In this document: piece by piece, positions 1 through 64,000 of the stretch
Layout of the letters: the number at the start of each line of letters is the position of its first letter
How positions within the stretch are numbered: position 1 is the stretch's first letter
NCBI RefSeq assembly: GCF_921292975.1
Contig: NZ_CAKLCM010000003.1
Span: forward strand, 930,001 to 994,000
Reading direction: 5' to 3'
DNA: 64,000 nt
DNA from: Vibrio hippocampi
GTDB taxonomy: Bacteria; Pseudomonadota; Gammaproteobacteria; Enterobacterales; Vibrionaceae
The notes under the pieces: generated by a model
Told to the model about the DNA's origin: nothing
The model's input: only the letters and a program-made list of their open reading frames with translations
The model's database searches: none
Made by a program: the position numbers and the translations under genes

Positions 1-638
1 CTTTCAGCGGGGAACTGACGAAACGTATCATTCTTTATGAATAATTCGAGTACTGGTATATTGTGAAACATGAAGTCTTCTATCTTGTAAGATTCACAAC
101 CGTGCTTGTACTTAACTTCGATAGCCAGCTTGCCCCCCCATTGATCATACATTTCATGATCTTCTTCAAAAGTACAAAGAACATCAGGGTAGTACGTCGC
201 GCTATTGGGTAAGTTCAAATAAGGCTCTTTCCGTATAGAGGTGAAGTCAAATTCCAAAGGCTTATGTTTACAGTCACCAACAAATATGAATTTCATGTTC
301 TGCATTCTTGAAAGAGCCTCGACTGCACACTTATGAGTCATCGACTCGTCATAACCTCTATCAATATCCAACTCAGATTCACCTTTACTGTAACGCTCGA
401 ACTGTTTATTTACTGTATGAACTTTAAGCCGATATCTATCATCTGGGTTAGGATGCAAGCTCATATAGTGCCTTTTCTTGTGCAGTTTGCGATTGTCTTT
501 GGCTATTCGTATAGCCTTCTCTATACTAACAAGGCTATGCTCTCCTGAAATGTCATCTTCTTGGTAATAGCCCACGCTACCATCTTCAGAATACAGCTTT
601 ACATACGCATTCTTTGGTCTAACACTTTTTAATGACAT
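1..638 (-). CDS. Partial hypothetical protein with nuclease-like (PD-(D/E)XK-type) motifs
   Basis: An open reading frame runs leftward from an ATG at 636-638 through the left edge of the window (about 212 codons visible), so its C-terminus is missing. The start is preceded by a GGGGG stretch that can act as a ribosome-binding site. The visible part begins MSLKSVRPKNAYVKLYSED. Towards the cut end it has the order YYPDVL, then LAIEVKYKH, then IPVLELFI. An Asp followed by a hydrophobic strand ending in E-x-K is what PD-(D/E)XK nucleases of the CoiA or very-short-patch style look like. I do not recognise the family with certainty, so the nuclease role is inference. It lies at the edge of a patchwork island with other restriction and toxin genes, which fits a DNA-processing role. 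Confidence 0.6.
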   Translation of the reverse strand, partial: MSLKSVRPKNAYVKLYSEDGSVGYYQEDDISGEHSLVSIEKAIRIAKDNRKLHKKRHYMSLHPNPDDRYRLKVHTVNKQFERYSKGESELDIDRGYDESMTHKCAVEALSRMQNMKFIFVGDCKHKPLEFDFTSIRKEPYLNLPNSATYYPDVLCTFEEDHEMYDQWGGKLAIEVKYKHGCESYKIEDFMFHNIPVLELFIKNDTFRQFPAE

Positions 639-839
639 GACACCCCCAAGACACTGTATACATAAACAGTACCCATATATGTTTCAATTTCAATACTAGG
701 TTTCATTGATGAAACAAATACATGAATCCAATCTCAAATTTTAGAATCCATAGTGATACAACTATCCATAACAACCCAAAAGATAGAGGAGTTTCGTATT
801 CTGAGCTGTTTATATACTGCTTGTGTGGTGGAAATTCAC

Positions 840-886
840 AGTTCGTAAAGTGCGGTTCGCAAAGTACGGTTCGGGTTTTACGAACT
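840..886. repeat. 10-bp inverted repeat with internal GGTTCG direct repeats
   Basis: AGTTCGTAAA (840-849) and TTTACGAACT (877-886) are perfect inverted repeats. Between them lie the direct repeats TGCGGTTCG and TACGGTTCG. It could be an operator or the base of a structured transcript. No gene starts close by on either strand, so its role is unknown. Confidence 0.5.
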
Positions 887-925
887 GAACAATCACTCTA
901 AGTGAGAGAGTTCTATTGAAGAGGA

Positions 926-1057
926 AGTTTTCAACTTAGTTAACCAAACCTGATGGCCTCATTTGCCATTAAGCGGTAGGAGTTTGCAACTTGGTTATTT
1001 TTGAGAAGTATTCCAGATGGCTGATTTAGAAAGCTAGCTAGTTTCCATCTTAGTTAT
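926..1057 (+). repeat. Three degenerate 18-bp direct repeats
   Basis: Three related segments sit at 926-943, 981-998 and 1040-1057. They share the pattern AGTTTNCAACTTRGTTAW, with spacings of 55 and 59 bp. Near copies 1 and 3 the word GATGGC also recurs. The stretch 639-1516 holds no convincing protein gene. These repeats and the terminator that follows are the main structure in it, and a small RNA or iterated binding sites are both possible. Confidence 0.4.
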
Positions 1058-1113
1058 CTGTGATCAGTGGTTGATGAGGATAACTAATTAAGTTGGTTAA
1101 CTTCTAAAAATTC

Positions 1114-1148
1114 AAAAGCGAACCGTCAGTGGTTCGCTTTTTGTTTTT
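1114..1148 (+). terminator. Strong rho-independent terminator with no obvious upstream gene
   Basis: The 11-bp perfect stem AAAAGCGAACC / GGTTCGCTTTT (1114-1124 and 1131-1141) has a 6-nt loop and is followed by TTGTTTTT. The A-rich left flank could make it work in both directions. No protein gene ends just upstream on the + strand, so the terminated transcript is unidentified. Confidence 0.75.
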
Positions 1149-1261
1149 AGGGCGAATTTGAAAATGGCAGGGTGTCGTGGAGACTGTGTTAACGTCTACG
1201 TACTGCTGTGTAACTCGCGTTTGGACATCAATGAGTCAGTGACTTTACTAAATTAGTAATT

Positions 1262-1325
1262 AATGAATGACTTCAAGTATGGAAAAGTCGCTTAACTCAG
1301 TATCCAGTATTGATGGTGTAGATCA
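1262..1325 (+). repeat. Left copy of a 64-bp imperfect direct repeat
   Basis: Matches 5139-5202 at about 48 of 64 positions by hand alignment. The best-conserved part is 1286-1325 (33 of 40), which includes AGTCGCTTAACT and GTATTGATG. The two copies flank the SatD/DUF3307, ParDE and Mrr genes. Confidence 0.6.
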
Positions 1326-1409
1326 TATTGGCTCACTACTACGGTAGTATAACGGCACTTGTAAGAGTGATGACAGCCAAACTAAGGTCATGACATGCTC
1401 CATGATTTT

Positions 1410-1485
1410 TTTAGCCATAAACGGCTAAATTGCATTTTTTAGCCACAAATGGCTAAATTTGCATTTTTAGCCATAAACGGCTAAA
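1410..1485 (+). promoter_or_regulatory. Three phased palindromic operators upstream of the SatD-like gene
   Basis: TTTAGCC-N6-GGCTAAA occurs three times, at 1410-1429, 1438-1457 and 1466-1485. The centres are exactly 28 bp apart, and the spacers are ATAAAC, ACAAAT and ATAAAC. The surrounding T-rich sequence (TTGCATTTT) is repeated with each copy. The last copy ends about 30 nt before the SatD start codon. This architecture fits cooperative binding of a regulator, most simply the SatD-like protein, which carries a C-terminal helix-turn-helix. That link is inference. Confidence 0.75.
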
Positions 1486-1516
1486 TTGGTATCTGCATGC
1501 AAGAAGGAGTTTTAAT

Positions 1517-2167
1517 GTGGAGCCCACCTCTAAACCTATCGCAGTGATCAGCGGCGATATTGTCAACTCAACCAAGCTAACATCTGATCAGTTTGAACAG
1601 CTACTTAAACGAATCAAAGATATTCAGAGATGGATCACCGAAGGAAATTCATCAAATGCGCACAGTATTGAGCGTGGCGATGAATTTCAGACCGTGGTGC
1701 ATGACATTGAGAACGCTCTGAGATACACCATCATTTATCGTATTGGCATTAAAGCGCTTGGCAAAGAGTTTGATAGTCGCATCAGCCTTGCTATTGCCTC
1801 TAATACCGATTTGCGTGAGTCGGTCTCTGAATCGATGGGTGAAGCATTTGTTCTTTCTGGACGTGGACTAAAAGCCTTGAAAAGCGACAGGTTGTTATTT
1901 AACTCTGACCGTTTCGAACTCACTGAGCACTTTGACTTACTCTTTAAGTACCTCGATAAACAACTAACGGAATTAACCTCGCGCCAATGTGAAGTTATGC
2001 TTCCGATGTTTCGAACCAATGAAGGTTTGTCTATTAGTGAGTTAGCAGAAAAGCTCGATGTTGCTACTGCTACTGCCAGTAAGTCACTTAAAGCTTCAGG
2101 TTGGTCGCTAATCAGTGAGCTAAATTGGCGATTCATAAACCAAGTAGCGGGGCTCAAGTATGTTTGA
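1517..2167 (+). CDS. SatD family protein with C-terminal helix-turn-helix
   Basis: 216 residues. The N-terminus PIAVISGDIVNSTKL is the signature of the SatD family. Around residues 160-205 the order ISELAEKLDVATATASKSLK looks like a winged-helix DNA-binding segment. The start is a GTG at 1517, because the overlapping ATG at 1515 reads into a different frame that soon stops. AAGAAGGAG lies about 8 nt upstream of the GTG. The stop overlaps the start of the DUF3307 gene by 8 bp, so the two are translationally coupled. The biochemical role of SatD is not established. I infer an autoregulator that may sense a nucleotide or DNA ligand and bind the three palindromes upstream. Confidence 0.85.
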   Translation: MEPTSKPIAVISGDIVNSTKLTSDQFEQLLKRIKDIQRWITEGNSSNAHSIERGDEFQTVVHDIENALRYTIIYRIGIKALGKEFDSRISLAIASNTDLRESVSESMGEAFVLSGRGLKALKSDRLLFNSDRFELTEHFDLLFKYLDKQLTELTSRQCEVMLPMFRTNEGLSISELAEKLDVATATASKSLKASGWSLISELNWRFINQVAGLKYV

Positions 2168-2912
2168 TTTTTTTGGTGTTCTAATACCGTTCTTGATGAT
2201 TCACATCATCTGTGATTTTTACCTCCAACCAAACCAATGGGTAGAAGCAAAGAAAAAATACACTTACCGTTCAACTGAACTGTACTTTCACTCACTATTA
2301 CACGGCATCGCGTTGTTAGTTCCTGCTATAGCATTAGGTATTGATTGGCGCTCAACTGCTTGCTTGGTAGCTATCATTGCGATAAGTCATTTTATTATCG
2401 ACTTGTGGAAGGTAAGAGCACGAAATGGTGATAAGTTTTCCTATTTTATTATTGACCAGACTTTGCATATATCGGTGCTAGCAGTTATTGCCTTTCACAT
2501 GGCAGATGGTGTAACGATTGATACCGTGTTACAACATGAGAAGTTCTCGGATGGTGTTATGGTGGTCTTTGCTTACTTGCTAATTCTCAAGCCGACTTCG
2601 ATTCTGATTGGCAGCGTCTTAAGAAAATATCCTATATCAGGCGAAGATACAGATAATAGTGGTCTTATCGCAGGTGGTGAGTTGATCGGTTACTTAGAGC
2701 GAGTGTTAATACTGACCTTTACGCTTGTGGGGAGCTATGCAGCGGTGGGTTTTGTATTGGCGGCTAAGTCAATATTTAGATTTGGTGAGTTGAATAAATC
2801 AGACGACCGAAGCATGACTGAGTATGTGCTGATTGGTTCATTGGTATCGGTGGTGATCACAACACTGGTAGGTACCTTAATATCACTTGGTTTGGATGTG
2901 AAAATTAAATGA
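2160..2912 (+). CDS. DUF3307 family integral membrane protein
   Basis: 250 residues, with about six to seven hydrophobic segments. It begins FFGVLIPFLMIHIICDFYLQ, including HIICDFYLQP, which is typical of the DUF3307 family. A second His-containing helix (AISHFIIDLWK, about residues 80-90) and FIIDQTLHISVL follow. This repeated H-x-x-x-D pattern inside membrane helices suggests a metal- or lipid-linked function, but none is established. The ATG overlaps the SatD stop region by 8 bp, so this is a two-gene operon controlled by the palindromes at 1410-1485. Confidence 0.85.
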   Translation: MFDFFGVLIPFLMIHIICDFYLQPNQWVEAKKKYTYRSTELYFHSLLHGIALLVPAIALGIDWRSTACLVAIIAISHFIIDLWKVRARNGDKFSYFIIDQTLHISVLAVIAFHMADGVTIDTVLQHEKFSDGVMVVFAYLLILKPTSILIGSVLRKYPISGEDTDNSGLIAGGELIGYLERVLILTFTLVGSYAAVGFVLAAKSIFRFGELNKSDDRSMTEYVLIGSLVSVVITTLVGTLISLGLDVKIK

Positions 2913-2981
2913 TCAAAAAGGCATTCGGCAATTATGAGATCCTGTAAATAATTCTGTGTAACTGCTCGGGGTTACAAGTAA

Positions 2982-3227
2982 TCAGTAAGTCTGTCTTCGA
3001 ACATAATCATAAAGCGATTCAAGGCTTGTCGCCAGTTCCTGATCGGCATCGTCCATTTTTTCGATGCGTCTTGGATCGCTAGATACATACACCACCTTCC
3101 TAGCTGATTCATCCGTCGGACTGTAGTGGATTAGTAAATTTGGTCGCATAGTTAGATAAGAAAAAGTAAGTAAGATGAAGCTTTGGTGAAGTATGTGTTG
3201 AATCACTCGAAACAAGCAATGGGGCAT
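2982..3227 (-). CDS. Doubtful small hypothetical protein
   Basis: 81 codons without a convincing ribosome-binding site at either the first ATG (3227) or an internal ATG at 3149. The second half (RPNLLIHYSPTDESARKV onward) has a protein-like, polar composition, while the first half looks random. It lies in the 494-bp gap between DUF3307 and parD. It could be a decayed cassette gene or chance. I recognise no family. Confidence 0.2.
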   Translation of the reverse strand: MPHCLFRVIQHILHQSFILLTFSYLTMRPNLLIHYSPTDESARKVVYVSSDPRRIEKMDDADQELATSLESLYDYVRRQTY

Positions 3228-3248
3228 TTTCGTGTTTCATGCCCCGCT

Positions 3249-3347
3249 AGCACGCCTCTGGACAGAAATTTTTTAGGTGTGCTGCTCTAAACCATTTCGG
3301 TCAGATTAGAAAAAGTATCTTGAAACCTTAGTCGTTTGTTATGCGCC
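3249..3347 (+). other. Possible integron attC remnant (R-prime half) before parD
   Basis: CTTAGTCGTTTGTTATGCGCC ends around 3347 and contains GTTATGC, the form of core site seen at the end of Vibrio superintegron attC sites. A matching left half (GCATAAC plus the complementary box) is not present upstream. An imperfect hairpin, AGCACGCCT / AGGTGTGCT (3249-3257 and 3275-3283), lies in the expected stem area. I infer a decayed or partial attC. Confidence 0.35.
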
Positions 3348-3367
3348 TTGCACCCACGTCACTTTAG

Positions 3368-3394
3368 TACCATAATTAGGTATTAATTGGTATT
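3368..3394 (+). promoter_or_regulatory. Candidate ParD operator
   Basis: TACC-N7-GGTA (3368-3382) is followed by a second GGTA at 3389, just upstream of the parD ribosome-binding site. Short repeated half-sites over the promoter are usual for autoregulated ribbon-helix-helix antitoxins. Binding by ParD is inference. Confidence 0.45.
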
Positions 3395-3406
3395 GAGGAT
3401 TATATC

Positions 3407-3649
3407 ATGGCTAAAAATACAAGCATTACTCTTGGTGAACACTTTGATGGATTCATTGCTGGTCAAATACAAAGCGGACGATACAGTTCTGCAAGCGAGG
3501 TGATCCGTTCGGCTTTACGCTTGTTAGAGACACAAGAAACCAAAATGAACACTTTACGCCAGCTACTCGCTGAAGGCGAAGAAAGTGGAACTGCTGATTA
3601 TGATCTTGATTCGTTCATCAATGAGTTGGATAGCGAAGAGAGAAAATGA
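3407..3649 (+). CDS. parD: ParD-type antitoxin
   Basis: 80 residues. The N-terminal ribbon-helix-helix is clear: SITLGEHFDGFIAGQI, then SGRYSSASEVIRSALRLLE (about residues 6-45). An acidic C-terminal tail (DYDLDSFINELDSEE) is the part expected to wrap and neutralise ParE. The start has TTGAGGATTATATC before the ATG. The TGA stop overlaps the ATG of parE (ATGA at 3646-3649), so synthesis of the pair is coupled. ParD normally represses its own promoter. The sequence closely resembles, as I remember it, the ParD of the Vibrio cholerae superintegron cassette. Confidence 0.9.
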   Translation: MAKNTSITLGEHFDGFIAGQIQSGRYSSASEVIRSALRLLETQETKMNTLRQLLAEGEESGTADYDLDSFINELDSEERK

Positions 3650-3984
3650 AACCATTTCAATTAACCAACAAAGCCAAGACTGATTTACGTGATATAGCTC
3701 TGTTTACGTCACGTCGTTGGGGACGAGAACAACGAAATATATATTTGAAGCAGTTTGACGATTCGTTTTGGCTACTCGCTGAAAATCCTGACATCGGAAA
3801 GCCTTGTGATGAAATCAGAGACGGCTATAGAAAGTTCCCTCAAGGCAGCCACGTGATATTTTATCGTCAGGTTGGTAGCCAAAATATTCAGATAATTCGT
3901 ATCTTGCATAAGAGCATGGATGTAAACCCTATCTTTGGCGCATCGGGTGTGGCACAACCACCGACGGCATTAGGACGGCAATAG
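3646..3984 (+). CDS. parE: ParE-type toxin with an extended C-terminus
   Basis: 112 residues. It has a typical RelE/ParE fold order: LTNKAKTDLRDIALFTSRRWG, YLKQFDDSFWLLAENPDIG, RKFPQGSHVIFYR, IIRILHKSMDV. ParE toxins of this group poison DNA gyrase. In the cassette-borne relatives I remember, the protein stops right after NPIFGA, because the stop codon is the TAA of the attC core GCATAAC. Here GCA is followed by TCGGG, and the frame runs on for 13 residues (SGVAQPPTALGRQ) to a TAG. This suggests the attC was lost at a recombination junction around 3943. Whether the extended toxin is active cannot be told from sequence. Confidence 0.88.
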   Translation: MKPFQLTNKAKTDLRDIALFTSRRWGREQRNIYLKQFDDSFWLLAENPDIGKPCDEIRDGYRKFPQGSHVIFYRQVGSQNIQIIRILHKSMDVNPIFGASGVAQPPTALGRQ

Positions 3985-4131
3985 AGCGTAAGCTGTATTG
4001 AACCACGAGCATAGACTGAAGACAGGTGCCGCTGACACACAATGGGGCAATTCTGCGTTACGGATATCTCAACCATCGGTTATCGCCAAACGCTCCTGCC
4101 ATACTCCATACGTTCATTGACAACGTAAACA

Positions 4132-4953
4132 TTAGCAATCACAGGTGTAACGACACTTAGGATAGCTTGAGCAACCATAAAAGCTCTTACCTGTATTCAC
4201 TCCCCTTTTAGCAATACGCAACACAAGCTTAGATTGACAACTAGGACAAACTCTATGTTCAACTACCGACACATTCTCAGGTTTAGATATCACTGGTTTA
4301 TTCTGAAAATTGCGTCCATCTTCAACCATGTGAACCAGTTCACTGCCATTGACCAACCAAAGTCGCTTATCAACCCCGAAGGCAATCGCTTCAGAAGTAA
4401 AATTGCCCGATGTAACAATAATCATCTTACTAGCATTGTTTGCGATCATGACACCGTACATTTCTCTTAGAACTTGCACGCCAACCTTGCGAGTCTTCCA
4501 GTGCTTACATTGCACAAGGCTTAGCTCACCGTCTTTTGTCAGCCAAATATCAACCCCACCATCGGACTTCTGAGAGAAAGATTGTTTAACGTGATAACCT
4601 TGAAATTTAAAGTATTCTCCAATGTAGCTTTCAAACTCGACCCAACTTAAGTCATTCAATGGCGAAGTGTTCTTACGAATTTTAATTTGGGAACTGGTTG
4701 TAAGATAGCTTTGCTTTCGTTTGTACTGCTTGAAGAACGCTATTGGCGCAGGAAATAAAAACATAAAGGTAAAATAGGGAGCTATCAGAGGAAGATTGGG
4801 AGCTATAGCGTTAAAGATAAAATTATCACTTTCAGCCGCTAAGCTCGGTAACAGGTACGATAGCGCAAAATAAATAACGACAGCAAGCAACACACTTAGC
4901 CACCATGGAGCATCCATTAAATGCCATATGATCCCATCTTTACGCCGCGCCAT
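4132..4953 (-). CDS. Membrane-anchored Mrr-type restriction endonuclease with zinc ribbon
   Basis: 273 residues from the ATG at 4953, which has TGGAG 7 nt upstream. An upstream in-frame ATG at 5019 has no such site. Two hydrophobic segments (about 18-38 and 55-75) anchor it in the membrane. The Mrr-like catalytic domain spans about 95-215: an Asp in SDGGVDIWL (D135) and the pair QCK (148-150), the PD-(D/E)XK variant with Gln in place of Glu. A topoisomerase-type zinc ribbon ends the protein (C236, C239, C261, C267). This architecture is known for proteins thought to cut foreign, often methylated, DNA. It stands alone with no methyltransferase beside it, which fits a type IV enzyme. Confidence 0.85.
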   Translation of the reverse strand: MARRKDGIIWHLMDAPWWLSVLLAVVIYFALSYLLPSLAAESDNFIFNAIAPNLPLIAPYFTFMFLFPAPIAFFKQYKRKQSYLTTSSQIKIRKNTSPLNDLSWVEFESYIGEYFKFQGYHVKQSFSQKSDGGVDIWLTKDGELSLVQCKHWKTRKVGVQVLREMYGVMIANNASKMIIVTSGNFTSEAIAFGVDKRLWLVNGSELVHMVEDGRNFQNKPVISKPENVSVVEHRVCPSCQSKLVLRIAKRGVNTGKSFYGCSSYPKCRYTCDC

Positions 4954-5132
4954 TACTTTCTCCATCAATAAGCAACTGAACGCATTAAAGCACAAATGAT
5001 AAATAGTGAGAACAATCAATAGAGCAGAACCTTGTTAGTGATGACCTTCTGAGAAGGTTCTGAACATTGCTTTGCTAGCTATGTTTGCGCTGAGAAACCT
5101 TTGTACAAATGAGTTTCGAAGAATCAATATTC

Positions 5133-5168
5133 GCGACTCATGAATAACTATAGGTATTCATGAGTCGC
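5133..5168. repeat. Perfect 14-bp inverted repeat (hairpin)
   Basis: GCGACTCATGAATA (5133-5146) and TATTCATGAGTCGC (5155-5168) are exact inverted repeats around an 8-nt loop. The right arm is part of the 64-bp repeat shared with 1262-1325. There is no T-tract, so it is not a standard terminator. It could be a recombination or structural end. Confidence 0.7.
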
Positions 5169-5202
5169 TTAACTTTGTGTCCCGTATTGATGTTACAGAT
5201 CA
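5139..5202 (+). repeat. Right copy of the 64-bp imperfect direct repeat
   Basis: Partner of 1262-1325, same orientation, about 75 percent identical by hand alignment. It sits between the Mrr-type gene and the broken aldo/keto reductase. Confidence 0.6.
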
Positions 5203-5260
5203 CAACCTCTAATTTTACTGAGCCTTGTTTACTGCAATTGAGGAACCTGTCTTATCCTAA

Positions 5261-5530
5261 CTACACTAAGGTTGCACCTTTAAAAGCACCAATTGGCGCA
5301 ATTTGATCCAGCTTTTGTAAAGTTTCTGGGCTCAACGTAACATTAAGCGCAGCTATGTTTTCATCAATTCGAGACGTTTTGCGACTGCCCGGAATTGGCA
5401 TAATATTGTCTCCCTGAGCCACCAACCATGCAAGTGCCAACTGAGCTGGAGAAATATCGTACTCTGCGGCGATGTTTTTAATTTCTTCTAGACGTTGGCG
5501 GCTTATTATGCCTGTCCCTACTTGCACCAT
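5261..5530 (-). pseudogene. Aldo/keto reductase, C-terminal fragment
   Basis: About 80 codons match the C-terminal end of an aldo/keto reductase: RLEEIKNIAAEYDISPAQLA, LAWLVAQGDNIMPIPGSRKT, NIAALNVTLSPETLQKLDQI. Members of the family are about 300-330 residues, so some 250 residues including the catalytic Tyr and Lys are missing. The frame opens at an ATG next to a TATGCCTGTCCC repeat (5507-5524), which marks the break. The product is almost certainly non-functional. Confidence 0.8.
5507..5524 (+). repeat. ATGCCTGTCCC repeat at a gene break
   Basis: TATGCCTGTCCCTACTTG sits where the aldo/keto reductase fragment loses homology. Related words occur at 6306, 6547-6590 (as an inverted pair), 9907-9940 and in weaker form near 11 kb. 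I infer a REP-like or transposon-end family. Confidence 0.5.
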
Positions 5531-5534
5531 ACAG

Positions 5535-5660
5535 CGTTTTGTTTCGAATCAGATAAAAAGTGTTGCTGAGTTAAACGCTGCCCATGAAATCGTAGAGCAG
5601 CATGTCCTTGATATGCCTGTCCTTTTATGCACTGATTTTAAAGCTCTAGATAGCCGAATT
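5535..5660 (+). pseudogene. PLP-dependent threonine dehydratase-like, N-terminal fragment
   Basis: In the frame beginning around 5535 the translation reads SVAELNAAHEIVEQHVLDMP then VLLCTDFKALD. This resembles the start of serine/threonine dehydratase-like enzymes (A-x-x-I-x-x-H-V-x-x-T-P-V-L). Homology stops near 5660, before the PLP lysine motif would appear. There is no start codon of its own. It abuts the aldo/keto reductase fragment head-on, so two unrelated gene remnants have been joined. The family assignment is tentative. Confidence 0.4.
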
Positions 5661-5671
5661 TGTCAGGGCAA

Positions 5672-5770
5672 TATAACGCCTACAATAAGGTGTGCCAACT
5701 CTGAACTAGCCAAGCACACCGAACCCCATACCAAAAATGCCGAGTGTAATGCATCATCTTAATTGTTTTA
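5672..5770 (-). other. Candidate integron attC site downstream of the glyoxalase gene
   Basis: Read on the minus strand it ends CCTTATTGTAGGCGTTATA, which resembles the right end of Vibrio attC sites (box, then GGCGTTATA). It contains a perfect GGTGTGC / GCACACC stem (5689-5695 and 5714-5720) and the motif CTCGGCATTTTTGG seen in the middle of such sites. The left half, just after the glyoxalase stop, matches only weakly. I infer a decayed attC belonging to the glyoxalase cassette. Confidence 0.35.
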
Positions 5771-6166
5771 TTAGTTGCTGAAGTATTGTTTGAACTCACC
5801 GCTTGGCTCTCGATCAGAGTAAACATAGACAAAGTTACCGATTGGGTCTACGACAGAAAATCCTCGGTCACCCCATGGATGATCTTCAAGCGGCATGGCA
5901 ATTTGCAACCCAGCTTTAGTGAGACGGGAATATTCAGCATCTACATCATCAACGTTGAAATTTAGCATCACACCATTACCATCAAAAACAGGCATATTTT
6001 CTTGTGGTTGAATAAAGCAAATCTCAGAACCATCTTGATCAATTTTCAACATGACATACCAACCACAATCAAAAACTGTTTTTGCTGCAAAATACTTTAT
6101 GTAGTACTCACGGCAAGAATCCACTTCAGTGGTACAAAAACAGGTAGATAACTTTTTCGTTTTCAT
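5771..6166 (-). CDS. VOC (glyoxalase/bleomycin-resistance) family protein
   Basis: 131 residues with the two beta-alpha-beta-beta-beta halves of a VOC protein. The first runs from STCFCTTEVDSCREYYIKYF. The second contains MLNFNVDDVDAEYSRLTKAG and ends in FSVVDPIGNFVYVYSD, where DP.GN is the usual family signature. AAGGAAATCAT precedes the ATG. Substrate cannot be told: VOC members range from lyases to drug-binding proteins. Possible integron-type core sites on both sides suggest it arrived as a gene cassette, where VOC genes are common. Confidence 0.85.
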   Translation of the reverse strand: MKTKKLSTCFCTTEVDSCREYYIKYFAAKTVFDCGWYVMLKIDQDGSEICFIQPQENMPVFDGNGVMLNFNVDDVDAEYSRLTKAGLQIAMPLEDHPWGDRGFSVVDPIGNFVYVYSDREPSGEFKQYFSN

Positions 6167-6201
6167 ATGATTTCCTTATTCGTAGAACCACTAAATTGAG
6201 C

Positions 6202-6243
6202 GGCTAACATTCTTAATAACAGGCAGGCTCGGTTTTCTGCCTG
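6202..6243 (-). other. Possible attC right end with hairpin upstream of the glyoxalase gene
   Basis: On the minus strand GTTAGCC (6202-6208) is a core-site-like word about 40 nt before the glyoxalase start. Just before it is a perfect CAGGCAG / CTGCCTG stem (6220-6226 and 6237-6243). The combination could be the preceding cassette junction. A simple hairpin is the alternative. Confidence 0.3.
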
Positions 6244-6305
6244 CGTAACTTTCAACCAACCTATCATAAACCTCTAAAAAGTAATGTATAAACGTTGCTT
6301 TTTGC

Positions 6306-6321
6306 TATGCCTGTCCCGACT
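6306..6321 (+). repeat. ATGCCTGTCCCGACT repeat at a second gene break
   Basis: TATGCCTGTCCCGACT lies directly after the stop of the truncated lipoprotein (6329), the same relation as the copy at 5507 has to the broken aldo/keto reductase. It supports insertion or deletion of a mobile element here. Confidence 0.5.
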
Positions 6322-6328
6322 GACGTTT

Positions 6329-6517
6329 CTACATGGAGGCGGTTAAGTCCACCAAAAACGGATCTTGCGCCTCTGCGGAAAAAGAGACACTTTGCGCCGC
6401 AAAAGTGACCGCAGACTGCGTGGGTTGCGTTTCAGAAGACGCGTTGTTACCGTCCTCGCTTTGACAACCCAATAGGCCAAAAAGTACGCACAATGTCATT
6501 TGTTGTTTAAATTGCAT
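6329..6517 (-). pseudogene. Truncated lipoprotein, paralogue of the RCC1-repeat lipoprotein N-terminus
   Basis: 62 codons: a lipoprotein signal with lipobox LLGC, then a polar stretch and SAVTFAAQSVSFSAEAQDPF followed by LVDLTASM. The neighbouring large lipoprotein has the same order: lipobox FGC, then LPVTINAQNFVVTSEFGQSL and TVDL. The small frame therefore looks like the first tenth of a related protein cut off near the repeat at 6306. A short secreted peptide cannot be excluded. TAATATTTACCT lies upstream, with no strong ribosome-binding site. Confidence 0.6.
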
Positions 6518-6546
6518 AATATTTACCTAATAACAAAACCGTCAGA

Positions 6547-6590
6547 ACAGGCACAGAGATGTGGTCATCACCGTGCCTGTCCCTTTTGAC
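6547..6590. repeat. Inverted ACAGGCAC / GTGCCTGT pair (REP-like)
   Basis: ACAGGCAC (6547-6554) and GTGCCTGT (6583-6590) form a perfect 8-bp stem, followed by CCCTTTTGACT. It uses the same word as the single copies at 5507 and 6306, so those may be half elements. It lies between the truncated and the full-length lipoprotein genes. Confidence 0.55.
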
Positions 6591-6641
6591 TCTATAATTG
6601 GGTCCATCAATAAAAGGCAAGCTGTGTTATAACAGGCTTAA

Positions 6642-9600
6642 TTAGTCACAGTGAGTGACATCAACACCTGATGCATCTCCACCGTAGTCGGCACCTCCCC
6701 ATGCGACCACGCTACCATCCTCCTTCAAGGCGGCAAAAGCGTATTCATTACTGGTAATGGAGAGCACATTCTCTAGCTGACCATCCCCGCCAGTGATGTT
6801 ACCTGCGCTGGCATCTCCACCGTCGTCGGCATCTCCCCATGCGACCACAGTACCATCCTTTTTCAAGGCGGCAAAAGCGAAGCCATTAGTAGTAATGGAG
6901 ACCACATCTTCAAGCTTCCCATCGCCGCCGGTAATGTTACCTGCGCTGGCATCTCCACCGTAGTCGGCATGTCCCCATGCGACCACAGTACCATCCTCTT
7001 TCAAGGCGGCAAAAGCCCGACCTCTTAATGCATCACTAGTAATGGAGACCACATTCTCTAGCTGACCATCCCCGCCAGTGATGTTACCTGCGCTGGCATC
7101 TCCACCGTCGTCATCCCATCCCCATACGACCACAGTACCATCCTTTTTCAAGGCAGCAAAAGCAGATCTAGCACCAGTAATGGAGACCACATTCTCTAGC
7201 TGACCATCCCCGCCAGTGGTGTTACCTGCGACGGGGTATCCGCCGAAGCCCCTATTTCCCCATCCGACCACGGTGCCATCCTCTTTCAAGGCGGCAAAAG
7301 CAGATCTAATAACAGTAATGGAGACCACATTCTCTAGCTGACCATCCCCGCCAGCGGTGTCTTCGATATCACCCACATAGCCCCATGCGACCACAGTACC
7401 ATCCTTTTTCAAGGCGACAAAACCGTTTTCTTTAGCGGTAATGGAGACCACATTCTCTAGCTGACCATCCCCGCCAGTGATGTTACCTGCGCTGGCATCT
7501 CCACCGTAGTCGGCTGCTCCCCATGCGACCACAGTGCCATCCTTTTTCAAGGCGGCAAAAGCTCTCTCATTAGCAGTAATGGAGACCACATTCTCTAGCT
7601 GACCATCCCCGCCAGTGATGTTACCTGCGCTGGCATCTCCACCGTAGGCGGCATTTCCCCATGCGACCACAGTACCATCCTCTTTCAAGGCGGCAAAAGC
7701 CTGACCACGACCATAACCAGTAATGGAGACCACATTCTCTAGCTGACCATCCCCGCCAGTGATGTTACCTGCGCTGGCATCTCCGCCACTGTCGCCATAT
7801 CCCCATGCGACCACGGTGCCATCCTCTTTCAAGGCGGCAAAAGCGTCACCATTACCAGTAATGGTGACCACATTCTCTAGCTGACCATCCCCGCCAGTGA
7901 TGTTACCTGCGCTGGCATCTCCACCGTAGTCGGCTGCTCCCCATGCGACCACAGTGCCATCAGGCTTTAAGGCTGAAAAAGCGTCCATAGTTGAAAAAAT
8001 ATCAGCATATCCAAAAAACGCTTTTGTCTCTACGGTGAGTCCATCTACTGTTGCGGTAACCGTGACCGCGCCTGACGTGCTATCTTGTACACCAAAATCA
8101 AACTGACCATTGGCATCGGTGAAGTAGTTGTCTCCTGGCACAGCGGGACTAAATGCCGCTGTGGTGGGCGTTGGTGACAGTGACTGATGGATATACTCAT
8201 TCGCGTATGGACCAAAGGGAGTCGTTACGGTTGTCTTATATTCCAGCGTGTCACCGGGAACAGCACAGCGCGAACTGCTGGTTAATGCAATGCTGAACTC
8301 CCCCTTATAACAGGACACAAAATACGCCTCGCCACTGGTAACGGTAGAAATAGTGCCATCGTCTAAATTTACAATGCGATAGTCTGGCGCTAACACTGTC
8401 CCATCGTTGGCAAGGTAGTGATAAGCCATCGGCCAATCTTTTAACGTTTGTGGTTTTCCTGCGGGGTTATTGACCAAATCTTGCAACTGCTGCGTCGTCG
8501 GTAGACTTGCGCCTAATGATTGGCAATAACCGATGGCTTCATTGGGGTAATAACCAGCGATATCAATCGCGGGGGAATAACTGCTATCGGTCAATAATTC
8601 TGAATACACCGTATTTGAATAGAGCGACTCAAGAACACTCTTCGGCGCGGTATAATACTGTGTAACACTCAGTTCAATCGCTTCCCAACCCGGCAACTGG
8701 TCGGCATCACCAACGGCAACACGGAGTATGCCCATTTCTGTCCCGCCTTTGCCGTCATCAATCATATAGCTGACATCATGGTAGCGGTTTTCGCTGGCTT
8801 TAAAGTTGATATTTTTTTCATTCCATGCCGCTGAAGCGATGGCGACCGAGGCATAAAATGCATCGACGCGATTGAGACCGTAATCATTGCCGTCATGATC
8901 GGTTTTAACACATGTGGTGATATCAAGAGCGGTTTCTATGTTGGGCGGCACAACGAACGGGTAATAACAGGTTGGAATAAGGGTAACACCTTGGTTGTGG
9001 CTCTCTCCGACCACAATATCAAGAATCCCCAGCTTGTTGGTATTGGTGCTCGTATTGGTATACGTAAACAAAATACGGTCATGACCCACGGTTGCCGCCG
9101 GGGTGTAGTCTAAGGTTTGAGTGGCGGAGGAAATGGTCACGCCACCCGCATAAGGATAAGCATGAGAATAGGTAGACAACAGGGTAAAGCCGGTAAGCAC
9201 CTCTCCTGCATCAGCAAGCAAGGCGGCAATATCAATGGTTTGAACACCGCCATCGACCAACACAGCGGCACTGATGGGCATCATATCGAGTACCGTTACG
9301 GTGGCTCGCGGTGAGGGAGCAACCAAACGCATCACCCCAGAGACCACAGAATCATTAGTAATCGGTGCTGCACTGGTGACGGTATAACGATAATCGCACA
9401 CTGCTGTCGCTGACTCTGACAGGGGCGAAATCAAAAGACTCGCGTTGTGTATTTTTGGCGTTGCACAATCGGCACTGGTGTCGGTTAAGCGCTCGATGCT
9501 ACTCACCGTAAAGGCACTTTTATCAGACACCGCAACCTTATTATCAAGGTCGACAGTTAATGATTGACCAAACTCTGAGGTAACAACAAAGTTTTGTGCA

Positions 9601-9716
9601 TTAATCGTCACCGGTAATGCCTCGACTACTAGGTTGCTATTATCTTTTTCCGATTCAGACTGACAGCCAAAAACACTAAACAGTAAGAATAATATTATAT
9701 ATTTTTTAATTTTCAT
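6642..9716 (-). CDS. Large surface lipoprotein with Ig-like region and ten RCC1-like repeats
   Basis: 1024 residues from the ATG at 9716 (an in-frame GTG lies four codons earlier). The signal ends in the lipobox VFGC, so the mature protein is lipid-anchored. About 25-330 is a beta-rich region of Ig-like or cadherin-like character. About 380-490 has a cysteine-paired domain (YPNEAIGYCQSLG, AYFVSCYKG). About 490-570 is a Big_1-like domain (AVPGDTLEYKTTV, DANGQFDFGV). From about 575 to the end there are ten units of about 46 residues of the form FAALKxDGTVVAWG..GGDGQLENVVSI, an RCC1-type propeller pattern. The last unit is cut short. Function is unknown, with adhesion or binding likely. It ends near REP-like elements and has a truncated paralogue beside it. 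Confidence 0.85.
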   Translation of the reverse strand: MKIKKYIILFLLFSVFGCQSESEKDNSNLVVEALPVTINAQNFVVTSEFGQSLTVDLDNKVAVSDKSAFTVSSIERLTDTSADCATPKIHNASLLISPLSESATAVCDYRYTVTSAAPITNDSVVSGVMRLVAPSPRATVTVLDMMPISAAVLVDGGVQTIDIAALLADAGEVLTGFTLLSTYSHAYPYAGGVTISSATQTLDYTPAATVGHDRILFTYTNTSTNTNKLGILDIVVGESHNQGVTLIPTCYYPFVVPPNIETALDITTCVKTDHDGNDYGLNRVDAFYASVAIASAAWNEKNINFKASENRYHDVSYMIDDGKGGTEMGILRVAVGDADQLPGWEAIELSVTQYYTAPKSVLESLYSNTVYSELLTDSSYSPAIDIAGYYPNEAIGYCQSLGASLPTTQQLQDLVNNPAGKPQTLKDWPMAYHYLANDGTVLAPDYRIVNLDDGTISTVTSGEAYFVSCYKGEFSIALTSSSRCAVPGDTLEYKTTVTTPFGPYANEYIHQSLSPTPTTAAFSPAVPGDNYFTDANGQFDFGVQDSTSGAVTVTATVDGLTVETKAFFGYADIFSTMDAFSALKPDGTVVAWGAADYGGDASAGNITGGDGQLENVVTITGNGDAFAALKEDGTVVAWGYGDSGGDASAGNITGGDGQLENVVSITGYGRGQAFAALKEDGTVVAWGNAAYGGDASAGNITGGDGQLENVVSITANERAFAALKKDGTVVAWGAADYGGDASAGNITGGDGQLENVVSITAKENGFVALKKDGTVVAWGYVGDIEDTAGGDGQLENVVSITVIRSAFAALKEDGTVVGWGNRGFGGYPVAGNTTGGDGQLENVVSITGARSAFAALKKDGTVVVWGWDDDGGDASAGNITGGDGQLENVVSITSDALRGRAFAALKEDGTVVAWGHADYGGDASAGNITGGDGKLEDVVSITTNGFAFAALKKDGTVVAWGDADDGGDASAGNITGGDGQLENVLSITSNEYAFAALKEDGSVVAWGGADYGGDASGVDVTHCD
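6660..7990 (-). repeat. Tandem array of about 138-bp coding repeats
   Basis: The RCC1-like units are near-identical at the DNA level. The segment CTAGCTGACCATCCCCGCC recurs roughly every 139-144 bp, with one unit shortened to about 120 bp. Only a hypervariable patch of 3-8 codons differs between units. This points to recent amplification or gene conversion. Confidence 0.9.
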
Positions 9717-9906
9717 TATATTTTCCACATCCCACCTATATAACAGCCAAACTTTTCAGATATCCGTGCAAGTTCAAATGTATCCACCGTCACGACAAAA
9801 CCTTCACAGCCTGTCATGCAAAAAAAAACGGTTGCATCATGCTATTTATTTAAACCCTCCTTGCTAATTTAATTAACGTAAGTTAGTGCAAACCAAAACC
9901 CAAAAA

Positions 9907-9940
9907 GGACAGACCTATTATGTATATTCCTGTCCCGACT
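9907..9940. repeat. Inverted GGACAG / CTGTCC pair (REP-like)
   Basis: GGACAG (9907-9912) and CTGTCC (9930-9935) face each other, and the right arm continues CCTGTCCCGACT. It lies in the 421-bp gap upstream of the large lipoprotein. That gap otherwise holds an A-rich tract and the terminator at 10023. Confidence 0.45.
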
Positions 9941-10022
9941 CGTGCTTATTTAATTTATCCAGGTGAGACGATTAATTTAAATTATTATATGTGTGAGCCA
10001 ATGGTTTTGATATACCCTATAA

Positions 10023-10060
10023 AAATGGGGATCTTAGCGTGACTGAGATCCCCATTTATA
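10023..10060. terminator. Bidirectional hairpin terminator
   Basis: AAATGGGGATCT (10023-10034) and AGATCCCCATTT (10046-10057) form a perfect 12-bp stem with A- and T-rich flanks. It lies upstream of the SPOR-like gene and of the leftward lipoprotein, so no neighbouring gene obviously ends here. It may mark a lost gene or insulate the two promoters. Confidence 0.65.
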
Positions 10061-10137
10061 TTAATGGTATGTAGTGGTTAAATTAACTTCGCAGGTACGA
10101 CAATCACTTTATATTAACTGACATAAGGAACGAAGGA

Positions 10138-10962
10138 ATGGGTTTAATAATAAATCGGAGTGATAAGTTAATTGTGTTGGTTTTTGTGTTTCTTTTATTG
10201 CCTTCAATGGCGCTTGCCTGTGAGATAGAAAAGGGAGATATCGTGGCACTTTACTCCCCATCCTGCCCTATTAACACTGCCTCTTCCCGTTCTGCTAAAC
10301 CTGTTTTTATTCAGTTTAAATTTTCAGGCAAAAGCCTTATTCGTGTAGCTAAAGAGCTTGAGTATGTGCACCAGCGTCTTAATGTGGGCGTTGCCGCTCA
10401 AGCTGTTGCTACTCAAAAAGTGGGTAAAGGTTATCGGTTATTGTTAGGCCCAATTCAATCAAAAGAAGTAGCACATTTTACTCAAGGGCTAAAGTCATTA
10501 GGCTATGACAGCACATTATTAAGAACGGTACCACAAAGTCGCACTGCAGATGTCCTTCCTTCTCCGCCTGTTGCTGAAACTTCACCTCCTGTCATTACTC
10601 CCCCACTGCCAGTGACTCCACCAGTCGACCTTGAACACACTTATGTCAAGGTGCTTGGTGAAATAGAAGGGCGTAAACTGCTAGCTATGATGGACTCTGA
10701 CGCTAAACTGATAAGAACAACCTACCCCAACGCTTTATCGATTTGTACCAAATTAGGCAAGGCAGTGACTATAGCCAGTCAGGATGAATATGTAGCGCTG
10801 CTATCTTCAGATCAAGCTCTGTTTATGTTGGGAGAAGGCATTATTATCCCTTTCTGGCTTAATGAAACGTGGGTTGTCACACGTTTAGAAAGACAGGTTC
10901 AAAAACTTAGGGCTACTACAAGGGTTCATTATGGTGTTGTGTGTAGTGTAGCGGTTCAGTAG
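10138..10962 (+). CDS. Periplasmic SPOR-like domain protein
   Basis: 274 residues. A signal peptide (LIVLVFVFLLLPSMALA) is followed by a SPOR-like domain at about 50-135: VFIQFKFSGKSLIRVAKELE, VGKGYRLLLGPI, ALKS-type ending LKSLGYDSTLLRTV. SPOR domains bind septal peptidoglycan. A proline-rich linker (about 142-168) leads to a C-terminal domain, YPNALSICTKLGKAVTIASQ onward, with a late Cys (GVVCSV). That domain has the same spacing as the YPN..C..LG..T and V-x-C pattern in the neighbouring lipoprotein. GGAACGAAGGA precedes the ATG. The gene stands alone. The SPOR call is by pattern, so moderately sure. Confidence 0.7.
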   Translation: MGLIINRSDKLIVLVFVFLLLPSMALACEIEKGDIVALYSPSCPINTASSRSAKPVFIQFKFSGKSLIRVAKELEYVHQRLNVGVAAQAVATQKVGKGYRLLLGPIQSKEVAHFTQGLKSLGYDSTLLRTVPQSRTADVLPSPPVAETSPPVITPPLPVTPPVDLEHTYVKVLGEIEGRKLLAMMDSDAKLIRTTYPNALSICTKLGKAVTIASQDEYVALLSSDQALFMLGEGIIIPFWLNETWVVTRLERQVQKLRATTRVHYGVVCSVAVQ

Positions 10963-11309
10963 AACTGATAAGACGTGATAAACAGCCCCTACAGGCAGCT
11001 GTGGTAGTATCAGGGTATTCCGTATTTTATGACAGTGCCAGTCCCAACTTGTGTGCAACACTTCTTTCTGTTCTTCTGAGTACCCACGCCCTGTCAAACG
11101 AATACCAAAATAGACAAGCTTTCTAACATGCCAGTTACGACTTTGTTCTTACAACTTTGCGGCTACCTTTATGACGAGTTTTTGACGAGCAACAATGAAA
11201 GCGTCGATCCTATATCTTCGACCATGGATACGCATATTCGCTCACACCTGCCCCGACTTCTTTTCGATAAGATGACCACTTACGAACAAAAAGCGTTGGA
11301 GGTTTGATT
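10963..11309. other. Intergenic region with degenerate repeat words
   Basis: No gene seen. GTGCCAGTCCCAACTTGTG (11035-11053), ATGCCAGTTACGACTTTG (11128-11145) and CACCTGCCCCGACTTC (11245-11260) look like decayed members of the ATGCCTGTCCCGACTT family. The Dcu promoter must lie in the right part. Confidence 0.4.
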
Positions 11310-12632
11310 ATGTTTTATGTACATATGCTCCTGTTATTAATGATTATATTTATTGGTATCCGCCATGGAGGCATTGCCTTTGGATTGCTTGGCGGGCTTG
11401 GGGTATCCATACTCGCCTTTGTATTCGGGGTTGCTCCGGGAACGCCGCCTATCAGCGTTATGCTGATTATTCTTGCCGTTGTCGCAGCTTCTGCCACATT
11501 AGAAGCGACGGGAGGCTTAAAGCTGCTGGTGAAGTTTGCTGAGCGTCTACTGCGCAAACACCCCAGCCAAATCGTTTTTCTCGGTCCATTATGTACCTAT
11601 TCCCTAACCGTTCTGGTTGGTACTGGTCACTCTGTCTACCCTCTGTTACCCGTTATCTACGATGTCGCTTATAAAAAAGGGATTCGCCCCGAAAGACCCA
11701 TGGCCATGGCAACCGTCGCTTCCCAGATGGGGATCACTGCTAGCCCAATCGCTGCTGCCGCTGCTGTGGTTATGGCAACAGCAGCCGATAACAACTTAGA
11801 TATCAGCTTGATTAACGTACTATTGGTCACTATTCCTGCCACATTAGTAGGTGTATTAGTGGGTTGTTTGTGGAGCTTGAAACGTGGCATTGATTTAGAC
11901 CAAGATCAGACCTTTATTGAGCGATGCCAAGATCCGGAATTTAAAGCTCAGCTCATTGACATCAACGAAGAAAATGAAGACGAGCAACACGCGGGAAAGC
12001 AGGCAAAAAAAGGCTTGGGAATTTTCTTGGCGGGGATCGTCACCGTTATTTTTGTCGCCATGTTTGGCAGGGATCTCTCCTTATTACCTGATGGTGTGAA
12101 GATGTCGGTCGCCATTCAGTTCCTTATGCTCTCGGTTGGTGCTCTGATCTTGCTGACGACAAAAGTTGAGCCTAAAAAGATCGTGCAGAGCAATGTATTT
12201 ATTGCTGGTATGACGGCTGTGATCATCATCTTCGGTATCGCTTGGATGAGCGACACCATTATTGCTTTCCACAAGCCCTACCTTATCAGCCTAGTCAGTG
12301 ACTTGGTTGCCGCGCACCCATGGACATTTGCGATTGCGATGTTTGTTGTCTCAGTCTTTTTAAAGAGCCAAGCCGCGGTACTCACTATTATGCTCCCGCT
12401 TGGATTTGCGATGGGAATTCCTGCACCGGTTTTAATTGGTGTGCTACCTGCGTGCTATGCTTACTTCTTTTTCCCATTCTATCCAAGTGATTTAGCCGCC
12501 ATCACCTTCGACCGCTCAGGGACGACTCAGATAGGCAAATACGTTCTAAACCACAGTTTCTTACTGCCCGGTTTTATTGGCGTCATTACTGCTACAACTG
12601 TTGGTTATGTTATTTCAACCACAATTAATTAA
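11310..12632 (+). CDS. Anaerobic C4-dicarboxylate transporter, DcuA/DcuB family
   Basis: 440 residues with 10-12 hydrophobic segments. The family signatures are plain: LGLLGGLG-type start, VVAASATLEATGGL, GTGHSVYPLLPVIYDVA, IRPERPMAMATVASQMG, ASPIAAA, FYPSDLAAITFDRSGTT. DcuA/DcuB exchange fumarate, malate or aspartate for succinate across the inner membrane, mainly during anaerobic growth. The ATG at 11310 has GGAGG 7 nt upstream, and the TTG six bases earlier is less likely. A terminator follows, so it is a single-gene unit. DcuA and DcuB cannot be told apart from sequence alone. Confidence 0.92.
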   Translation: MFYVHMLLLLMIIFIGIRHGGIAFGLLGGLGVSILAFVFGVAPGTPPISVMLIILAVVAASATLEATGGLKLLVKFAERLLRKHPSQIVFLGPLCTYSLTVLVGTGHSVYPLLPVIYDVAYKKGIRPERPMAMATVASQMGITASPIAAAAAVVMATAADNNLDISLINVLLVTIPATLVGVLVGCLWSLKRGIDLDQDQTFIERCQDPEFKAQLIDINEENEDEQHAGKQAKKGLGIFLAGIVTVIFVAMFGRDLSLLPDGVKMSVAIQFLMLSVGALILLTTKVEPKKIVQSNVFIAGMTAVIIIFGIAWMSDTIIAFHKPYLISLVSDLVAAHPWTFAIAMFVVSVFLKSQAAVLTIMLPLGFAMGIPAPVLIGVLPACYAYFFFPFYPSDLAAITFDRSGTTQIGKYVLNHSFLLPGFIGVITATTVGYVISTTIN

Positions 12633-12652
12633 TTGTTACTAAGATTAAGAAC

Positions 12653-12693
12653 CCCGTTGCTCTTAGCCATATAAGAAAGCAACGGGATTTTTA
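12653..12693 (+). terminator. Terminator of the Dcu transporter gene
   Basis: CCCGTTGCT (12653-12661) and AGCAACGGG (12678-12686) form a perfect 9-bp stem followed by ATTTTTATTT. Confidence 0.8.
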
Positions 12694-12705
12694 TTTATAC
12701 GGCGG

Positions 12706-12798
12706 CTAATAGCGATGCTCACTTTTACCCGATAGCATAAGTTGAGAGCCAAAGAACACCAGTTTAATTCCCACACTCAGTGCCGCTACCAGTTCACC
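12706..12798 (-). pseudogene. C-terminal remnant of an HdeD-like membrane protein
   Basis: Thirty codons and a TAG read GELVAALSVGIKLVFFGSQL then MLSGKSEHRY. They match the last 30 residues of the intact protein encoded at 20896-21501, which ends LFGFELMLSGKSEYRY. An in-frame stop (12799-12801) immediately precedes the fragment, and no further homology is visible upstream. It is a dead partial copy. The two copies bracket the signalling operon at 13.4-20.9 kb, which suggests duplication or insertion. Confidence 0.8.
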
Positions 12799-12941
12799 CT
12801 ACCGAATCACCCAATCATCTCGTTGCCACAAATCACTGCTCGCCCTTTAACCAAATCCATATAAATCGACATGCTTATAAAATATGCTTGGAAGGATTCA
12901 CCATTCCTTCACATGTTGTCCTTGATATTAAGTCATCTAGA

Positions 12942-12978
12942 ACCTCTGAACTCTGCATCTTGAGGTAACTTGAGTATA
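12942..12978 (+). repeat. Vibrio-type intergenic palindrome, half copy
   Basis: Contains ACCTCTGAACTCTGCATCTT then GAGGTAACTTGAGTATA. It is related to the fuller copies at 47643-47693 and 63163-63210. The left arm (TATACCC..GTTACC) is missing here. Confidence 0.7.
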
Positions 12979-13366
12979 TGCGTCATCAAAACCCCACCAC
13001 CAATGCATATTGTCTAACGACGAATTTAACGCTATCCCATTAAAATCCATCATTTTTTTGTAGATTTAACTACTGAACATATTGAGATGATCTATAGTAT
13101 TAAGTACCGGGATTATTCCGACTGCCGACGTGATGACGTTCGTTACATTGGCGGTTTAAAGGAAGGAATAGTCCAGAACAAGAATGAGCTGAACAACTTT
13201 CAGCCTAGACTCAGAGCTAAAAGTTACTTTTATCTGCTTGCTCCGCACTTTCAACAACTGTGCGCGAGATGTATGTGAATACCTCAGCAGAATTAACTAT
13301 GCCACTTATTGTTTAATCTATTTGCGGGTTCCTACAATTCGATGTGGAAGCGTAACTTAATGGATA
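12979..13366. other. Intergenic region upstream of the signalling operon
   Basis: No gene is supported here. Short open frames at 13087-13278 and 13309-13497 lack ribosome-binding sites and family resemblance. The promoter of the kinase operon should lie in this stretch, and I see no clear operator. Confidence 0.4.
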
Positions 13367-14383
13367 TTGGATTGCAGCGTGAACGACATATTACTCGGAA
13401 AATGGTCAGTAGACAGAAACGGAAACTTCACCGAGGTTTCTGCACCAACTCTGCGGATATTAGGATTGTCATCCGGTGCGTCAATCACCCTTGCTGACTA
13501 TGTGTGCATGATTTCAGAAAAGGATAGACAGACCTATCTCGATGCTCGTTATGACGCTTATCAACATGGTGAGCTGAAAATGGATTACCGATTAGTGATA
13601 AACGGACAGGTTAAATGGATACGTGAAGTCAGTCAGTTCGATATTCAATCAGACAATAGCGATAAACCGGCAACGACTCTTATTCAGGATATCAGCGAGT
13701 TTAGAATGAACGGCACTGGCGATAGTGCTAAGCAACTCTCGGGAGTGAGCCGTGAACTTGCATCTTCGATGCTCGCCATTTCTGAACAAGAACGGAAAAA
13801 GGCAGCCAAAGCCTTACACGATGATGTCAGTCAAAGACTGGCGGTGGTTTCCATCGAACTCGGTTCAGTGAACGATGCTGAAGCACCCACGACCACCATT
13901 CACAAAGTCAAAAAAATCAAATCAGACTTAGTGTCAATTTCTGACGAAATCCACAAACTATCGCGACAGCTTTACCCGTCCGTGATTGAGCACTTAGGCT
14001 TTGTAGAAGCGCTAAGGTCAGAAATCGACAATTTCCAGCGTAGAGAACGAATTGATGCAAAGTTTATCACCGATATTGAATCAATCACTATTGAAAGAAA
14101 AGTCGAGCTTGCCCTATTCAGAATGGTTCAAGAGGCATTGAGCAACATAGCCATGCACTCCGAAGCTTACCTTGTCTCAGTAAAACTGACACAGGTTGAT
14201 GACTGTTTGCTACTTCAAATAGAAGACAATGGCATGGGGTTTGACGTTGAAAATAACCAAGAAAAAACAGGACACGGGCTGAGAAGCATGGATGCTAGAG
14301 CGCGGTTTATTAATGCTCGACTTTCCATCTCATCCAAGGAATTTCAAGGCACCAAAATAGAACTCATTGTGCCGCTGTCCTAA
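13367..14383 (+). CDS. Cytoplasmic PAS / HisKA_3 sensor histidine kinase (NarX-like core)
   Basis: Up to 338 residues. A PAS-like region fills about 10-110 (VDRNGNFTEVSAPTLRILGL, WIREVSQ). The HisKA_3 dimerisation box has the phospho-His at 151 (AKALHDDVSQRLAVVSIELG), and a HATPase_c domain follows (DNGMGFD, GHGLRSM). No membrane segment is seen. Such kinases phosphorylate NarL/FixJ-type regulators. No ATG fits the frame: an in-frame stop at 13358 leaves TTG 13367 or GTG 13379 as the start, and the GTG has a slightly better upstream GGA. It leads a four-gene run with the next three genes. Its kinase core is clearly paralogous to that of the 38.4 kb kinase. Confidence 0.85.
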   Translation: MDCSVNDILLGKWSVDRNGNFTEVSAPTLRILGLSSGASITLADYVCMISEKDRQTYLDARYDAYQHGELKMDYRLVINGQVKWIREVSQFDIQSDNSDKPATTLIQDISEFRMNGTGDSAKQLSGVSRELASSMLAISEQERKKAAKALHDDVSQRLAVVSIELGSVNDAEAPTTTIHKVKKIKSDLVSISDEIHKLSRQLYPSVIEHLGFVEALRSEIDNFQRRERIDAKFITDIESITIERKVELALFRMVQEALSNIAMHSEAYLVSVKLTQVDDCLLLQIEDNGMGFDVENNQEKTGHGLRSMDARARFINARLSISSKEFQGTKIELIVPLS

Positions 14384-14421
14384 GAGTAATACACGGAATC
14401 AACCAACGTAGGGAAACGATA

Positions 14422-15417
14422 ATGAAAACACTCCGCCATAGACCACGAAAAATGTGGAACCCACCCACTTTGCTGTCTCTGTTCATGTTGCCACTGCTTA
14501 TTACCAGTATGGACAGTCATGCCAACGAACAGCGCTGCTTAATTATTGCGTCCTATCATGACGAGTTCCCCGGTCAGCAACTCAAAGTGCAGCCGGCACT
14601 GGAAGAGCTCAATGGTCACTGCGAAGTCAAAAAGTTTGATATGGATTCCAAGCGAAATCCTGATCCACAGTTTATAAAAGCAAAAGCGCTGGAAGCAAAA
14701 GCGTTAATTGAACAATGGAAGCCAGACGTGGTTATCGCAATAGAAGACAACGCATCGAAATACTTAGTCCAACCGTATTACAAAAATGCGCCAATACCTT
14801 TTGTATTTGCAGGTGTCGATTGGACGGTCGAAGCTTACGGTTACCCCTATGAGAATGTTACCGGCATAATCGAAATTGTTCCTGTAAGGCAGTTGATCAG
14901 GCAGTTAAATCGAATCGACCCAAAGTATAAAAAAGGGCTTTTTATTCGCCCCAATCGACTGTCGGCTGACAAGCAATACGAACGTATAAACGATATTTTT
15001 GAACACGAAGGTATCACTATTGATGACGGCGTGGTCGACAACTATCAGGAGTTTGAAGCCAAGTTTCTTGAAGCGCAGAGCTACGACTTTATCTACTTCA
15101 CCAACAATGCCGGTATTGAAGGTTGGGATGATCACGCGGCTATCGAATTTATCTCCAAGCACTCTACCCGACTTATTTTCTCAACCAGCGATTGGATGGT
15201 GCCCTTTTCGATGCTCTCATTTAGTCAAGTGATACAAGAACAGGGACAGTATTCTGCAAAGATTGCAGTAGAAATATTGAATGGTGCGAAGCCATCTGAT
15301 TTTCCAATCATCTCGAATAGACAGTGGGACTTGTACGTCAACGAAGAATTGCTGTCCAAAGTAGATGTAGAAATCCCCAGCGATCTATTGAGAAAAGCGA
15401 AGAAATTAACGGACTAA
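14422..15417 (+). CDS. Periplasmic substrate-binding protein (ABC_sub_bind type)
   Basis: 331 residues with an N-terminal signal (LLSLFMLPLLITSMDSHANE). The mature part alternates strands and helices as in periplasmic binding proteins: CLIIASYHDEFPG, LIEQWKPDVVIAIEDNASKY, PFVFAGVDWTVE, TGIIEIVPVRQLI. This resembles the ABC substrate-binding family often paired with sensor kinases rather than with a transporter. No permease or ATPase lies nearby. The gene is between two kinases in the same direction, and the next start is within 31 nt. I therefore infer that it presents a ligand to the hybrid kinase. The ligand is unknown. TAGGGAAACGATA precedes the ATG. Confidence 0.82.
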   Translation: MKTLRHRPRKMWNPPTLLSLFMLPLLITSMDSHANEQRCLIIASYHDEFPGQQLKVQPALEELNGHCEVKKFDMDSKRNPDPQFIKAKALEAKALIEQWKPDVVIAIEDNASKYLVQPYYKNAPIPFVFAGVDWTVEAYGYPYENVTGIIEIVPVRQLIRQLNRIDPKYKKGLFIRPNRLSADKQYERINDIFEHEGITIDDGVVDNYQEFEAKFLEAQSYDFIYFTNNAGIEGWDDHAAIEFISKHSTRLIFSTSDWMVPFSMLSFSQVIQEQGQYSAKIAVEILNGAKPSDFPIISNRQWDLYVNEELLSKVDVEIPSDLLRKAKKLTD

Positions 15418-15447
15418 TGATGGTTGTATTCTCCAGAGCGGTATTCA

Positions 15448-18400
15448 ATGTATAAGTATTCCAATAACCTTTGGTCACCTTTTTTAGCGATACTTTTTGG
15501 TGGCGGCGTAATGCTACTCTTGTTAGCGATCGCCTTTAACAATATAAAGCTAACCGAAGAGCAGGTGTTTAATCTTCAATCACAACGATTGAGTGATGAG
15601 TTGAGAAAAGCAGGAAATAACTCGGACGCATTATCGACTCGTCTTCAAGCGTTATTCCATTCCTCAGAAGTCGTTGAACCCGATGAGTTCAGGATAATCT
15701 CGCAAGATATATTCGATAAGTTTCCCTACATTTCTAGTGCGTCTTACTCGCCACTCATCAATCAAAAAGATATTGATGCCTTTGAGGAGGAGCAGCGATT
15801 CTGGGGTTACTACGATTACAATGTGTTCGAATATGACGCTACAAAATCCAAAGTATCGGCAACGGAGCGAGAGCAATATCTGCCGGTGTTGTTTGTCGAG
15901 CCTTTTTCTCCGACCAGCTCCAAGCTGTTGGGGTTTGATTTGTTCTCCAGCAAAGAACTAACCTCTGCGATTGAACAGACCGTCAGCTCCGGGGAGCCGT
16001 TCGCCGTTGCCTACCCGGAGGAAGCGCGTGAATCCATGGCTCAGTTTAAGCTGCTTGTTGCCATCTATGAAGGAAAAGAAGTCCCTGTTTCGACGGCAAA
16101 AAAAATTGATTCTTACAACGGTATCGTATCGATAGACATCGACGCGGGGCTATTTTTTGAAAACGCAGAACTACCTAATGGACTCGCATTCAGTTTAGAT
16201 ATCGCTAGCACTAATGAAATAGAGTTCGACCAACCATTAATGGCGCTTCGAACTCGCACGCTTAGTCATGATGGCTATGCCATGTTTCAGTTTGAAAATG
16301 AGCACCAGATAAATATCGGCAACCGTATTTTTCTGCTTACGGTGAGTAAAACGGTCAGCAGCAACAATGTTGACCTGAAAGTATTATGGATGGCGATTGC
16401 AGTAGGTTCACTGATTATTCTGGTTCTGTTCTCTCTGTCTCGCTCCAAAACCAAACTGAAACAAGAGCTTGTTCGTCGCTTGGAAACTGAGCGTCAATTA
16501 GAAACCCATAAAGCGCAACTCGAAGATAGAGTCGCAGAGAGAACTCAACAGTTAACGGATCGAGAACGCGCATTGCGTGAGAGTGAAACCCAGCTTAGGT
16601 CTGTGTTCGAAAACTCACCGGGTGGAATTATTCACCTTGATGGCTCTGGCACCATTATCAATGTCAATGATAAAGCACTTGAAATGGTAGGTTTAATTAG
16701 AGAAGACCTTATCGGCACCAATGCAGTTGAGCAGGTAACGGATGTTGCGCTCGTGGATTGTATTAAAATGGCTCTCAATGGTCGTCAAAGTATATTTGAA
16801 GACTATTTCACGCCTGATCAAGGCAATAAGACGTCGTATCTTAGAGCGGTGTTCAACCCAGTAAGCCTCGATGGAAGCAGCATCGAAGTCATTGGTTCGA
16901 TGGAAGATATTTCACAAATTGAGCAGAACAAGAAGCAACTGGAAGAACAGTTGGAAGAGTTGACCCAAGCTCGCAAAACCATGCTCAATATGATGCAAGA
17001 TTTAGATTCAGCAAGAGCCAGCGCAGAAACCGCGACTCAAGCCAAAAGTGATTTCCTTGCTAATATGAGTCACGAAATCAGAACCCCAATGAACGCCATT
17101 ATTGGTATGACATACCTCACCTCCAAAACCGAGCTCTCTATCAAACAAAGAGACTACATCAGCAAAATTGAACAGAGTGCGAAGTCGCTGCTTGGCATCA
17201 TCAATGACATTTTAGACTTTTCAAAAATTGAAGCCGGCAAGCTGGATATTGAAAACAATGAGTTTTATCTCGACTCAGTGATAGAAGACTTATCGAATCT
17301 ACTTGCGGTTCAGAACCGTGGCAAAGACGTGGAGCTATTGTTTCAAGTCGATAAAAATGTCCCTAGAGAGTTGGTTGGCGACCCACTTAGGCTAGGTCAA
17401 ATATTGCTAAATTTATCCAGCAACGCCATAAAATTCACCTCCCAAGGTGAAATCCTGACCTCAATCATGGCTCTTGAAATCAAGAAACACTCCGTACTCA
17501 TACAGTTTTCTGTCAAAGACACCGGTATCGGTATCAGCCCCGAACAACTAAAAAAACTCTTTCAATCCTTTTCACAAGCAGACTCATCAACAACACGAAA
17601 ATTTGGTGGGACGGGACTTGGACTCACCATTAGTAAAAAACTGGTTGAGTTAATGGGCGGGGAAATCTCAGTAGAAAGTGAACTTGGAAAGGGAAGTGAA
17701 TTTACCTTTACAGCGAAATTCTCTCTCAATCAAAAGCAAGGTTTTACTCCCGCAGTATTGCAGCAGCATTTTCGACATTTGAATGTGTTAGTTGTCGATG
17801 ACAACGAAACGTCGCGCAACATATTGGCGGAGTCCCTAGAAACCATGGGATGTCATGTTACAAAGGCATCTTCTGGATACCAAGCTATTGATATTCTGAC
17901 GTGCTGCCCAAGTAGCCAAAGCTATGAACTTGTTCTCATGGATTGGAACATGCCCGAATTGGATGGTTTGGAAACATCTAGGTTGATTAAACAAAACAAG
18001 AAGTTGGTGACGGTCCCGACCATCATTATGGTGAGTGCTTATGATCAGGAGCAAATCATAGAGCAAGCAAAACAGATAGGCGTCGAGGATTTTCTATCAA
18101 AGCCCGTCAATCAAAGTACTTTGTTTAATTGTGTCGCCAAAGTGCTGGATAACACAAACAGTGAAAAAGCATACTTTGAAGCTCAGCAAGAGGTAGCGGT
18201 TACCTCACCAAGCTTTAGTGATGCTCACGTGTTGATCGCTGAGGACAATGAAATCAATCAACAAGTTGCCATGGAGTTACTTACCGACATGGGGATTCAA
18301 GTCACCATTGCAAATAACGGTAAAGAAGCGGTTCAATGGGTAAACCAGCATGATTTTGACCTTATCTTTATGGATATACAAATGCCAGAGATGGACGGTT

Positions 18401-19272
18401 TTGATGCGACCAAACAGATAAAGTTGATCGACAAATGTCGAGGCTGGCCAATCATTGCTATGACGGCTCATGCTATGGCAGGAGACAGAGAAAAGAGCCT
18501 GCAAGCAGGAATGATTGACCACATCAATAAACCCATCGACCCTGTGGTATTGATGAAAGTATTGGAACGTGAATTGGCACACAAATTAGTGACACCAACT
18601 CAAAAACCAGAGAATCATTTTATTAATGATGCCGCTCATCAAGACGCCAAACTTAGCGATGACGTGGTGCACTCCTTGCCAGGTATCAATGTCCAACAGG
18701 GGATTGAACAAGTATCAGGAAACGAAGCGCTATACCGAGAGCTTCTAAATAAGTTTGCCTCAGAACAACCGTTGGCTGCTAAAGAAATAGCGCAACAAAT
18801 AGACGCTGGCGACTTAGAAAAAGCCGTTAGAATCGCTCATACTTTGTGTGGTGTTAGCGCGACTCTAGGAGCGCAGGAACTCTCTGTAACGGCTAAGAAC
18901 TTGGAACTCGCACTCTCAAATTCCGAAGTGGCTGAGCCAACAGCATTGCTCTCGCAATTGTCTGAACAGCTCGACGTCGTTATGTCTTCAATCCTGTCAC
19001 TAAACTCTCACACCACAGAAGCAGCGCAACCAAGTAGCCCGTATAAAAATGAGCGCCATCAGCAACGGGTGTCCAATATGTATCTTGCTCTCAAACAAGA
19101 TTTCTCGGAAGCAAGGGGCTCAAAGCATGAATTCACGGCCGCACTCGCCCACTGCGATGTGGACAGCGAGTTATTAACGTTTAGCGCGGCGATTGATGAG
19201 TTTGACAGTGAATTGGCGATAGAGGCAATTGAGCGAATCGCGTCAATAATGAATATTGTCCTTGAGGACTAA
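15448..19272 (+). CDS. CHASE / PAS hybrid histidine kinase with two receivers and HPt
   Basis: 1274 residues from the ATG at 15448 (a TTG at 15424 is the alternative). Order: membrane segment (about 12-32), CHASE-like sensor outside (about 70-240, with [10 protein letters not shown]), second membrane segment (about 312-332), coiled coil, PAS (about 385-490), HisKA with H542 ([12 protein letters not shown]), HATPase_c (about 650-760), receiver 1 with D832, receiver 2 with D976, and HPt with H1131 ([13 protein letters not shown]). The Lys that usually follows the HPt His by three residues is Cys here. This is a complete internal phosphorelay. It probably senses the binding protein encoded upstream and passes phosphate to the regulator encoded next. 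Confidence 0.9.
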
Positions 19273-19367
19273 GTAACGTAAAGCATTCACTGTGATTCGA
19301 TAGCGTATTTTATTAAACACCGTTGATCATAAGAAGTACCTTGCGGACTTTATAAGAGTATTGAGTA

Positions 19368-20852
19368 ATGGAAACGAAAAAGAAGTTCAGAGTGCTGGTG
19401 GTCGATGACACCATCAGTGAGATAGAGACGCTGATGGGACTGCTACAAAACGACTATATGGTCATTGCTGCCACCAATGGTCAACGCGCACTGTCTCTCG
19501 CGAATAAACAACCGCAACCCGATATGATACTGCTCGACGTCGATATGCCTGAAATGGATGGCTTTGAGGTGTGTCGAACACTGAAAGAGAATCGCGCCAC
19601 CCGCGAGATACCCATTGTGTTTATGACCACGGATAATGGGCAACAAACGGATTACTCTGGACTCGAGATGGGGGCGATAGATTATTTGACCAAGCCATTT
19701 AACCCTAGCTTGGTCAAAGTGCGGGTAGCAAACGCTCTTAACTTAGCCTCACTGCAAATAAGCGCCAGCCAAATTGCTGACGATGCCACCGCAAGGGTGC
19801 ACCAGACGCAAACGGTACTGCTAGAAACACTGGGGAAATTGGTTGATTACAGACGCTCCAAAACCAGCGCTCACATCAAGCGCACTCAACTCTATGTAAA
19901 AACCGTGGCTGAGGCGTTGCTCGCGGCTTCGAGTGATGACTCAAGACTGAATCAGAATACCGTTGAGCATCTGTATCACTCCACACCGTTGTATGACATC
20001 GGTATGGTGGGAATAAGAGACAACATTGTTTTGACACCAAAGTCATTAAGCGATGACGAGTTTAAAAAAGTTAAGCAACATGCGACCCTTGGGCAGCAAT
20101 TACTGCAAGAGGTTGAATCGACGCTAGGTCGTGATCCCATCATTGAAATGGCACAAGAAATGGCGCTCTGTCACCATGAAAGATGGGATGGAAGTGGCTA
20201 TCCACAAGGACTTAAAGGAGAAAGCATTCCATTATCAGCGCGGATCATGGCTATCGCCGATGTCTATGACGCTTTAATCAGTAAACGAGTATATCAACAG
20301 CCCATTACGCACCTTCAAGCTGTTGAAATCATCAAAAATGGGGCGGGCACGCAGTTTGATCCTGAACTCGTCGAAGTGTTCTTAAAGGTAGCGCCGACAC
20401 TGCGTGATATTGCCCTTGTCTATGCTGAACACGACGAGGAACGTGAAGCTCTACAACAAACAATGCCAGACCATAGAGCGCGTACTATACGCCGTATTTT
20501 GGTTGTTGAAGATAATGATATCATGCGTACCGTTGTTCAAAGTCAGTTTGAAACAATGGACTTTGTTGTGAGCGTCGCAGCCAATGGTAAAGATGCGATG
20601 GACTTGATCAACCAGCCCAACTTTTACGACTTAATTGTCACTGATATCAACATGCCTGTTATGAGTGGATACGATCTGCTTAAATCAATTCAAGCGCTTG
20701 GGTTAACGACGCCAGTTGTTGCAATGACAGCCAGTGACTTGGAATTAACTCAGGATAAAGCCATCGAGCTTGGGTTTAGCGCTTGCCTGTTAAAACCCTT
20801 TGATGACACAAGCATCAATGAAGTCATTGCTGCTATTACTGATGTAAAGTGA
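19368..20852 (+). CDS. REC / HD-GYP-like / REC response regulator with degenerate HD motif
   Basis: 494 residues. Receiver 1 (about 6-125) has D57 in LLDVDMPEMDG and TKP at 108-110. An HD-GYP-type domain spans about 145-350, and receiver 2 (about 374-490) has D426 and K476. HD-GYP proteins hydrolyse cyclic di-GMP. Here the metal-binding HD, normally in LHDIGK, is replaced by LYDIGM (Y209, D210), while HHERWDGSGYP (269-279) is kept. I infer that it is inactive or altered as an enzyme and may work as a c-di-GMP- or protein-binding output. It lies 95 nt after the hybrid kinase and is its probable target. Confidence 0.9.
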   Translation: METKKKFRVLVVDDTISEIETLMGLLQNDYMVIAATNGQRALSLANKQPQPDMILLDVDMPEMDGFEVCRTLKENRATREIPIVFMTTDNGQQTDYSGLEMGAIDYLTKPFNPSLVKVRVANALNLASLQISASQIADDATARVHQTQTVLLETLGKLVDYRRSKTSAHIKRTQLYVKTVAEALLAASSDDSRLNQNTVEHLYHSTPLYDIGMVGIRDNIVLTPKSLSDDEFKKVKQHATLGQQLLQEVESTLGRDPIIEMAQEMALCHHERWDGSGYPQGLKGESIPLSARIMAIADVYDALISKRVYQQPITHLQAVEIIKNGAGTQFDPELVEVFLKVAPTLRDIALVYAEHDEEREALQQTMPDHRARTIRRILVVEDNDIMRTVVQSQFETMDFVVSVAANGKDAMDLINQPNFYDLIVTDINMPVMSGYDLLKSIQALGLTTPVVAMTASDLELTQDKAIELGFSACLLKPFDDTSINEVIAAITDVK

Positions 20853-20895
20853 CAACGTACTTTAAACCCGTCGCAGCCCAAGCCCCCGACTTTCA

Positions 20896-21501
20896 TTAAT
20901 AGCGGTACTCACTTTTACCCGATAGCATAAGCTCAAAGCCAAACAGCGCTACTTTGATGCCCAGTATCAGTGTGACTAGCGTTTCACCTCTTAGCTCAAC
21001 ATTGGTCATTAACATGACTATAGCCGCGAGCGTAAGGGCGTTATCCAGCAATGCACTCAACAATAAATGAGAACTCTTGTCACGGTACGCGGTTGCGATA
21101 TCGAGCCATTCATCTGCGAGGAAGTAGATCAGAATGGCAAACCCTAAGTAACCCAGCGTCAGTTCAACGTGTTCAGTCGCAAAAAATGCGGCGGCAAGCA
21201 AATTAACGGTTAGAAACGTATAGCGCTTGAAGCCACTGGCTTGCGTCAATCTCTGGAGTGAACCACTCGCTACAATGGAGCTCACCATCAAAACCATCGC
21301 CATCACCGCTAAACACATCGACAAGAACGACACAAACCAACCTTTATCGACAATGGGGTAGCACATGGTGAGAAAACCAATCACTGCGGTCATTGTCCCC
21401 AAGGGAATTTGAACATGAGAATGGCTGGTTAAATCAACCTCGCGTAAGTGCTGAACGGTGGAAGATCTAAAGTGAGTGTTCGACGCTATCTGACTGTTCA
21501 T
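20896..21501 (-). CDS. HdeD/DUF308-like small membrane protein
   Basis: 201 residues from the ATG at 21501, which has AAGGA six bases upstream. About six hydrophobic helices follow a polar N-terminus of about 30 residues (PLGTMTAVIGFLTMCYPIVD, WFVSFLSMCLAVMAMVLM, LLAAAFFATEHVELTLGYLG). The arrangement resembles HdeD/DUF308 membrane proteins. Function is unknown, and acid or envelope stress is suggested for relatives. The last 30 residues are duplicated as the remnant at 12706-12798. It is convergent with the signalling operon, and no terminator is obvious in the 43-bp gap. Confidence 0.65.
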   Translation of the reverse strand: MNSQIASNTHFRSSTVQHLREVDLTSHSHVQIPLGTMTAVIGFLTMCYPIVDKGWFVSFLSMCLAVMAMVLMVSSIVASGSLQRLTQASGFKRYTFLTVNLLAAAFFATEHVELTLGYLGFAILIYFLADEWLDIATAYRDKSSHLLLSALLDNALTLAAIVMLMTNVELRGETLVTLILGIKVALFGFELMLSGKSEYRY

Positions 21502-21635
21502 ATTCAATCCTTAAACACAACCAAATGTGCTGTATGGTTTATTTACAGTCAGTTTACTCAGACGAGTTCCAGTTTGATGCTCGTAGAATTACCAGCTCAG
21601 AATGGGGAAAATACTAATTACAACCTGAGCATTTT

Positions 21636-22961
21636 CTAGGGTGTTTGCGCTAGCTGCTCCACAACAGATTGATAGATTGTATTGGCTTTCAGTTGGCTTT
21701 GACCTTCATCAATAATCGCCTCTACTGTATCGCCATCAATGGTCAAATCGGTCGGCACTTGATTAAAGCGGTGGCGAGATTCAGGGTCTTGGGTGTGATT
21801 AAAACCTATCTGGATAAAGTGCGGGATAACCTCGACATGGTCATTGGATGCTTCACTTGACCACTGCTCCATCGAATCCATAAATAGTGCTTTGGTGGCG
21901 TCATTATATCGATGCAGTTGAATGTCAGTGATGGAGTTGAGCGTTTGTGCCACGGTTGGGAAATCGACACTTTGCCCGATACCTAGCTCGGGTTCAGTGG
22001 ATGCGTCGACCGAGATAACCACAATATGGTGCTGGCTCTGTCCTGAATAATCCAACTTGCGATGAAAATCACCGATCTCCAGCAGATCATAAATCGCCAA
22101 TAGACCCAAATTATCCGTGATGCCGCCATCGACTAGGTGAATATAGCGATTTTTTTCTTTGTCGTCATATTGTTGAATATTCTCCACCGCTTTCTTGGAG
22201 CGAAAAGAAAGTTCGTTAAATGAAACAGCGTCGATTGATGCAGTGCCGTTGGTTTCACAGCCTTGGTGATTTTCAAGTACCACCGGTTGGAACAGCACAG
22301 GCACCGCCGATGAAGCCGTGACCGCTTTTGAGATCGGGAATTGGCTCACATCAGAGCAAAGTACATTGAAATATTCTTGGATAAAGGAAAAGCGGACGCC
22401 AGTGGTGATATCCGAAGCGTTAATGATGATATAGGGCGCCGTTGTGGTATCAATATCAGCAAATGTTTTTTCACCGAAGATCTCATCTTGGTAGTAGTTG
22501 TTGGCAAGATCCGTTCTTCCTAACGCCGAAAACCATCTTGACGGACTTAATAATTGTGAGATCAAATCGTCTTTGACATTACGCTTAAGAAAGCTCTGCT
22601 CATAGTCAGTAAAAATTTTATCTTGGTACAAGCCGTAGTATGCGGCGGTGAAACTACCGCCGGATACCGAACTGATCACATCCACCTCGCTGAGTAAAGA
22701 ACGCGGCTGTCCATCGATCACAATATGGGTGTCGTTGAGTTGCTTAAGGACACCGTAAGACAAGGCAGCGGCTCGAGTGCCGCCGCCAGAAAATGCCAAT
22801 ATCACCGTGACTTGGCTGTCCTCATGATTGGAAGAAGAAAACGCATACCCTCCCCCTGGTTTCACTTCTTCTATCGTGTTGGTATTACTTGGATGATTAA
22901 CCGCCGCACAGCCTGACAACGAGCCAATCAACATCACCAGACGTGCTAAGCGGTTAATCAT
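21636..22961 (-). CDS. Patatin-like phospholipase lipoprotein
   Basis: About 441 residues. The lipoprotein signal ends in the lipobox LSGC. The patatin elements are complete: oxyanion loop SGGGTRAAALSYG (about 58-70), nucleophile elbow SSVSGGSF (G-x-S-x-G), and catalytic Asp in LVDGGITDN (D-G-G). These use a Ser-Asp dyad to cut acyl chains from phospholipids. The lipid anchor places it in the envelope or on the surface. The ATG at 22961 has GAGAG upstream, and the GTG before it is less likely. The neighbour on the left is also leftward with a 134-bp gap. Role in virulence or membrane turnover is inference. Confidence 0.88.
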   Translation of the reverse strand: MINRLARLVMLIGSLSGCAAVNHPSNTNTIEEVKPGGGYAFSSSNHEDSQVTVILAFSGGGTRAAALSYGVLKQLNDTHIVIDGQPRSLLSEVDVISSVSGGSFTAAYYGLYQDKIFTDYEQSFLKRNVKDDLISQLLSPSRWFSALGRTDLANNYYQDEIFGEKTFADIDTTTAPYIIINASDITTGVRFSFIQEYFNVLCSDVSQFPISKAVTASSAVPVLFQPVVLENHQGCETNGTASIDAVSFNELSFRSKKAVENIQQYDDKEKNRYIHLVDGGITDNLGLLAIYDLLEIGDFHRKLDYSGQSQHHIVVISVDASTEPELGIGQSVDFPTVAQTLNSITDIQLHRYNDATKALFMDSMEQWSSEASNDHVEVIPHFIQIGFNHTQDPESRHRFNQVPTDLTIDGDTVEAIIDEGQSQLKANTIYQSVVEQLAQTP

Positions 22962-23088
22962 CACAATTCTCTCTATTGAAGAGGCATTTCGCCTGTTACT
23001 GTAAACTTTTCGTGTTTGAGCATTTTATCTGTTTGGACTTTTTATAGAGTTAGACTTTTATAGATTGAGATAAGCGATACCTGCCTAA

Positions 23089-24315
23089 CTACATCATTCC
23101 CATAAAGTAAGGGATGATCAGCGCATTGGCTAAATCGATAAAGAACGCACACACAAGAGGCACAATGATAAACGCTTGTGCTGAGTGACCATATTTCTGG
23201 CTCACTGCCGACATGTTTGCCATCGCTGTTGGCGTCGAACCCAATGAAATCCCGCCAAAACCAGCACAGACAACCGCTGCATCGTAGGTTTTACCCATGG
23301 ATGGGAACACGACAAAGATGTTGATCACGACCGCAAGCAACAACTGCATACCAAGAATTGCAAAGATAGGACCGGCCAAATCAATCAACGTCCATAGCTG
23401 CATGCTCATCAGAGACATCGCTAAAAAAGTCCCCAATGCGATATCCGCGATTAAACTGATCGCCGGAGAGCGCGTTGGCCACTTTGTGCCAGAGACTCTT
23501 GGGTAAGACTCAGGGATAACATTGGTAATCACAATACCCGCAAATAAACATGAGACGAACAACGGCAGTTGCAAACCGGTTTGACTGATGGCTTCATTAA
23601 GAAACACACCAACGATAATACAAATATGAATCGCCAGTACCGCATCCAAGAATTGAAAAGAGGTCAGACTCTCTTTAACGGAGCTTTGTGCCTGTTGCTG
23701 GTTGTCTTGTTGCGTCGGCTTTGCAGGCGCTAGGTTATGCTTTTTAATCAGGTATTTTGCAATTGGACCCCCCATTAAACTGGCAAGGATCAAACCAAAC
23801 GTGGCACTGGCAATGCCGATCTCCATTGCGCTCTCTAAACCAAATTCTTGTGCGACTTTGGGTGCCCAAGCGATAGCGGTACCATGACCACCAATCAGCG
23901 AGATACTGCCGCTCAACAAGCCAAACACTGGCTCTAAGCCAAACAGGGAAGCGACTGAGACTCCAACGATATTTTGCATCACCATAAAGAAGATCGTAAT
24001 CGCCAGTAGCACCACTAATGGTTTGCCACCTTTGAGTAGGTCTTTCAGGCTTGCATTAATACCAATCGTGGTGAAGAAGTACACCAGCAACACATCACGT
24101 GCCATCAGGTCAAACTGCACTTCAATAGAGGTGGTGGCGTAAAGTAAAGCGAACAGGGTTGAAACCAGTATGCCGCCAGAAACAGGCTCTGGGATGCTGA
24201 ACTCTTTTAAGAATCCAACCACTTGGTTGAGCCTGCGACCGATAAACAGCACTACGATGCCCATTGTCACAGCAAAGAATGAGCTTAGCTGTAATATATT
24301 ATTTTCAAATTCCAT
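23089..24315 (-). CDS. gltS: Sodium/glutamate symporter GltS
   Basis: 408 residues and about ten membrane segments. It starts MEFENNILQLSSFFAVTMGI and has the family signatures IPEPVSGGILVS, LSGSISLIGGHGTAIAWAP, AVVCAGFGGISLGSTPTAMA. GltS takes up glutamate with sodium. The length equals the usual 400 or so. It stands alone: the RND genes end 71 bp upstream in the same direction behind a hairpin. Confidence 0.93.
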   Translation of the reverse strand: MEFENNILQLSSFFAVTMGIVVLFIGRRLNQVVGFLKEFSIPEPVSGGILVSTLFALLYATTSIEVQFDLMARDVLLVYFFTTIGINASLKDLLKGGKPLVVLLAITIFFMVMQNIVGVSVASLFGLEPVFGLLSGSISLIGGHGTAIAWAPKVAQEFGLESAMEIGIASATFGLILASLMGGPIAKYLIKKHNLAPAKPTQQDNQQQAQSSVKESLTSFQFLDAVLAIHICIIVGVFLNEAISQTGLQLPLFVSCLFAGIVITNVIPESYPRVSGTKWPTRSPAISLIADIALGTFLAMSLMSMQLWTLIDLAGPIFAILGMQLLLAVVINIFVVFPSMGKTYDAAVVCAGFGGISLGSTPTAMANMSAVSQKYGHSAQAFIIVPLVCAFFIDLANALIIPYFMGMM

Positions 24316-24355
24316 AACGAGACCTATGGTTCAGAGTAAAGTGTCAATGTGAAGT

Positions 24356-24378
24356 GCGCTCACTATCACAGTGAGCGC
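24356..24378 (-). terminator. Hairpin after the RND operon
   Basis: GCGCTCACT (24356-24364) and AGTGAGCGC (24370-24378) form a perfect 9-bp stem with a 5-nt loop, directly after the efflux outer-membrane gene on the minus strand. A T-tract is lacking, so it may be a weak terminator or mRNA-stabilising hairpin. Confidence 0.5.
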
Positions 24379-24386
24379 GACTTTCA

Positions 24387-25901
24387 TTAGTTCGTTTCTG
24401 TTGCTTCAAGCGTGTCGGTGTTCTGAGTCACTTCCCAGTTGCCACCTAATGCCTTATGTAAACCCACGATGACCTGAGAGGTTTGCAAGCTGGCTGCAAT
24501 TTCACGATCTTTGACTAAATTTTGCTGACGTTGAGCATCTAATACCGTCATGTAATCCACTAAGCCGGCCTTATAAAGCGAGTTAGCCTTTGATAACGTG
24601 TTATCGGCTTGGACTCGAGTTTCTGCCGTCAATGACTGCAGCTCTTGGCTACTGCCGTAGGCATAAAGCAAGGTCTCGACTTCAGTAATCGCCGTATTCA
24701 CCGACTGCTCATAAGACAAGGCTGCGGTTTGGAATCGGCTTTCTTGGATCTCGACTAATGCATCAGAGCGACCGCCATCAAAAATGGTCCAGTTGACACC
24801 GATACTGGCGACCCATGCTGCAGAATCGCTACTGAACAAGTCACTAAAATCGCCAGCTAGCAGACCGGGGGCACCGGTGAGGTAAAACTTCGGATATTTA
24901 TTCGCTACCGCGGCACCAACATCGGCGTTAATCGCCGCCATCTCACGTTCAGCAATTTGAATGTCTGGGCGATTTTTCAGAACCTCCGACGGCATGCCGA
25001 TAGGAACAACGCCACTAAAGTCCGGCAGTTCCCCGCCCTTCGTGAGGATCTGATTCATATCCGAAGACGTTTCACCTAACAGAATCGCCAAGCGCTGCTT
25101 ATGTACACTCTGAGCGATATCCAATTGAGGCAGTACTGAGCGAGTCATCGATAGCGCCGCTTTTGCTTGTGCAAGGTCAACTTCTGAGCCATAACCACTC
25201 TTCACCACACTTTGCACCAGCTTGAGCGTTTTCTGTTGAGACTCTATGGTCTCAAGGGCGATTCGCTTGCGCTGTTCCGCACCACGTAACTGAAGGTAGT
25301 TGTGAATCACATCGGCGGTAATCAGCGTCGTCATGCCCTGCTTCAAGATCTCCGCTTGCTCGGCACGGATCTGTGCAGACTCCGCTTGGTAACCTAGGCG
25401 ATTAAACACATCCGCTTCCCAAGTGATGTTCGCGCTTACCGTCGCAAACTCATATTGATTGTCGATCAGTGCGTCGCCGCCCGTTAGGCTACCGAGTTGT
25501 GGACCCAACCCTTCCGGGGTGACTAACGGACCCGCGAGCGGGTCGTTTTCACTGATTTGGTAACTGGTGGCACCTGCCGATAATCCAATCGTTGGTACCT
25601 TAAAAGACTCAATCGCTTTCTGGTAAGATTGCGCTGTTTTGATGCGTTCAGCGGCAATTTTTAGCGTAATGTTCTGCTTTTGAGCCTGCTCAACCAATTG
25701 ATTCAGCATCGCATCATCAAACGCCAACCACCATTCCGATTGAACCGCTTTTTCACTGTGAGCAACGCCTTGTACATCGCTATAAAGGAAGTCGTTACCG
25801 ACCGCATCTTGTGGCGCTTGGTACTTTGGACCCACCGCACAACCAGCAAGAATCAACGAGAGAAGTACCGGGCTAAATTTGCGTAATTTACGTAATTTCA
25901 T
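24387..25901 (-). CDS. RND efflux outer-membrane lipoprotein (OprM/NodT family)
   Basis: 504 residues from the ATG at 25901, with GAGGA 7 nt upstream. A start 72 nt further out would overlap the pump gene and lacks a site. Lipobox ILAGCAVGPKYQAP is typical of the OprM/NodT family. Two outer-membrane-efflux repeats follow (NITLKIAAERIKTAQ, then AEIEQ-type helices such as LTAETRVQADNTLSKA). It forms the trimeric channel-tunnel across the outer membrane and periplasm. It is the third gene of the pump operon, 22 nt after the permease. Confidence 0.92.
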   Translation of the reverse strand: MKLRKLRKFSPVLLSLILAGCAVGPKYQAPQDAVGNDFLYSDVQGVAHSEKAVQSEWWLAFDDAMLNQLVEQAQKQNITLKIAAERIKTAQSYQKAIESFKVPTIGLSAGATSYQISENDPLAGPLVTPEGLGPQLGSLTGGDALIDNQYEFATVSANITWEADVFNRLGYQAESAQIRAEQAEILKQGMTTLITADVIHNYLQLRGAEQRKRIALETIESQQKTLKLVQSVVKSGYGSEVDLAQAKAALSMTRSVLPQLDIAQSVHKQRLAILLGETSSDMNQILTKGGELPDFSGVVPIGMPSEVLKNRPDIQIAEREMAAINADVGAAVANKYPKFYLTGAPGLLAGDFSDLFSSDSAAWVASIGVNWTIFDGGRSDALVEIQESRFQTAALSYEQSVNTAITEVETLLYAYGSSQELQSLTAETRVQADNTLSKANSLYKAGLVDYMTVLDAQRQQNLVKDREIAASLQTSQVIVGLHKALGGNWEVTQNTDTLEATETN

Positions 25902-25923
25902 CGTGTTGTCCTCGTTACTGTGC

Positions 25924-28900
25924 TTAGTTTTCGATGAGAGTCGAAGCTTCGTTTGTTGCCTGTTGTTCTTCACCTTTGTAGAACAGTTTGTACAGTGCTG
26001 GCATCACGAACAGTGATAGGAAAGTCGCGGCGGCGAGTCCCCCGATAATCGTTGCTGCCATCTGGTCGAACAGTAAGTCGGTCATTAACGGAATCATACC
26101 CAACATCGTGGTTAGTGCGCCCATTGAGATTGCCATGGTGCGGTTCATCGTGGCTTCTTTAATGGCACTCGATAGGTCAGCGCCGTTTTTGCGTTCCAGC
26201 TCAATCTGGTCAATCAAAACAATGCCATTTTTGATGATCATACCGGACAAACAAATCAGTCCGACTAACGCCATGAATCCAAACGCTTTATCAGATATCA
26301 GTAGCATGGCTACAACACCTGTTAACGCCAGTGGCACGGTGCCAAAAATAATCACCGGTTGCTTAAAGCCGTTAAACATCGCCACCATAATCACCACCAT
26401 CACTAACATCGCAGCAGGTAAATTGGACAAGGTATCAACAATTGCTTTGTTTTCGTCGTAGTATTCACCACCCCACTTCAAGGTGTAACCATAAGGTAAT
26501 TCAATCGCTTCAATGGCTTCTCGGCTATATTCACGCGCTAGTGCGACTGTTGTGCCCTCAACGCCCGCTTGAACGGTGATAGTCGGTACACGGTCACGAC
26601 GCCAAATCATCGACTCTTCCATTTTCAACTCAAAGCCATCAACAACTTGCCCCAGTGGCACCGTGTGAACACCCAATAGTGACTGCACAGGAACTGAGTT
26701 CAAATCCGCCAGCGTGACATCACGACCACGTACTTGGATTGGAATAATTTCATCTTCAAGTTTCATTTGGCTAATCGGGAAGCCGTCTGATACGCGTTTC
26801 AATGCCAAAGCAATGTCTGTGCGGTTAATACCCGCTCGACGCGCTTGGTCTTCATTAATTAATGGTTTAATCACCTTACTTGGCTGACGCCAGTCATCAC
26901 GAATGTATTTGGCATTTGGGTTTTGCTCTAGTATCGCTTGCGCTTGCAACGATAACTCTTTCAACACTTTCGGATCGGGACCGCTAAAGCGCGCTTCGAT
27001 GCTATATTTGTCTGAAGTCGCAAGTTTAAGCGCTCTAAAGCGAGGCTCAGCTTGTGGGAATTCCGCTTTCAGCCAAACATCACCACGTTCGATTAATGGT
27101 TTAATTGATGCATAGTCCACGGTGTTAATCAGGATCTGTCCATACGCCGAGTCAAAAGGTTCTGGTTCAACCGTTACTGAGAAACGTGGCGCACTTGCCC
27201 CAACATAAGTAGAGAAGTTCTTCACTTCAGGTTGCTGTAGTAGCCAGTCCTCGATCTTCATCATGTCCTGTGACGTTTGCTCAATTTGCGCACCATTCGG
27301 TAGCCAGTAATCAAGGAACACCATTGCTCGGTCAGACGTTGGCATAAACACAACGCGAACTTGTGGAATAAGCGCAACCGTAATCATAATCAGTGGAATA
27401 ACCGCAGACAGACCTTTTTTCGGGTTCTCAACCATCCAGCTCACCGCTTTGCGATAGCCAATAGCAAATTTTGACTGTTTTTTCTCTGCCGTTTGGGGCA
27501 CAGGTTTAATCCAGAACCAACACATAAGTACCGTCACTGACACTGCCACCAACCATGAGAACATTAACGAAGACATCATGATTTGAGGTACCGACTCTGA
27601 AAACTCAGACGCATCGGTATTAGAAAGGATGACCGGTAACGTCCCCATTGCGGCAATTACTGTCGCAGCAAATAGAGGTAGCGCTGTTTCTTTGACCGCT
27701 TCAATGCCCGCTTTGGTTCTTTCAATGCCCTTGTTCAGTTTTACCGTAAATAGGTCAACAATCACGATGGCGTTGTCCACCAACATACCAAGTGCAAGGA
27801 TAAAGGTACCCAATGAAACACGCTGCAAGTCTATTGACATCATGTTCATAAACACAAGGGTACAAAGAATGGTAATCAACAAGCTAGAGCCAACAATCAT
27901 GGCGCTCTTAACACCCATGAAGACCCAAAGCACGGCAACCACAATCAGGACACTTTCTAGAAGGTTACTGACAAAATTATTGATTGATTTGGTCACTTCG
28001 TCCGGCTGGAAGGCAATATCTTCAATCTCAACACCCAAAGGTAGCTTCTGTTTGAAGTCGGCAATGGTTTCGCGCAGTTCGTCACCTAATGAAACCACGT
28101 TCACGCCCGGTACTGGGCTCACTGCAAGGGTAATCGCATTTTGACCGTTGAAGCGGCTAATGCTTAATGCGGGCTCTTGATAACCCATTGAAATATCCGC
28201 AATGTCACCCAAACGAATCAGACCGGTACTTAAACCGCCAACACCACCTTTAATCATAAAGTTCGCGACGTCTTCAACCGATTGGAACTCACTATTTTGT
28301 TCCATACGAATACGCTCGATACCCGCTTTGAAGTGACCCGCATCATAAATCGCATTTTGGCTATTAAGCTGACTAATGACTTGCGCCGCCGAGAGTTGGA
28401 ACTGAGCTAAGCGCTCTTCAGGAAGTTCAATGTTCACCACTTGTTGCTGAACACCGTGCAGTTCGATTTTCTTGATCCCTTTCACCGCTTTTAGGCGACG
28501 TTGAAGCTCTTGGGCGTGATCTTTCAATTCTGACATTGGAATACCGTCACTGGTCATCGCGAACAACATTCCATACACCTCTGAAAACTCATCCTGCACC
28601 ACACTGATTTGCGCAGTTGCGGGCAGTTGGAGCTTACCGTCACTCACTTTACGGCGCAGTAAGTCCCATTCTTGCGGTAACTGTGAAGACTGGATGTCTT
28701 CACGCAAGTCAACGAATATCATTGACATGCCCGGCGTTGAAAGTGATCGCAATTCGTCCAGTGACGCCATTTCTTGAAGTTTTGTTTCGACTTTATCGGT
28801 GACCTGCTCTTCCACCTCTTTAGCGGAAGCACCAGGATATAAGGTGACAATAACCGCACTTTTGACTGTAAAGGTAGGGTCTTCCAACTTACCGAGTTTA

Positions 28901-28992
28901 AAGTAAGAAGCGACACCCGCGATAATACAAAGAACAGTGAAAAACGCGACGAAGGTTCTTTGTCTAATAGCAAATTCTGCAATATTCATCAT
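25924..28992 (-). CDS. RND multidrug efflux permease (HAE-1/AcrB family)
   Basis: 1022 residues, the usual size. It begins NIAEFAIRQRTFVAFFTVLC and has LEDPTFTVKSAVIVTLYPGA, characteristic of the HAE-1-like group that includes cation and drug pumps. Membrane helices flank two large periplasmic loops. The proton-relay region LGMLVDNAIVIVD in TM4 carries the expected Asp pair and FMALVGLICLSGMIIKNGIV follows in the second half. Two ATGs overlap the start, and the second (28989) is better spaced from AAGGAG. It sits 7 nt after the adaptor gene. Substrates are unknown; the shared motif with the PldA and barrel promoters suggests an envelope-stress role. Confidence 0.93.
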   Translation of the reverse strand: MMNIAEFAIRQRTFVAFFTVLCIIAGVASYFKLGKLEDPTFTVKSAVIVTLYPGASAKEVEEQVTDKVETKLQEMASLDELRSLSTPGMSMIFVDLREDIQSSQLPQEWDLLRRKVSDGKLQLPATAQISVVQDEFSEVYGMLFAMTSDGIPMSELKDHAQELQRRLKAVKGIKKIELHGVQQQVVNIELPEERLAQFQLSAAQVISQLNSQNAIYDAGHFKAGIERIRMEQNSEFQSVEDVANFMIKGGVGGLSTGLIRLGDIADISMGYQEPALSISRFNGQNAITLAVSPVPGVNVVSLGDELRETIADFKQKLPLGVEIEDIAFQPDEVTKSINNFVSNLLESVLIVVAVLWVFMGVKSAMIVGSSLLITILCTLVFMNMMSIDLQRVSLGTFILALGMLVDNAIVIVDLFTVKLNKGIERTKAGIEAVKETALPLFAATVIAAMGTLPVILSNTDASEFSESVPQIMMSSLMFSWLVAVSVTVLMCWFWIKPVPQTAEKKQSKFAIGYRKAVSWMVENPKKGLSAVIPLIMITVALIPQVRVVFMPTSDRAMVFLDYWLPNGAQIEQTSQDMMKIEDWLLQQPEVKNFSTYVGASAPRFSVTVEPEPFDSAYGQILINTVDYASIKPLIERGDVWLKAEFPQAEPRFRALKLATSDKYSIEARFSGPDPKVLKELSLQAQAILEQNPNAKYIRDDWRQPSKVIKPLINEDQARRAGINRTDIALALKRVSDGFPISQMKLEDEIIPIQVRGRDVTLADLNSVPVQSLLGVHTVPLGQVVDGFELKMEESMIWRRDRVPTITVQAGVEGTTVALAREYSREAIEAIELPYGYTLKWGGEYYDENKAIVDTLSNLPAAMLVMVVIMVAMFNGFKQPVIIFGTVPLALTGVVAMLLISDKAFGFMALVGLICLSGMIIKNGIVLIDQIELERKNGADLSSAIKEATMNRTMAISMGALTTMLGMIPLMTDLLFDQMAATIIGGLAAATFLSLFVMPALYKLFYKGEEQQATNEASTLIEN

Positions 28993-28999
28993 CGGCTCC

Positions 29000-30085
29000 T
29001 TAGTCTTTGTCCACTACGATGAGGTCACCCACCATTTGGTTTGGTTTAAGGAAGCCGACACCTGCCGTAATAACATTGTCACCCGATTGAATAGCTCCAC
29101 TTACACACACATCATTGCCTAATAGGTGCTTAACTTTTACCGGTGTTGCTACTGCTTTTGAATCTTGAACGACATAGACACTGTCCGAACCTTGATATTG
29201 AAATAGCGTTGAGTAAGGCAAACAATGTACATCGGCAGCGGTATCAAACTGGGCTTCAACGATCACCGATTTTCCTGGTAGCAAAGTGGCTTCGTTTTCA
29301 TCAAGCTCGAAAACCACGGAATAAGTTTGCTTAATTGGGTGAGGCACCGTGCCGATTTCCGTCGCGACGGCCGAAAGGCTTACCTCAGCACTATGCCAAA
29401 ACACCATCGCCGTTTGACCATAATCGAAACGCTCAATCAGGCTTTCTGGTACGTCTATTTCCGCTTGAAGCTTAGAAGGCTTATGAATTTTAAAGGCAGG
29501 AATGCCCGGCAGAACTTGTTCAAACTGTTCACTGTTTTGTTCACCAATGACACCGTCAAACGGGGCAATCAACGTGGTATAACGAATCGCATCTTCGGCT
29601 TTTTTGATGTTTTGCTGAACCACTTCTATCGCGGCTTTAGTGCGTTCATAACCACTTTTTGCACGGTCAAGATTCACGGTTGCAATCGCATTGTCTGCTA
29701 TCGCTTGTTTTACGCGGCGTAGTTCAGAACTTGCCAGTCGGTGGGCAGACTCAGATTCACTCAAGCGAGCCTGTAGCTCCATCAGTGCAACTTGATAGTC
29801 GTGCTGATCAAGTTGCGCCAGTTTGTCGCCTTTTCTGACCATATCACCCGGTGCAACATACACCTCGGTAATGGTGCCCGGTACGCGGAAAGCAACATTG
29901 GCTTCGTCTACGGACTCAAGGCGTCCGGCAAAAAATTGTTGATACGTCGAATCTTGAGCACCAAGTTCCACCACATTAACTGGACGTGGTGACTTATCGA
30001 CAACTTTCACTTCTTCTTGGCTGCAACCCGTAATGGCGGCAGCAATAGCAAGTGCAACTAGGGTATTTTTTGATTGGCTTTTCAT
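29000..30085 (-). CDS. RND efflux periplasmic adaptor (membrane fusion protein)
   Basis: 361 residues from the ATG at 30085 (AAGG 7 nt upstream; the longer frame reaching 30220 runs through the promoter). Lipobox ITGC makes it a lipoprotein. It has a barrel-sandwich half (GTITEVYVAPGDMVRKGDKL), an alpha-hairpin, the second half (APFDGVIGEQNSEQFEQVLP) and a beta-barrel (VVFELDENEATLLPGKSVIV). It bridges the pump and the outer-membrane channel. It is first in the operon, so the two TTACTAGT motifs 116-154 nt upstream probably control all three genes. Confidence 0.92.
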   Translation of the reverse strand: MKSQSKNTLVALAIAAAITGCSQEEVKVVDKSPRPVNVVELGAQDSTYQQFFAGRLESVDEANVAFRVPGTITEVYVAPGDMVRKGDKLAQLDQHDYQVALMELQARLSESESAHRLASSELRRVKQAIADNAIATVNLDRAKSGYERTKAAIEVVQQNIKKAEDAIRYTTLIAPFDGVIGEQNSEQFEQVLPGIPAFKIHKPSKLQAEIDVPESLIERFDYGQTAMVFWHSAEVSLSAVATEIGTVPHPIKQTYSVVFELDENEATLLPGKSVIVEAQFDTAADVHCLPYSTLFQYQGSDSVYVVQDSKAVATPVKVKHLLGNDVCVSGAIQSGDNVITAGVGFLKPNQMVGDLIVVDKD

Positions 30086-30200
30086 AATCATACCTTCAGT
30101 TTTGGGTTTAGTGTGAATTGTCGGTGAACCGCAGTTGAGTTCACCGAACCCGTTTCGTATTTGATGAGGTAATTGTGGGGGATGAAGGTAAAAGCCGATA

Positions 30201-30239
30201 CTCGGGGAGTTACTAGTCACACCTGTAAAAATTACTAGT
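30201..30239 (+). promoter_or_regulatory. Two CTCG-N5-TTACTAGT motifs upstream of the RND operon
   Basis: CTCGGGGAGTTACTAGT (30201-30217) and CTGTAAAAATTACTAGT (30223-30239) lie 22 bp apart in the same orientation. They belong to an eight-copy family spread over four intergenic regions between 30.2 and 36.7 kb. Confidence 0.75.
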
Positions 30240-30277
30240 CGTAAGGCGAATTGTTTCTAACCAGCCGCAAAAATACG

Positions 30278-30370
30278 GCTGACTTGCCCAAGAGAAAGTC
30301 AGCAAAAAAGAGTCGGTGATGACCAATAAGTCGCTATCACATAAGTTGTCATGGCATAGATTGCCATGAC
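30278..30370 (-). terminator. Hairpins after pldA
   Basis: Two perfect stems lie downstream of pldA on the minus strand: GTCATGGCA / TGCCATGAC (30348-30356 and 30362-30370), and GCTGACTT / AAGTCAGC (30278-30285 and 30296-30303). The second, read leftward, is followed by CGTATTTTTG and is the likelier terminator. Confidence 0.55.
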
Positions 30371-30395
30371 AATAGTTACAGCAAGGGAATGAAAA

Positions 30396-31295
30396 TCAAA
30401 TCGGGTCCGTCAACGCGAGACCGATACCATAGCGACGTTGAGAGTGGTTATAGTCAATCAATGACTCTCCATAACCATCGGTATATTGAATGTAGCCTCG
30501 TAGACGCTTCCAGATAGGGAACGTGACACCCAACTCAACAAACCCTTTGTGGGTCGAAAAGTTATTACGAACCAAACCGAACAGTTTTATGTTCTGATAT
30601 TTGTACGCCGCGGTGGCTTCAAAGTTGCCCATGTAGTCGTCGATATCTGGATTGTCGTCATCTTCTGCACTTTCACTTATTCTTACCCAAGGTCGAATGG
30701 CAAAGGCCGTATTGTCTTGCTCCCATAGCGCCAGTAAATACGCTCTATTCCAACTTCTTGATAGGGGCTCACTTCGACCATTGGATTGGTGTTCAACCCC
30801 AGCACCCCAAGCAAACTTGTGGTCAAAGTGGGTCCAGTTAGTCGGTGCCGCATAGAACAGCTCAGGCTGGTAATTGGTCTCTCTAAATGGCGCTGAAATG
30901 TCATCCGAATAAATTTGCCACCAAGATTGAGCGGTAAAGCCAAAGTAAAGTGCATCACCTTCAACAAACATATCACCATAGTTAAGCGGTACTTTTATAC
31001 TCAGTTGGATCTTGGCTTCCTGATCATCAAAGTTCTCCTGCCAGCTCGGATTGCTGGTGTACGCCTCTCTATTGATCGAATTCGTTTTGGTATATGGAAG
31101 GATATAGTTCATTTTGTGCGGTGTAAGCACAAACGGGTTATCTTGTGTCTCATGTTCAAGTTGAAGTCGTTCTTCTACCGCTGACAGTTTGGCGGGTTCT
31201 CCTTCATCGTGTTCATTACTTTCATGTGCCACTAAAGAAAAACTCACAGGAAATAAAACGCAGACTTTAACAATATTTCTATTTATACCTTTCAT
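30396..31295 (-). CDS. pldA: Outer membrane phospholipase A
   Basis: 299 residues from the ATG at 31295 (AGAGAG upstream; the frame opens further out without a site). A signal peptide is followed by a 12-strand barrel. The catalytic signature HQSNGRSEPLSRSWNRAYL holds the His, Ser and Asn triad of PldA. The enzyme removes phospholipids from the outer leaflet when membrane asymmetry is lost and is calcium-dependent after dimerisation. It is expressed divergently from two small barrel proteins, and the region between carries three TTACTAGT motifs, which suggests regulation with the RND pump. Confidence 0.9.
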   Translation of the reverse strand: MKGINRNIVKVCVLFPVSFSLVAHESNEHDEGEPAKLSAVEERLQLEHETQDNPFVLTPHKMNYILPYTKTNSINREAYTSNPSWQENFDDQEAKIQLSIKVPLNYGDMFVEGDALYFGFTAQSWWQIYSDDISAPFRETNYQPELFYAAPTNWTHFDHKFAWGAGVEHQSNGRSEPLSRSWNRAYLLALWEQDNTAFAIRPWVRISESAEDDDNPDIDDYMGNFEATAAYKYQNIKLFGLVRNNFSTHKGFVELGVTFPIWKRLRGYIQYTDGYGESLIDYNHSQRRYGIGLALTDPI

Positions 31296-31371
31296 ATTAA
31301 ACTCTCTAAATTTGGACACGTTGTTATTTATTCTATAGAGCAAATATTAAACAATATCAATAAATACCTTA

Positions 31372-31469
31372 ACTAGTAATACTACTAATTAAGTTGCTTT
31401 ACCTGACGAGTCATTAAGTTATTTATCCTGACTAGTAATTTTACCTAGGTTCACTAGTAACTTTTACAG
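31372..31469 (-). promoter_or_regulatory. Three TTACTAGT motifs between pldA and the first barrel gene
   Basis: On the minus strand: 31372-31388 (weak left half), 31431-31447 (TAGGTAAAATTACTAGT) and 31453-31469 (CTGTAAAAGTTACTAGT). The last two are 22 bp apart, the same spacing as the pair at 30201 and 30223. ACTACTAAT (31381-31389) is a further partial match. Confidence 0.75.
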
Positions 31470-31575
31470 TTATTGCAAACAAAAAAACTTGCGATTATAG
31501 CGTCAAGCCAAAAGGGACAACGCATAAAACCCTGGCTACCTATTTTAAGCCACGTTATATATTTAGGATGTAATT

Positions 31576-32091
31576 ATGAAAAAGTTAACCACTATCTCTA
31601 CGCTTCTGCTTACAGCACTTGTTACCGCACCTACCTACTCGTCGGGTTTCGATGTGGACTGGTTTGTTGGTGCCGGTGTCGGTTATCAAAATGACGATGT
31701 AAGCGGTGTTAACGCAAGCAACGGTGAAGATGCCACCTTTGAAATTCGTAGTGGTGCAATTTTGCAACAACACCACAGATTATCAGCCACCTATGGTTAC
31801 ATGGATAAACTTGAACAGCACAAATTCCTAACGTCATACGACTACCTACTGCCTGTCTACGACAATATTAACCTGTTTGCTGGTGTGTCATTAGGCGCTG
31901 TAGACAGTGACGTGGCAAACGAAAGCTCGACTGAATTTGTCTGGGGCGGTCAAGTCGGTGCGATGTATGTCATTAATGATAATTGGACCACTGAAGTGTC
32001 TTATCGATATTTAGCACAAGACTTTGAAGAGAACCATGTGGAAATCGACAACTCTCAGCAAGTAATGGTTTCCGTCGACTACCATTTCTAA
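31576..32091 (+). CDS. Small outer-membrane beta-barrel protein (OmpA-like transmembrane type), copy 1
   Basis: 171 residues. The signal peptide ends near TAPTYSSG. The mature part has alternating strands with aromatic ends (DWFVGAGVGYQNDDVSG, RLSATYGYMDKLEQHKF, INLFAGVSLG, FVWGGQVGAMYVINDNWTTE) and ends in VSVDYHF, the C-terminal Phe used for outer-membrane assembly. It is an eight-stranded barrel in size, with no OmpA peptidoglycan domain. It is about 80 percent identical to the next gene. AGGATGTAATT precedes the ATG. Function is unknown; the shared promoter motif suggests an envelope response. Confidence 0.85.
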   Translation: MKKLTTISTLLLTALVTAPTYSSGFDVDWFVGAGVGYQNDDVSGVNASNGEDATFEIRSGAILQQHHRLSATYGYMDKLEQHKFLTSYDYLLPVYDNINLFAGVSLGAVDSDVANESSTEFVWGGQVGAMYVINDNWTTEVSYRYLAQDFEENHVEIDNSQQVMVSVDYHF

Positions 32092-32102
32092 CAAGAACAT
32101 AC

Positions 32103-32133
32103 ATTTAAAGAGGGTAAATCGCGCTCTTTAAAT
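32103..32133. terminator. Hairpin between the two barrel genes
   Basis: ATTTAAAGAG (32103-32112) and CTCTTTAAAT (32124-32133) form a perfect 10-bp stem, 11 nt after the first barrel stop. The T-tract is poor, so read-through to copy 2 is possible. Confidence 0.5.
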
Positions 32134-32295
32134 AATACACCTGATCTATTGACAATCATATAATTTGTAAGTTTCTAGTCAAATTTACCGTTAACGAATG
32201 CAATATTTGAATCATAATTTATAGCCAATAATGACTCTCCATTAATATTTGGCTCAATCACTTTTTAATACCACATTTATATTTAGGATTTTATT

Positions 32296-32811
32296 ATGAA
32301 AAAGCTAACAGCAACCTCTACATTACTTCTAACCGCTCTTGCGACAGCACCAACATTCGCTTCAGACTTCGGTGTAGATTGGTTTGTCGGTGCCGGTGTC
32401 GGTTATCAAAACGATGACGTCAGCGGTCACAACACAACCAACGGCGAAGATGCTTCTTTTGAAATCCGTAGTGGTGCCATTCTTGATGACAGTCACCGCG
32501 TAATGGCGACCTATGGTTATATGGATAAGCTAGAGCAAAGTAAGTTCATCGCCTCTTATGATTACCTACTGCCAGTTCACGAAGACATCAACTTGTTTGC
32601 TGGTGTTTCGTTAGGCGCTGCAGACAGTGAAGTGGCAGACGAAAGTGCAACAGAATTTGTTTGGGGTGGTCAAGTCGGCGCAATGTACGTTATCAACGAT
32701 AACTGGACCACTGAACTGTCGTATCGCTACCTTGCACAAGACTTTGAAGAAAACAATGTAGAAATCGATAGCACTCAACAAATTATGGTCTCTGTCGACT
32801 ACCGCTTCTAA
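32296..32811 (+). CDS. Small outer-membrane beta-barrel protein (OmpA-like transmembrane type), copy 2
   Basis: 171 residues, a tandem duplicate of the preceding gene with the same start context (TTTAGGATNNNATTATGAAAAA) and the same strand order, ending VSVDYRF. Differences cluster in the loops (VSGHNTTNGEDAS, ILDDSHRVMA). A TCTAGTCAAATTTACC word at 32174 may be a degenerate TTACTAGT motif. A strong terminator follows. The duplication suggests dosage or antigenic variation, which is inference. Confidence 0.85.
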   Translation: MKKLTATSTLLLTALATAPTFASDFGVDWFVGAGVGYQNDDVSGHNTTNGEDASFEIRSGAILDDSHRVMATYGYMDKLEQSKFIASYDYLLPVHEDINLFAGVSLGAADSEVADESATEFVWGGQVGAMYVINDNWTTELSYRYLAQDFEENNVEIDSTQQIMVSVDYRF

Positions 32812-32832
32812 GTTTTGCGCGCGAGTAGACAG

Positions 32833-32863
32833 AAAGAGTGAGCATTTAGCTCACTCTTTTTTG
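32833..32863 (+). terminator. Terminator after barrel copy 2
   Basis: AAAGAGTGAGC (32833-32843), loop ATTTA, GCTCACTCTTT (32849-32859), then TTTT. The remaining 280 bp up to 33147 hold no gene that I can see. Confidence 0.85.
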
Positions 32864-33147
32864 TTAACACTAAAAACAAATGCGGTCATAATAGGTCAAA
32901 GTGCCGCTCCAACGATATAACGACTCAGCACCATACGTCATTGTCAGCATAAATGCATACGGCTTAAGGCTGTTCCTGCACGGTATTTGTATGTATTCAC
33001 TTATCGTATGGAAGCATACTTAACCCGTCATCGCGCTCAATTGCCGTTGTCGATATAATCACCGCCTGCCCTCACTAGATCGACCAGTGATTGACATTCC
33101 ATCAGGGCGTACGTCAATGCAATACCAACGAAAGAGGAAGTTGAACC

Positions 33148-34410
33148 ATGCCCCACCCAGAAATGAACCTGATTTATGGCTCTGCTAAAGTCTGTGACAG
33201 TCACATTGTCGAGATGAGTGAAGAGCTCTGTCATCTTCTTGGGGGTGTCCAACAACCAACCACGCTACCGCTGTCGTTGATTGATCTGTTTGCTGACACA
33301 GAGAGAGAACGAATTGACGCCGAGATTGCACTGATTCTGCAAGGCAATACGACATCTCAACCACAACTTCTCGACATGAAGAATCAATATCTAGGGACTA
33401 TCCCAGTACTACTGATTCTTAACAAAACAGAGTGGCTTAATCGACCTGCTGTAGAGATGACGATCATTGACATACAGTTTACTTACTCACAGTGCCTAAA
33501 AGCTCGAGAACAAGACCAGATGTTTCGCGATATGATCTTACACTCTGCTCAGGGGATACTTGTCCACAGAGCATTTAAGCCACTCTTCGTCAATAACTCC
33601 TGGGTGAAACTGCAAGGCGGCGATTCGGTTGAGCAAGTCCTCGACATGGAAACCATTCTGCCACTGCTGCCTAGTCATGTGATCGAAGGCGCTCAACAGC
33701 GATATGCCGAACTAATAGAGAGCAAGCATCCTAAAGCGAGCAGTGTTGTGAAAAATATTGGCTTAGACGGCATCAGTCGATATTTCAATATCTATGACAA
33801 CGTTATTTACTGGCAAGGAGAATTGGCGGTGCAAGTGGTGCTTGAAGATGTCACAGACAAAGTGGCGTTGGAAAATCAGCTTAAATACCAAGCCAATCAT
33901 GATGATCTCACCGGACTGTTGAATCGCAGAGCCGTTTATAGTTGGGCACAAGATCAGATCACCCAGCACTCACCACTCACCTGCTTACTAATGGACATAG
34001 ACAATTTTAAGCAGATTAATGATACCTATGGTCACGGTGTCGGCGATGATGTCATTCGAACGTTATCGAATATCGCCAATGAGACCATCGCGAGTGTCGG
34101 TGGTATGACGGGTCGCTGGGGAGGCGAAGAGTTTATTGCTTTTGTTCCCCAACTATCCATGCAGCACATACAATGTGTAGCGCAAACCATCTGTGAGAAG
34201 TTCAGAAATACCCACCTTTACAGCGCTCACAATCAGGCATTTAGCGCGACGGTAAGTATTGGTATTAGCTATATGGATACAGTAAGTGAAGACCAATGTT
34301 TAGATGCGCTTGTGCAACGAACAGACCGTTTGTTGTACACCGCCAAAGCCAAGGGTAAAGATCGCGTTTGCATCAAAAATCGCCGACATGAACACTTACT
34401 CGCGATCTAG
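33148..34410 (+). CDS. PAS-PAS-GGDEF diguanylate cyclase
   Basis: 420 residues, soluble. PAS-like regions lie at about 10-110 and 125-240, and the GGDEF domain at about 243-405. HDDLTGLLNRRAVYSWA opens the domain, MDIDNFKQINDTYGH binds metal, and RWGGEEF (active GGEEF at 325-329) makes cyclic di-GMP from two GTP. No RxxD inhibitory site precedes GGEEF, so product inhibition is probably weak. GAGGAAG lies 7 nt before the ATG. Its 3' end overlaps the convergent small gene by 15 bp. The sensory signal is unknown. It may act with the degenerate HD-GYP regulator of the 19 kb operon, but this is speculation. Confidence 0.92.
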   Translation: MPHPEMNLIYGSAKVCDSHIVEMSEELCHLLGGVQQPTTLPLSLIDLFADTERERIDAEIALILQGNTTSQPQLLDMKNQYLGTIPVLLILNKTEWLNRPAVEMTIIDIQFTYSQCLKAREQDQMFRDMILHSAQGILVHRAFKPLFVNNSWVKLQGGDSVEQVLDMETILPLLPSHVIEGAQQRYAELIESKHPKASSVVKNIGLDGISRYFNIYDNVIYWQGELAVQVVLEDVTDKVALENQLKYQANHDDLTGLLNRRAVYSWAQDQITQHSPLTCLLMDIDNFKQINDTYGHGVGDDVIRTLSNIANETIASVGGMTGRWGGEEFIAFVPQLSMQHIQCVAQTICEKFRNTHLYSAHNQAFSATVSIGISYMDTVSEDQCLDALVQRTDRLLYTAKAKGKDRVCIKNRRHEHLLAI

Positions 34411-34746
34411 ATGGTGAAATGATGCCATCATCGATTCCAACAGTGGCACCAGTTTAGACTCCAGCTCACTATACGCAATATAGGTATATTGAAGATTCGG
34501 GGTAAATGATGCGCGACTAAAGTCATCGACGTAAGGACCAATCACCACGACTCTGTACGCGAGGATTAAATCAGATTGCGCAAAAAAATCACGGAACCAT
34601 TTGCTGTCGAGTATGAGCCCATGGATGCCTTCGTCACTGTCAGCGACGTCAATTTGCCCGTAATTCAAGTGTATTTCGCTCAGCCGAAAGCATAAATTTT
34701 TTACCGCAATAAACAACCTTTCATCACCAATAAATTGAACCTTCAT
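34396..34746 (-). CDS. Small hypothetical protein, possible pseudo-receiver
   Basis: 116 residues, no signal or membrane segment. The pattern VQFIGDERLFIAVKNLCF, GLILDSKWFRDFF, YRVVVIGPYVDDFSRASF, YIAYSELESKLVPLLESM alternates strands and helices somewhat like a receiver domain, but the acidic pocket and Lys are absent. I do not recognise a family. It overlaps the end of the diguanylate cyclase gene tail to tail, and it is divergent from the NarL-type regulator, with one TTACTAGT motif between them. That motif could drive either gene. Confidence 0.6.
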   Translation of the reverse strand: MKVQFIGDERLFIAVKNLCFRLSEIHLNYGQIDVADSDEGIHGLILDSKWFRDFFAQSDLILAYRVVVIGPYVDDFSRASFTPNLQYTYIAYSELESKLVPLLESMMASFHHLDRE

Positions 34747-34803
34747 TTTATGTCAATTCTCCATTTACTATGATCAGATTGTCGCCGTGTTCAATGATTT
34801 GGG

Positions 34804-34838
34804 ATACTCGAAAAATTACTAGTTTGTATCACGAGTAT
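34804..34838. promoter_or_regulatory. TTACTAGT motif inside a 7-bp inverted repeat, upstream of the response regulator
   Basis: CTCGAAAAATTACTAGT (34807-34823) matches the shared motif. It is also flanked by ATACTCG (34804-34810) and CGAGTAT (34832-34838), a perfect inverted pair. It lies 102 nt before the regulator start, which suggests autoregulation. Confidence 0.75.
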
Positions 34839-34924
34839 TTCCTTTATGATCGGCTGAACAATCACTTGAGAGTTGAAAGTGATAACGCTACAGTGATGAG
34901 TATCAGGATACAAAGGAAGTAGCT

Positions 34925-35560
34925 ATGACACCGAAAACGGTATTGCTTGCAGACGACCACACGATGGTCGCTGAAGGCATTAAAAATTTACTGGCGAGCG
35001 AATATGAAGTGGTTGCCATCGTCGAAGACGGCAATGCCTTAGTTCAAAAAGCAAAAGAGCTAAAACCAGACATCATCGTTTCCGATATTTCAATGCCAAT
35101 CATGAACGGCATCAACGCAGCCGAAAAAATTATCGCGACCAACAAAGAGGTAAAGATCGTTCTGTTAACGATGCACCCTGAGCTTAAATATGCGATGAAA
35201 GCGCTGGATATTGGTGTCCACGGATACTTACTAAAGCACGCGGCTCCAGAAGAATTGCTCACCGCCATTAAAACCGTGCTGCTTAATAAGACCTATATCA
35301 CTCCAACGCTCGCCGCAGACATCATGGATGCTTACAAGAACAATCAAGGAAAGGCAGAAGACCCACTTGATATTCTGACCTCTCGCCAAAGACAGGTTCT
35401 ACAGCTTCTTGCCGAAAGTCACTCAGCCAAAGAAATTGCCAATATCCTCAATGTCTCAAGCCGAACAGTTGAGTTCCACAAATATAAGATGGTAGAAATA
35501 CTCAAGCTCAATAGTGCCAGTGAGCTGGTTCCTTTTGCCATCAAAAACGGCTTGGTGTAA
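34925..35560 (+). CDS. NarL/FixJ-family response regulator
   Basis: 211 residues. The receiver has the acidic pair at 10-11, phospho-acceptor D54 (DIIVSDISMPIMNG) and K104 (YLLKHA). A LuxR-type helix-turn-helix ends it: LTSRQRQVLQLLAESHSAKE, IANILNVSSRTVEFHKYKM. AAGGAAGTAGCT precedes the ATG. No kinase gene is adjacent. The best candidate partners are the HisKA_3 kinases at 38.4 kb and 13.4 kb, as that kinase class pairs with NarL-type regulators. I infer it binds the CTCG-N5-TTACTAGT motif found at its own promoter and at those of the efflux, PldA and HlyD genes. Confidence 0.92.
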   Translation: MTPKTVLLADDHTMVAEGIKNLLASEYEVVAIVEDGNALVQKAKELKPDIIVSDISMPIMNGINAAEKIIATNKEVKIVLLTMHPELKYAMKALDIGVHGYLLKHAAPEELLTAIKTVLLNKTYITPTLAADIMDAYKNNQGKAEDPLDILTSRQRQVLQLLAESHSAKEIANILNVSSRTVEFHKYKMVEILKLNSASELVPFAIKNGLV

Positions 35561-35640
35561 CCCGCTAGATTGCAGACGCTAAATTGCAAACACTATTTTG
35601 CGTACGCTATATTACAAACGCTATATTTAAGCCGCACTAT

Positions 35641-36534
35641 TTAAACGACATAATATGACAACAGAGCCTCGACAAAACAGTGTTCAGGCTCTGTCAATTG
35701 CTTCGTTGCTTTATAAGTAATGTAAGCATTCTCTTGGCTAGAAAAGCTCTGTTCAAACAACGTGACCGCAGCTCCGTTTTTCACGGAATCATTCATCACA
35801 ATATCAAAGTTCCACGATACCCCAATATCGTTTAACAAGGCATCTCGTGCTTTAATCGCATCATCGACTATCAGCGTTGGGTTAACTTTGAGTTCATGAA
35901 ATTTATTGCCCATCTTATAGTGCCATCGACCAATTTCTTTGCTAGGTTGCTGAATCGCAATACATGGAATGCCAGTGTGCAGAATATCTTCCGGGTGTTG
36001 AATCTCTGGGTAACGAGTTAACAATTGAGGCGGCGCATAAAAATTTCTCTCGGCTTGCAGGAAGTGAATCACGCAATTGTTTCTCGTCTCCATTTTGTGA
36101 CTCTGAAGCCTTAGCACTTCCCCCACTTTGCGGTGTTGCTCTCGATTGGTTAGCGAACGCACCTCCAAAACCACGTCAGGGTGCAAGGTTCTAAAGTAAG
36201 GAAGAAAATCATTCACCAATAAAGTAGCAATAGGTTGAAGGGCTTCGACCACGACATGACAAGGGTTCTCCGACTCTTGGGTCGCAAGCTTCTTCAATGC
36301 ATTCAAGCTCTGCTTTACTTCAATCGCTCCACTTAGAAACTGCTCACCAAATTCTGTCAGCACAACGCCAGCTTTCGAGCGCAAAAACAGCTGCGATCTG
36401 ATTTTTCCTTCCAGCTCTAAAATTCTACGACTCACGGTGGGTTGCGGAATATTCATCGCCTCAGCCGCGTCACTGAAGCTTGAAAAATTCGTGACCTCCA
36501 CAAAGAACAACACCTCTTTACTCTGAATTTGCAT
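35641..36534 (-). CDS. LysR-type transcriptional regulator
   Basis: 297 residues from the ATG at 36534 (a TTG ten codons earlier is unlikely). The N-terminal winged helix is clear: FSSFSDAAEAMNIPQPTVSR, RRILELEGKIRSQLF. The effector domain follows at about 90-290. It is divergent from the small membrane protein/HlyD operon, the usual arrangement for a LysR regulator and its target. Two copies of the TTACTAGT motif lie between them, so control may be shared with another regulator. Inducer unknown. Confidence 0.88.
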   Translation of the reverse strand: MQIQSKEVLFFVEVTNFSSFSDAAEAMNIPQPTVSRRILELEGKIRSQLFLRSKAGVVLTEFGEQFLSGAIEVKQSLNALKKLATQESENPCHVVVEALQPIATLLVNDFLPYFRTLHPDVVLEVRSLTNREQHRKVGEVLRLQSHKMETRNNCVIHFLQAERNFYAPPQLLTRYPEIQHPEDILHTGIPCIAIQQPSKEIGRWHYKMGNKFHELKVNPTLIVDDAIKARDALLNDIGVSWNFDIVMNDSVKNGAAVTLFEQSFSSQENAYITYKATKQLTEPEHCFVEALLSYYVV

Positions 36535-36595
36535 TGATTGGCACCAAATAATGATTACTGTCAATTATGCTAGCCTGTTGTGGTTGCCAATACCC

Positions 36596-36696
36596 CTCGG
36601 GAATTTACTAGTGTTGAGTGAAAGCGTTCAGTGCTGACGTCAATGCCCAAACCGCTCACTGGTATTTATTGTTTCACCGACTAGCAATTTTACGAG
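36596..36696. promoter_or_regulatory. Two opposed TTACTAGT motifs between LysR and the HlyD operon
   Basis: CTCGGGAATTTACTAGT (36596-36612, plus strand) and, on the minus strand, CTCGTAAAATTGCTAGT (36680-36696). They face each other across 67 bp. The second has one change in the core (TTGCTAGT). Confidence 0.7.
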
Positions 36697-36787
36697 CTGT
36701 GAATTTCTTGCCATGACTTAAGATCTAACCAATCCCAATTTTGTTACCCAACAGAATACATATTTATCCTTATTGAGGAGAAAGGTT

Positions 36788-37132
36788 ATGAGTCTAGTCA
36801 GCGTTCCTTTTGTCGACAGTACCAGCGATATTGTGCTTCATGGCATTGCAGCCTTCGTCCTGATAGTGTCCGTTTGCGCCGCCGCTATTGCGTTCTGGAA
36901 ACTACACGAACTTCCCATTCATAAAGCTCATGCTAGTGAACACCGCCAGTTAGGGCTTATTACCATACTCACCTGGGTTGGCTTTGTCTGGCACTGGGTT
37001 TGGGTTCTCGCCATCATTATCGCTTTCCTCGATGCTGAGCAAGCCATCATTCGTCTGCGCGATCTATGGCATGGTGATGCCAAAGATGCGAAATATTCAC
37101 TGGATGAAACTCAAGGAGATAAATCATGTTAG
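36788..37132 (+). CDS. Small inner-membrane protein paired with HlyD (YiaW/YibI-like)
   Basis: 114 residues from the ATG at 36788, with GAGGAG upstream (the TTG at 36773 overlaps that site). Two membrane helices (about 16-36 and 55-80) flank a His-rich loop (KLHELPIHKAHASEH). A charged C-tail follows. It overlaps the HlyD gene by 7 bp. The arrangement matches Escherichia coli yiaW-yiaV and yibI-yibH, where a DUF3302 protein accompanies a HlyD protein. Sequence likeness to DUF3302 is limited, so the family name is tentative. Confidence 0.65.
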   Translation: MSLVSVPFVDSTSDIVLHGIAAFVLIVSVCAAAIAFWKLHELPIHKAHASEHRQLGLITILTWVGFVWHWVWVLAIIIAFLDAEQAIIRLRDLWHGDAKDAKYSLDETQGDKSC

Positions 37133-38349
37133 AAGGTCTGGCTATTTGGTCACTATTTATCTATATCCTGCGTCTGCTTGGGATCCCATGGAACAAACCG
37201 TTCAAGCTGTTTGCCTATATTGGCGGCGGACTTTGGTTAGGCTTTGTTTGGATCGGGCTCATTAATTACACTCCGATGGATTTATCTGGCGGTTCGGTTG
37301 TACAAGCGCCACATGTCCAACTGAGACCGGGCAATACGCAGATCAAAGGCAAGGTTCATAAGATACATATTGAACCCAATTCAAAGGTAGAAAAAGGACA
37401 GCTCATCTTTGAGTTAGATTCTGAAATTTACCAGATCCGCGAGCATCAAGCAGAGACCAAGAAACAAGCTGCTGAAGTCGAATACATGGTGGCTAAAGAG
37501 GAAATCGAACTGTCTCAGACGCAATATCAAACCGGTTTGATTAATCTTGAGATCTCAAAGAGCAACCTCGATTCAGCGAAAGATGACCTCGCATTGCAAA
37601 CTAATACACTGAATCGCTATATCGCCCAAAACGACAAGGTGAAATACACCATTACCGAGCGTGTAATGGACGAGCAACGTACCAAGGTCTCTCTGGCGAA
37701 GAACAATGTTCAATCTCTTGAAAATGAAATTGCGCGCAATCAGGTACAAGTCACCGAGTCAAAAATCTATATCGAGAAAGCAAAGCTTAACGTTCTCAAT
37801 GCAGAAGCGACATTGAACACTGTCAAAGAAGAACACGCACAAGCGCAATGGAACTTAACCCAGACCAAAGTGTATGCCCCTTCAAATGGTTTTGTGACCA
37901 ACTTTATTCTGCGTGAGGGTCAATATGTGGGTATCCTTTCGCGTATGCAGATGTACACCGACGAAAAGTACGTGCTGATGCGAGTGAACCACCAAGCGAT
38001 CAGAAACGTCAAAGCAGGTCAACTGGCTGAGTTTGCTTCCCCAGTCTACCCAGGCAAAATATTCTCTGCCGAAGTTCAGGGCATTGTTGAAGCGACGGGA
38101 GAATCCGAAGCGGGAAGTATGGGGCGTGAACTATCGGTGTCTAAAACGACACTGCAGAATGTGAAAAACAAATACCACTTTGTGCGTCTAAAGCTAAACG
38201 AACCCGAGGGCTATGACATTCCCGTTGGCGCAGTCGGTCTTGCATGGATAAGCGGCGAAAAGCCAAGCCATGCTCTCTCATTCCTTGATGTTATCCGTGG
38301 CATCATCATCCGAATGAAAGCACAGATTTACTACTTTTATTCAGTATAA
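37126..38349 (+). CDS. HlyD/EmrA-family membrane fusion protein (YiaV/YibH-like)
   Basis: 407 residues. Two N-terminal membrane helices (about 5-50) precede the biotinyl-lipoyl-like half (VQLRPGNTQIKGKVHKIHIE, EPNSKVEKGQLIFELDS). A long coiled-coil hairpin follows (about 100-235). The second half is YAPSNGFVTNFILREGQYVG. The C-terminal part has an extra hydrophobic end. Such adaptors work with small membrane proteins, and no MFS or ABC partner is encoded beside it. Translation is coupled to the preceding gene by overlap, and a terminator follows. The substrate is unknown. Confidence 0.88.
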   Translation: MLEGLAIWSLFIYILRLLGIPWNKPFKLFAYIGGGLWLGFVWIGLINYTPMDLSGGSVVQAPHVQLRPGNTQIKGKVHKIHIEPNSKVEKGQLIFELDSEIYQIREHQAETKKQAAEVEYMVAKEEIELSQTQYQTGLINLEISKSNLDSAKDDLALQTNTLNRYIAQNDKVKYTITERVMDEQRTKVSLAKNNVQSLENEIARNQVQVTESKIYIEKAKLNVLNAEATLNTVKEEHAQAQWNLTQTKVYAPSNGFVTNFILREGQYVGILSRMQMYTDEKYVLMRVNHQAIRNVKAGQLAEFASPVYPGKIFSAEVQGIVEATGESEAGSMGRELSVSKTTLQNVKNKYHFVRLKLNEPEGYDIPVGAVGLAWISGEKPSHALSFLDVIRGIIIRMKAQIYYFYSV

Positions 38350-38361
38350 ATGAGTAAATCG

Positions 38362-38397
38362 AAAAACCGCCCACCAGTGACTGGTGGTCGGTTTTTT
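38362..38397. terminator. Bidirectional terminator between HlyD and the triple-sensor kinase
   Basis: AAAAACCG..CCACCAG, loop TGA, CTGGTGG..CGGTTTTTT. The convergent genes end at 38349 and 38420, so it serves both. Confidence 0.85.
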
Positions 38398-38419
38398 ACT
38401 CAATAGTCAAAGGTTGACC

Positions 38420-41400
38420 TTACATTGGTCGCTGCTGGCTGGCATTAAACACAAGCTCTATTGTCGTGCCCTTATTCTCTTCGGATGAGATATCCAGTTG
38501 CCCACCAATCAAACGTGAGCGCTCCATCATACTCTTAAGCCCTAAACCCGGCGCAATACGTGCCGCTGCAACATCAAACCCCATGCCATCATCGGTGATT
38601 TGTAGTACGAAGTTGCCACGAACGGTCGCGATATTCACTTCGACTCTTGAAGCTTCTGAATATTTAGAGACATTTCTCAGTGCTTCCTGAACGATGCGAA
38701 ACACCGCTAGTTCAGAGTCACTGGCTAAATCCAGCTTCTTGGTAGAGCAGAAAAATGACACCTCGATCTCTTCTCTGCGCCTAAAATTATCAATTTCTGA
38801 ACGCAACGCTTCAACCAGCCCCAAGTCATCCAAAATTGATGGGTGCAAGCGACGAGACAAACCGTGTGTGTCTTCCGCAATGCCAACCAACCCTTTCTTT
38901 ATCTTTTTAAGAGATTGTTTGGTGGTCACATCTTCTATGGTCATTTCGAGTGTACCTGCCTCAATCGACAACACGGCAAGACGCTGGCTTAAATCATCAT
39001 GCAGTTCTCTTGCCACACGCTTGCGCTCTTCTTCTTGCACATTCAGCAGTTTCGATGCCAATTCTCTAAGCTCTTTCTGGCCTTCAATCAATGCTTGCTG
39101 GCTGCTTTTGAATAAGCTGATATCTTGAATAATCGCCGAACCGCCGACTAACTTGCCATTGGAACCAAATTGACATTCGGCAATTTCATTCACCCACTTG
39201 AGTCCATCTGGTTGTTCAAGACGGTACTCGACGTTTACCAAGCCCGTTGCTAATGCCTTAGCCCAAGCGGATTGATACTGCTCGCGGTCTGGTTGGTAAA
39301 TCATTTGCACAAAATCGAGACGTGACATCGACCGACCTTGAGCGACACCAATAATATGTGCAGCCTCTTGGGACAAGCTATGTAGACGATTTTCACTATC
39401 AAACTCTAAGCTACCAAGCTTGGCGACTCGCTGTGCGTTACCTAGTTGGTGACTGGTTTTCTGTAACATTGCCAGTGTTTTTCTGCGGTTGTAATAAGCG
39501 ATAGAAACCGTGACCGAAATAAACAGCAAACTGATGCCCAAGCCCCAGAGTAAATAGGGTTGCCAGCGGTTTTTCTCGATCACCGTGACATTGCCCCACT
39601 TCTCGGTCAGTAGCGTCATCTGCTCGGAACCAATGGATGCAATGACTTTGTTAAACAAACTGACTAGCTCAGGTTTAGAGGGATGGACACCAATGGCGAT
39701 CTCAAGTGAATATTCAGTGTCTCCTGACACCTTAATATTGTTGATTCCCATGGTTTGAGCAAGGTATCTCACGATCATCGGATTCTCAATCACCGCGTCC
39801 ACTTCGCCATTAGAAAGCGCTCGAAGACTGTCTTGCAGCGTCCGATACTGTTCGATTTTTATTTGTGGGTATTCGGCTTTTATTTTTTCGACGATACCAC
39901 TGCCTTTGGCACCACCAATTTTCTTGCCGATTAAATCGGTAATGTTCGATAACAGCTGTTTGTCTAATTGGGTATGAATGGAATAAGTGAGCTTGTGTGT
40001 CGGATGAGTAAACAGCAGCTCTTTCTTGCGTTCTGGCGTCACGTTCATCGTCATAACAAAATCAAGTTCACCGTCAACCAGCGCATTATAGGTATCTTTC
40101 CAGCTTTCGTAGGCGACAAGATGTGAGCGTAAATCATAGTGAGATTCAAAACGATCAAGGATATCAACCGCTGCGCCCCCCAGTTCCCCTTTGTCATCAA
40201 TATAGCCAAAGGGGGCTGCGCGTAATGCCGAACTGAATGCAAGACGGGGGTGACGTTGTAACCACTGTTTTTCTTCCGTGCTCAAGGTGTCAATCAAATC
40301 ATTGCGTTCACGGGTAATCGTCATCCATTTATCGCGTAAGTCTCGGAGTTCATCCCGAGTGATCGACTCAATCGCTTTATCAACAGCAGAAATCAGCAAA
40401 GGCCAGTCGTCTCGTATCGCTAATCGCGCTTTATTGGCAAGATGAACGGATTCGATTTCCAAGTAGCCCTTAATTTCGACATTAGAAATGAAATTTTTGT
40501 AGAGGTGAGTATTACATGTGGTAACTTCGCACAAGTAATAGTCTGCCTCACCCCGCAGTACCGCATTGATTCCCTCTCCTTGGTTGCTGTAGATCTGAAC
40601 ATTCAACTCTGGATAGTTTTTACTTAGATAACGTTGCTCTAGATAACCCCTCGTCGCAGCGATGACCTTGTCACCTGCTTGATCGAGCGATTCAATCGGT
40701 TCAGCGCCCGCTCGCCCAAAAAATGCGGTTTCAGATCCTTCAAAATAGGACGAGGTAAAGTCCATATACTGATCAATCTCTTCACGGTAACGGATAAACT
40801 GTAAAACATCGAGATTGCGGTCTTTTGCCATATCAAGCTGTTGATCCCAAGTCTTGCTGGCGTCAAACACAAATTGGATACCCAGCCGTTTGGCGATCAA
40901 GTCAAGATAATCAATCGAATAGCCTTTTAACCGACCATTTTTTTCATACACAAAAGGAGCAAAATTTTCATAAGCAGAGACTCGAATCGTCGGTGCCTTT
41001 AGTAACCAATTACGTTCTTCTTGGGTCAGGTTAAGCTCGACATCATTATTGCGAAAATCAATAAACCATTTTTGCTTGAGCGCATCGACATCAGCAGGGT
41101 CAAGACGCTCGCGTGCCTGTTCAAACCGATTTCTCAACGCTTCTGGGAATGCTTTGCTGTACATCACATGCACAGGTTTAAAGTGAGATTGGATAAATTC
41201 TGGCGCTGGCAGCACTCGTAGGTTAGGGATCAGTTCCGCTCGTTGGATATGTAAGCCAGTGGCAACATCAATAAATGTCACATCGGCAGTACCAAGCGCT
41301 ACCATCTGCAAGGCTTGTTTTAAGTTTTCGGTCTCGACGATCTGAGCTTGTGGGAAGTTCGCCTTAAAACTGTTGGTAATACTAAAGCCAACTGGACTGG

Positions 41401-41824
41401 CAATGATTAAGTTTGGCAACGTTTCAAGTGTCAGCTGCTCAACACGCTCTGTTTGACCTTCTCGCCAAAATGTCCCGACAAAGCGCGGAAGCAGCACATC
41501 GCCAAAAACAAAGTCATCATTATAGCGATCGACCTTGGCACCTTCGGTGATATAACCTTCCAGACTCGTGACCGCATGTTCTAACAACTTCAGGCGATTA
41601 GGAAACACTTCCCATTCCAGCTCAACATTGGCTTCTTCAGCAACAAGCTCATAGTACTCAGTGAAATACCCGGTAGGTCGCCCGTCTTCAAGGTAGGTAA
41701 AAGGCGCAATACTCCCCTCGGGTAAGGCTATCTTAATTTTCTCCATCGCCTGTGCAGGGCTAATCGAACAGATAGAAACAAACAATAAAATAATAAAAGA
41801 ATTCAAACAGGTTGTCGCTTTCAT
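38420..41824 (-). CDS. Sensor histidine kinase with three tandem SBP_bac_3 domains
   Basis: 1134 residues from the ATG at 41824 (AAGGA upstream). After a signal peptide there are three amino-acid-binding-type domains at about 25-255, 270-505 and 520-755. The last two begin with the linker LTQEERNWL or LSTEEKQWL and then an I-R-V or L-A-F strand. A membrane helix (about 765-785), PAS (about 810-920), HisKA_3 with H942 (ARELHDDLSQRLA) and HATPase_c (DDGMGFD, GLGLKSM) follow. EvgS and BvgS have two such sensor domains but a different kinase class. The kinase core is paralogous to the 13.4 kb gene. It probably signals to a NarL-type regulator, most simply the one at 34.9 kb. Ligand unknown. Confidence 0.9.
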   Translation of the reverse strand: MKATTCLNSFIILLFVSICSISPAQAMEKIKIALPEGSIAPFTYLEDGRPTGYFTEYYELVAEEANVELEWEVFPNRLKLLEHAVTSLEGYITEGAKVDRYNDDFVFGDVLLPRFVGTFWREGQTERVEQLTLETLPNLIIASPVGFSITNSFKANFPQAQIVETENLKQALQMVALGTADVTFIDVATGLHIQRAELIPNLRVLPAPEFIQSHFKPVHVMYSKAFPEALRNRFEQARERLDPADVDALKQKWFIDFRNNDVELNLTQEERNWLLKAPTIRVSAYENFAPFVYEKNGRLKGYSIDYLDLIAKRLGIQFVFDASKTWDQQLDMAKDRNLDVLQFIRYREEIDQYMDFTSSYFEGSETAFFGRAGAEPIESLDQAGDKVIAATRGYLEQRYLSKNYPELNVQIYSNQGEGINAVLRGEADYYLCEVTTCNTHLYKNFISNVEIKGYLEIESVHLANKARLAIRDDWPLLISAVDKAIESITRDELRDLRDKWMTITRERNDLIDTLSTEEKQWLQRHPRLAFSSALRAAPFGYIDDKGELGGAAVDILDRFESHYDLRSHLVAYESWKDTYNALVDGELDFVMTMNVTPERKKELLFTHPTHKLTYSIHTQLDKQLLSNITDLIGKKIGGAKGSGIVEKIKAEYPQIKIEQYRTLQDSLRALSNGEVDAVIENPMIVRYLAQTMGINNIKVSGDTEYSLEIAIGVHPSKPELVSLFNKVIASIGSEQMTLLTEKWGNVTVIEKNRWQPYLLWGLGISLLFISVTVSIAYYNRRKTLAMLQKTSHQLGNAQRVAKLGSLEFDSENRLHSLSQEAAHIIGVAQGRSMSRLDFVQMIYQPDREQYQSAWAKALATGLVNVEYRLEQPDGLKWVNEIAECQFGSNGKLVGGSAIIQDISLFKSSQQALIEGQKELRELASKLLNVQEEERKRVARELHDDLSQRLAVLSIEAGTLEMTIEDVTTKQSLKKIKKGLVGIAEDTHGLSRRLHPSILDDLGLVEALRSEIDNFRRREEIEVSFFCSTKKLDLASDSELAVFRIVQEALRNVSKYSEASRVEVNIATVRGNFVLQITDDGMGFDVAAARIAPGLGLKSMMERSRLIGGQLDISSEENKGTTIELVFNASQQRPM

Positions 41825-41972
41825 ACGCATCCTTGCTAGCGAAAGAGTTAACAATTTAATAACCTGAGTAAAGATATCACTTCCCTAATCCTTCGCCTAG
41901 ACGGTTAACGCCCAGATTGGCTTAGTATCGGAAGGTTTTTTTGCCAGTCACTGGGCATTTTTGTGCTGAAAT

Positions 41973-42407
41973 TTATCTCATTTTAATGAGCATTTTTTCA
42001 CATACTTTTCGAACGATTTTCATTTCGTGTTCGGTAATGTTTTGATATAAATCATCTTTAATATCACGCATAATATCGTTACCAGTCTGCACTGCTAGTT
42101 GCCCATCCTCCGTTAAACTTAGCATCACGTTCTTTAAATTCGAGCTTGAATTACTTCTATTGATCAATGCCTTTTGTACACAATTATCAACTAACCTTTT
42201 GGTGCTTGACCTATTTCTAAGTAAGCTGTCTGCTAATTGCTGTTGATTGATTTCACCTAAACTTGATAGAGCGATGAGCGCACCAAGCTCTTCAATTGAA
42301 ACTCCCAATCGAGCACGTAGCTTTGCATTTGCCATCGTTTTATACTCACTACTCACTCTATCCATGGCAAAAGTTATGCTGTCCGTGACGCCTCTGATTT
42401 CATTCAT
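41973..42407 (-). CDS. MarR-family transcriptional regulator
   Basis: 144 residues with a winged helix: SSLGEINQQQLADSLLRNRS, STKRLVDNCVQKALINRS, LKNVMLSLTEDGQ. The ATG lies within the last codons of the DUF2955 gene (overlap 42400-42407), so it is the third gene of the exporter operon. MarR proteins usually repress their own operon and are released by the exported compound. The palindrome at 44492-44515 is the likely operator. Confidence 0.88.
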   Translation of the reverse strand: MNEIRGVTDSITFAMDRVSSEYKTMANAKLRARLGVSIEELGALIALSSLGEINQQQLADSLLRNRSSTKRLVDNCVQKALINRSNSSSNLKNVMLSLTEDGQLAVQTGNDIMRDIKDDLYQNITEHEMKIVRKVCEKMLIKMR

Positions 42408-43386
42408 GGTCTGTTACTCGATTCGTTAGATGATATAAGAAAAATAAAATAGCTAAAGTGCAGGCAAGTTCAAAAGCTCGAAGAAACGTGCTATTCATGC
42501 CAAGGTTAACATTACCAACATAAAGTTGAATTGGGAGCATAGTTGCTAAAAGCGCATCAGCATGAACATCACGATTCGAACCTTTCTCCGCACACATCCA
42601 TTTTGATATTAAGAAAATGATACTACCTAAAATCAGGGTATAAAAGCTAATGACTGATTGATGCCCCATCATTAAAGCAATAAACACAGAAGCAACTGCA
42701 CATCCACCCACTTGCGTTACAAATCTGAGATTAACTGTTTTGATAAATGACTGTCTATCAAATTGCGTAGCCGCTGCAATAACAGGAACTAGACAGAACG
42801 TTGCTGATATCAAATCAACAATCATAAGAAATGCGACGCCACCTCCAATCAACCCCAATGATACCAACCTGTTCAAGTACGTCACTTCTTTGGGCTTAAA
42901 GACCGGTGATTTTTCGCCTTTGCTTGTCACTGGAAACATAGCTACAAATAATTTCGCCACCACAATTGTGATCGCCATAGACAATAGAATCTCATGGATT
43001 CTATTCGGCATTGATGCTGTAGTGTGGATAGAGAAAATAACCACCAATATCCAGTTAAAAGTAGGCATGAGCATTCTTCCAACGGCTTGTGGAGTGACAG
43101 CACGTCTTCTCATAAAGTCAAAGAACAATAAGCTTATCGTCCAGATGATAAAAGGATGGTCTGCAAATACATTACAAACAAGCAACGCTGTGGAAGCAGC
43201 TAATAGCACTGGGTAAAACATCCCAACCAAACCCGACCATGAATAATCTCTACACTTAGTCATTGCTATGGTTGGATATAAGGCAAGATAAACAGGTGAT
43301 GCAAATCCCATAACCTTACCGGCAACCATGCAAATAGTTATTGTCATTGTGATTCGTATTACTTCATTGCACTTGGTATTAAACAT
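42400..43386 (-). CDS. DUF2955 family inner-membrane protein
   Basis: 328 residues and about ten membrane helices. PVYLALYPTIAMTKCRDYSW near the start and DFMRRRAVTP are typical of the DUF2955 group, related to fusaric-acid-resistance and aromatic-acid exporters. It is probably the transporter working with the HlyD-type protein encoded 11 nt upstream. AAGGTAAACCGTA precedes the ATG. The exported compound is unknown; small aromatic acids are a reasonable guess from relatives. Confidence 0.82.
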   Translation of the reverse strand: MFNTKCNEVIRITMTITICMVAGKVMGFASPVYLALYPTIAMTKCRDYSWSGLVGMFYPVLLAASTALLVCNVFADHPFIIWTISLLFFDFMRRRAVTPQAVGRMLMPTFNWILVVIFSIHTTASMPNRIHEILLSMAITIVVAKLFVAMFPVTSKGEKSPVFKPKEVTYLNRLVSLGLIGGGVAFLMIVDLISATFCLVPVIAAATQFDRQSFIKTVNLRFVTQVGGCAVASVFIALMMGHQSVISFYTLILGSIIFLISKWMCAEKGSNRDVHADALLATMLPIQLYVGNVNLGMNSTFLRAFELACTLAILFFLYHLTNRVTDHE

Positions 43387-43397
43387 TACGGTTTACC

Positions 43398-44447
43398 TTA
43401 ATAGATATAGCGGAATAGGCTAACCATTTGCATCCATACAGCGCCAATCCGATCAACGAACTGATTACCCGCTTCAACCATCACTGTTGCTCTCGAGCCA
43501 CCAATTAACGTGTCATTGCCATTTATCACATGAATTCTAGTTCGAACTTTTTGTTGCTCTCTAATCCAGTGATTATCATTGCTAACGGTAGCAATCTGAT
43601 TACTAGGGTTGTACTGGTCGTACACGGCAGCATCTTGACTTGTAATATAACCTGTAAAGACAAAACCCGGCTTTGCATCAAAAACTATCCGAACCTCTGT
43701 ACCGACCGATAATTTATCGATGCCTTTTTCATTGAAGTCAGCAGATATCCATGATTCCGATTTATCCACCAAGTAAAGACTATGCTCACCATTGCTGACA
43801 TAAGTCCCTCTGTGCAACTGGAGATTGGTGATATAACCACTTGAAGCCGCCGTAACGCTTGTTCGCTCTAAATTCAATTGAGCGGTTTCTAAATTTGCCA
43901 TAGCCACTTTTATATCAGAGTTTAAATCTTTCCCATGGGAGGTAGACTTTAATTGATTATATTCGGCAATCGCTATATCCAAGCCGCTCTTGGCTGAGGC
44001 AAGTGCAAGGTTTGAATCATCGAGTTCCTTTGTCGTAGCCAATTTTCTTGAATGAAGCTTTTGCACTCTGTGGTAATCAGACGTGGCATTAGAAAGCGCT
44101 ACTTTTCTCAACTCAATTGTCCTTTCTGCAGACATAATAGATTGAACGGCAGCCTTATCTAGCTCAGATGCTCGAGTCAATTCAGCTTCCGCTTTGTCAG
44201 CCAGAATCGAATAGCTACTCCCGTCCACCTTAAATAGCACGTCACCGACATTAACGAAGTCCCCATTTTTCACATTAACTTGACTAACAACTCCTGAAAC
44301 CTGCGGAGCAACAGAAGCAATCATGTTGTGAACAGTCGCTTGAGTAGTGAATGGCGCAACATTATCAGATGAGATTAAAAATGCTGAGAATCCAACCGCA
44401 GTGACTAAGACAGCATTGAGAGAGTATTTGTAAATTTTTGAGTTCAT
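43398..44447 (-). CDS. HlyD/EmrA-family membrane fusion protein
   Basis: 350 residues from the ATG at 44447, which has TGGA at good spacing. Earlier in-frame ATGs at 44459 and 44504 lie in repeated operator sequence without sites. A membrane anchor (YSLNAVLVTAVGFSAFLI) precedes the lipoyl-like half (VSGVVSQVNVKNGDFVNVGD), a coiled-coil hairpin and the second half (AASSGYITNLQLHRGTYVSN). It is first in the operon with DUF2955 and MarR genes, and it forms the periplasmic part of the exporter. Confidence 0.9.
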   Translation of the reverse strand: MNSKIYKYSLNAVLVTAVGFSAFLISSDNVAPFTTQATVHNMIASVAPQVSGVVSQVNVKNGDFVNVGDVLFKVDGSSYSILADKAEAELTRASELDKAAVQSIMSAERTIELRKVALSNATSDYHRVQKLHSRKLATTKELDDSNLALASAKSGLDIAIAEYNQLKSTSHGKDLNSDIKVAMANLETAQLNLERTSVTAASSGYITNLQLHRGTYVSNGEHSLYLVDKSESWISADFNEKGIDKLSVGTEVRIVFDAKPGFVFTGYITSQDAAVYDQYNPSNQIATVSNDNHWIREQQKVRTRIHVINGNDTLIGGSRATVMVEAGNQFVDRIGAVWMQMVSLFRYIY

Positions 44448-44515
44448 TTTAGTTTCCATCGCAACAATAATTAGGGTGTGAACTCTACTCCTTTTTGTTT
44501 CCATTGCAACAAAAA
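44447..44515. promoter_or_regulatory. Two palindromic operators for the MarR-controlled exporter operon
   Basis: TTTTTGTT-TCCATTGC-AACAAAAA (44492-44515) is a perfect 8-bp inverted repeat. A second, degenerate copy, TTTTAGTTTCCATCGCAACA (44447-44466), lies 45 bp away and touches the HlyD start codon. The location suits MarR repression of transcription and translation start. Binding by MarR is inference. Confidence 0.65.
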
Positions 44516-44536
44516 ATCAGTTTTTTTACAAAAAAA

Positions 44537-44554
44537 AGAGAGCAAATGCTCTCT
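44537..44554 (-). terminator. Terminator of the sulfatase operon
   Basis: AGAGAGCA / TGCTCTCT (44537-44544 and 44547-44554), with a run of T on the minus strand after the stem. Confidence 0.75.
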
Positions 44555-44684
44555 TCAATCGATCTGGCTTTAAAAGAAGTTATTGTTGGTGAATGGGGAT
44601 TTGAAGCATTCTCGGACATAAACGCTAGACCATAATCCAGTAGCAGCGCCAACAGTCGCTTTCGAGCCAGCTATAATGGCTTAT

Positions 44685-46187
44685 TTAATTACCGACACCA
44701 CCCGTGTTTTGAGCTGGGCTCTCGGATGTCATCGGTGGCCACTGTTTGAAAGTCGCTAAATGCTGCTGGACCGCGGCTTGAGCAGGACCAAACGCCCACA
44801 TTTTCTCTCCCATCCATTTCAAGTACATACCCGATTCTTCGGCGGCTCGTTCATAAGGGTCACGGCGTAAATTAAACAACAGCGGGGCGTTAAGCTCTTC
44901 TTTTGGGCCACTCCAACCATGATTTTGAACCACGAAGTGCGCCTTCCAATCCCCAACACGTACCGCTTGTAACTTGTCTCGCTCGTAGTAGTAGATTTCT
45001 TTACGATTGGAGTCGCCTTTTTCGGTTAACATATCCACTTGGTTATAACCATCAAGGTGCGCTTTAAATCCATTGTACCCTTCAAGCATTTTCTGTTTGA
45101 GATCCGTGGGACCACCTGCAGCAGCAATGAGTGTTGGTAACCAATCCATACCATCAAAGATACCATTGCCTACGCTACCCGCTGGAATCTTGCCGGGCCA
45201 ACTAACCAGTGCAGGAGCCCTAACACCGCCTTCCCAAGTGGTGCCTTTTTCGCCGTGGAATGGCGTCATACCACCGTCAGGCCAAGTCATGATCTCCGGT
45301 CCGTTGTCGGCAGTGAAAATAACGATGGTATTGTCGGCTATGCCCAACTGTTCCATTTTCGCCATCATTTCACCGACATGATCGTCAAGATCTTTCATGA
45401 CCACTTCTTGAAGCCCCCAACCGTTCTGACCCAGCATGGCTTCATATTCAGGGGAAAGATGTGTCCATACGTGACCACGGGATGGACAGTACCAAGTGAA
45501 GAATGGCTTGTTGGCCTCAACCGCTCTCTCGATAAAGTTAATCGCATGCTTGTTGACTTCATCATCTAATGTCCGCATACGTTCTATGGTCAGTGCGCCA
45601 TCATCCTCAATGGTTTGCCCGCCGTTATTGTCTGACTTCGCATAAATCACATTACGAGGAGCAAACGCATCCAATGAACCATCTTTTGGCCAATCGGGAT
45701 CTTCGGTATATTCCATTGCATTCAGGTGATATAACCAACCCCAGTACTCATCAAAACCGTGCATCGTTGGTAGGAATTCATCTCTGTCACCAAGGTGGTT
45801 TTTGCCAAACTGACCCGTGACATAACCCATGGTTTTTAGGATCTCAGGCAGCGTTGGCGTGTCGGCATTTAAGCCCACAGGACCACCCGGCAGACCAACG
45901 GAGTGCATCCCCGTTCTAACGGGCAATTGTCCGGTTAAAAACGCGGAGCGACCCGCCGTACAAGACGGTTGCGCATAGTAGTCTGTCAATAGCATGCCCT
46001 TTTCAGCGATACTATCAATGTTGGGGGTTTGACTGCTCATCACGCCATTGTGATAAGCACTGAGATTTGAGATGCCAATATCGTCAGTGAAAATAACAAA
46101 AATATTCGGTTGCTCTTGCGCTGACCATGCTGATAGCGAAACACTGCCCAGCACACTCAGAATAACAGGGGGAAGAATTCTCTTCAT
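44685..46187 (-). CDS. Arylsulfatase
   Basis: 500 residues. The signal peptide ends near LSAWSA. The metal site begins FVIFTDDIGISN (D35, D36). The modification motif CTAGR (76-80) sits in QPSCTAGRSAFLTGQLPVRT, where Cys becomes formylglycine. VIFTADNGPE supplies more metal ligands. Sulfatases release sulfate from esters such as algal polysaccharides or aromatic sulfates. The protein is periplasmic. A Cys-type enzyme needs a formylglycine-generating enzyme, and none is encoded in this window. AAGGA precedes the ATG. The DUF4345 gene ends 9 nt upstream, so they form an operon. Confidence 0.93.
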   Translation of the reverse strand: MKRILPPVILSVLGSVSLSAWSAQEQPNIFVIFTDDIGISNLSAYHNGVMSSQTPNIDSIAEKGMLLTDYYAQPSCTAGRSAFLTGQLPVRTGMHSVGLPGGPVGLNADTPTLPEILKTMGYVTGQFGKNHLGDRDEFLPTMHGFDEYWGWLYHLNAMEYTEDPDWPKDGSLDAFAPRNVIYAKSDNNGGQTIEDDGALTIERMRTLDDEVNKHAINFIERAVEANKPFFTWYCPSRGHVWTHLSPEYEAMLGQNGWGLQEVVMKDLDDHVGEMMAKMEQLGIADNTIVIFTADNGPEIMTWPDGGMTPFHGEKGTTWEGGVRAPALVSWPGKIPAGSVGNGIFDGMDWLPTLIAAAGGPTDLKQKMLEGYNGFKAHLDGYNQVDMLTEKGDSNRKEIYYYERDKLQAVRVGDWKAHFVVQNHGWSGPKEELNAPLLFNLRRDPYERAAEESGMYLKWMGEKMWAFGPAQAAVQQHLATFKQWPPMTSESPAQNTGGVGN

Positions 46188-46196
46188 AGAATGTCC

Positions 46197-46586
46197 TTAT
46201 ACTGTTTCAGATTGTTGTTTGCGAACCATTTTTATTCCTACCAAGCCAAAGCCAAGTTCTAGTATTAGATAGACGACAAGCAGCCAATGAGGCATACCAT
46301 CCAATACCAAGCTGATTACTCGACCGGCAGCCAAACCCAACATAAAAACCACCAGACTATAAAGCGCAGGTAGTCGATACTTTTTGAACAATGCGCCACT
46401 CACCCAAAATAGAGCGAGAGCCAAATAGAGCCCCATTACCGCACGAAAAATATGCGTCACGTTGATGGGGCTAGCATCAATACCGAATAAGTAGTCAAGA
46501 GAAACCACAGGCGAATACCCGTAGGACAGCGCAATCGGAGTTAAACCTAAGACAGCGACCAACAAAAAAATACTTTGTGACTTCAT
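46197..46586 (-). CDS. DUF4345 family membrane protein
   Basis: 130 residues from the ATG at 46586, with AAGGTGG upstream (the GTG three codons earlier overlaps that site). Four membrane helices: SIFLLVAVLGLTPIALSYG, IFRAVMGLYLALALFWVSGA, ALYSLVVFMLGLAAGRVISL, LLVVYLILELGFGLVGI. The pattern GIDA..N..H..RAVMGLY is typical of DUF4345. Function unknown. It is first in a two-gene operon with the arylsulfatase. Confidence 0.75.
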   Translation of the reverse strand: MKSQSIFLLVAVLGLTPIALSYGYSPVVSLDYLFGIDASPINVTHIFRAVMGLYLALALFWVSGALFKKYRLPALYSLVVFMLGLAAGRVISLVLDGMPHWLLVVYLILELGFGLVGIKMVRKQQSETV

Positions 46587-46729
46587 ATCCCCCACCTTCT
46601 TCGAATTTGTCTCTTTTTTAAGAACATAGTCTACAATCAGCTGTATACAAGTTGCATATATTGAAAATGAATCATCAGGACAGGACGATCACCACTGTTT
46701 TACTTCACATCGGATTTAGAGGTATCAAT

Positions 46730-47497
46730 ATGGCTAAATGGCGTTACCTGATCTTACCCACCTTGGCAGCGACTTCCGTCGTCAATGCACAGCAACCCAG
46801 CGAACCCACAGGCAACAAACAGTGGCAGCACAGTGTTGAGATCTACTTGCAGGCACTCAACATTCGCGGAGATACAACCATTGGTGACCTATCCAGCGAT
46901 GTGGATGTAGATCCTGCATTCATCGTCGACCATTTGGATATGGGTGCCATGCTGCGTCTTGAAGGTATTTACAACAACCAATGGGGCTATTACCTCGACT
47001 ACAGCTATATGAAGTTAAGTGGTGAATCAGATTCAATCATCGGCAACACTGGCATCCTTAATGGTGACCTAGAGATCCGACAAGGGGTGTTAGAGGTCAA
47101 GGGCTTTAAGCGCTATCAATACGATATCGGGACGATTGATTATATGGTTGGATTACGTTGGTGGGACAATGATATTGATTCTAAACTCTACACAAACAGC
47201 GGCACACGCCTGAATTCTAGGTCTTTAGATGAAGATTGGATTGATTATCTGCTAGGGATTCGCTGGATCAAACAGGTCCATCATAATTGGACCGTACATA
47301 CCAGTATCGATATGGGGCTTGGCAGTGACACCGACTTCACCTCTTCGCTGCTAACTGGTGTTCGCTACCGACTGAACGGTTGGTCTGATTTGAACGTCGC
47401 CTACAAATCAACTTGGGTCGATTACAACAACAACGGCACGTTTGAATACGATACCGCCTCACAAGGTTTCTTAATTGGTTGGGCTGCCCACTTCTAA
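46730..47497 (+). CDS. Outer-membrane beta-barrel protein
   Basis: 255 residues from the ATG at 46730 (AGAGGT 6 nt upstream; an in-frame start 78 nt earlier has no site). The signal ends at VVNAQ. Amphipathic strands follow (WGYYLDYSYMKLSGESDSII, YMVGLRWWDNDID, WIDYLLGIRWIKQ), ending in GWAAHF with the terminal Phe. It is divergent from the DUF4345/arylsulfatase operon, so the two units may be co-regulated and the barrel could admit sulfated substrates. That link is inference. Confidence 0.78.
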   Translation: MAKWRYLILPTLAATSVVNAQQPSEPTGNKQWQHSVEIYLQALNIRGDTTIGDLSSDVDVDPAFIVDHLDMGAMLRLEGIYNNQWGYYLDYSYMKLSGESDSIIGNTGILNGDLEIRQGVLEVKGFKRYQYDIGTIDYMVGLRWWDNDIDSKLYTNSGTRLNSRSLDEDWIDYLLGIRWIKQVHHNWTVHTSIDMGLGSDTDFTSSLLTGVRYRLNGWSDLNVAYKSTWVDYNNNGTFEYDTASQGFLIGWAAHF

Positions 47498-47642
47498 TCA
47501 ATGGCTTATTGCTTTCGCTTTTGGCGTCGATTCCAATATTAAATCAGGCAACATTCGCACACGATGCCTTTGCGAATGATGCCTGCGCGAATGATGCCGG
47601 TCAGTCGCACAAACGTTTGCCATCACTCTACAAAATGTCCCT

Positions 47643-47693
47643 TATATCCCCAAGTTACCTCAAGATGCGGAGTTCAGTCGTCACTTGGGTGTA
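47643..47693. repeat. Vibrio-type intergenic palindrome
   Basis: TATATCCCCAAGTTACCTCA then AGATGCGGAGTTCAGTCG and TCACTTGGGTGTA. Same family as 63163-63210 and 12942-12978, with a degenerate right arm. Confidence 0.7.
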
Positions 47694-47781
47694 GAGCACA
47701 CGATCACGCACCGATTGGATAGCACGGTTCAAACTATTTGATTGTTTTGTGTTCATTCCATTTTTTAGGTGAAAATTCTCT

Positions 47782-47795
47782 TTGATCTAAATCAA
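47782..47795 (+). promoter_or_regulatory. FNR box of the arginine deiminase operon
   Basis: TTGATCTAAATCAA matches the FNR consensus TTGAT-N4-ATCAA at every fixed position. It lies 262 nt before the carrier start, with no gene between, so it likely activates arc transcription when oxygen is low. Confidence 0.8.
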
Positions 47796-48056
47796 AAAAG
47801 CGTCCTAAAACTCATTATCTATTTTATTGCATAAATTCCTATATTAGTGATTTTAACCCCCCTCCAATATGAATTTTATTCTGCCCTATTCACTTATTTA
47901 TCTCAGAAGTAAATTTCACAAATCTTTATTAAATTCTTTTTGTGAAGACCCCCAAAGTTAGTAATACTTGGTTGATTTAGAGTAATACACGAAATCAATT
48001 TCCCGCCCATTTTTTAATGGATAATTTCTTTATTACTTAGATATCAGGAGGTGTTT

Positions 48057-49481
48057 ATGAACACCCAAATTGATCAATCAAAAAACAAAGGGAATTTCTT
48101 TACTAATTTAAAATTTCCTTCCGCATATACCATTTTATTTATTTTAATTGCATTAGTGGCTCTTCTCACATGGGTTATTCCTGCTGGTCAATATGACCGC
48201 ACAATGAATGAAGAACTTGGACGAGAAGTACCTGTTGCGGGCACTTATCAAGTTGTAGAAAGTGCGCCCCAAGGTATCGTCGATGTCTTTTATGCGCCGA
48301 TTCAAGGCTTCTATGCCGCTATTGATGTCGCTTTTTTCATTCTTATCATTGGTGGATTCATTGGTCTTGTGACAAAAACGGGAGCGATTGACGCGGGTAT
48401 CGAACGCATTACACGCCGTTTAGAAGGGCGTGAGGAAATGATGATACCTATCCTTATGGCACTTTTTGCTGCCGGAGGAACCATTTATGGTATGGCTGAG
48501 GAATCACTGCCCTTTTATGCGCTACTCGTTCCAGTCATGATGAGAGCTCGCTTTGATCCACTTGTCGCGGCTGCCACCATCTTATTAGGTGCGGGGATTG
48601 GCGTACTCGGGTCAACCATTAATCCATTCGCGACCGTGATCGCCGCAAACGCTTCGGGTATTCCGTTTACCGACGGTATTATGTTGCGCCTAGTTATGTT
48701 GTTTCTCGGCTATGTTATCTGTGTTTGGTACGTGATGCGCTACGCTCGCTTGGTTCGCACCGATCCTAAAAATTCGATTGTTCACGATAAATACGAAGAA
48801 AATAAAGCCCACTTCCTTGGCAATCGATCAGAGGAAGAACTTGAGTTCACCACCACTCGTAAAATCATTCTCGCGATCTTTGGCTGTGCGTTCGCTGTCA
48901 TGATCTATGGCGTGTCTGCCGCGGGTTGGTGGATGCTTGAAATCTCGGCAATGTTCCTTGCTGCTACGGTTCTTGTTGGCTTTGTAGACCGTATGAGCGA
49001 AGAAGATTTTACTAACAACTTTTTAGAAGGTGCACGTGACCTCTTGGGTGTTGCTCTCATTATTGGTATCGCTCGCGGTATCGTAGTGGTAATGGATAAC
49101 GGCATGATCACCGACACCATTCTAAATTCAGCAGAACAAATGGTAACGGGTCTATCGTCAGTGGTATTCGTCAATGTCATCTTCTTTTTGGAAATTATAT
49201 TGTCGTTCCTTGTTCCTTCGACGTCGGGTCTTGCCGTTCTCACCATGCCGATCATGGCTCCATTAGCCGATTTTGCCGGTGTAGGTCGAGAACTTGTCAT
49301 TACCGCGTATCAGTCTGCATCAGGACTCGTCAATTTAATTACGCCAACATCCGCGGTAGTGATGGGTGGTTTAGCCATTGCTCGCATTCCTTATATTAAA
49401 TGGATCAAGTGGGTCATGCCATTAATCGGCATATTAACTTTTTTCTGCATTGTTTTATTAAGTCTAGGTACCGTTATTTAG
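48057..49481 (+). CDS. YfcC/ArcD-type arginine:ornithine antiporter candidate
   Basis: 474 residues from the ATG at 48057 (AGGAGG 5 nt upstream; the in-frame GTG at 48051 overlaps that site). About twelve membrane helices. TWVIPAGQYDR near the start and FYALLVPVMMRARFDPLVAA, STINPFATVIAANASG, FLVPSTSGLAVLTMPIMAPL are typical of the YfcC/DcuC-like basic amino acid carriers. It leads the operon with arcA, arcC and the ornithine carbamoyltransferase, so arginine/ornithine exchange is the likely job. It belongs to the YfcC family, not the classical ArcD family of Pseudomonas. Confidence 0.85.
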   Translation: MNTQIDQSKNKGNFFTNLKFPSAYTILFILIALVALLTWVIPAGQYDRTMNEELGREVPVAGTYQVVESAPQGIVDVFYAPIQGFYAAIDVAFFILIIGGFIGLVTKTGAIDAGIERITRRLEGREEMMIPILMALFAAGGTIYGMAEESLPFYALLVPVMMRARFDPLVAAATILLGAGIGVLGSTINPFATVIAANASGIPFTDGIMLRLVMLFLGYVICVWYVMRYARLVRTDPKNSIVHDKYEENKAHFLGNRSEEELEFTTTRKIILAIFGCAFAVMIYGVSAAGWWMLEISAMFLAATVLVGFVDRMSEEDFTNNFLEGARDLLGVALIIGIARGIVVVMDNGMITDTILNSAEQMVTGLSSVVFVNVIFFLEIILSFLVPSTSGLAVLTMPIMAPLADFAGVGRELVITAYQSASGLVNLITPTSAVVMGGLAIARIPYIKWIKWVMPLIGILTFFCIVLLSLGTVI

Positions 49482-49625
49482 TCATCGAAATTGATTAGAT
49501 AAACATATTACTTCGTTGTCTATAAACAACACCGTCAATATTAATTTTATATTTTATTTTCCTGTTAGCTTTTTAAGCAGACTATTTGCATATTTTAAGC
49601 TAATTAATATGAAAGAGGTTCTATC

Positions 49626-50849
49626 ATGAGCAAATTATATGTAGGTTCTGAAATTGGTCAATTACGTCGTGTTATTCTTCATCGACCAAGAAGATCATTA
49701 ACTCATTTAACACCCTCCAACTGCCAAGACTTATTGTTTGACGATGTATTGGATGTTGAACGAGCTGGAGCCGAACATGATGGTTTTGCCCAAACACTGC
49801 GTGACCAAGGCGTCGAAGTTTTACTTCTCACTGATCTTTTAGCGGAGACGATCGCTATCCCTGAAGCAAAAGACTGGTTATTAAATCAGCAAGTGTCTGA
49901 TTATCGCCTAGGTAAGCATCTCGCTAATAATGTACGTTGTTATCTTAACGACTTACCCAACATCACATTGGCAAAAATCCTAACAGGTGGTCTAGCTTAC
50001 AGCTCGTTACCTAAGAGTTCATCGTCAATGGTACAAGGTCTGTACGAGCCTACTGACTTTGTTATCGACCCACTGCCAAACCATTTATTTACCCGTGATA
50101 CTTCTTGCTGGGTTTATGGTGGTGTATCCATTAACCCAATGGCGAAACCGGCGCGTCAGCGCGAAACCAATCACCTGCGAGCAATCTACCGCTGGCATCC
50201 TCTTTTTGCCCAGCAAGATTTCATCAAGTATTTCGGTGACGATGAAACCATCAACTACGACAAATCAACCATTGAAGGCGGTGATGTTTTAGTTATCGGC
50301 AAAGGCAGCGTTTTAGTGGGCATGTCAGAGCGCACTACGCCGCAAGGCGTTGAACATCTTGCGTCCAATCTGTTTAAACATGGTCAAGCGAAACAAGTGA
50401 TCGCCATGGAACTACCAAAACATCGCTCTTGTATGCACTTAGATACGGTAATGACACACATGCGCGAAGATACTTTCTCGGTCTATCCAGAAGTCGTTCG
50501 CAAAGATGTGAAATGTTGGAGCCTAACGGGTGATGAATCCGGTGCCGTGTCGATTAAGCAAGAAGATTATTTTGTTAAAGCGATTGAAAAAGCGCTCGGC
50601 GTTGGACAACTCAACCTGATCACCACCGGCGGTGACAGTTTCGAAGCAGAGCGCGAGCAGTGGAAAGATGCAAACAACGTGTTGACCGTTAAATCCGGAG
50701 TCGTGATCGGCTATGAAAGTAACGCTTATACCAACGAAAAATACGATAAAGCGGGGATTACCGTTCTACCAATCCAAGGTGATGAGCTTGGGCGTGGACG
50801 TGGTGGTGCGCGTTGTATGAGCTGCCCTATCGAACGTGATGGCATTTAA
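49626..50849 (+). CDS. arcA: Arginine deiminase
   Basis: 407 residues. It converts arginine to citrulline and ammonia. Active-site blocks are present: [43 protein letters not shown] (LDTVMTHM), and the C-terminal [16 protein letters not shown] with the nucleophile C397. AAAGAGG precedes the ATG. Gaps of 144 bp before it and 17 bp after it fit one operon. The cytoplasmic pathway yields one ATP per arginine through carbamate kinase and raises pH. Confidence 0.96.
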
Positions 50850-50866
50850 ATAAGGGGGGTTAAGTA

Positions 50867-51778
50867 ATGAAAAGACAAACTGTCGTCGTCGCCCTTGGTG
50901 GCAATGCCTTATTACGTCGCGGCCAAGCGCTAGAGCAAAGTATTCAGCGCGAAAACATTGAAGTAGCCGTTAAAGCGATCTTAGAGATATCCAAACATTA
51001 CAACATCGTGCTTGTCCATGGTAATGGTCCCCAAGTCGGCTTGCTGGCGCTGCAAGGTTTGGAATACAAGAAGGTGGCACCTTACACCCTAGATGTGTTG
51101 GTGAGTGAAACCCAAGGCATGATCGGTTACATGCTCATGCAAGAGCTAACAAACCAAATGCCTGAACAGAAAGTGACTTGTGTTTTAACTCAAATGACCG
51201 TTGACCCAATGGACACTGCATTTAACGATCCAACAAAACCGATTGGTCCTATCTACGAAGAAGAAGAAGCGCGAGAACTGGCTGAAAAGTACCTTTGGAC
51301 ATTCAAACCCGATGGCGACTATTTCCGTCGTGTTGTTCCTAGTCCAGCCCCCATTGGCATTATTGAGCATGAAGCAATAACGCATCTGATTAATGAGGAC
51401 CACTTAGTTATCTGTACCGGTGGCGGCGGGATCCCGGTTATGTATGACGATGGCAAGTTGATCGGTGTAGAAGCCGTGATTGATAAAGATATGTCAGCCG
51501 CCCTGCTCGCCGGGCAGATTAACGCCGACGCACTGCTTGTATTAACGGACAGTGACAGCGTTTACCTAGACTGGGGAAAACCAACACAGCGAGCGCTGCG
51601 TGCTACTAATCCGGCGGAATTAGCCAAGTACGAGTTCGAGGAAGGTTCGATGAAACCTAAGATTGAAGCCTCCTGCGAGTTTATTAAGCAAGGTGGCAAA
51701 GTGGTTGGCATTGGGTCATTAAAAGATGGTTTACGCATCCTTGAGGGGACGGCAGGAACCAATATCACTAATCATTAA
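50867..51778 (+). CDS. arcC: Carbamate kinase
   Basis: 303 residues of the amino-acid-kinase fold. [14 protein letters not shown] opens it, and [35 protein letters not shown] and [16 protein letters not shown] follow. It makes ATP from carbamoyl phosphate and ADP, the energy-yielding step of the arginine deiminase pathway. AAGGGGGG precedes the ATG. It lies between arcA and the ornithine carbamoyltransferase gene with short gaps. Confidence 0.96.
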
Positions 51779-51804
51779 TATACGTAAATAAGAAGGAAAG
51801 AATC

Positions 51805-52815
51805 ATGGCTTTTAACCTACGCAATCGTAATTTCCTAAAACTACTAGATTTTACCCCGCGCGAGATCCAACACCTTTTAGATCTGTCTGCGGAGCTAAAA
51901 AAAGCGAAATACAACGGTTATGAACAACCTCGTTTAACAGGCAAAAATGTCGCCCTGATCTTTGAGAAAACATCGACTCGCACCCGTTGTGCATTTGAAG
52001 TTGCGGCTTTCGACCAAGGAGCACAAGTTTCGTACTTAGGTCCGAGTGGTTCTCAAATTGGTCATAAAGAATCAATGAAAGACACCGCTCGCGTTCTTGG
52101 TCGCATGTACGACGGCATTGAATATCGCGGATTTGGGCAAGAAATTGTTGAGGAGCTAGGAAAATACGCGGGGGTTCCTGTCTGGAACGGCTTAACCGAT
52201 GAGTTCCACCCTACCCAAATTCTTGCCGATTTCTTAACCATGCAAGAGTTTGGTCGTGGTAAGCAACTACACGAAATGAGCTTTGCTTATCTTGGTGATG
52301 CTCGTAACAACATGGGCAATTCTTTGATGGTGGGAGCCGCTAAAATGGGCATGGACATTCGCCTTGTCGCGCCTAAGCAATTCTGGCCAGAAAAGGAACT
52401 GGTTGAGCTATGCCAAAGCATTGCAGAAAAGACTGGCGGGAAAATCACTCTAACCGAAGACGTGCAACAAGGCGTGAAAGGTTGTGACTTCCTATATACC
52501 GATGTCTGGGTGTCCATGGGAGAAGCGAAAGAAGCGTGGGCAGAACGCATTAAGTTGATGCTGCCATACCAAGTCAATATGCAAATGATCGAAGCCACCG
52601 GAAATCCTCATGTGAAATTCATGCATTGCCTACCCGCATTTCACGGTGAGGACACCACGATTGGCAAGCAGTTGGCACAAGACTACCCCATGCTCAAAAA
52701 TGGCTGTGAAGTGACAGACCAAGTCGTTGAATCGGATTACTCTATTGTCTTTGATGAGGCTGAGAACCGTATGCACACTATCAAGGCTGTGATGGTTGCG
52801 ACTTTGGGTGACTAG
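51805..52815 (+). CDS. arcB: Ornithine carbamoyltransferase (catabolic)
   Basis: 336 residues. Carbamoyl-phosphate loop STRTR at 57-61, HPTQ at 135-138 and HCLP at 274-277 are intact. [14 protein letters not shown] is the usual start. In this operon it should run in the catabolic direction, splitting citrulline to ornithine and carbamoyl phosphate. The same gene may serve biosynthesis and could be called argF. AAGAAGGAAAG precedes the ATG. It is the last gene, followed by a small tandem repeat and a terminator. Confidence 0.94.
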
Positions 52816-52855
52816 CTTTGAGTGACTCGCTTTAGGTGACTCGCTATTGGCGACT
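52808..52855 (+). repeat. Degenerate 14-15-bp tandem repeat at the arcB stop
   Basis: GTGACTAGCTTTGA, GTGACTCGCTTTAG, GTGACTCGCTATTG and GCGACTAA follow each other, beginning inside the last codons of arcB. It looks like slippage duplication of the gene end. Confidence 0.6.
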
Positions 52856-52921
52856 AATCCTTTGCAACAAATGGGCTCATAGTCGTTTTCTGAAGTGATA
52901 ACTGCATGATCTGGGCTCGAA

Positions 52922-52952
52922 AAAATCCCCAAGCGCTTGGCTTGGGGATTTT
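52922..52952. terminator. Bidirectional terminator between arcB and argR
   Basis: AAAATCCCCAAGC (52922-52934), loop GCTTG, GCTTGGGGATTTT (52940-52952), a perfect 13-bp stem with A and T flanks, between convergent genes. Confidence 0.9.
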
Positions 52953-53003
52953 TGTATATAAGGACGGTTCAATCGAGTGCTGTTTAGCCCCTTGTTCTGA
53001 TCG

Positions 53004-53501
53004 CTAGATCTCTTGTAAACCGAGTCTCTTACGCACAATATTCTCACACAAAACGATATTACCGACATCATGAGGAATCACTAAAACCGTATCATTGCCT
53101 CCGACGGTGCCAAGTATCTCAGGGTGTGGTTCAGTATCAATCATTCTAGCCACAAGCTGCGCACTAGCTGGATTGGTTTTCACCACCACCATCATCTGAT
53201 TATGGGTAACAAATTCAATCTGAGATGATACAGCGGAATTGACTTTCACAGGTGCAGTTTCAGAGGTCACGCAGTACACCCTGCGACCATTTGAATTGGT
53301 ACCTTTTGTCACACCAAGTTGACTCAGCCACCTTGATATTCTTGATTGATTAATACCCGTGTAACCCATTTCATTTAAGGCTTTACAGATTTCGCTCTGA
53401 GACGCAAAGCTCTTCTGTTGAAGTAATTGCTTGACGACTTCTTTACTAACAACGTTATCTTCGGTGTGTTTGATTCGGAAAGTGTCTAGAGTTTCACTCA
53501 T
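53004..53501 (-). CDS. argR: Arginine repressor ArgR
   Basis: 165 residues from the ATG at 53501 (AAGGAG 6 nt upstream). The open frame extends 183 nt further but through promoter DNA. The N-terminal winged helix (SQSEICKALNEMGYTGINQS, RISRWLSQLG) and the C-terminal arginine-binding trimer domain with GTVGGNDTVLVI are complete. Residues 1-15 are a short extra N-tail compared with the usual 156. Located next to the catabolic genes, it probably activates or tunes them with arginine, and another argR for biosynthesis may exist elsewhere. Confidence 0.93.
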   Translation of the reverse strand: MSETLDTFRIKHTEDNVVSKEVVKQLLQQKSFASQSEICKALNEMGYTGINQSRISRWLSQLGVTKGTNSNGRRVYCVTSETAPVKVNSAVSSQIEFVTHNQMMVVVKTNPASAQLVARMIDTEPHPEILGTVGGNDTVLVIPHDVGNIVLCENIVRKRLGLQEI

Positions 53502-53644
53502 AGGGAACTCCTTATTTAACAAATGATGAACTCCATTAGGTGCGGTATGATTCGACGGTCTGCTTTGATGGGTAAAAATACAACCACTAAATGTACCTGT
53601 AACCGCTAATGATGATGCTAACATGAAGGCACGATGTGGATAAC

Positions 53645-53658
53645 TGAATAAACATTTA
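53645..53658 (-). promoter_or_regulatory. ARG-box-like site upstream of argR
   Basis: TGAATAAACATTTA matches TGAAT-W4-ATTCA at 12 of 14 positions. It lies about 145 nt before the argR start, consistent with autoregulation. The region 53502-53812 otherwise holds no gene I can support. Confidence 0.45.
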
Positions 53659-53812
53659 TTAAGGCAACCTGTCACAAAAAACAACCGTTATTTCGCTGTA
53701 CTTTGTGCTCACTTTGAGGCGTTCAAAGATATACGAAGACATTTCCAATATAGGCGCTCTCCGTGCGTTTCCATACTGGGTCGCAAACATGCTCATATTG
53801 GTTCTTTTTATA

Positions 53813-54736
53813 TTACTTATTATCTAAGACAAACCCTGAACCCTTTACTCTTGCAGTAATAAAATCCACGGCTGCTTTGACCTTAGGTGTGGCATAGCTT
53901 AATTTTTGATACAGCATATAGACACCAAGATATTGGTTTTCGGTAATATTCAATGGTTCATCAAACGTTAACTCGACTAACTCCCCCCTTTCAAAATAAG
54001 GTTGCAATGCCCAGCGAGGCATCATCAAGATGCCTAATCCCTCAATCGCTTTGCGAGTCAGCCATTTGCCATTATTGGTGGTCAACACGCTAGGTGCTGA
54101 CACATTTTGCCAGGCGCCATTCACCTCACTTAACCAAGGCGTTGCCCCGATGGGTGTTTTAAAATACAGCCCTTTATGGTTTTTTAATTCAAGCGTTGAA
54201 CGTGGAACCCCAACTTTATCGAGATAGCCTTGCGATGCAGCGGCAATAAATTGATTGTCCATCAAATGAATCGCCACCACGCGCTCATCGGGAGCGTAAC
54301 CACCACGAATGGCAATATCTACATCATCACGATTTAACTTAGACAGTTCATCCGTGAGCACAACATCGAGCAACACGTCAGGGTAACGCTCTGAGAATTC
54401 ATCTAAAATTGGCGCTAATACTTGCTCGCCAAACCCAACCATCGAACTGATTTTCAACACACCCATTGGCGTCGTTTGATAATCACGAACCACCTGATCG
54501 CTCTGCTCTAAGTGCAACAAAATCGCATTGACTTGTTGAAGGTATTGCTCCCCGACTTCGGTCAATACGACGGAACGCGTTGTGCGCGTGAGCAATTGCG
54601 CACCTAGGCTTTGTTCCAAATCTGCGACTCGGCGAGAAACTGAAGAAGCCGGCACACCAAATCGTTTCGCTGCCAAAGTAAAGCTTCCTACCTCGACGGT
54701 AGCAGCAAAGTATTTTAAGGCCCTAAGTTTATCCAT
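53813..54736 (-). CDS. LysR-type transcriptional regulator (CrgA/DhcR-like)
   Basis: 307 residues. The helix-turn-helix is at about 1-60 (GSFTLAAKRFGVPASSVSRR, LEQSLGAQLLTRTTRSVVLT), in the form common to the CrgA-like subgroup. The effector domain follows. It is divergent from the oxidoreductase gene, with a candidate LysR site between them. It probably senses a reactive or quinone-like compound handled by that enzyme, which is inference. Confidence 0.9.
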   Translation of the reverse strand: MDKLRALKYFAATVEVGSFTLAAKRFGVPASSVSRRVADLEQSLGAQLLTRTTRSVVLTEVGEQYLQQVNAILLHLEQSDQVVRDYQTTPMGVLKISSMVGFGEQVLAPILDEFSERYPDVLLDVVLTDELSKLNRDDVDIAIRGGYAPDERVVAIHLMDNQFIAAASQGYLDKVGVPRSTLELKNHKGLYFKTPIGATPWLSEVNGAWQNVSAPSVLTTNNGKWLTRKAIEGLGILMMPRWALQPYFERGELVELTFDEPLNITENQYLGVYMLYQKLSYATPKVKAAVDFITARVKGSGFVLDNK

Positions 54737-54829
54737 AATCCACGTTCACTTAAGTTGGTCGATGATGCCCATCACGGCTTTTATTCGGTCACTTGATGGT
54801 GAACATTCTACATTATTGCTATTAAGACA

Positions 54830-54857
54830 ATATAGTTTAGCTATTTACCCACTATAT
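54830..54857. promoter_or_regulatory. Candidate LysR operator
   Basis: ATATAGT (54830-54836) and ACTATAT (54851-54857) are inverted repeats, with an inner ATAG-N5-CTAT. It is centred between the divergent LysR and oxidoreductase genes. Confidence 0.5.
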
Positions 54858-54927
54858 AACACCAATACTATAAGTAATAATTGTTTTATCAGCCGAAAGT
54901 GGACAACAAAATCAAAAGGAATCACTC

Positions 54928-55926
54928 ATGAGCCATTACACTAAAATTTTGCTAGCACAGCGCCCCGATCATCGCCCTGTAGGTTCTCATCTTTTTGAGG
55001 TGCAGAGCAAAGAGATCCCAACTGCGGGTCCAGGACAAATTCTCATCAAGCAGACACACATGTCTCTCGACCCTGCCATGATCGGTTGGATGAGCCCTGA
55101 TACCGAAAGCTATATTCCTCCCGTCGAACTCGGTTCTGTGATGCGATCCAGTGGTTTTGGGGAGATTGTAGAATCGAACCATCCTGACTTTACCGTTGGT
55201 GACAAAGTTATGGGTATGATCGGTTGGACCGAGTACGCGTTAACCAATGGACAAGGTATCAATAAAGTTCAATCTGACATTGACCCTGAAATGGCGCTGT
55301 CGGTCTTTGCTCTCCCGGGGCTCACTGCAACGCAGGGGCTATTCAATGTGGGTAAACCTAAAACGGGTGAGACCATTGTGGTTACTGGTGCAGCCGGATC
55401 GGTCGGTTCGATTGTTGGTCAATTGGCAAAAGCCGAAGGTCTGCGTGTTATCGGTGTGGTGGGCAGCGATGAAAAAGCAGACTGGATAGTCAACACACTT
55501 GGCTTTGACGGTGCGATTAACTATAAGTCTGATGACTTGGAGCAGCAACTGACCGAGCTAACACCGGATGGTATCGATCTCTTTTTCGAAAACACCGGCG
55601 GTCCAATTCAGCACGCTATTTTCAACCGTATGAATGCCTTCGGTCGCATCATAGTGTGTGGAATGATTGCCGACTACACCAGCGAAAACCCAGCACTGGG
55701 ACCAAACTGGATCAATATCATCAAGAAACGAATCACCATTCAAGGCTTTACTATGCCTGATCACTTTGGTGAAGTCCCTGCATTGCTGGCTAAACTCACG
55801 CCTTATGTCATGCAAGGTAACGTTCAATACCGCAGCCATGTGCTGGAAGGACTGGAAAGTGCGATGACGGGGCTGAACTTGCTGCTCACTGGTGACAACA
55901 AAGGCAAGTTGATCGTCAAGCTGTAA
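54928..55926 (+). CDS. Zinc-free NADP-dependent oxidoreductase (CurA/leukotriene-B4-dehydrogenase type)
   Basis: 332 residues of the MDR superfamily. HMSLDPAMIGWMSPD near the start, FALPGLTATQGLFNVGKPK, the Rossmann motif VVTGAAGSVGSIVGQLAKAE and FFENTGGPIQHAIFNRM are typical of the CurA/YncB group. These reduce double bonds of unsaturated ketones and aldehydes with NADPH. Zinc-binding cysteines are absent. AAAAGGAATCACTC precedes the ATG. It is single-gene and divergent from the LysR regulator. Confidence 0.92.
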   Translation: MSHYTKILLAQRPDHRPVGSHLFEVQSKEIPTAGPGQILIKQTHMSLDPAMIGWMSPDTESYIPPVELGSVMRSSGFGEIVESNHPDFTVGDKVMGMIGWTEYALTNGQGINKVQSDIDPEMALSVFALPGLTATQGLFNVGKPKTGETIVVTGAAGSVGSIVGQLAKAEGLRVIGVVGSDEKADWIVNTLGFDGAINYKSDDLEQQLTELTPDGIDLFFENTGGPIQHAIFNRMNAFGRIIVCGMIADYTSENPALGPNWINIIKKRITIQGFTMPDHFGEVPALLAKLTPYVMQGNVQYRSHVLEGLESAMTGLNLLLTGDNKGKLIVKL

Positions 55927-56160
55927 GTTTAAATGGGTGCACGTTGCTTTGGATAGAACCTTTGTAATGGTCAACTAAAATTGGCAACGTGTTTCCAACT
56001 CCTAAACTCAGTCAGCAATTAGTCACCTTCCGACGCCGCTACCTGAAGTGACAACCCGTTCGAAAATCTTGATAGCCTTGAAAACCCAACCGATTAATTT
56101 TTCTTTCTCCTATTCTTTACTAATATATAAGTTCCTGAAAATTTCTATATTGAGGATATT

Positions 56161-57267
56161 ATGAAAACACCGTTTCGTAAGTTAGCCTTAGTATCATCAC
56201 TACTCGCCTTTACTATCCCTGCACAGAGTGTGCTTGCATGTACGGCGATAACATTAAATGCTGATGATGGCTCAATCATTCAAGCTCGAACACAAGAGTG
56301 GGGCTCATTTGACCTCCGCTCAAAGGTTATCAAAGTACCACAGAAAGTGGCGATGCAAGGCACGACACCCGACGGGAAAAATGGTCTCAGTTGGGAGACT
56401 AAATACGGCGCAGTGGGCATCAACGCCATAGATTTACCAATATTTGTCGATGGAATGAACGAGAAAGGGCTTGCTGTTTCCGTTCTTTATCTGCCTGGCT
56501 TTGCTCAATTCCAAGATTACGATAGTCAACAGCGTGACAGGACTATCGCAGCCTTTGATTTACCAACATGGATATTAACAACAAAGGCCAACGTCGAAGA
56601 AATCAAAGCTGAACTCCCGAACATTCGCGTATCAGATGTTAAAGTTGCCTCATTTGGTAATATTGCACCGCCGATCCACTTCCTCGTTACCGACAGTAAG
56701 GGCGGCAGTATTGTTATCGAATACACAGAGGGTAAGCTAGACATTTACGACAACGAAGTCGGTGTAGTGACAAACAGCCCTAGCTACCCTTGGCACCTCA
56801 TTAATCTTAGAAACTATATTGGCTTACAACCCAGAGCAGCGGGTCCAAAGACAGTTGATGAGATCACGTTAAGTCCGATTGGAGTTGGCTCTGGTATGTT
56901 AGGGCTCCCTGGTGATTTCACTCCGCCATCTCGATTTGTTCGGGCTGCGGCATTACGAAATACCGTTGTGAAGTTGGAAGATAGTGAACAAGCAATCAAT
57001 GAGTCATTTCGAATTTTGGATAACTTTAATATTCCACTGGGTTCAACAACGGCATCAGATCAATTACCAGAGGATGGGCTACAGGGTAGCACCCAATGGA
57101 CAACGGCGATGAATGCCAAATCACTAGAGTATTATTACCATACGCTGGACAATCGTACTCTACGTAAAATAGACCTAAATGATATTGATTTTACCAAGGG
57201 TGACATCAAGTTTTATCCACTTGATAAGATGAAACAGCAAACGGTAGAAATAGTCCACGTAGACTAG
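56161..57267 (+). CDS. Choloylglycine hydrolase family (Ntn-hydrolase) protein
   Basis: 368 residues. A signal peptide ends at SVLA, and the next residue is the Cys that becomes the N-terminal nucleophile (CTAITLNADDG, C27). RTQEWG, NGLSWETKYGAVGIN, DGMNEKGLAVSVLYLPG and VVTNSPSYPWHL fit the family of bile-salt hydrolases, penicillin V acylases and acyl-homoserine-lactone acylases. It acts in the periplasm. The substrate cannot be fixed: Gram-negative members often deacylate quorum-sensing lactones as well as penicillin V. The gene is monocistronic with a terminator. Confidence 0.9.
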   Translation: MKTPFRKLALVSSLLAFTIPAQSVLACTAITLNADDGSIIQARTQEWGSFDLRSKVIKVPQKVAMQGTTPDGKNGLSWETKYGAVGINAIDLPIFVDGMNEKGLAVSVLYLPGFAQFQDYDSQQRDRTIAAFDLPTWILTTKANVEEIKAELPNIRVSDVKVASFGNIAPPIHFLVTDSKGGSIVIEYTEGKLDIYDNEVGVVTNSPSYPWHLINLRNYIGLQPRAAGPKTVDEITLSPIGVGSGMLGLPGDFTPPSRFVRAAALRNTVVKLEDSEQAINESFRILDNFNIPLGSTTASDQLPEDGLQGSTQWTTAMNAKSLEYYYHTLDNRTLRKIDLNDIDFTKGDIKFYPLDKMKQQTVEIVHVD

Positions 57268-57311
57268 GTCTCTCGATGTGTCCCACCCTAAAATGAGTTG
57301 ACGTTTTTATT

Positions 57312-57341
57312 AAGCCAGTGACGCTTGTCGCTGGCTTTTTT
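57312..57341 (+). terminator. Terminator after the choloylglycine hydrolase gene
   Basis: AAGCCAGTGAC (57312-57322), loop GCTT, GTCGCTGGCTT (57327-57337) with one wobble pair, then TTTT. Confidence 0.85.
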
Positions 57342-57554
57342 CATATGAAATAAGTTCGCCTCGAATACAATCACTGCCGCCCTTCCAATTTAAGACAAAA
57401 AATAGCCACTCAAAAAATGGCGCTCAATTGAATCCCTGACTCTTGCTCCAGTGCTAGCTAGATCGGTGTAACCTCTTCTTAAGAGTAGGCTTTAACGCGC
57501 TTATCGTATACTCTAGTCGGACTAGAAAATGCTACCATGGAGCGCTGATATTGA

Positions 57555-58001
57555 ATGAAAATTTCGTTACGACTAGCGGATGAGACCGACCTAGACTTCC
57601 TGATCGAGCTGCGCACCGACACCATGACACAATACATGCAGGATATGAATTGGCCGACGGACAAGATGGCGATGGTAGAACGAGTGAGACTCGATTATGA
57701 CTGCGCTAACATCATCGAAGTCGACGGCAAAATGGCCGGATTGTTTAAGGTAAAATTTCGACCGCAACAAAATCAGTGGTACGTGGTGCAGATCCAAGTG
57801 CACCCCAGCTTTCAGAATAAAAAAATAGGTCGTACTCTTATTTTAGAGCTGTTTGAGCTGGCCAAAATTACCGCCTCTTCCGTCGCACTCGGCGTATTGA
57901 AGACCAACCCAGCCCAACATCTGTATTATCATCTAGGCTTTGTAAAAGTGGCTGAAACGGACGCCGAGTACTTACTGGAATACCGCTCTAGTGCCGGTTA
58001 A
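57555..58001 (+). CDS. GNAT-family N-acetyltransferase
   Basis: 148 residues. The fold order is complete: SLRLADETDLDFLIELRTDT, the central strand WYVVQIQVHPSFQNKKIGRT with the acetyl-CoA loop (Q-x-x-K-I-G), then NPAQHLYYHLGFVKVAETDA. Cytoplasmic. Substrate unknown. No close ribosome-binding site is seen (GGAG is 12 nt upstream). It stands alone between the hydrolase and the convergent amidotransferase gene. Confidence 0.88.
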   Translation: MKISLRLADETDLDFLIELRTDTMTQYMQDMNWPTDKMAMVERVRLDYDCANIIEVDGKMAGLFKVKFRPQQNQWYVVQIQVHPSFQNKKIGRTLILELFELAKITASSVALGVLKTNPAQHLYYHLGFVKVAETDAEYLLEYRSSAG

Positions 58002-58072
58002 AAATGATGCTTGAATAACGTATCGCCGCTGCGCAGACACCCAAGCGAAGCGGCAACACGTTTGCCCCATAT

Positions 58073-58780
58073 CTATGCTACAGCACGATAGAAAAATTGC
58101 GCAAACCACTGCATGATCAGTGCTGAATCTGGCAGCAACTCAAGACTGGTGCGGGCGTTTTGATAAGCCTCTTCCCCAACCAACTCTCGCTTGCGTTCCA
58201 AGAGTTTATATTCAAAGTCGGTTGAGAATTCTGGGTGTCCTTGAATGGTCAAGATGTGGTCTTGTTTAATCAGCATATAGTTTGGACAAAAGTCGCTGGA
58301 TGCGATGGTGGTCAGTGAATCCGGTAATTGCAGAACTTGATCTTGATGGCTGACCAAGATGTTGATCATCTCTTTTCTGGGCTGCATCCAATCATGTTGA
58401 CCGGTGACTTGGTTGACGCTCATGCCAATACCCCAGCCCTTATTAGACTTAGCCACTTGAGCTCCTAATGCTCTGGCAATGATCTGGTGCCCAAAACAGA
58501 TACCAATCAGTGGGGTTTGCGCCTCATCACAAGTCACAATCCACTGCGCTAATTGATTGATCCAGTCGATGTCTGCATAGGCATCAAAGGTGCTACCGGT
58601 AATAATAAAACCATCACAACCGTGATCGGTCATCGGTAACACCCCTTCCATAGCATCAAACAGTTGATAGTTAAAATCACCATGTGGTGACAATGTTTCA
58701 ATAATCATATCGGCAAATTCGCCAAACTCAGCCGATAATATCGGGTCGACACGATCGCAAACAATAATCCCTATATTCAT
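58073..58780 (-). CDS. Class I glutamine amidotransferase
   Basis: 235 residues from the ATG at 58780 (GGAGG 6 nt upstream). Catalytic triad C95 (GICFGHQ), H182 and E184 (GHPEF). GFIITGSTFDAYAD marks the GMP-synthase-like stand-alone group (YfeJ type). It is divergent from puuC and beside PuuR-type regulators. In such clusters it may release glutamate from gamma-glutamyl intermediates, as PuuD does, but it is not a clear PuuD (peptidase C26) sequence. I leave the symbol blank. Confidence 0.85.
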   Translation of the reverse strand: MNIGIIVCDRVDPILSAEFGEFADMIIETLSPHGDFNYQLFDAMEGVLPMTDHGCDGFIITGSTFDAYADIDWINQLAQWIVTCDEAQTPLIGICFGHQIIARALGAQVAKSNKGWGIGMSVNQVTGQHDWMQPRKEMINILVSHQDQVLQLPDSLTTIASSDFCPNYMLIKQDHILTIQGHPEFSTDFEYKLLERKRELVGEEAYQNARTSLELLPDSALIMQWFAQFFYRAVA

Positions 58781-58990
58781 GTCATTCCTCCGTGACAATA
58801 AATCGAACAAAAACACAATATACTTTACATTAAGGCAAATTTATACGATAAATAGAGCTTAATAAAGCAAAATAATTAACACGACAGGTCATTTGCTCAC
58901 CATCATTTTTTGCGTTGCACTCTAAGGACAGTACGCCGTAAATTGCTTGAGCTAATGGCTTTACGGACAATCGACATCAAAAGGGAATTT

Positions 58991-60478
58991 ATGGACAATC
59001 AAACATGGTCTGACCGCTTAGCGAATCTCACTTTCTCTACTCAAGCCGTCATCAATGGACAATTAATGGACGCCATTAGTGGCAAGACGTTCCCCTGTAT
59101 CAATCCGAGCAATGGTTCACTAATAGCGCACATCGCTCAGTGTGATGAGGCGGATGTCAATCTTGCGGCGCAAGTGGCTCGCGCAACCTTTGATAGTGGT
59201 GTCTGGTCACAATTACAGCCAGCAGAGCGTAAAGCGACCTTGCTGAAATTTGCCCGATTAATCGAAGAAAATCAGGATAAGCTGGCGTTATTGGAGAGTT
59301 TAGATGCGGGCAAGCCCATCTCCGATACCTTAGGCTACGATGCCCCTGCTACTGCCCGCTGTATTGCATGGAATGCTGAAGCCATTGATAAACTGTACGA
59401 TGAAGTTGCCCCCACGACAGCCGATGCGCTGGCACTGGTGACACGAGAACCTCTTGGTGTGGTGGCGGCGATTGTTCCTTGGAACTTCCCAGCCGTCATG
59501 GCCTCTTGGAAACTAGGACCCGCGCTAGCAACGGGCAACTCGGTGATCCTTAAACCGTCAGAAAAAAGCCCGCTTTCGGCCATCTTCCTTGCTGAGCTAG
59601 CACTGGCAGCGGGATTGCCTGCCGGGGTGTTTCAAGTTCTGCCTGGCTTTGGTTACGAAGCCGGACAAGCATTGGCGCTGCACAACGACGTTGACGGTCT
59701 TACCTTTACTGGCTCTACCGCTGTGGGCAAAAAATTGCTGACTTTTGCGGGTGAATCTAATCTCAAACGCACCTTCATGGAGTGTGGCGGTAAAAGCCCC
59801 CACATTATTTGCGCCGACACCGATAAGTTACAAAAAGCGGTCGACACCGCGCTCTCTGCCATCTGTTACAACCAAGGCGAGGTATGCACCGCTGGCTCGC
59901 GATTGCTGGTTGAGAGAAGCATTTACAGCGAAGTGATCGAGAAATTAAAACAAGGCGCTGCCAACTGGCAACCCGCTGACCCACTGATGACGGATACCCG
60001 AATGGGCGCTATCATTGATGAAGCTCAAATGGAACGCATTTTAAGTTATATCGACATCGGTAAACAGCAGGAGGCAACGTTGTTGTGCGGCGGCCAGCAA
60101 GTGCTGCAGGCAACTGGCGGCTACTATATCGAGCCCACGATCTTTGTCGACGTGACTCCAGAGATGAGAATCGCGAGAGAGGAGATCTTTGGTCCTGTAT
60201 TATCCGTCATTGTCTTTGATACCTTAGAGCAAGCCATCGACATCGCAAACGATACTGAATATGGCTTGGCAGCAGGGATCTGGACCAGTGATATTAGCAA
60301 GGCGATAAAAGGCTCTCGAGCACTGCGAGCTGGGACGGTGTTTGTCAATAACTGGGATGGTGGCGATATGACAATGCCATTTGGTGGCTATAAGCAGAGT
60401 GGTAACGGTCGCGACAAATCACTGCACGCGCTGGAAAAATACACTGAGCTAAAATCGACATGGATAGAGTTGGGTTAA
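58991..60478 (+). CDS. puuC: Gamma-glutamyl-gamma-aminobutyraldehyde dehydrogenase
   Basis: 495 residues from the ATG at 58991 (AAGGG 5 nt upstream; the frame runs open 81 nt earlier). Aldehyde dehydrogenase motifs: PWNFPAVM with N166, GSTAVGKK, E264 in MECGGKSP and C299 in NQGEVCTAGSR. The length and the sequence PAERKATLLKFARLIEENQD resemble PuuC/AldH, which oxidises gamma-glutamyl-gamma-aminobutyraldehyde in putrescine breakdown. The two PuuR-like regulators and the PotI-like permease nearby support this. puuA and puuB are not in the window. Confidence 0.88.
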   Translation: MDNQTWSDRLANLTFSTQAVINGQLMDAISGKTFPCINPSNGSLIAHIAQCDEADVNLAAQVARATFDSGVWSQLQPAERKATLLKFARLIEENQDKLALLESLDAGKPISDTLGYDAPATARCIAWNAEAIDKLYDEVAPTTADALALVTREPLGVVAAIVPWNFPAVMASWKLGPALATGNSVILKPSEKSPLSAIFLAELALAAGLPAGVFQVLPGFGYEAGQALALHNDVDGLTFTGSTAVGKKLLTFAGESNLKRTFMECGGKSPHIICADTDKLQKAVDTALSAICYNQGEVCTAGSRLLVERSIYSEVIEKLKQGAANWQPADPLMTDTRMGAIIDEAQMERILSYIDIGKQQEATLLCGGQQVLQATGGYYIEPTIFVDVTPEMRIAREEIFGPVLSVIVFDTLEQAIDIANDTEYGLAAGIWTSDISKAIKGSRALRAGTVFVNNWDGGDMTMPFGGYKQSGNGRDKSLHALEKYTELKSTWIELG

Positions 60479-60529
60479 CCCGCTCATAAGCGTGTCAGCG
60501 TCAATGGGCGACACACTCGCCCATTGGCA

Positions 60530-61072
60530 TTAAAAAGTAGGTGGTGTGGAGGCACTAATCAGTTCGCATTCCACTTTACCTTTATTTCTAAAGCGGTGTG
60601 GCTGGCGGGTTTTGAAGTAATAGGAATCCCCCGGCTTCAACACCTGAGTCTGTTTACCTACCTGTAATTCAATCTCACCGCGCAGTACAATCCCGCCCTC
60701 TTCCCCATCGTGCTGCATAAAGTCAGTGCCTGTATCGGCACCCGGTGGATAGGTTTCACGAATAATGGCCATTTTACGGTCGGCTTTTTTACCCCCAACC
60801 AAGAGCATGCTAATGGTATTGTCGCCAATATCTACCAGCTCGTCTGTGGTAAAAAAGATCTTGTCTTCAGCTTCTATATCTATGGTGAAAAATTCACCCA
60901 TAGAAATGGACATGGCATCGAGCAACTTTTTTAAAGAGCCCACGGACGGGTTCACTTGGTTCTTCTCGATCTGCGATATCATGGCATTGGTAACACCACT
61001 CAATTTGGCTAACTCTCTTTGCGACATACCCTTGATAGTTCGGATAGTTTTAAGCTGTTTGCCTACGTCCAT
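60530..61072 (-). CDS. puuR: PuuR-type XRE-cupin regulator, copy 1
   Basis: 180 residues. Helix-turn-helix at about 5-60 (GMSQRELAKLSGVTNAMISQ, VNPSVGSLKKLLDAM) and a cupin at about 105-175 (GEEGGIVLRGEIELQVGKQT, PGDSYYFKTRQPHRFRNKG). PuuR represses putrescine-utilisation genes until putrescine is present. It is convergent with puuC (51-bp gap). GGGGAAGC precedes the ATG. It is about 80 percent identical to copy 2 at 62.6 kb. Confidence 0.9.
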   Translation of the reverse strand: MDVGKQLKTIRTIKGMSQRELAKLSGVTNAMISQIEKNQVNPSVGSLKKLLDAMSISMGEFFTIDIEAEDKIFFTTDELVDIGDNTISMLLVGGKKADRKMAIIRETYPPGADTGTDFMQHDGEEGGIVLRGEIELQVGKQTQVLKPGDSYYFKTRQPHRFRNKGKVECELISASTPPTF

Positions 61073-61180
61073 TGCTTCCCCAATTACTTCAGTCCAAGGG
61101 CGATGTTACCCTACTACATAAGGAGGCACATGATACAACAAATGATCTGATGGTGACTAGCCTATTGGTGCTCGCCAGTG

Positions 61181-62434
61181 CTACATGGGTTGACAAAGTG
61201 TGGTAATTAACGGCTTCAGTTTCATGATGCCCGCCTCAATATCGTCAATATTGATCGCACCAAACCCTAACACGACTCTGGGTTGACCCGACGCCGAGTT
61301 CAAGCGAACGTTATCCGCCTGCAGCACGATGCCCTCCATCGCCGCTCGTGTGATCAACGTATGACAATCTAGGGTTTGAGGAAGCGTGAGCAAGAAGCAA
61401 GTGCTTCCGGGCGTGGCATAGTATGGGTAATCGGGCATATGACATTCCAGCGCACTGAGCATAGCCAACCACTTCTGCTCCATGGTGTGTCTTACTCTGC
61501 GAATATGGTTGTCATAATATCCTAATGCTAAAAATTGCGTGGTAATGGCCATTGATAAGGCATTGCAATCCGTTGTCGGTTGGCGATCACTGAGCCTCGC
61601 TATCATCTCTTTTGGAGCGAGGATATAACCCACGTCCAATTGCGGGGCAGTCGAGGAGGATAAACAGCCCACTGATATCACTCGGTCATGGGCATCTAGG
61701 CGATGTAATAGCGGCAGGGCTTGGTCTAAGAAGTGAGTATCGGTCTCACACATGTCCTCAATAATATAAAAACCTTGCTCGCTAGCCTGTTCAAGCAGAG
61801 CTTGGCGTCTATTCAAAGACATCGTCACACTGGTGGGATAATGACTGCTTGGGGTTACACAGACGATATTGCTACCATTAAGCGCATCGCCTATAGTTAA
61901 GCCATCTTGGTCCACGTCAACCCATTGCACTTGTGCCTTCGACTGCTGAAAAACCGTTTGATAGACGGCTCTACCGGGGTTTTCCAAAGCAACCACACTA
62001 GACTCTGAAACCAGTTCATCGGCGAGTAAGGTGAGTGCTTGTTCTCGTCCCTGTGTCAATAATATCTGCTCACTCGACACGTTAATTCGGTATTGTGAAT
62101 TGAGTTGCCCACGTATTTGCTCAACCAGCTCGCGTTGCAACTTATCGACAGACGTTTGCGAGATCATGTCTGAAGACACGACATCACGATGACAACGGTA
62201 TAACTGATAGCTGGGCTGATCCTTAGGGTCAAAGTGATCACAAACAAACGGAAAAACCCGCTCCGTATCATCCCCTACAAAATCACTCGAACCCTGCTCC
62301 GCTTCTGTCAGAACATCTAACCAATAAGGTGCAGAATGATCGCTTTCTGTATAATTTTGCACCAAATCGTTTCGCATTCCATCGCGAGTAATTCTTGCTT
62401 GATAAGCGTCTACTTCTCTAAATCCCTTGCTCAT
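61181..62434 (-). CDS. MocR-like aminotransferase-fold protein lacking the PLP lysine and DNA-binding domain
   Basis: 417 residues. From about 100 on it follows the aminotransferase domain of MocR/PdxR regulators: SSEQILLTQGREQALTLLAD, VVALENPGRAVYQTVFQQSK, CVTPSSHYPTSVTMSLNRRQ, FYIIEDMCETD. The PLP-lysine motif, normally GTFSKxLAPxLRLGY, reads GCLSSSTAPQLDVGY. The Lys is Ser260 and the Arg is Asp267. The Asp-Tyr pair after IIED is changed as well. No winged helix is present in the first 90 residues. It cannot form the usual Schiff base, so I infer a binding or scaffold role, perhaps sensing a polyamine-derived ligand. It sits between two PuuR-like genes. Confidence 0.8.
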   Translation of the reverse strand: MSKGFREVDAYQARITRDGMRNDLVQNYTESDHSAPYWLDVLTEAEQGSSDFVGDDTERVFPFVCDHFDPKDQPSYQLYRCHRDVVSSDMISQTSVDKLQRELVEQIRGQLNSQYRINVSSEQILLTQGREQALTLLADELVSESSVVALENPGRAVYQTVFQQSKAQVQWVDVDQDGLTIGDALNGSNIVCVTPSSHYPTSVTMSLNRRQALLEQASEQGFYIIEDMCETDTHFLDQALPLLHRLDAHDRVISVGCLSSSTAPQLDVGYILAPKEMIARLSDRQPTTDCNALSMAITTQFLALGYYDNHIRRVRHTMEQKWLAMLSALECHMPDYPYYATPGSTCFLLTLPQTLDCHTLITRAAMEGIVLQADNVRLNSASGQPRVVLGFGAINIDDIEAGIMKLKPLITTLCQPM

Positions 62435-62464
62435 CGTTACACCATCCTGGTTTATTTAACAGTG

Positions 62465-62498
62465 AGTTATCGAACTAATGAGTTGATAAGCGATAACT
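62465..62498. promoter_or_regulatory. 8-bp inverted repeat upstream of the MocR-like gene
   Basis: AGTTATCG (62465-62472) and CGATAACT (62491-62498), a perfect pair 31 nt before the start codon. It could be an operator for one of the neighbouring PuuR-type proteins. Confidence 0.5.
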
Positions 62499-62579
62499 TG
62501 CAATATATAAACCAGAATTTATAAACTCCCAATTTTATTTCAATCAACACTGATGATGATGAGCAAAATAGCGGTAAAC

Positions 62580-63122
62580 CTAGAACGTAGGAGGCGTGGC
62601 AGCGCTGATCAGTTCACACTCTATTTTGCCTACATTGCGAAAGCGGTGTGGGAGGTGGGTTGAGAAATAGTAAGAATCCCCCGCCTTTAATACTTGCTTC
62701 TGATTACCCACCGTGATCTCTATTTCTCCCCTGAGCACGATGCCGCTCTCCTCGCCTTCGTGCTGCATAAAGTCCGTCCCGGTATCCGCGCCAGGAGGGT
62801 AGGTTTCTCGTAGCAGCGCCAGTTGTCGGTGTTTGGTTTTACTGCCGACCAGCAACATGCTGATTTGACTATCGCCAATATCCACCAACTCGTCACGATT
62901 GAAAAATATTTTATCTTCCGCCTTAATATCAACGGTAAAGAAGTCCCCCATAGAGATGGACATCGCATCCAATATTTTTTTCAGCGATCCCACCGACGGA
63001 TTAACCTGATTATTCTCAATCTGAGAGATCATCGCATTCGTCACCCCACTGCGCTTAGCCAGTTCACGCTGGGAAATACCCTTCATGGTACGAATACTCT
63101 TGAGTTGCTCACCGACATCCAT
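62580..63122 (-). CDS. PuuR-type XRE-cupin regulator, copy 2
   Basis: 180 residues from the ATG at 63122 (AAGGAG 6 nt upstream; an in-frame start seven codons earlier overlaps that site). Same architecture as copy 1: GISQRELAKRSGVTNAMISQ, then the cupin GEESGIVLRGEIEITVGNQK. Differences lie mainly in the cupin surface. Two regulators of one family around one gene suggest a duplication with divided targets, for example puu genes versus the pot transporter. That split is inference. Confidence 0.9.
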   Translation of the reverse strand: MDVGEQLKSIRTMKGISQRELAKRSGVTNAMISQIENNQVNPSVGSLKKILDAMSISMGDFFTVDIKAEDKIFFNRDELVDIGDSQISMLLVGSKTKHRQLALLRETYPPGADTGTDFMQHEGEESGIVLRGEIEITVGNQKQVLKAGDSYYFSTHLPHRFRNVGKIECELISAATPPTF

Positions 63123-63162
63123 GTCTTGCTCCTTAAACCCCAAATTAGGGGAAATACGCCTC

Positions 63163-63210
63163 TATACCCAGTTACCTCAAAATGCAGAATTCAGAGGTAA
63201 TTGGGGTATA
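63163..63210. repeat. Vibrio-type intergenic palindrome, fullest copy
   Basis: TATACCCAGTTACCTC and GAGGTAATTGGGGTATA face each other around AAAATGCAGAATTCA. Stems of about 16 bp with one bulge. Members at 12942 and 47643. Confidence 0.8.
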
Positions 63211-63234
63211 TTTTTCCATACAGCTATGCCGAGC

Positions 63235-63288
63235 CAAGATATGCCAAGCTCTCAAGGTATACCAAGCTCACAAGGTATACCCAGCTAA
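63235..63288 (+). repeat. 18-bp tandem repeat running into the permease stop codon
   Basis: CAAGATATGCCAAGCTCT, CAAGGTATACCAAGCTCA and CAAGGTATACCCAGCTAA follow without gaps, and a partial copy precedes them (from about 63221). The last unit contains the TAG stop of the permease gene. Confidence 0.8.
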
Positions 63289-64000
63289 GATGAGGCGCGG
63301 ATTTCCAATTTACGCTTCTTCTCTGCCCGCGCCATCAGCCACCAAGCGATAAATGACGCCAAGGCAACAACCAGCACCATCAGCGACGCTAACGCATTGA
63401 TCTTGGGACTAATGCCCAGACGAACACTAGAAAATATCACCAAAGGTAAGGTACTCGAACTCGGACCAGAGACAAAACTCGATATCACCAGATCGTCTAA
63501 AGAGAGCGTGAATGCCAGCAACCACCCAGCTAACAAGGCGGGTGCAACGGTTGGGAGCGTGATGGTAAAGAACACCTTGAGCGGCGATGCACCCAAATCC
63601 ATTGCGGCTTCTTCTATCGAGCGATCCAACTCTTGCAGTCGTGAGCTCACCACCACAGTGACATACGCTGTGCAAAAGGTCACATGGGCAATCCAAATCG
63701 TCAGCATGCCGCGATGCGCAAACAGGTCAAAAAACTGCCCTAATGAGATAAACAGCAGCAACAAAGAGAGACCAGTAATCACATCAGGCATCACAAGGGG
63801 TGCGGTAATCATGAAAGCAAACCCCGTCTCCCCTTTAAACTTACCCAGCCGCTGCAAAACAAACGCCGCCAACGTCCCTAACACCACCGCAGTGGAAGCC
63901 GAGAGAAAGCCTATGGTTAAACTCAACCTGACACTGTTCATCAGCTGCTTATCTTCAAAAAGCACACCGTACCATTTCGTAGAAAAGCCCGACCACACAG
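63285..64000 (-). CDS. potI: Polyamine ABC transporter permease, PotI/PotC type (partial)
   Basis: About 238 codons are visible, and the N-terminus lies beyond the right edge (relatives have about 270-280 residues). Five membrane segments are visible, with the EAA loop EEAAMDLGASPLKVFFTITL that contacts the ATPase. FTLSLDDLVISSFVSGPSSS is typical of spermidine/putrescine permeases (PotC, PotI). Next to puuC and the PuuR-like genes it most likely imports putrescine, so PotI is preferred over PotC. The rest of the transporter should continue to the right. Confidence 0.85.
   Translation of the reverse strand, partial: VWSGFSTKWYGVLFEDKQLMNSVRLSLTIGFLSASTAVVLGTLAAFVLQRLGKFKGETGFAFMITAPLVMPDVITGLSLLLLFISLGQFFDLFAHRGMLTIWIAHVTFCTAYVTVVVSSRLQELDRSIEEAAMDLGASPLKVFFTITLPTVAPALLAGWLLAFTLSLDDLVISSFVSGPSSSTLPLVIFSSVRLGISPKINALASLMVLVVALASFIAWWLMARAEKKRKLEIRASS

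Follow-up and report, generated by a model that had tools for sequence, protein, structure and literature searches.

A predicted envelope and export regulon in Vibrio hippocampi, built on an 18-bp palindrome at a fixed distance from the -10 hexamer

A motif recurring in a 64,000-nucleotide stretch of the Vibrio hippocampi genome (the window) is very probably the operator of the response regulator RR, which would be phosphorylated by the sensor kinase HK and would activate the target promoters, including its own. Sequence comparison brings out the operator, its fixed spacing to the -10 hexamer, a 22-bp tandem arrangement, conservation and co-occurrence with RR. The regulon looks new and undescribed, of a known type; among the papers listed in searches of the open-access literature, none describes this site or system.

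A previous, sequence-only reading of the window had listed eight copies of a 17-bp motif and suggested the NarL-type regulator as the binder behind a common regulon. That proposal is supported here, with RR as the probable binder. Added to it are the palindrome, a ninth site, the fixed -10 spacing, the targets LysR, HYP116 and HYP203, and a match to the geometry of BvgA promoters.

Regulator, kinase and likely targets

The genes concerned are the following.

34925..35560, + strand: RR, NarL/FixJ-type response regulator (Response_reg and GerE), proposed binder
38420..41833, - strand: HK, Venus-flytrap sensor kinase (SBP_bac_3 domains, PAS, HisKA_3, HATPase_c), proposed cognate kinase
20896..21507, - strand: HYP203, predicted membrane protein, likely target
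24387..30085, - strand: MFP-RND-OMF, likely target operon (MFP 29000-30085; RND pump 25924-28992; outer membrane factor 24387-25898)
30396..31298, - strand: pldA, outer membrane phospholipase A (PLA1), likely target
31576..32091, + strand: OMP1, 171-aa outer membrane beta-barrel (OMP_b-brl), likely target
34396..34746, - strand: HYP116, receiver-like fold on weak evidence (AF2 pLDDT 79), likely target
35641..36534, - strand: LysR-type regulator (HTH_1 and LysR_substrate), likely target
36788..38349, + strand: SMP-HlyD operon, small membrane protein and HlyD-type adaptor, likely target

The likely targets in this genome span one 17-kb stretch. RR was assigned to the NarL/FixJ type by PF00072 (5.6e-27) and PF00196 (4.3e-15), both above cut-off, and its best NCBIfam match was PRK15369, which we take to be SsrB, with 154.5 bits, below the cut-off of 242. 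HYP203 gave no Pfam match, and the top Foldseek matches of HYP116 were mostly receiver or receiver-like domains (best E 1.2e-3). Homologues of HK were found in the examined stretches of 10 of the 11 other genomes carrying RR (RR+ genomes); the examined stretches of Alginatibacterium yielded no such kinase, and those of V. inusitatus only its kinase part. The kinases of loci L136 and L017 carry three Venus-flytrap (PF00497) domains.

We infer that RR is the binder, that HK is its kinase and that the sign of control is activation. In the proposed mechanism, the Venus-flytrap kinase HK would phosphorylate RR, whose dimer would bind the 18-bp inverted repeat ACTAGTAAA|TTTACTAGT against the -35 position, centred at about -43.5 if the -10 hexamer starts at -12. 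Since the operator abuts -35, bound RR is proposed to contact RNA polymerase and activate transcription. Where one dimer is insufficient, another would sit further upstream on the same face of the helix, at a distance of 22 bp or two helical turns. Likely targets would be RR and HYP116 (from one common operator), HYP203, MFP-RND-OMF, pldA, OMP1, lysR and SMP-HlyD.

Predicted operators in the window

The candidate sites are listed with their matrix scores and the -10-like hexamers found beside them.

21578..21597, + strand: operator for HYP203; 21.7 bits; -10-like TAAACT at 21551-21556(-), offset 21, rank 1/42
30199..30218, + strand: operator proximal to the MFP-RND promoter; 19.3 bits; -10-like CACAAT at 30172-30177(-), rank 1/42
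30221..30240, + strand: distal MFP-RND operator, 22 bp upstream of 30199..30218; 18.9 bits
31371..31390, unstranded: operator assigned to pldA; 17.5 bits, 18.0 with the symmetric matrix; -10-like TAATAT at 31344-31349(-), offset 21, rank 3/42
31430..31449, - strand: weak distal operator, 22 bp from 31452..31471; 10.5 bits
31452..31471, - strand: operator for OMP1; 19.6 bits; -10-like GATTAT at 31493-31498(+), rank 1/42
34805..34824, + strand: operator common to the divergent RR and HYP116 promoters; 28.8 bits; RR -10-like TATGAT at 34845-34850(+), offset 20, rank 1/42; HYP116 -10-like GACAAT at 34778-34783(-), offset 21, rank 3/42
36594..36613, + strand: operator assigned to the lysR promoter; 19.3 bits; -10-like TAGCAT at 36567-36572(-), rank 2/42
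36679..36698, - strand: operator assigned to the SMP-HlyD promoter; 20.4 bits; -10-like TAAGAT at 36719-36724(+), offset 20, rank 1/42

All eight copies of the earlier reading are present where it had placed them. The core TTACTAGT occurs in seven and TTGCTAGT in one (36680-36696), CTCG forms the left half of four copies and CTGT that of two, in each case 5 bp from the core, and both 22-bp pairs are exact. A ninth site, 21578-21597(+), had been overlooked. The matrix search of the window assigned no separate site to GGDEF (33148) or OMP2 (32296). The same 22-bp pair precedes MFP in genome G105 (L126 9441/9463).

The 17-bp motif was found to be the better-conserved portion of an 18-bp inverted repeat, ACT(A/C)GnAAAnTTAC(T/C)AGT, with the perfect form ACTAGTAAATTTACTAGT. 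A palindrome matrix (22.1 bits in all) was built from 33 sites of 11 RR+ genomes other than that of the window; its test is not fully blind, because the seed pattern was written after the window had been inspected. At 14 bits or more it recovered seven of the eight copies and added 21578-21597, the eighth being the weak copy at 31431-31447. Across 19 stretches (412 kb), 64 matches reached at least 14 bits, compared with 1, 3 and 2 in three Markov shuffles. Exactly 22 bp separated 11 of the 31 match pairs lying at most 130 bp apart, and any other distance occurred at most three times. The sequences flanking the sites differ from site to site.

Enrichment depended on the form of the motif that was counted. 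The window contains 8 occurrences of the core TTACTAGT where 1.29 are expected, and 0 of 100 shuffles reach that number; one occurrence, 7035-7042(-), is not among the copies of the earlier reading. The loose 17-mer with up to three mismatches was not enriched in the window (48 vs 39.3 expected), so the signal resides in the stricter form. In the whole genome of V. hippocampi, YTN7TTRCTAGT had 26 matches, fewer than the reversed control (33+37), and 7 of the 26 were concentrated in the 6.5-kb stretch of the motif. The own-genome count thus shows no enrichment, and the signal lies in the cluster and in the relatives.

Promoter geometry

At every likely target promoter, a -10-like hexamer follows the 20-bp motif at a distance of 20 or 21 bases, which places the operator against the -35 position. 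In 32 of 66 distinct sites, TANNNT stands 20 or 21 bases away from the end of the motif, compared with a mean of 3.3 and a maximum of 7 at other adjacent offset pairs. The mean -10 score at this spacing was 0.79, and the best of 500 shuffles was -1.65. In the window, 13 site-gene pairs were considered, with the assignment of sites to genes made with orientation and -10 in view: the 8 pairs taken as proximal show, at offset 20 or 21, a -10-like hexamer of rank 1-3/42, and the 5 distal or wrong-way pairs have no such ranked hexamer there. Many of the -10 hexamers are imperfect.

The same RR on the same operator could act mainly as a repressor, with RNA polymerase blocked at the edge of -35 until the signal relieves it. 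An operator that abuts -35 or overlaps it by one base would suit such a block, and the sequence is compatible with either sign. Repression is nonetheless unlikely: the exact -10 spacing of 20 or 21 bases together with the upstream 22-bp tandem is an activator geometry published for BvgA (excerpts of PMC7250471), and imperfect -10 hexamers fit promoters that need help. Activation by RR is the preferred reading.

Conservation and co-occurrence with the regulator

Coding DNA might have been equally rich in the motif, yet 68 of 71 matrix matches (at least 14 bits, 21 stretches, with some matches counted twice as three stretch pairs overlap) fall outside called ORFs, which make up all but 16% of the bases in those stretches. 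Despite shuffled synteny, sites are kept before the orthologues of MFP-RND, PldA/OMP, SMP-HlyD, HYP116/RR and HYP203, and a site also precedes HK orthologues in other genomes. In V. comitans and V. inusitatus, an operator belongs to a Na+/glutamate symporter as well, which makes amino acids the first candidates for ligands of the Venus-flytrap domains. Relatives of HYP203 with the operator in front were found in L009 (44% identity) and L126 (29%). In L126 and L134, ORFs of roughly 200 aa with similar-looking sites were considered as HYP203 orthologues and rejected, the former at 29% identity and the latter for want of any similarity.

An RR orthologue (E <= 1e-60) was detected in 8 of 329 Vibrionaceae genomes, the other 321 being RR-. 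Most loci were chosen through RR, and only the two pattern scans of the 329 genomes, CTRGTAAWTYTNCKAG and CTNKNNNANTTRCTAGT, are unbiased in this respect. The strict core CTRGTAAWTYTNCKAG had 14 matches in 6 of the 8 RR+ genomes compared with 17 in 17 of the 321 RR- genomes, so that genomes lacking the regulator hold it only at background. The six genomes with at least two matches are all RR+, and 13 of the 14 RR+ matches lie within 14 kb of RR. In two RR+ genomes (G166, G177) the strict core is absent, and the matrix finds sites in both. The looser pattern CTNKNNNANTTRCTAGT matched in 225 genomes, with 30 matches in the 8 RR+ genomes, and its presence fails to separate the groups.

The two kinds of strict match also differ in their surroundings. 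Target homologues were found at 12 of 13 RR+ loci and at none of the 17 RR- loci (3 kb each). Counted by eye, 15 of 17 RR- matches lie within frames of at least 105 codons compared with 2 of 13 RR+ matches, and TANNNT stands at the expected place in 0 of 17 and 7 of 13, respectively. A match of at least 12 bits was present at 6 of 6 RR+ and 1 of 24 RR- HlyD loci, a close HlyD copy being missing in two RR+ genomes (G166, G187). For PldA, such matches occurred at all three copies near RR, at 1 of 20 RR- loci and at neither of the two copies elsewhere in RR+ genomes.

That the copies arose by chance or belong to a spreading repeat, with no role in regulation, is hardly credible. Their crowding into one 17-kb stretch of one replicon would agree with this, but not the fixed -10 spacing, the orthologous promoters amid shuffled synteny, the intergenic bias, the co-occurrence with RR or the differing flanks.

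A search for RR at E 1e-45 in 398 genomes of the phylum returned the genome of V. hippocampi alone (1/398). Among seven distant loci with RRs 46-51% identical, three reach at least 14 bits and one 12.4; in these three (L018, L019, L021) the palindrome adjoins the RR homologue (47-51% identical), and L018 has two palindromes 22 bp apart. Three Bryobacterales loci lack a site (best 6.4 bits), although the HTH helix of their RRs is the same. This comparison of HTH sequences leaves out six rows read on the wrong strand (L063, L065, L003, L004, L006, L007), and the RR tree, in which EvgA forms a long branch, is not drawn on.

Another nearby regulator such as LysR might bind the sites, with RR merely travelling along. 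The operator precedes lysR, and LysR homologues (37-49%) lie near RR in 3 of the 11 other RR+ genomes (V. maerlii, G105, V. maritimus). The examined stretches of the other 8, all with the operator, hold no LysR homologue at E 1e-5, which makes this binder quite improbable; HK is present in 10 of the 11, and RR in every locus, though by construction. The scan by pattern alone also leads back to RR+ genomes, and the site adjoins RR in the three distant loci. RR is retained as the probable binder.

Comparison with known systems

A close likeness to BvgA of Bordetella lies in the published site and promoter geometry. At Pfha and Pptx, BvgA binds inverted heptads as dimers 22 bp apart, the proximal dimer abutting -35 (PMC7250471, in part). 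The predicted promoters here share the inverted heptads, with an AAATTT centre in both, the 22-bp dimer spacing and, judged from the fixed -10 offset, the abutment of -35. The BvgA site of Pfha, TAAGAAATTTCCTA, shares 11 of 14 bases with the symmetric consensus, and 122 of 20000 random palindromes were as good. Both systems combine a two-domain receiver-HTH regulator with a kinase carrying Venus-flytrap domains and PAS. The targets differ, being envelope and export genes here. Of the features given for the BvgS family in excerpts of PMC5829827, HK has tandem PF00497, as two passing stretches and a weak third below cut-off, and carries HisKA_3 (PF07730) instead of HisKA (PF00512). Unlike BvgS, it has no receiver or HPt match (Pfam, E 0.001) beside its HisKA_3, so a phosphorelay is not expected.

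EvgA/EvgS of E. coli K-12 likewise pairs a NarL-type regulator with a Venus-flytrap kinase, and the direct targets of EvgA include the pump operon emrKY (PMC8174306, in part). However, RR is only 25% identical to EvgA and falls below the curated EvgA model (82.8 bits vs a cut-off of 251). The best alignment of EvgS with HK covers the periplasmic part at 19%, and the 12-kb evg region of E. coli K-12 contains no site of 14 bits. In excerpts of PMC8174306, evgAS is described as not autoregulated, whereas a predicted operator lies in the RR promoter here. Salmonella SsrB also recognizes an 18-bp palindrome, in which 4 bp separate two heptamers, but its sites are described without strict spacing to the start site (excerpts of PMC2837388), while those found here are strictly spaced.

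Implications for the family

A wider reading, which we hold only tentatively, is that of a portable regulon, in which the Venus-flytrap HisKA_3 kinase and the regulator may have been transferred among Vibrionaceae, Motilimonas, Alginatibacterium and Neiella; relatives occur in Xenophilus and deltaproteobacteria. The promoter code (18-bp palindrome, fixed -10 spacing, 22-bp tandem) would have been kept while target genes were reordered and swapped. The operator beside the regulator gene would also control a receiver-like protein, namely HYP116 or, in distant relatives, a protein consisting of a receiver alone, and this protein may in turn act back on phosphate flow. For an uncharacterised regulator, sequence analysis alone supplies a precise predicted operator, a rule for its promoters and a list of likely targets. 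Given the strictness of this rule, with 20 or 21 bases between site and -10, the regulon would be predictable in every regulator-bearing genome, and the geometry suggests that BvgA-style dimer stacking on promoters extends beyond Bordetella-type phosphorelays.

Candidate operator copies in the window and their likely targets

An 18-bp inverted repeat emerged from 33 sites outside the window in 11 genomes as the candidate operator of a NarL/FixJ-type response regulator (RR). The genes of the window concerned are:

20896-21507 (-), HYP203, a membrane protein without Pfam match, possibly resembling HdeD-like proteins
29000-30085, leftward, MFP of the efflux operon (MFP-RND), with an RND pump, outer membrane factor, Na+/glutamate symporter and patatin-like protein in the same direction
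30396-31298 (-), pldA
31576-32811 (+), OMP1 and OMP2, very similar tandem 171-aa barrels starting at 31576 and 32296
33148 (start, +), GGDEF protein
34396-34746 (-), HYP116, without Pfam match
34925-35560 (+), RR
35641-36534 (-), LysR
36788-38349 (+), small membrane protein and HlyD adaptor (SMP-HlyD)
38420-41833 (-), sensor kinase (HK)

All eight motif copies of the sequence-only reading were found where it had placed them, and TTACTAGT is enriched in the window (8 observed vs 1.29 expected). A matrix of the 33 non-window sites returned 8 window sites of at least 12 bits, compared with a mean of 0.45 and a maximum of 2 in 20 Markov shuffles. Among the proposed copies, seven reached this threshold and the remaining one only 10.5 bits, and a site absent from that list (21578-21597) also scored at least 12 bits. 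The test is strong, though not blind, because the matrix seeds were picked with a pattern written after the window had been seen. No operator of at least 8 bits was detected upstream of OMP2 in the matrix scan of the window. A lone TTACTAGT at 7035-7042 (-) lacks the remainder of the palindrome.

The motif is conserved at RR-orthologue loci in other genomes. Across 21 stretches, 68 of the 71 matches of at least 14 bits were located outside ORFs (about 100 codons or more), in DNA accounting for 72,918 of 453,112 bases, with part of the matches counted twice where stretches overlap (L011/L130, L012/L132, L015/L131). Recurrent targets were SMP-HlyD, MFP, PldA/OMP, HYP116/RR, HK, HYP203, the Na+/glutamate symporter and a DUF3187 protein, while sulfatases, a radical-SAM protein and a DUF3179 protein were met once or twice. 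HYP203 relatives behind operators shared 44% identity in V. maerlii and 29% in another Vibrionaceae genome (G105). In V. maritimus (L134), an operator much like that of HYP203 (1688-1707) precedes an unrelated 193-aa ORF (1770-2351, +), so that the promoter seems to have been kept while the gene changed.

Co-occurrence of the operator with RR

RR orthologues were sporadic, with at least 60% identity in V. maerlii, Motilimonas, V. comitans, V. inusitatus, V. maritimus, Alginatibacterium, V. hangzhouensis and two Neiella, and occurred at E 1e-60 in 8 of 329 Vibrionaceae genomes. Since the Motilimonas RR is closer to that of the window (86%) than those of three Vibrio (80-82%), transfer between lineages is suggested. 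HK homologues were found in the stretches of 10 of 11 other genomes with RR, and LysR in 3 of 11.

The operator co-occurs with RR. A strict palindrome core, scanned through the 329 genomes without bias as to RR, matched 14 times in genomes with RR (6 of 8 positive) and 17 times in the 321 without it, once in each of 17 genomes. With RR present, all matches except one (G176 C1) lay less than 14 kb from it; among the 13 loci examined (one match had no locus), 11 were outside long frames and 12 contained a target homologue. Without RR, 15 of 17 match loci were inside frames of at least 105 codons, and a target homologue occurred in none of the 17. The 17-mer CTAGCAAAATTGCTAGT is identical in four genomes of another genus without RR match (G043, G057, G067, G084), perhaps as another operator or a conserved gene.

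Among 30 HlyD loci, drawn from 122 genomes with an HlyD match, the operator was present in 6 of 6 with RR vs 1 of 24 without. For all 25 PldA matches (24 genomes), it preceded 3 of 3 copies near RR, 1 of 20 in genomes without RR and 0 of 2 elsewhere in genomes with RR. HlyD copies of at least 72% identity were restricted to genomes with RR (6 of 8; 222 genomes searched). The own genome has a second HlyD copy (58%, G000:C3:345142-346362), of a class common across the genus, with a match in 122 of 222 genomes.

Beyond Vibrio, 3 of 18 distant homologue loci (L018-L035) had a match of at least 14 bits, each just behind RR: a Desulfobacterales MAG (L018, RR 51%), a deltaproteobacterial MAG (L019, 48%) and Xenophilus (L021, 47%, 68% GC). 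Two sites 22 bp apart in L018, and one at the equivalent place in L019, separate RR from a receiver-only gene (8720-9145 and 10898-11317, respectively), a possible counterpart of HYP116. The AF2 model of HYP116 (pLDDT 79) matched mostly receiver or receiver-like domains among its best PDB hits (E 1.2e-3 or weaker), and the protein may be a degenerate receiver under control of the RR operator. The best match in L020 reached only 12.4 bits. The matrix scan found no site at three Bryobacterales loci (RR 47-48%), despite an identical HTH stretch TVEFHKYKM.

Promoter geometry

Of 66 distinct sites oriented with the CGAGT half facing downstream, 24 carried the -10-like hexamer TANNNT, whose bases played no part in the matrix, at offset 21, and another 8 carried it at offset 20. 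Combined, these amount to 32 of 66, compared with a mean of 3.3 and a maximum of 7 for other adjacent offset pairs; excluding window sites, 29 of 58 remained (control mean 3.0). This statistic is the proof of the fixed -10 spacing. Of 13 site-gene pairs scored in the window, the 8 taken as proximal had a -10 at the fixed place that ranked first to third among 42 offsets, a feature lacking in the other 5, which were distal or pointed the wrong way; because assignments were made with the -10 score in view, this comparison is an illustration, not proof. RR and HYP116 have one operator between them, flanked by a -10 on each side; judging from its sequence, this one palindrome can thus serve both genes. 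Of 31 match pairs no more than 130 bp apart, at a threshold of 10 bits, 11 were spaced by exactly 22 bp.

A candidate BvgA-like system

According to PMC7250471, BvgA dimers sit head to head on inverted heptads, with their centres 22 bp apart and the most proximal dimer abutting -35. The symmetric consensus of the operator is identical to the primary BvgA site of Pfha given there, TAAGAAATTTCCTA, at 11 of 14 positions, a level reached by 122 of 20000 random palindromes. Because of this geometry and likeness the system is read as BvgA-like: RR would be an activator acting through one or two dimers per promoter, presumably binding the operators after phosphorylation by HK. RR shares 25% identity with EvgA and fell below the cut-off in each of the 25 best of 98 NCBIfam models matched.

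HK combines PAS, HisKA_3 and HATPase_c with Venus-flytrap domains, of which Pfam recognises two strongly and one weakly; the kinases of two other stretches (L136, L017) have three flytrap domains. As no receiver or HPt match was found in HK by Pfam, direct phosphotransfer rather than a phosphorelay would be expected. Its best NCBIfam matches, MctS and UhpB, were both below cut-off. The number of flytrap domains in known BvgS homologues ranges from one to five (PMC4352136). In joining such domains to a HisKA_3 core, HK falls outside the BvgS set that PMC5829827 bases on PF00512.

No description of this site or of the RR/HK pair was found in the open-access literature searched. The principle of the system is already known; the inference here is uncommonly tight and readily testable.
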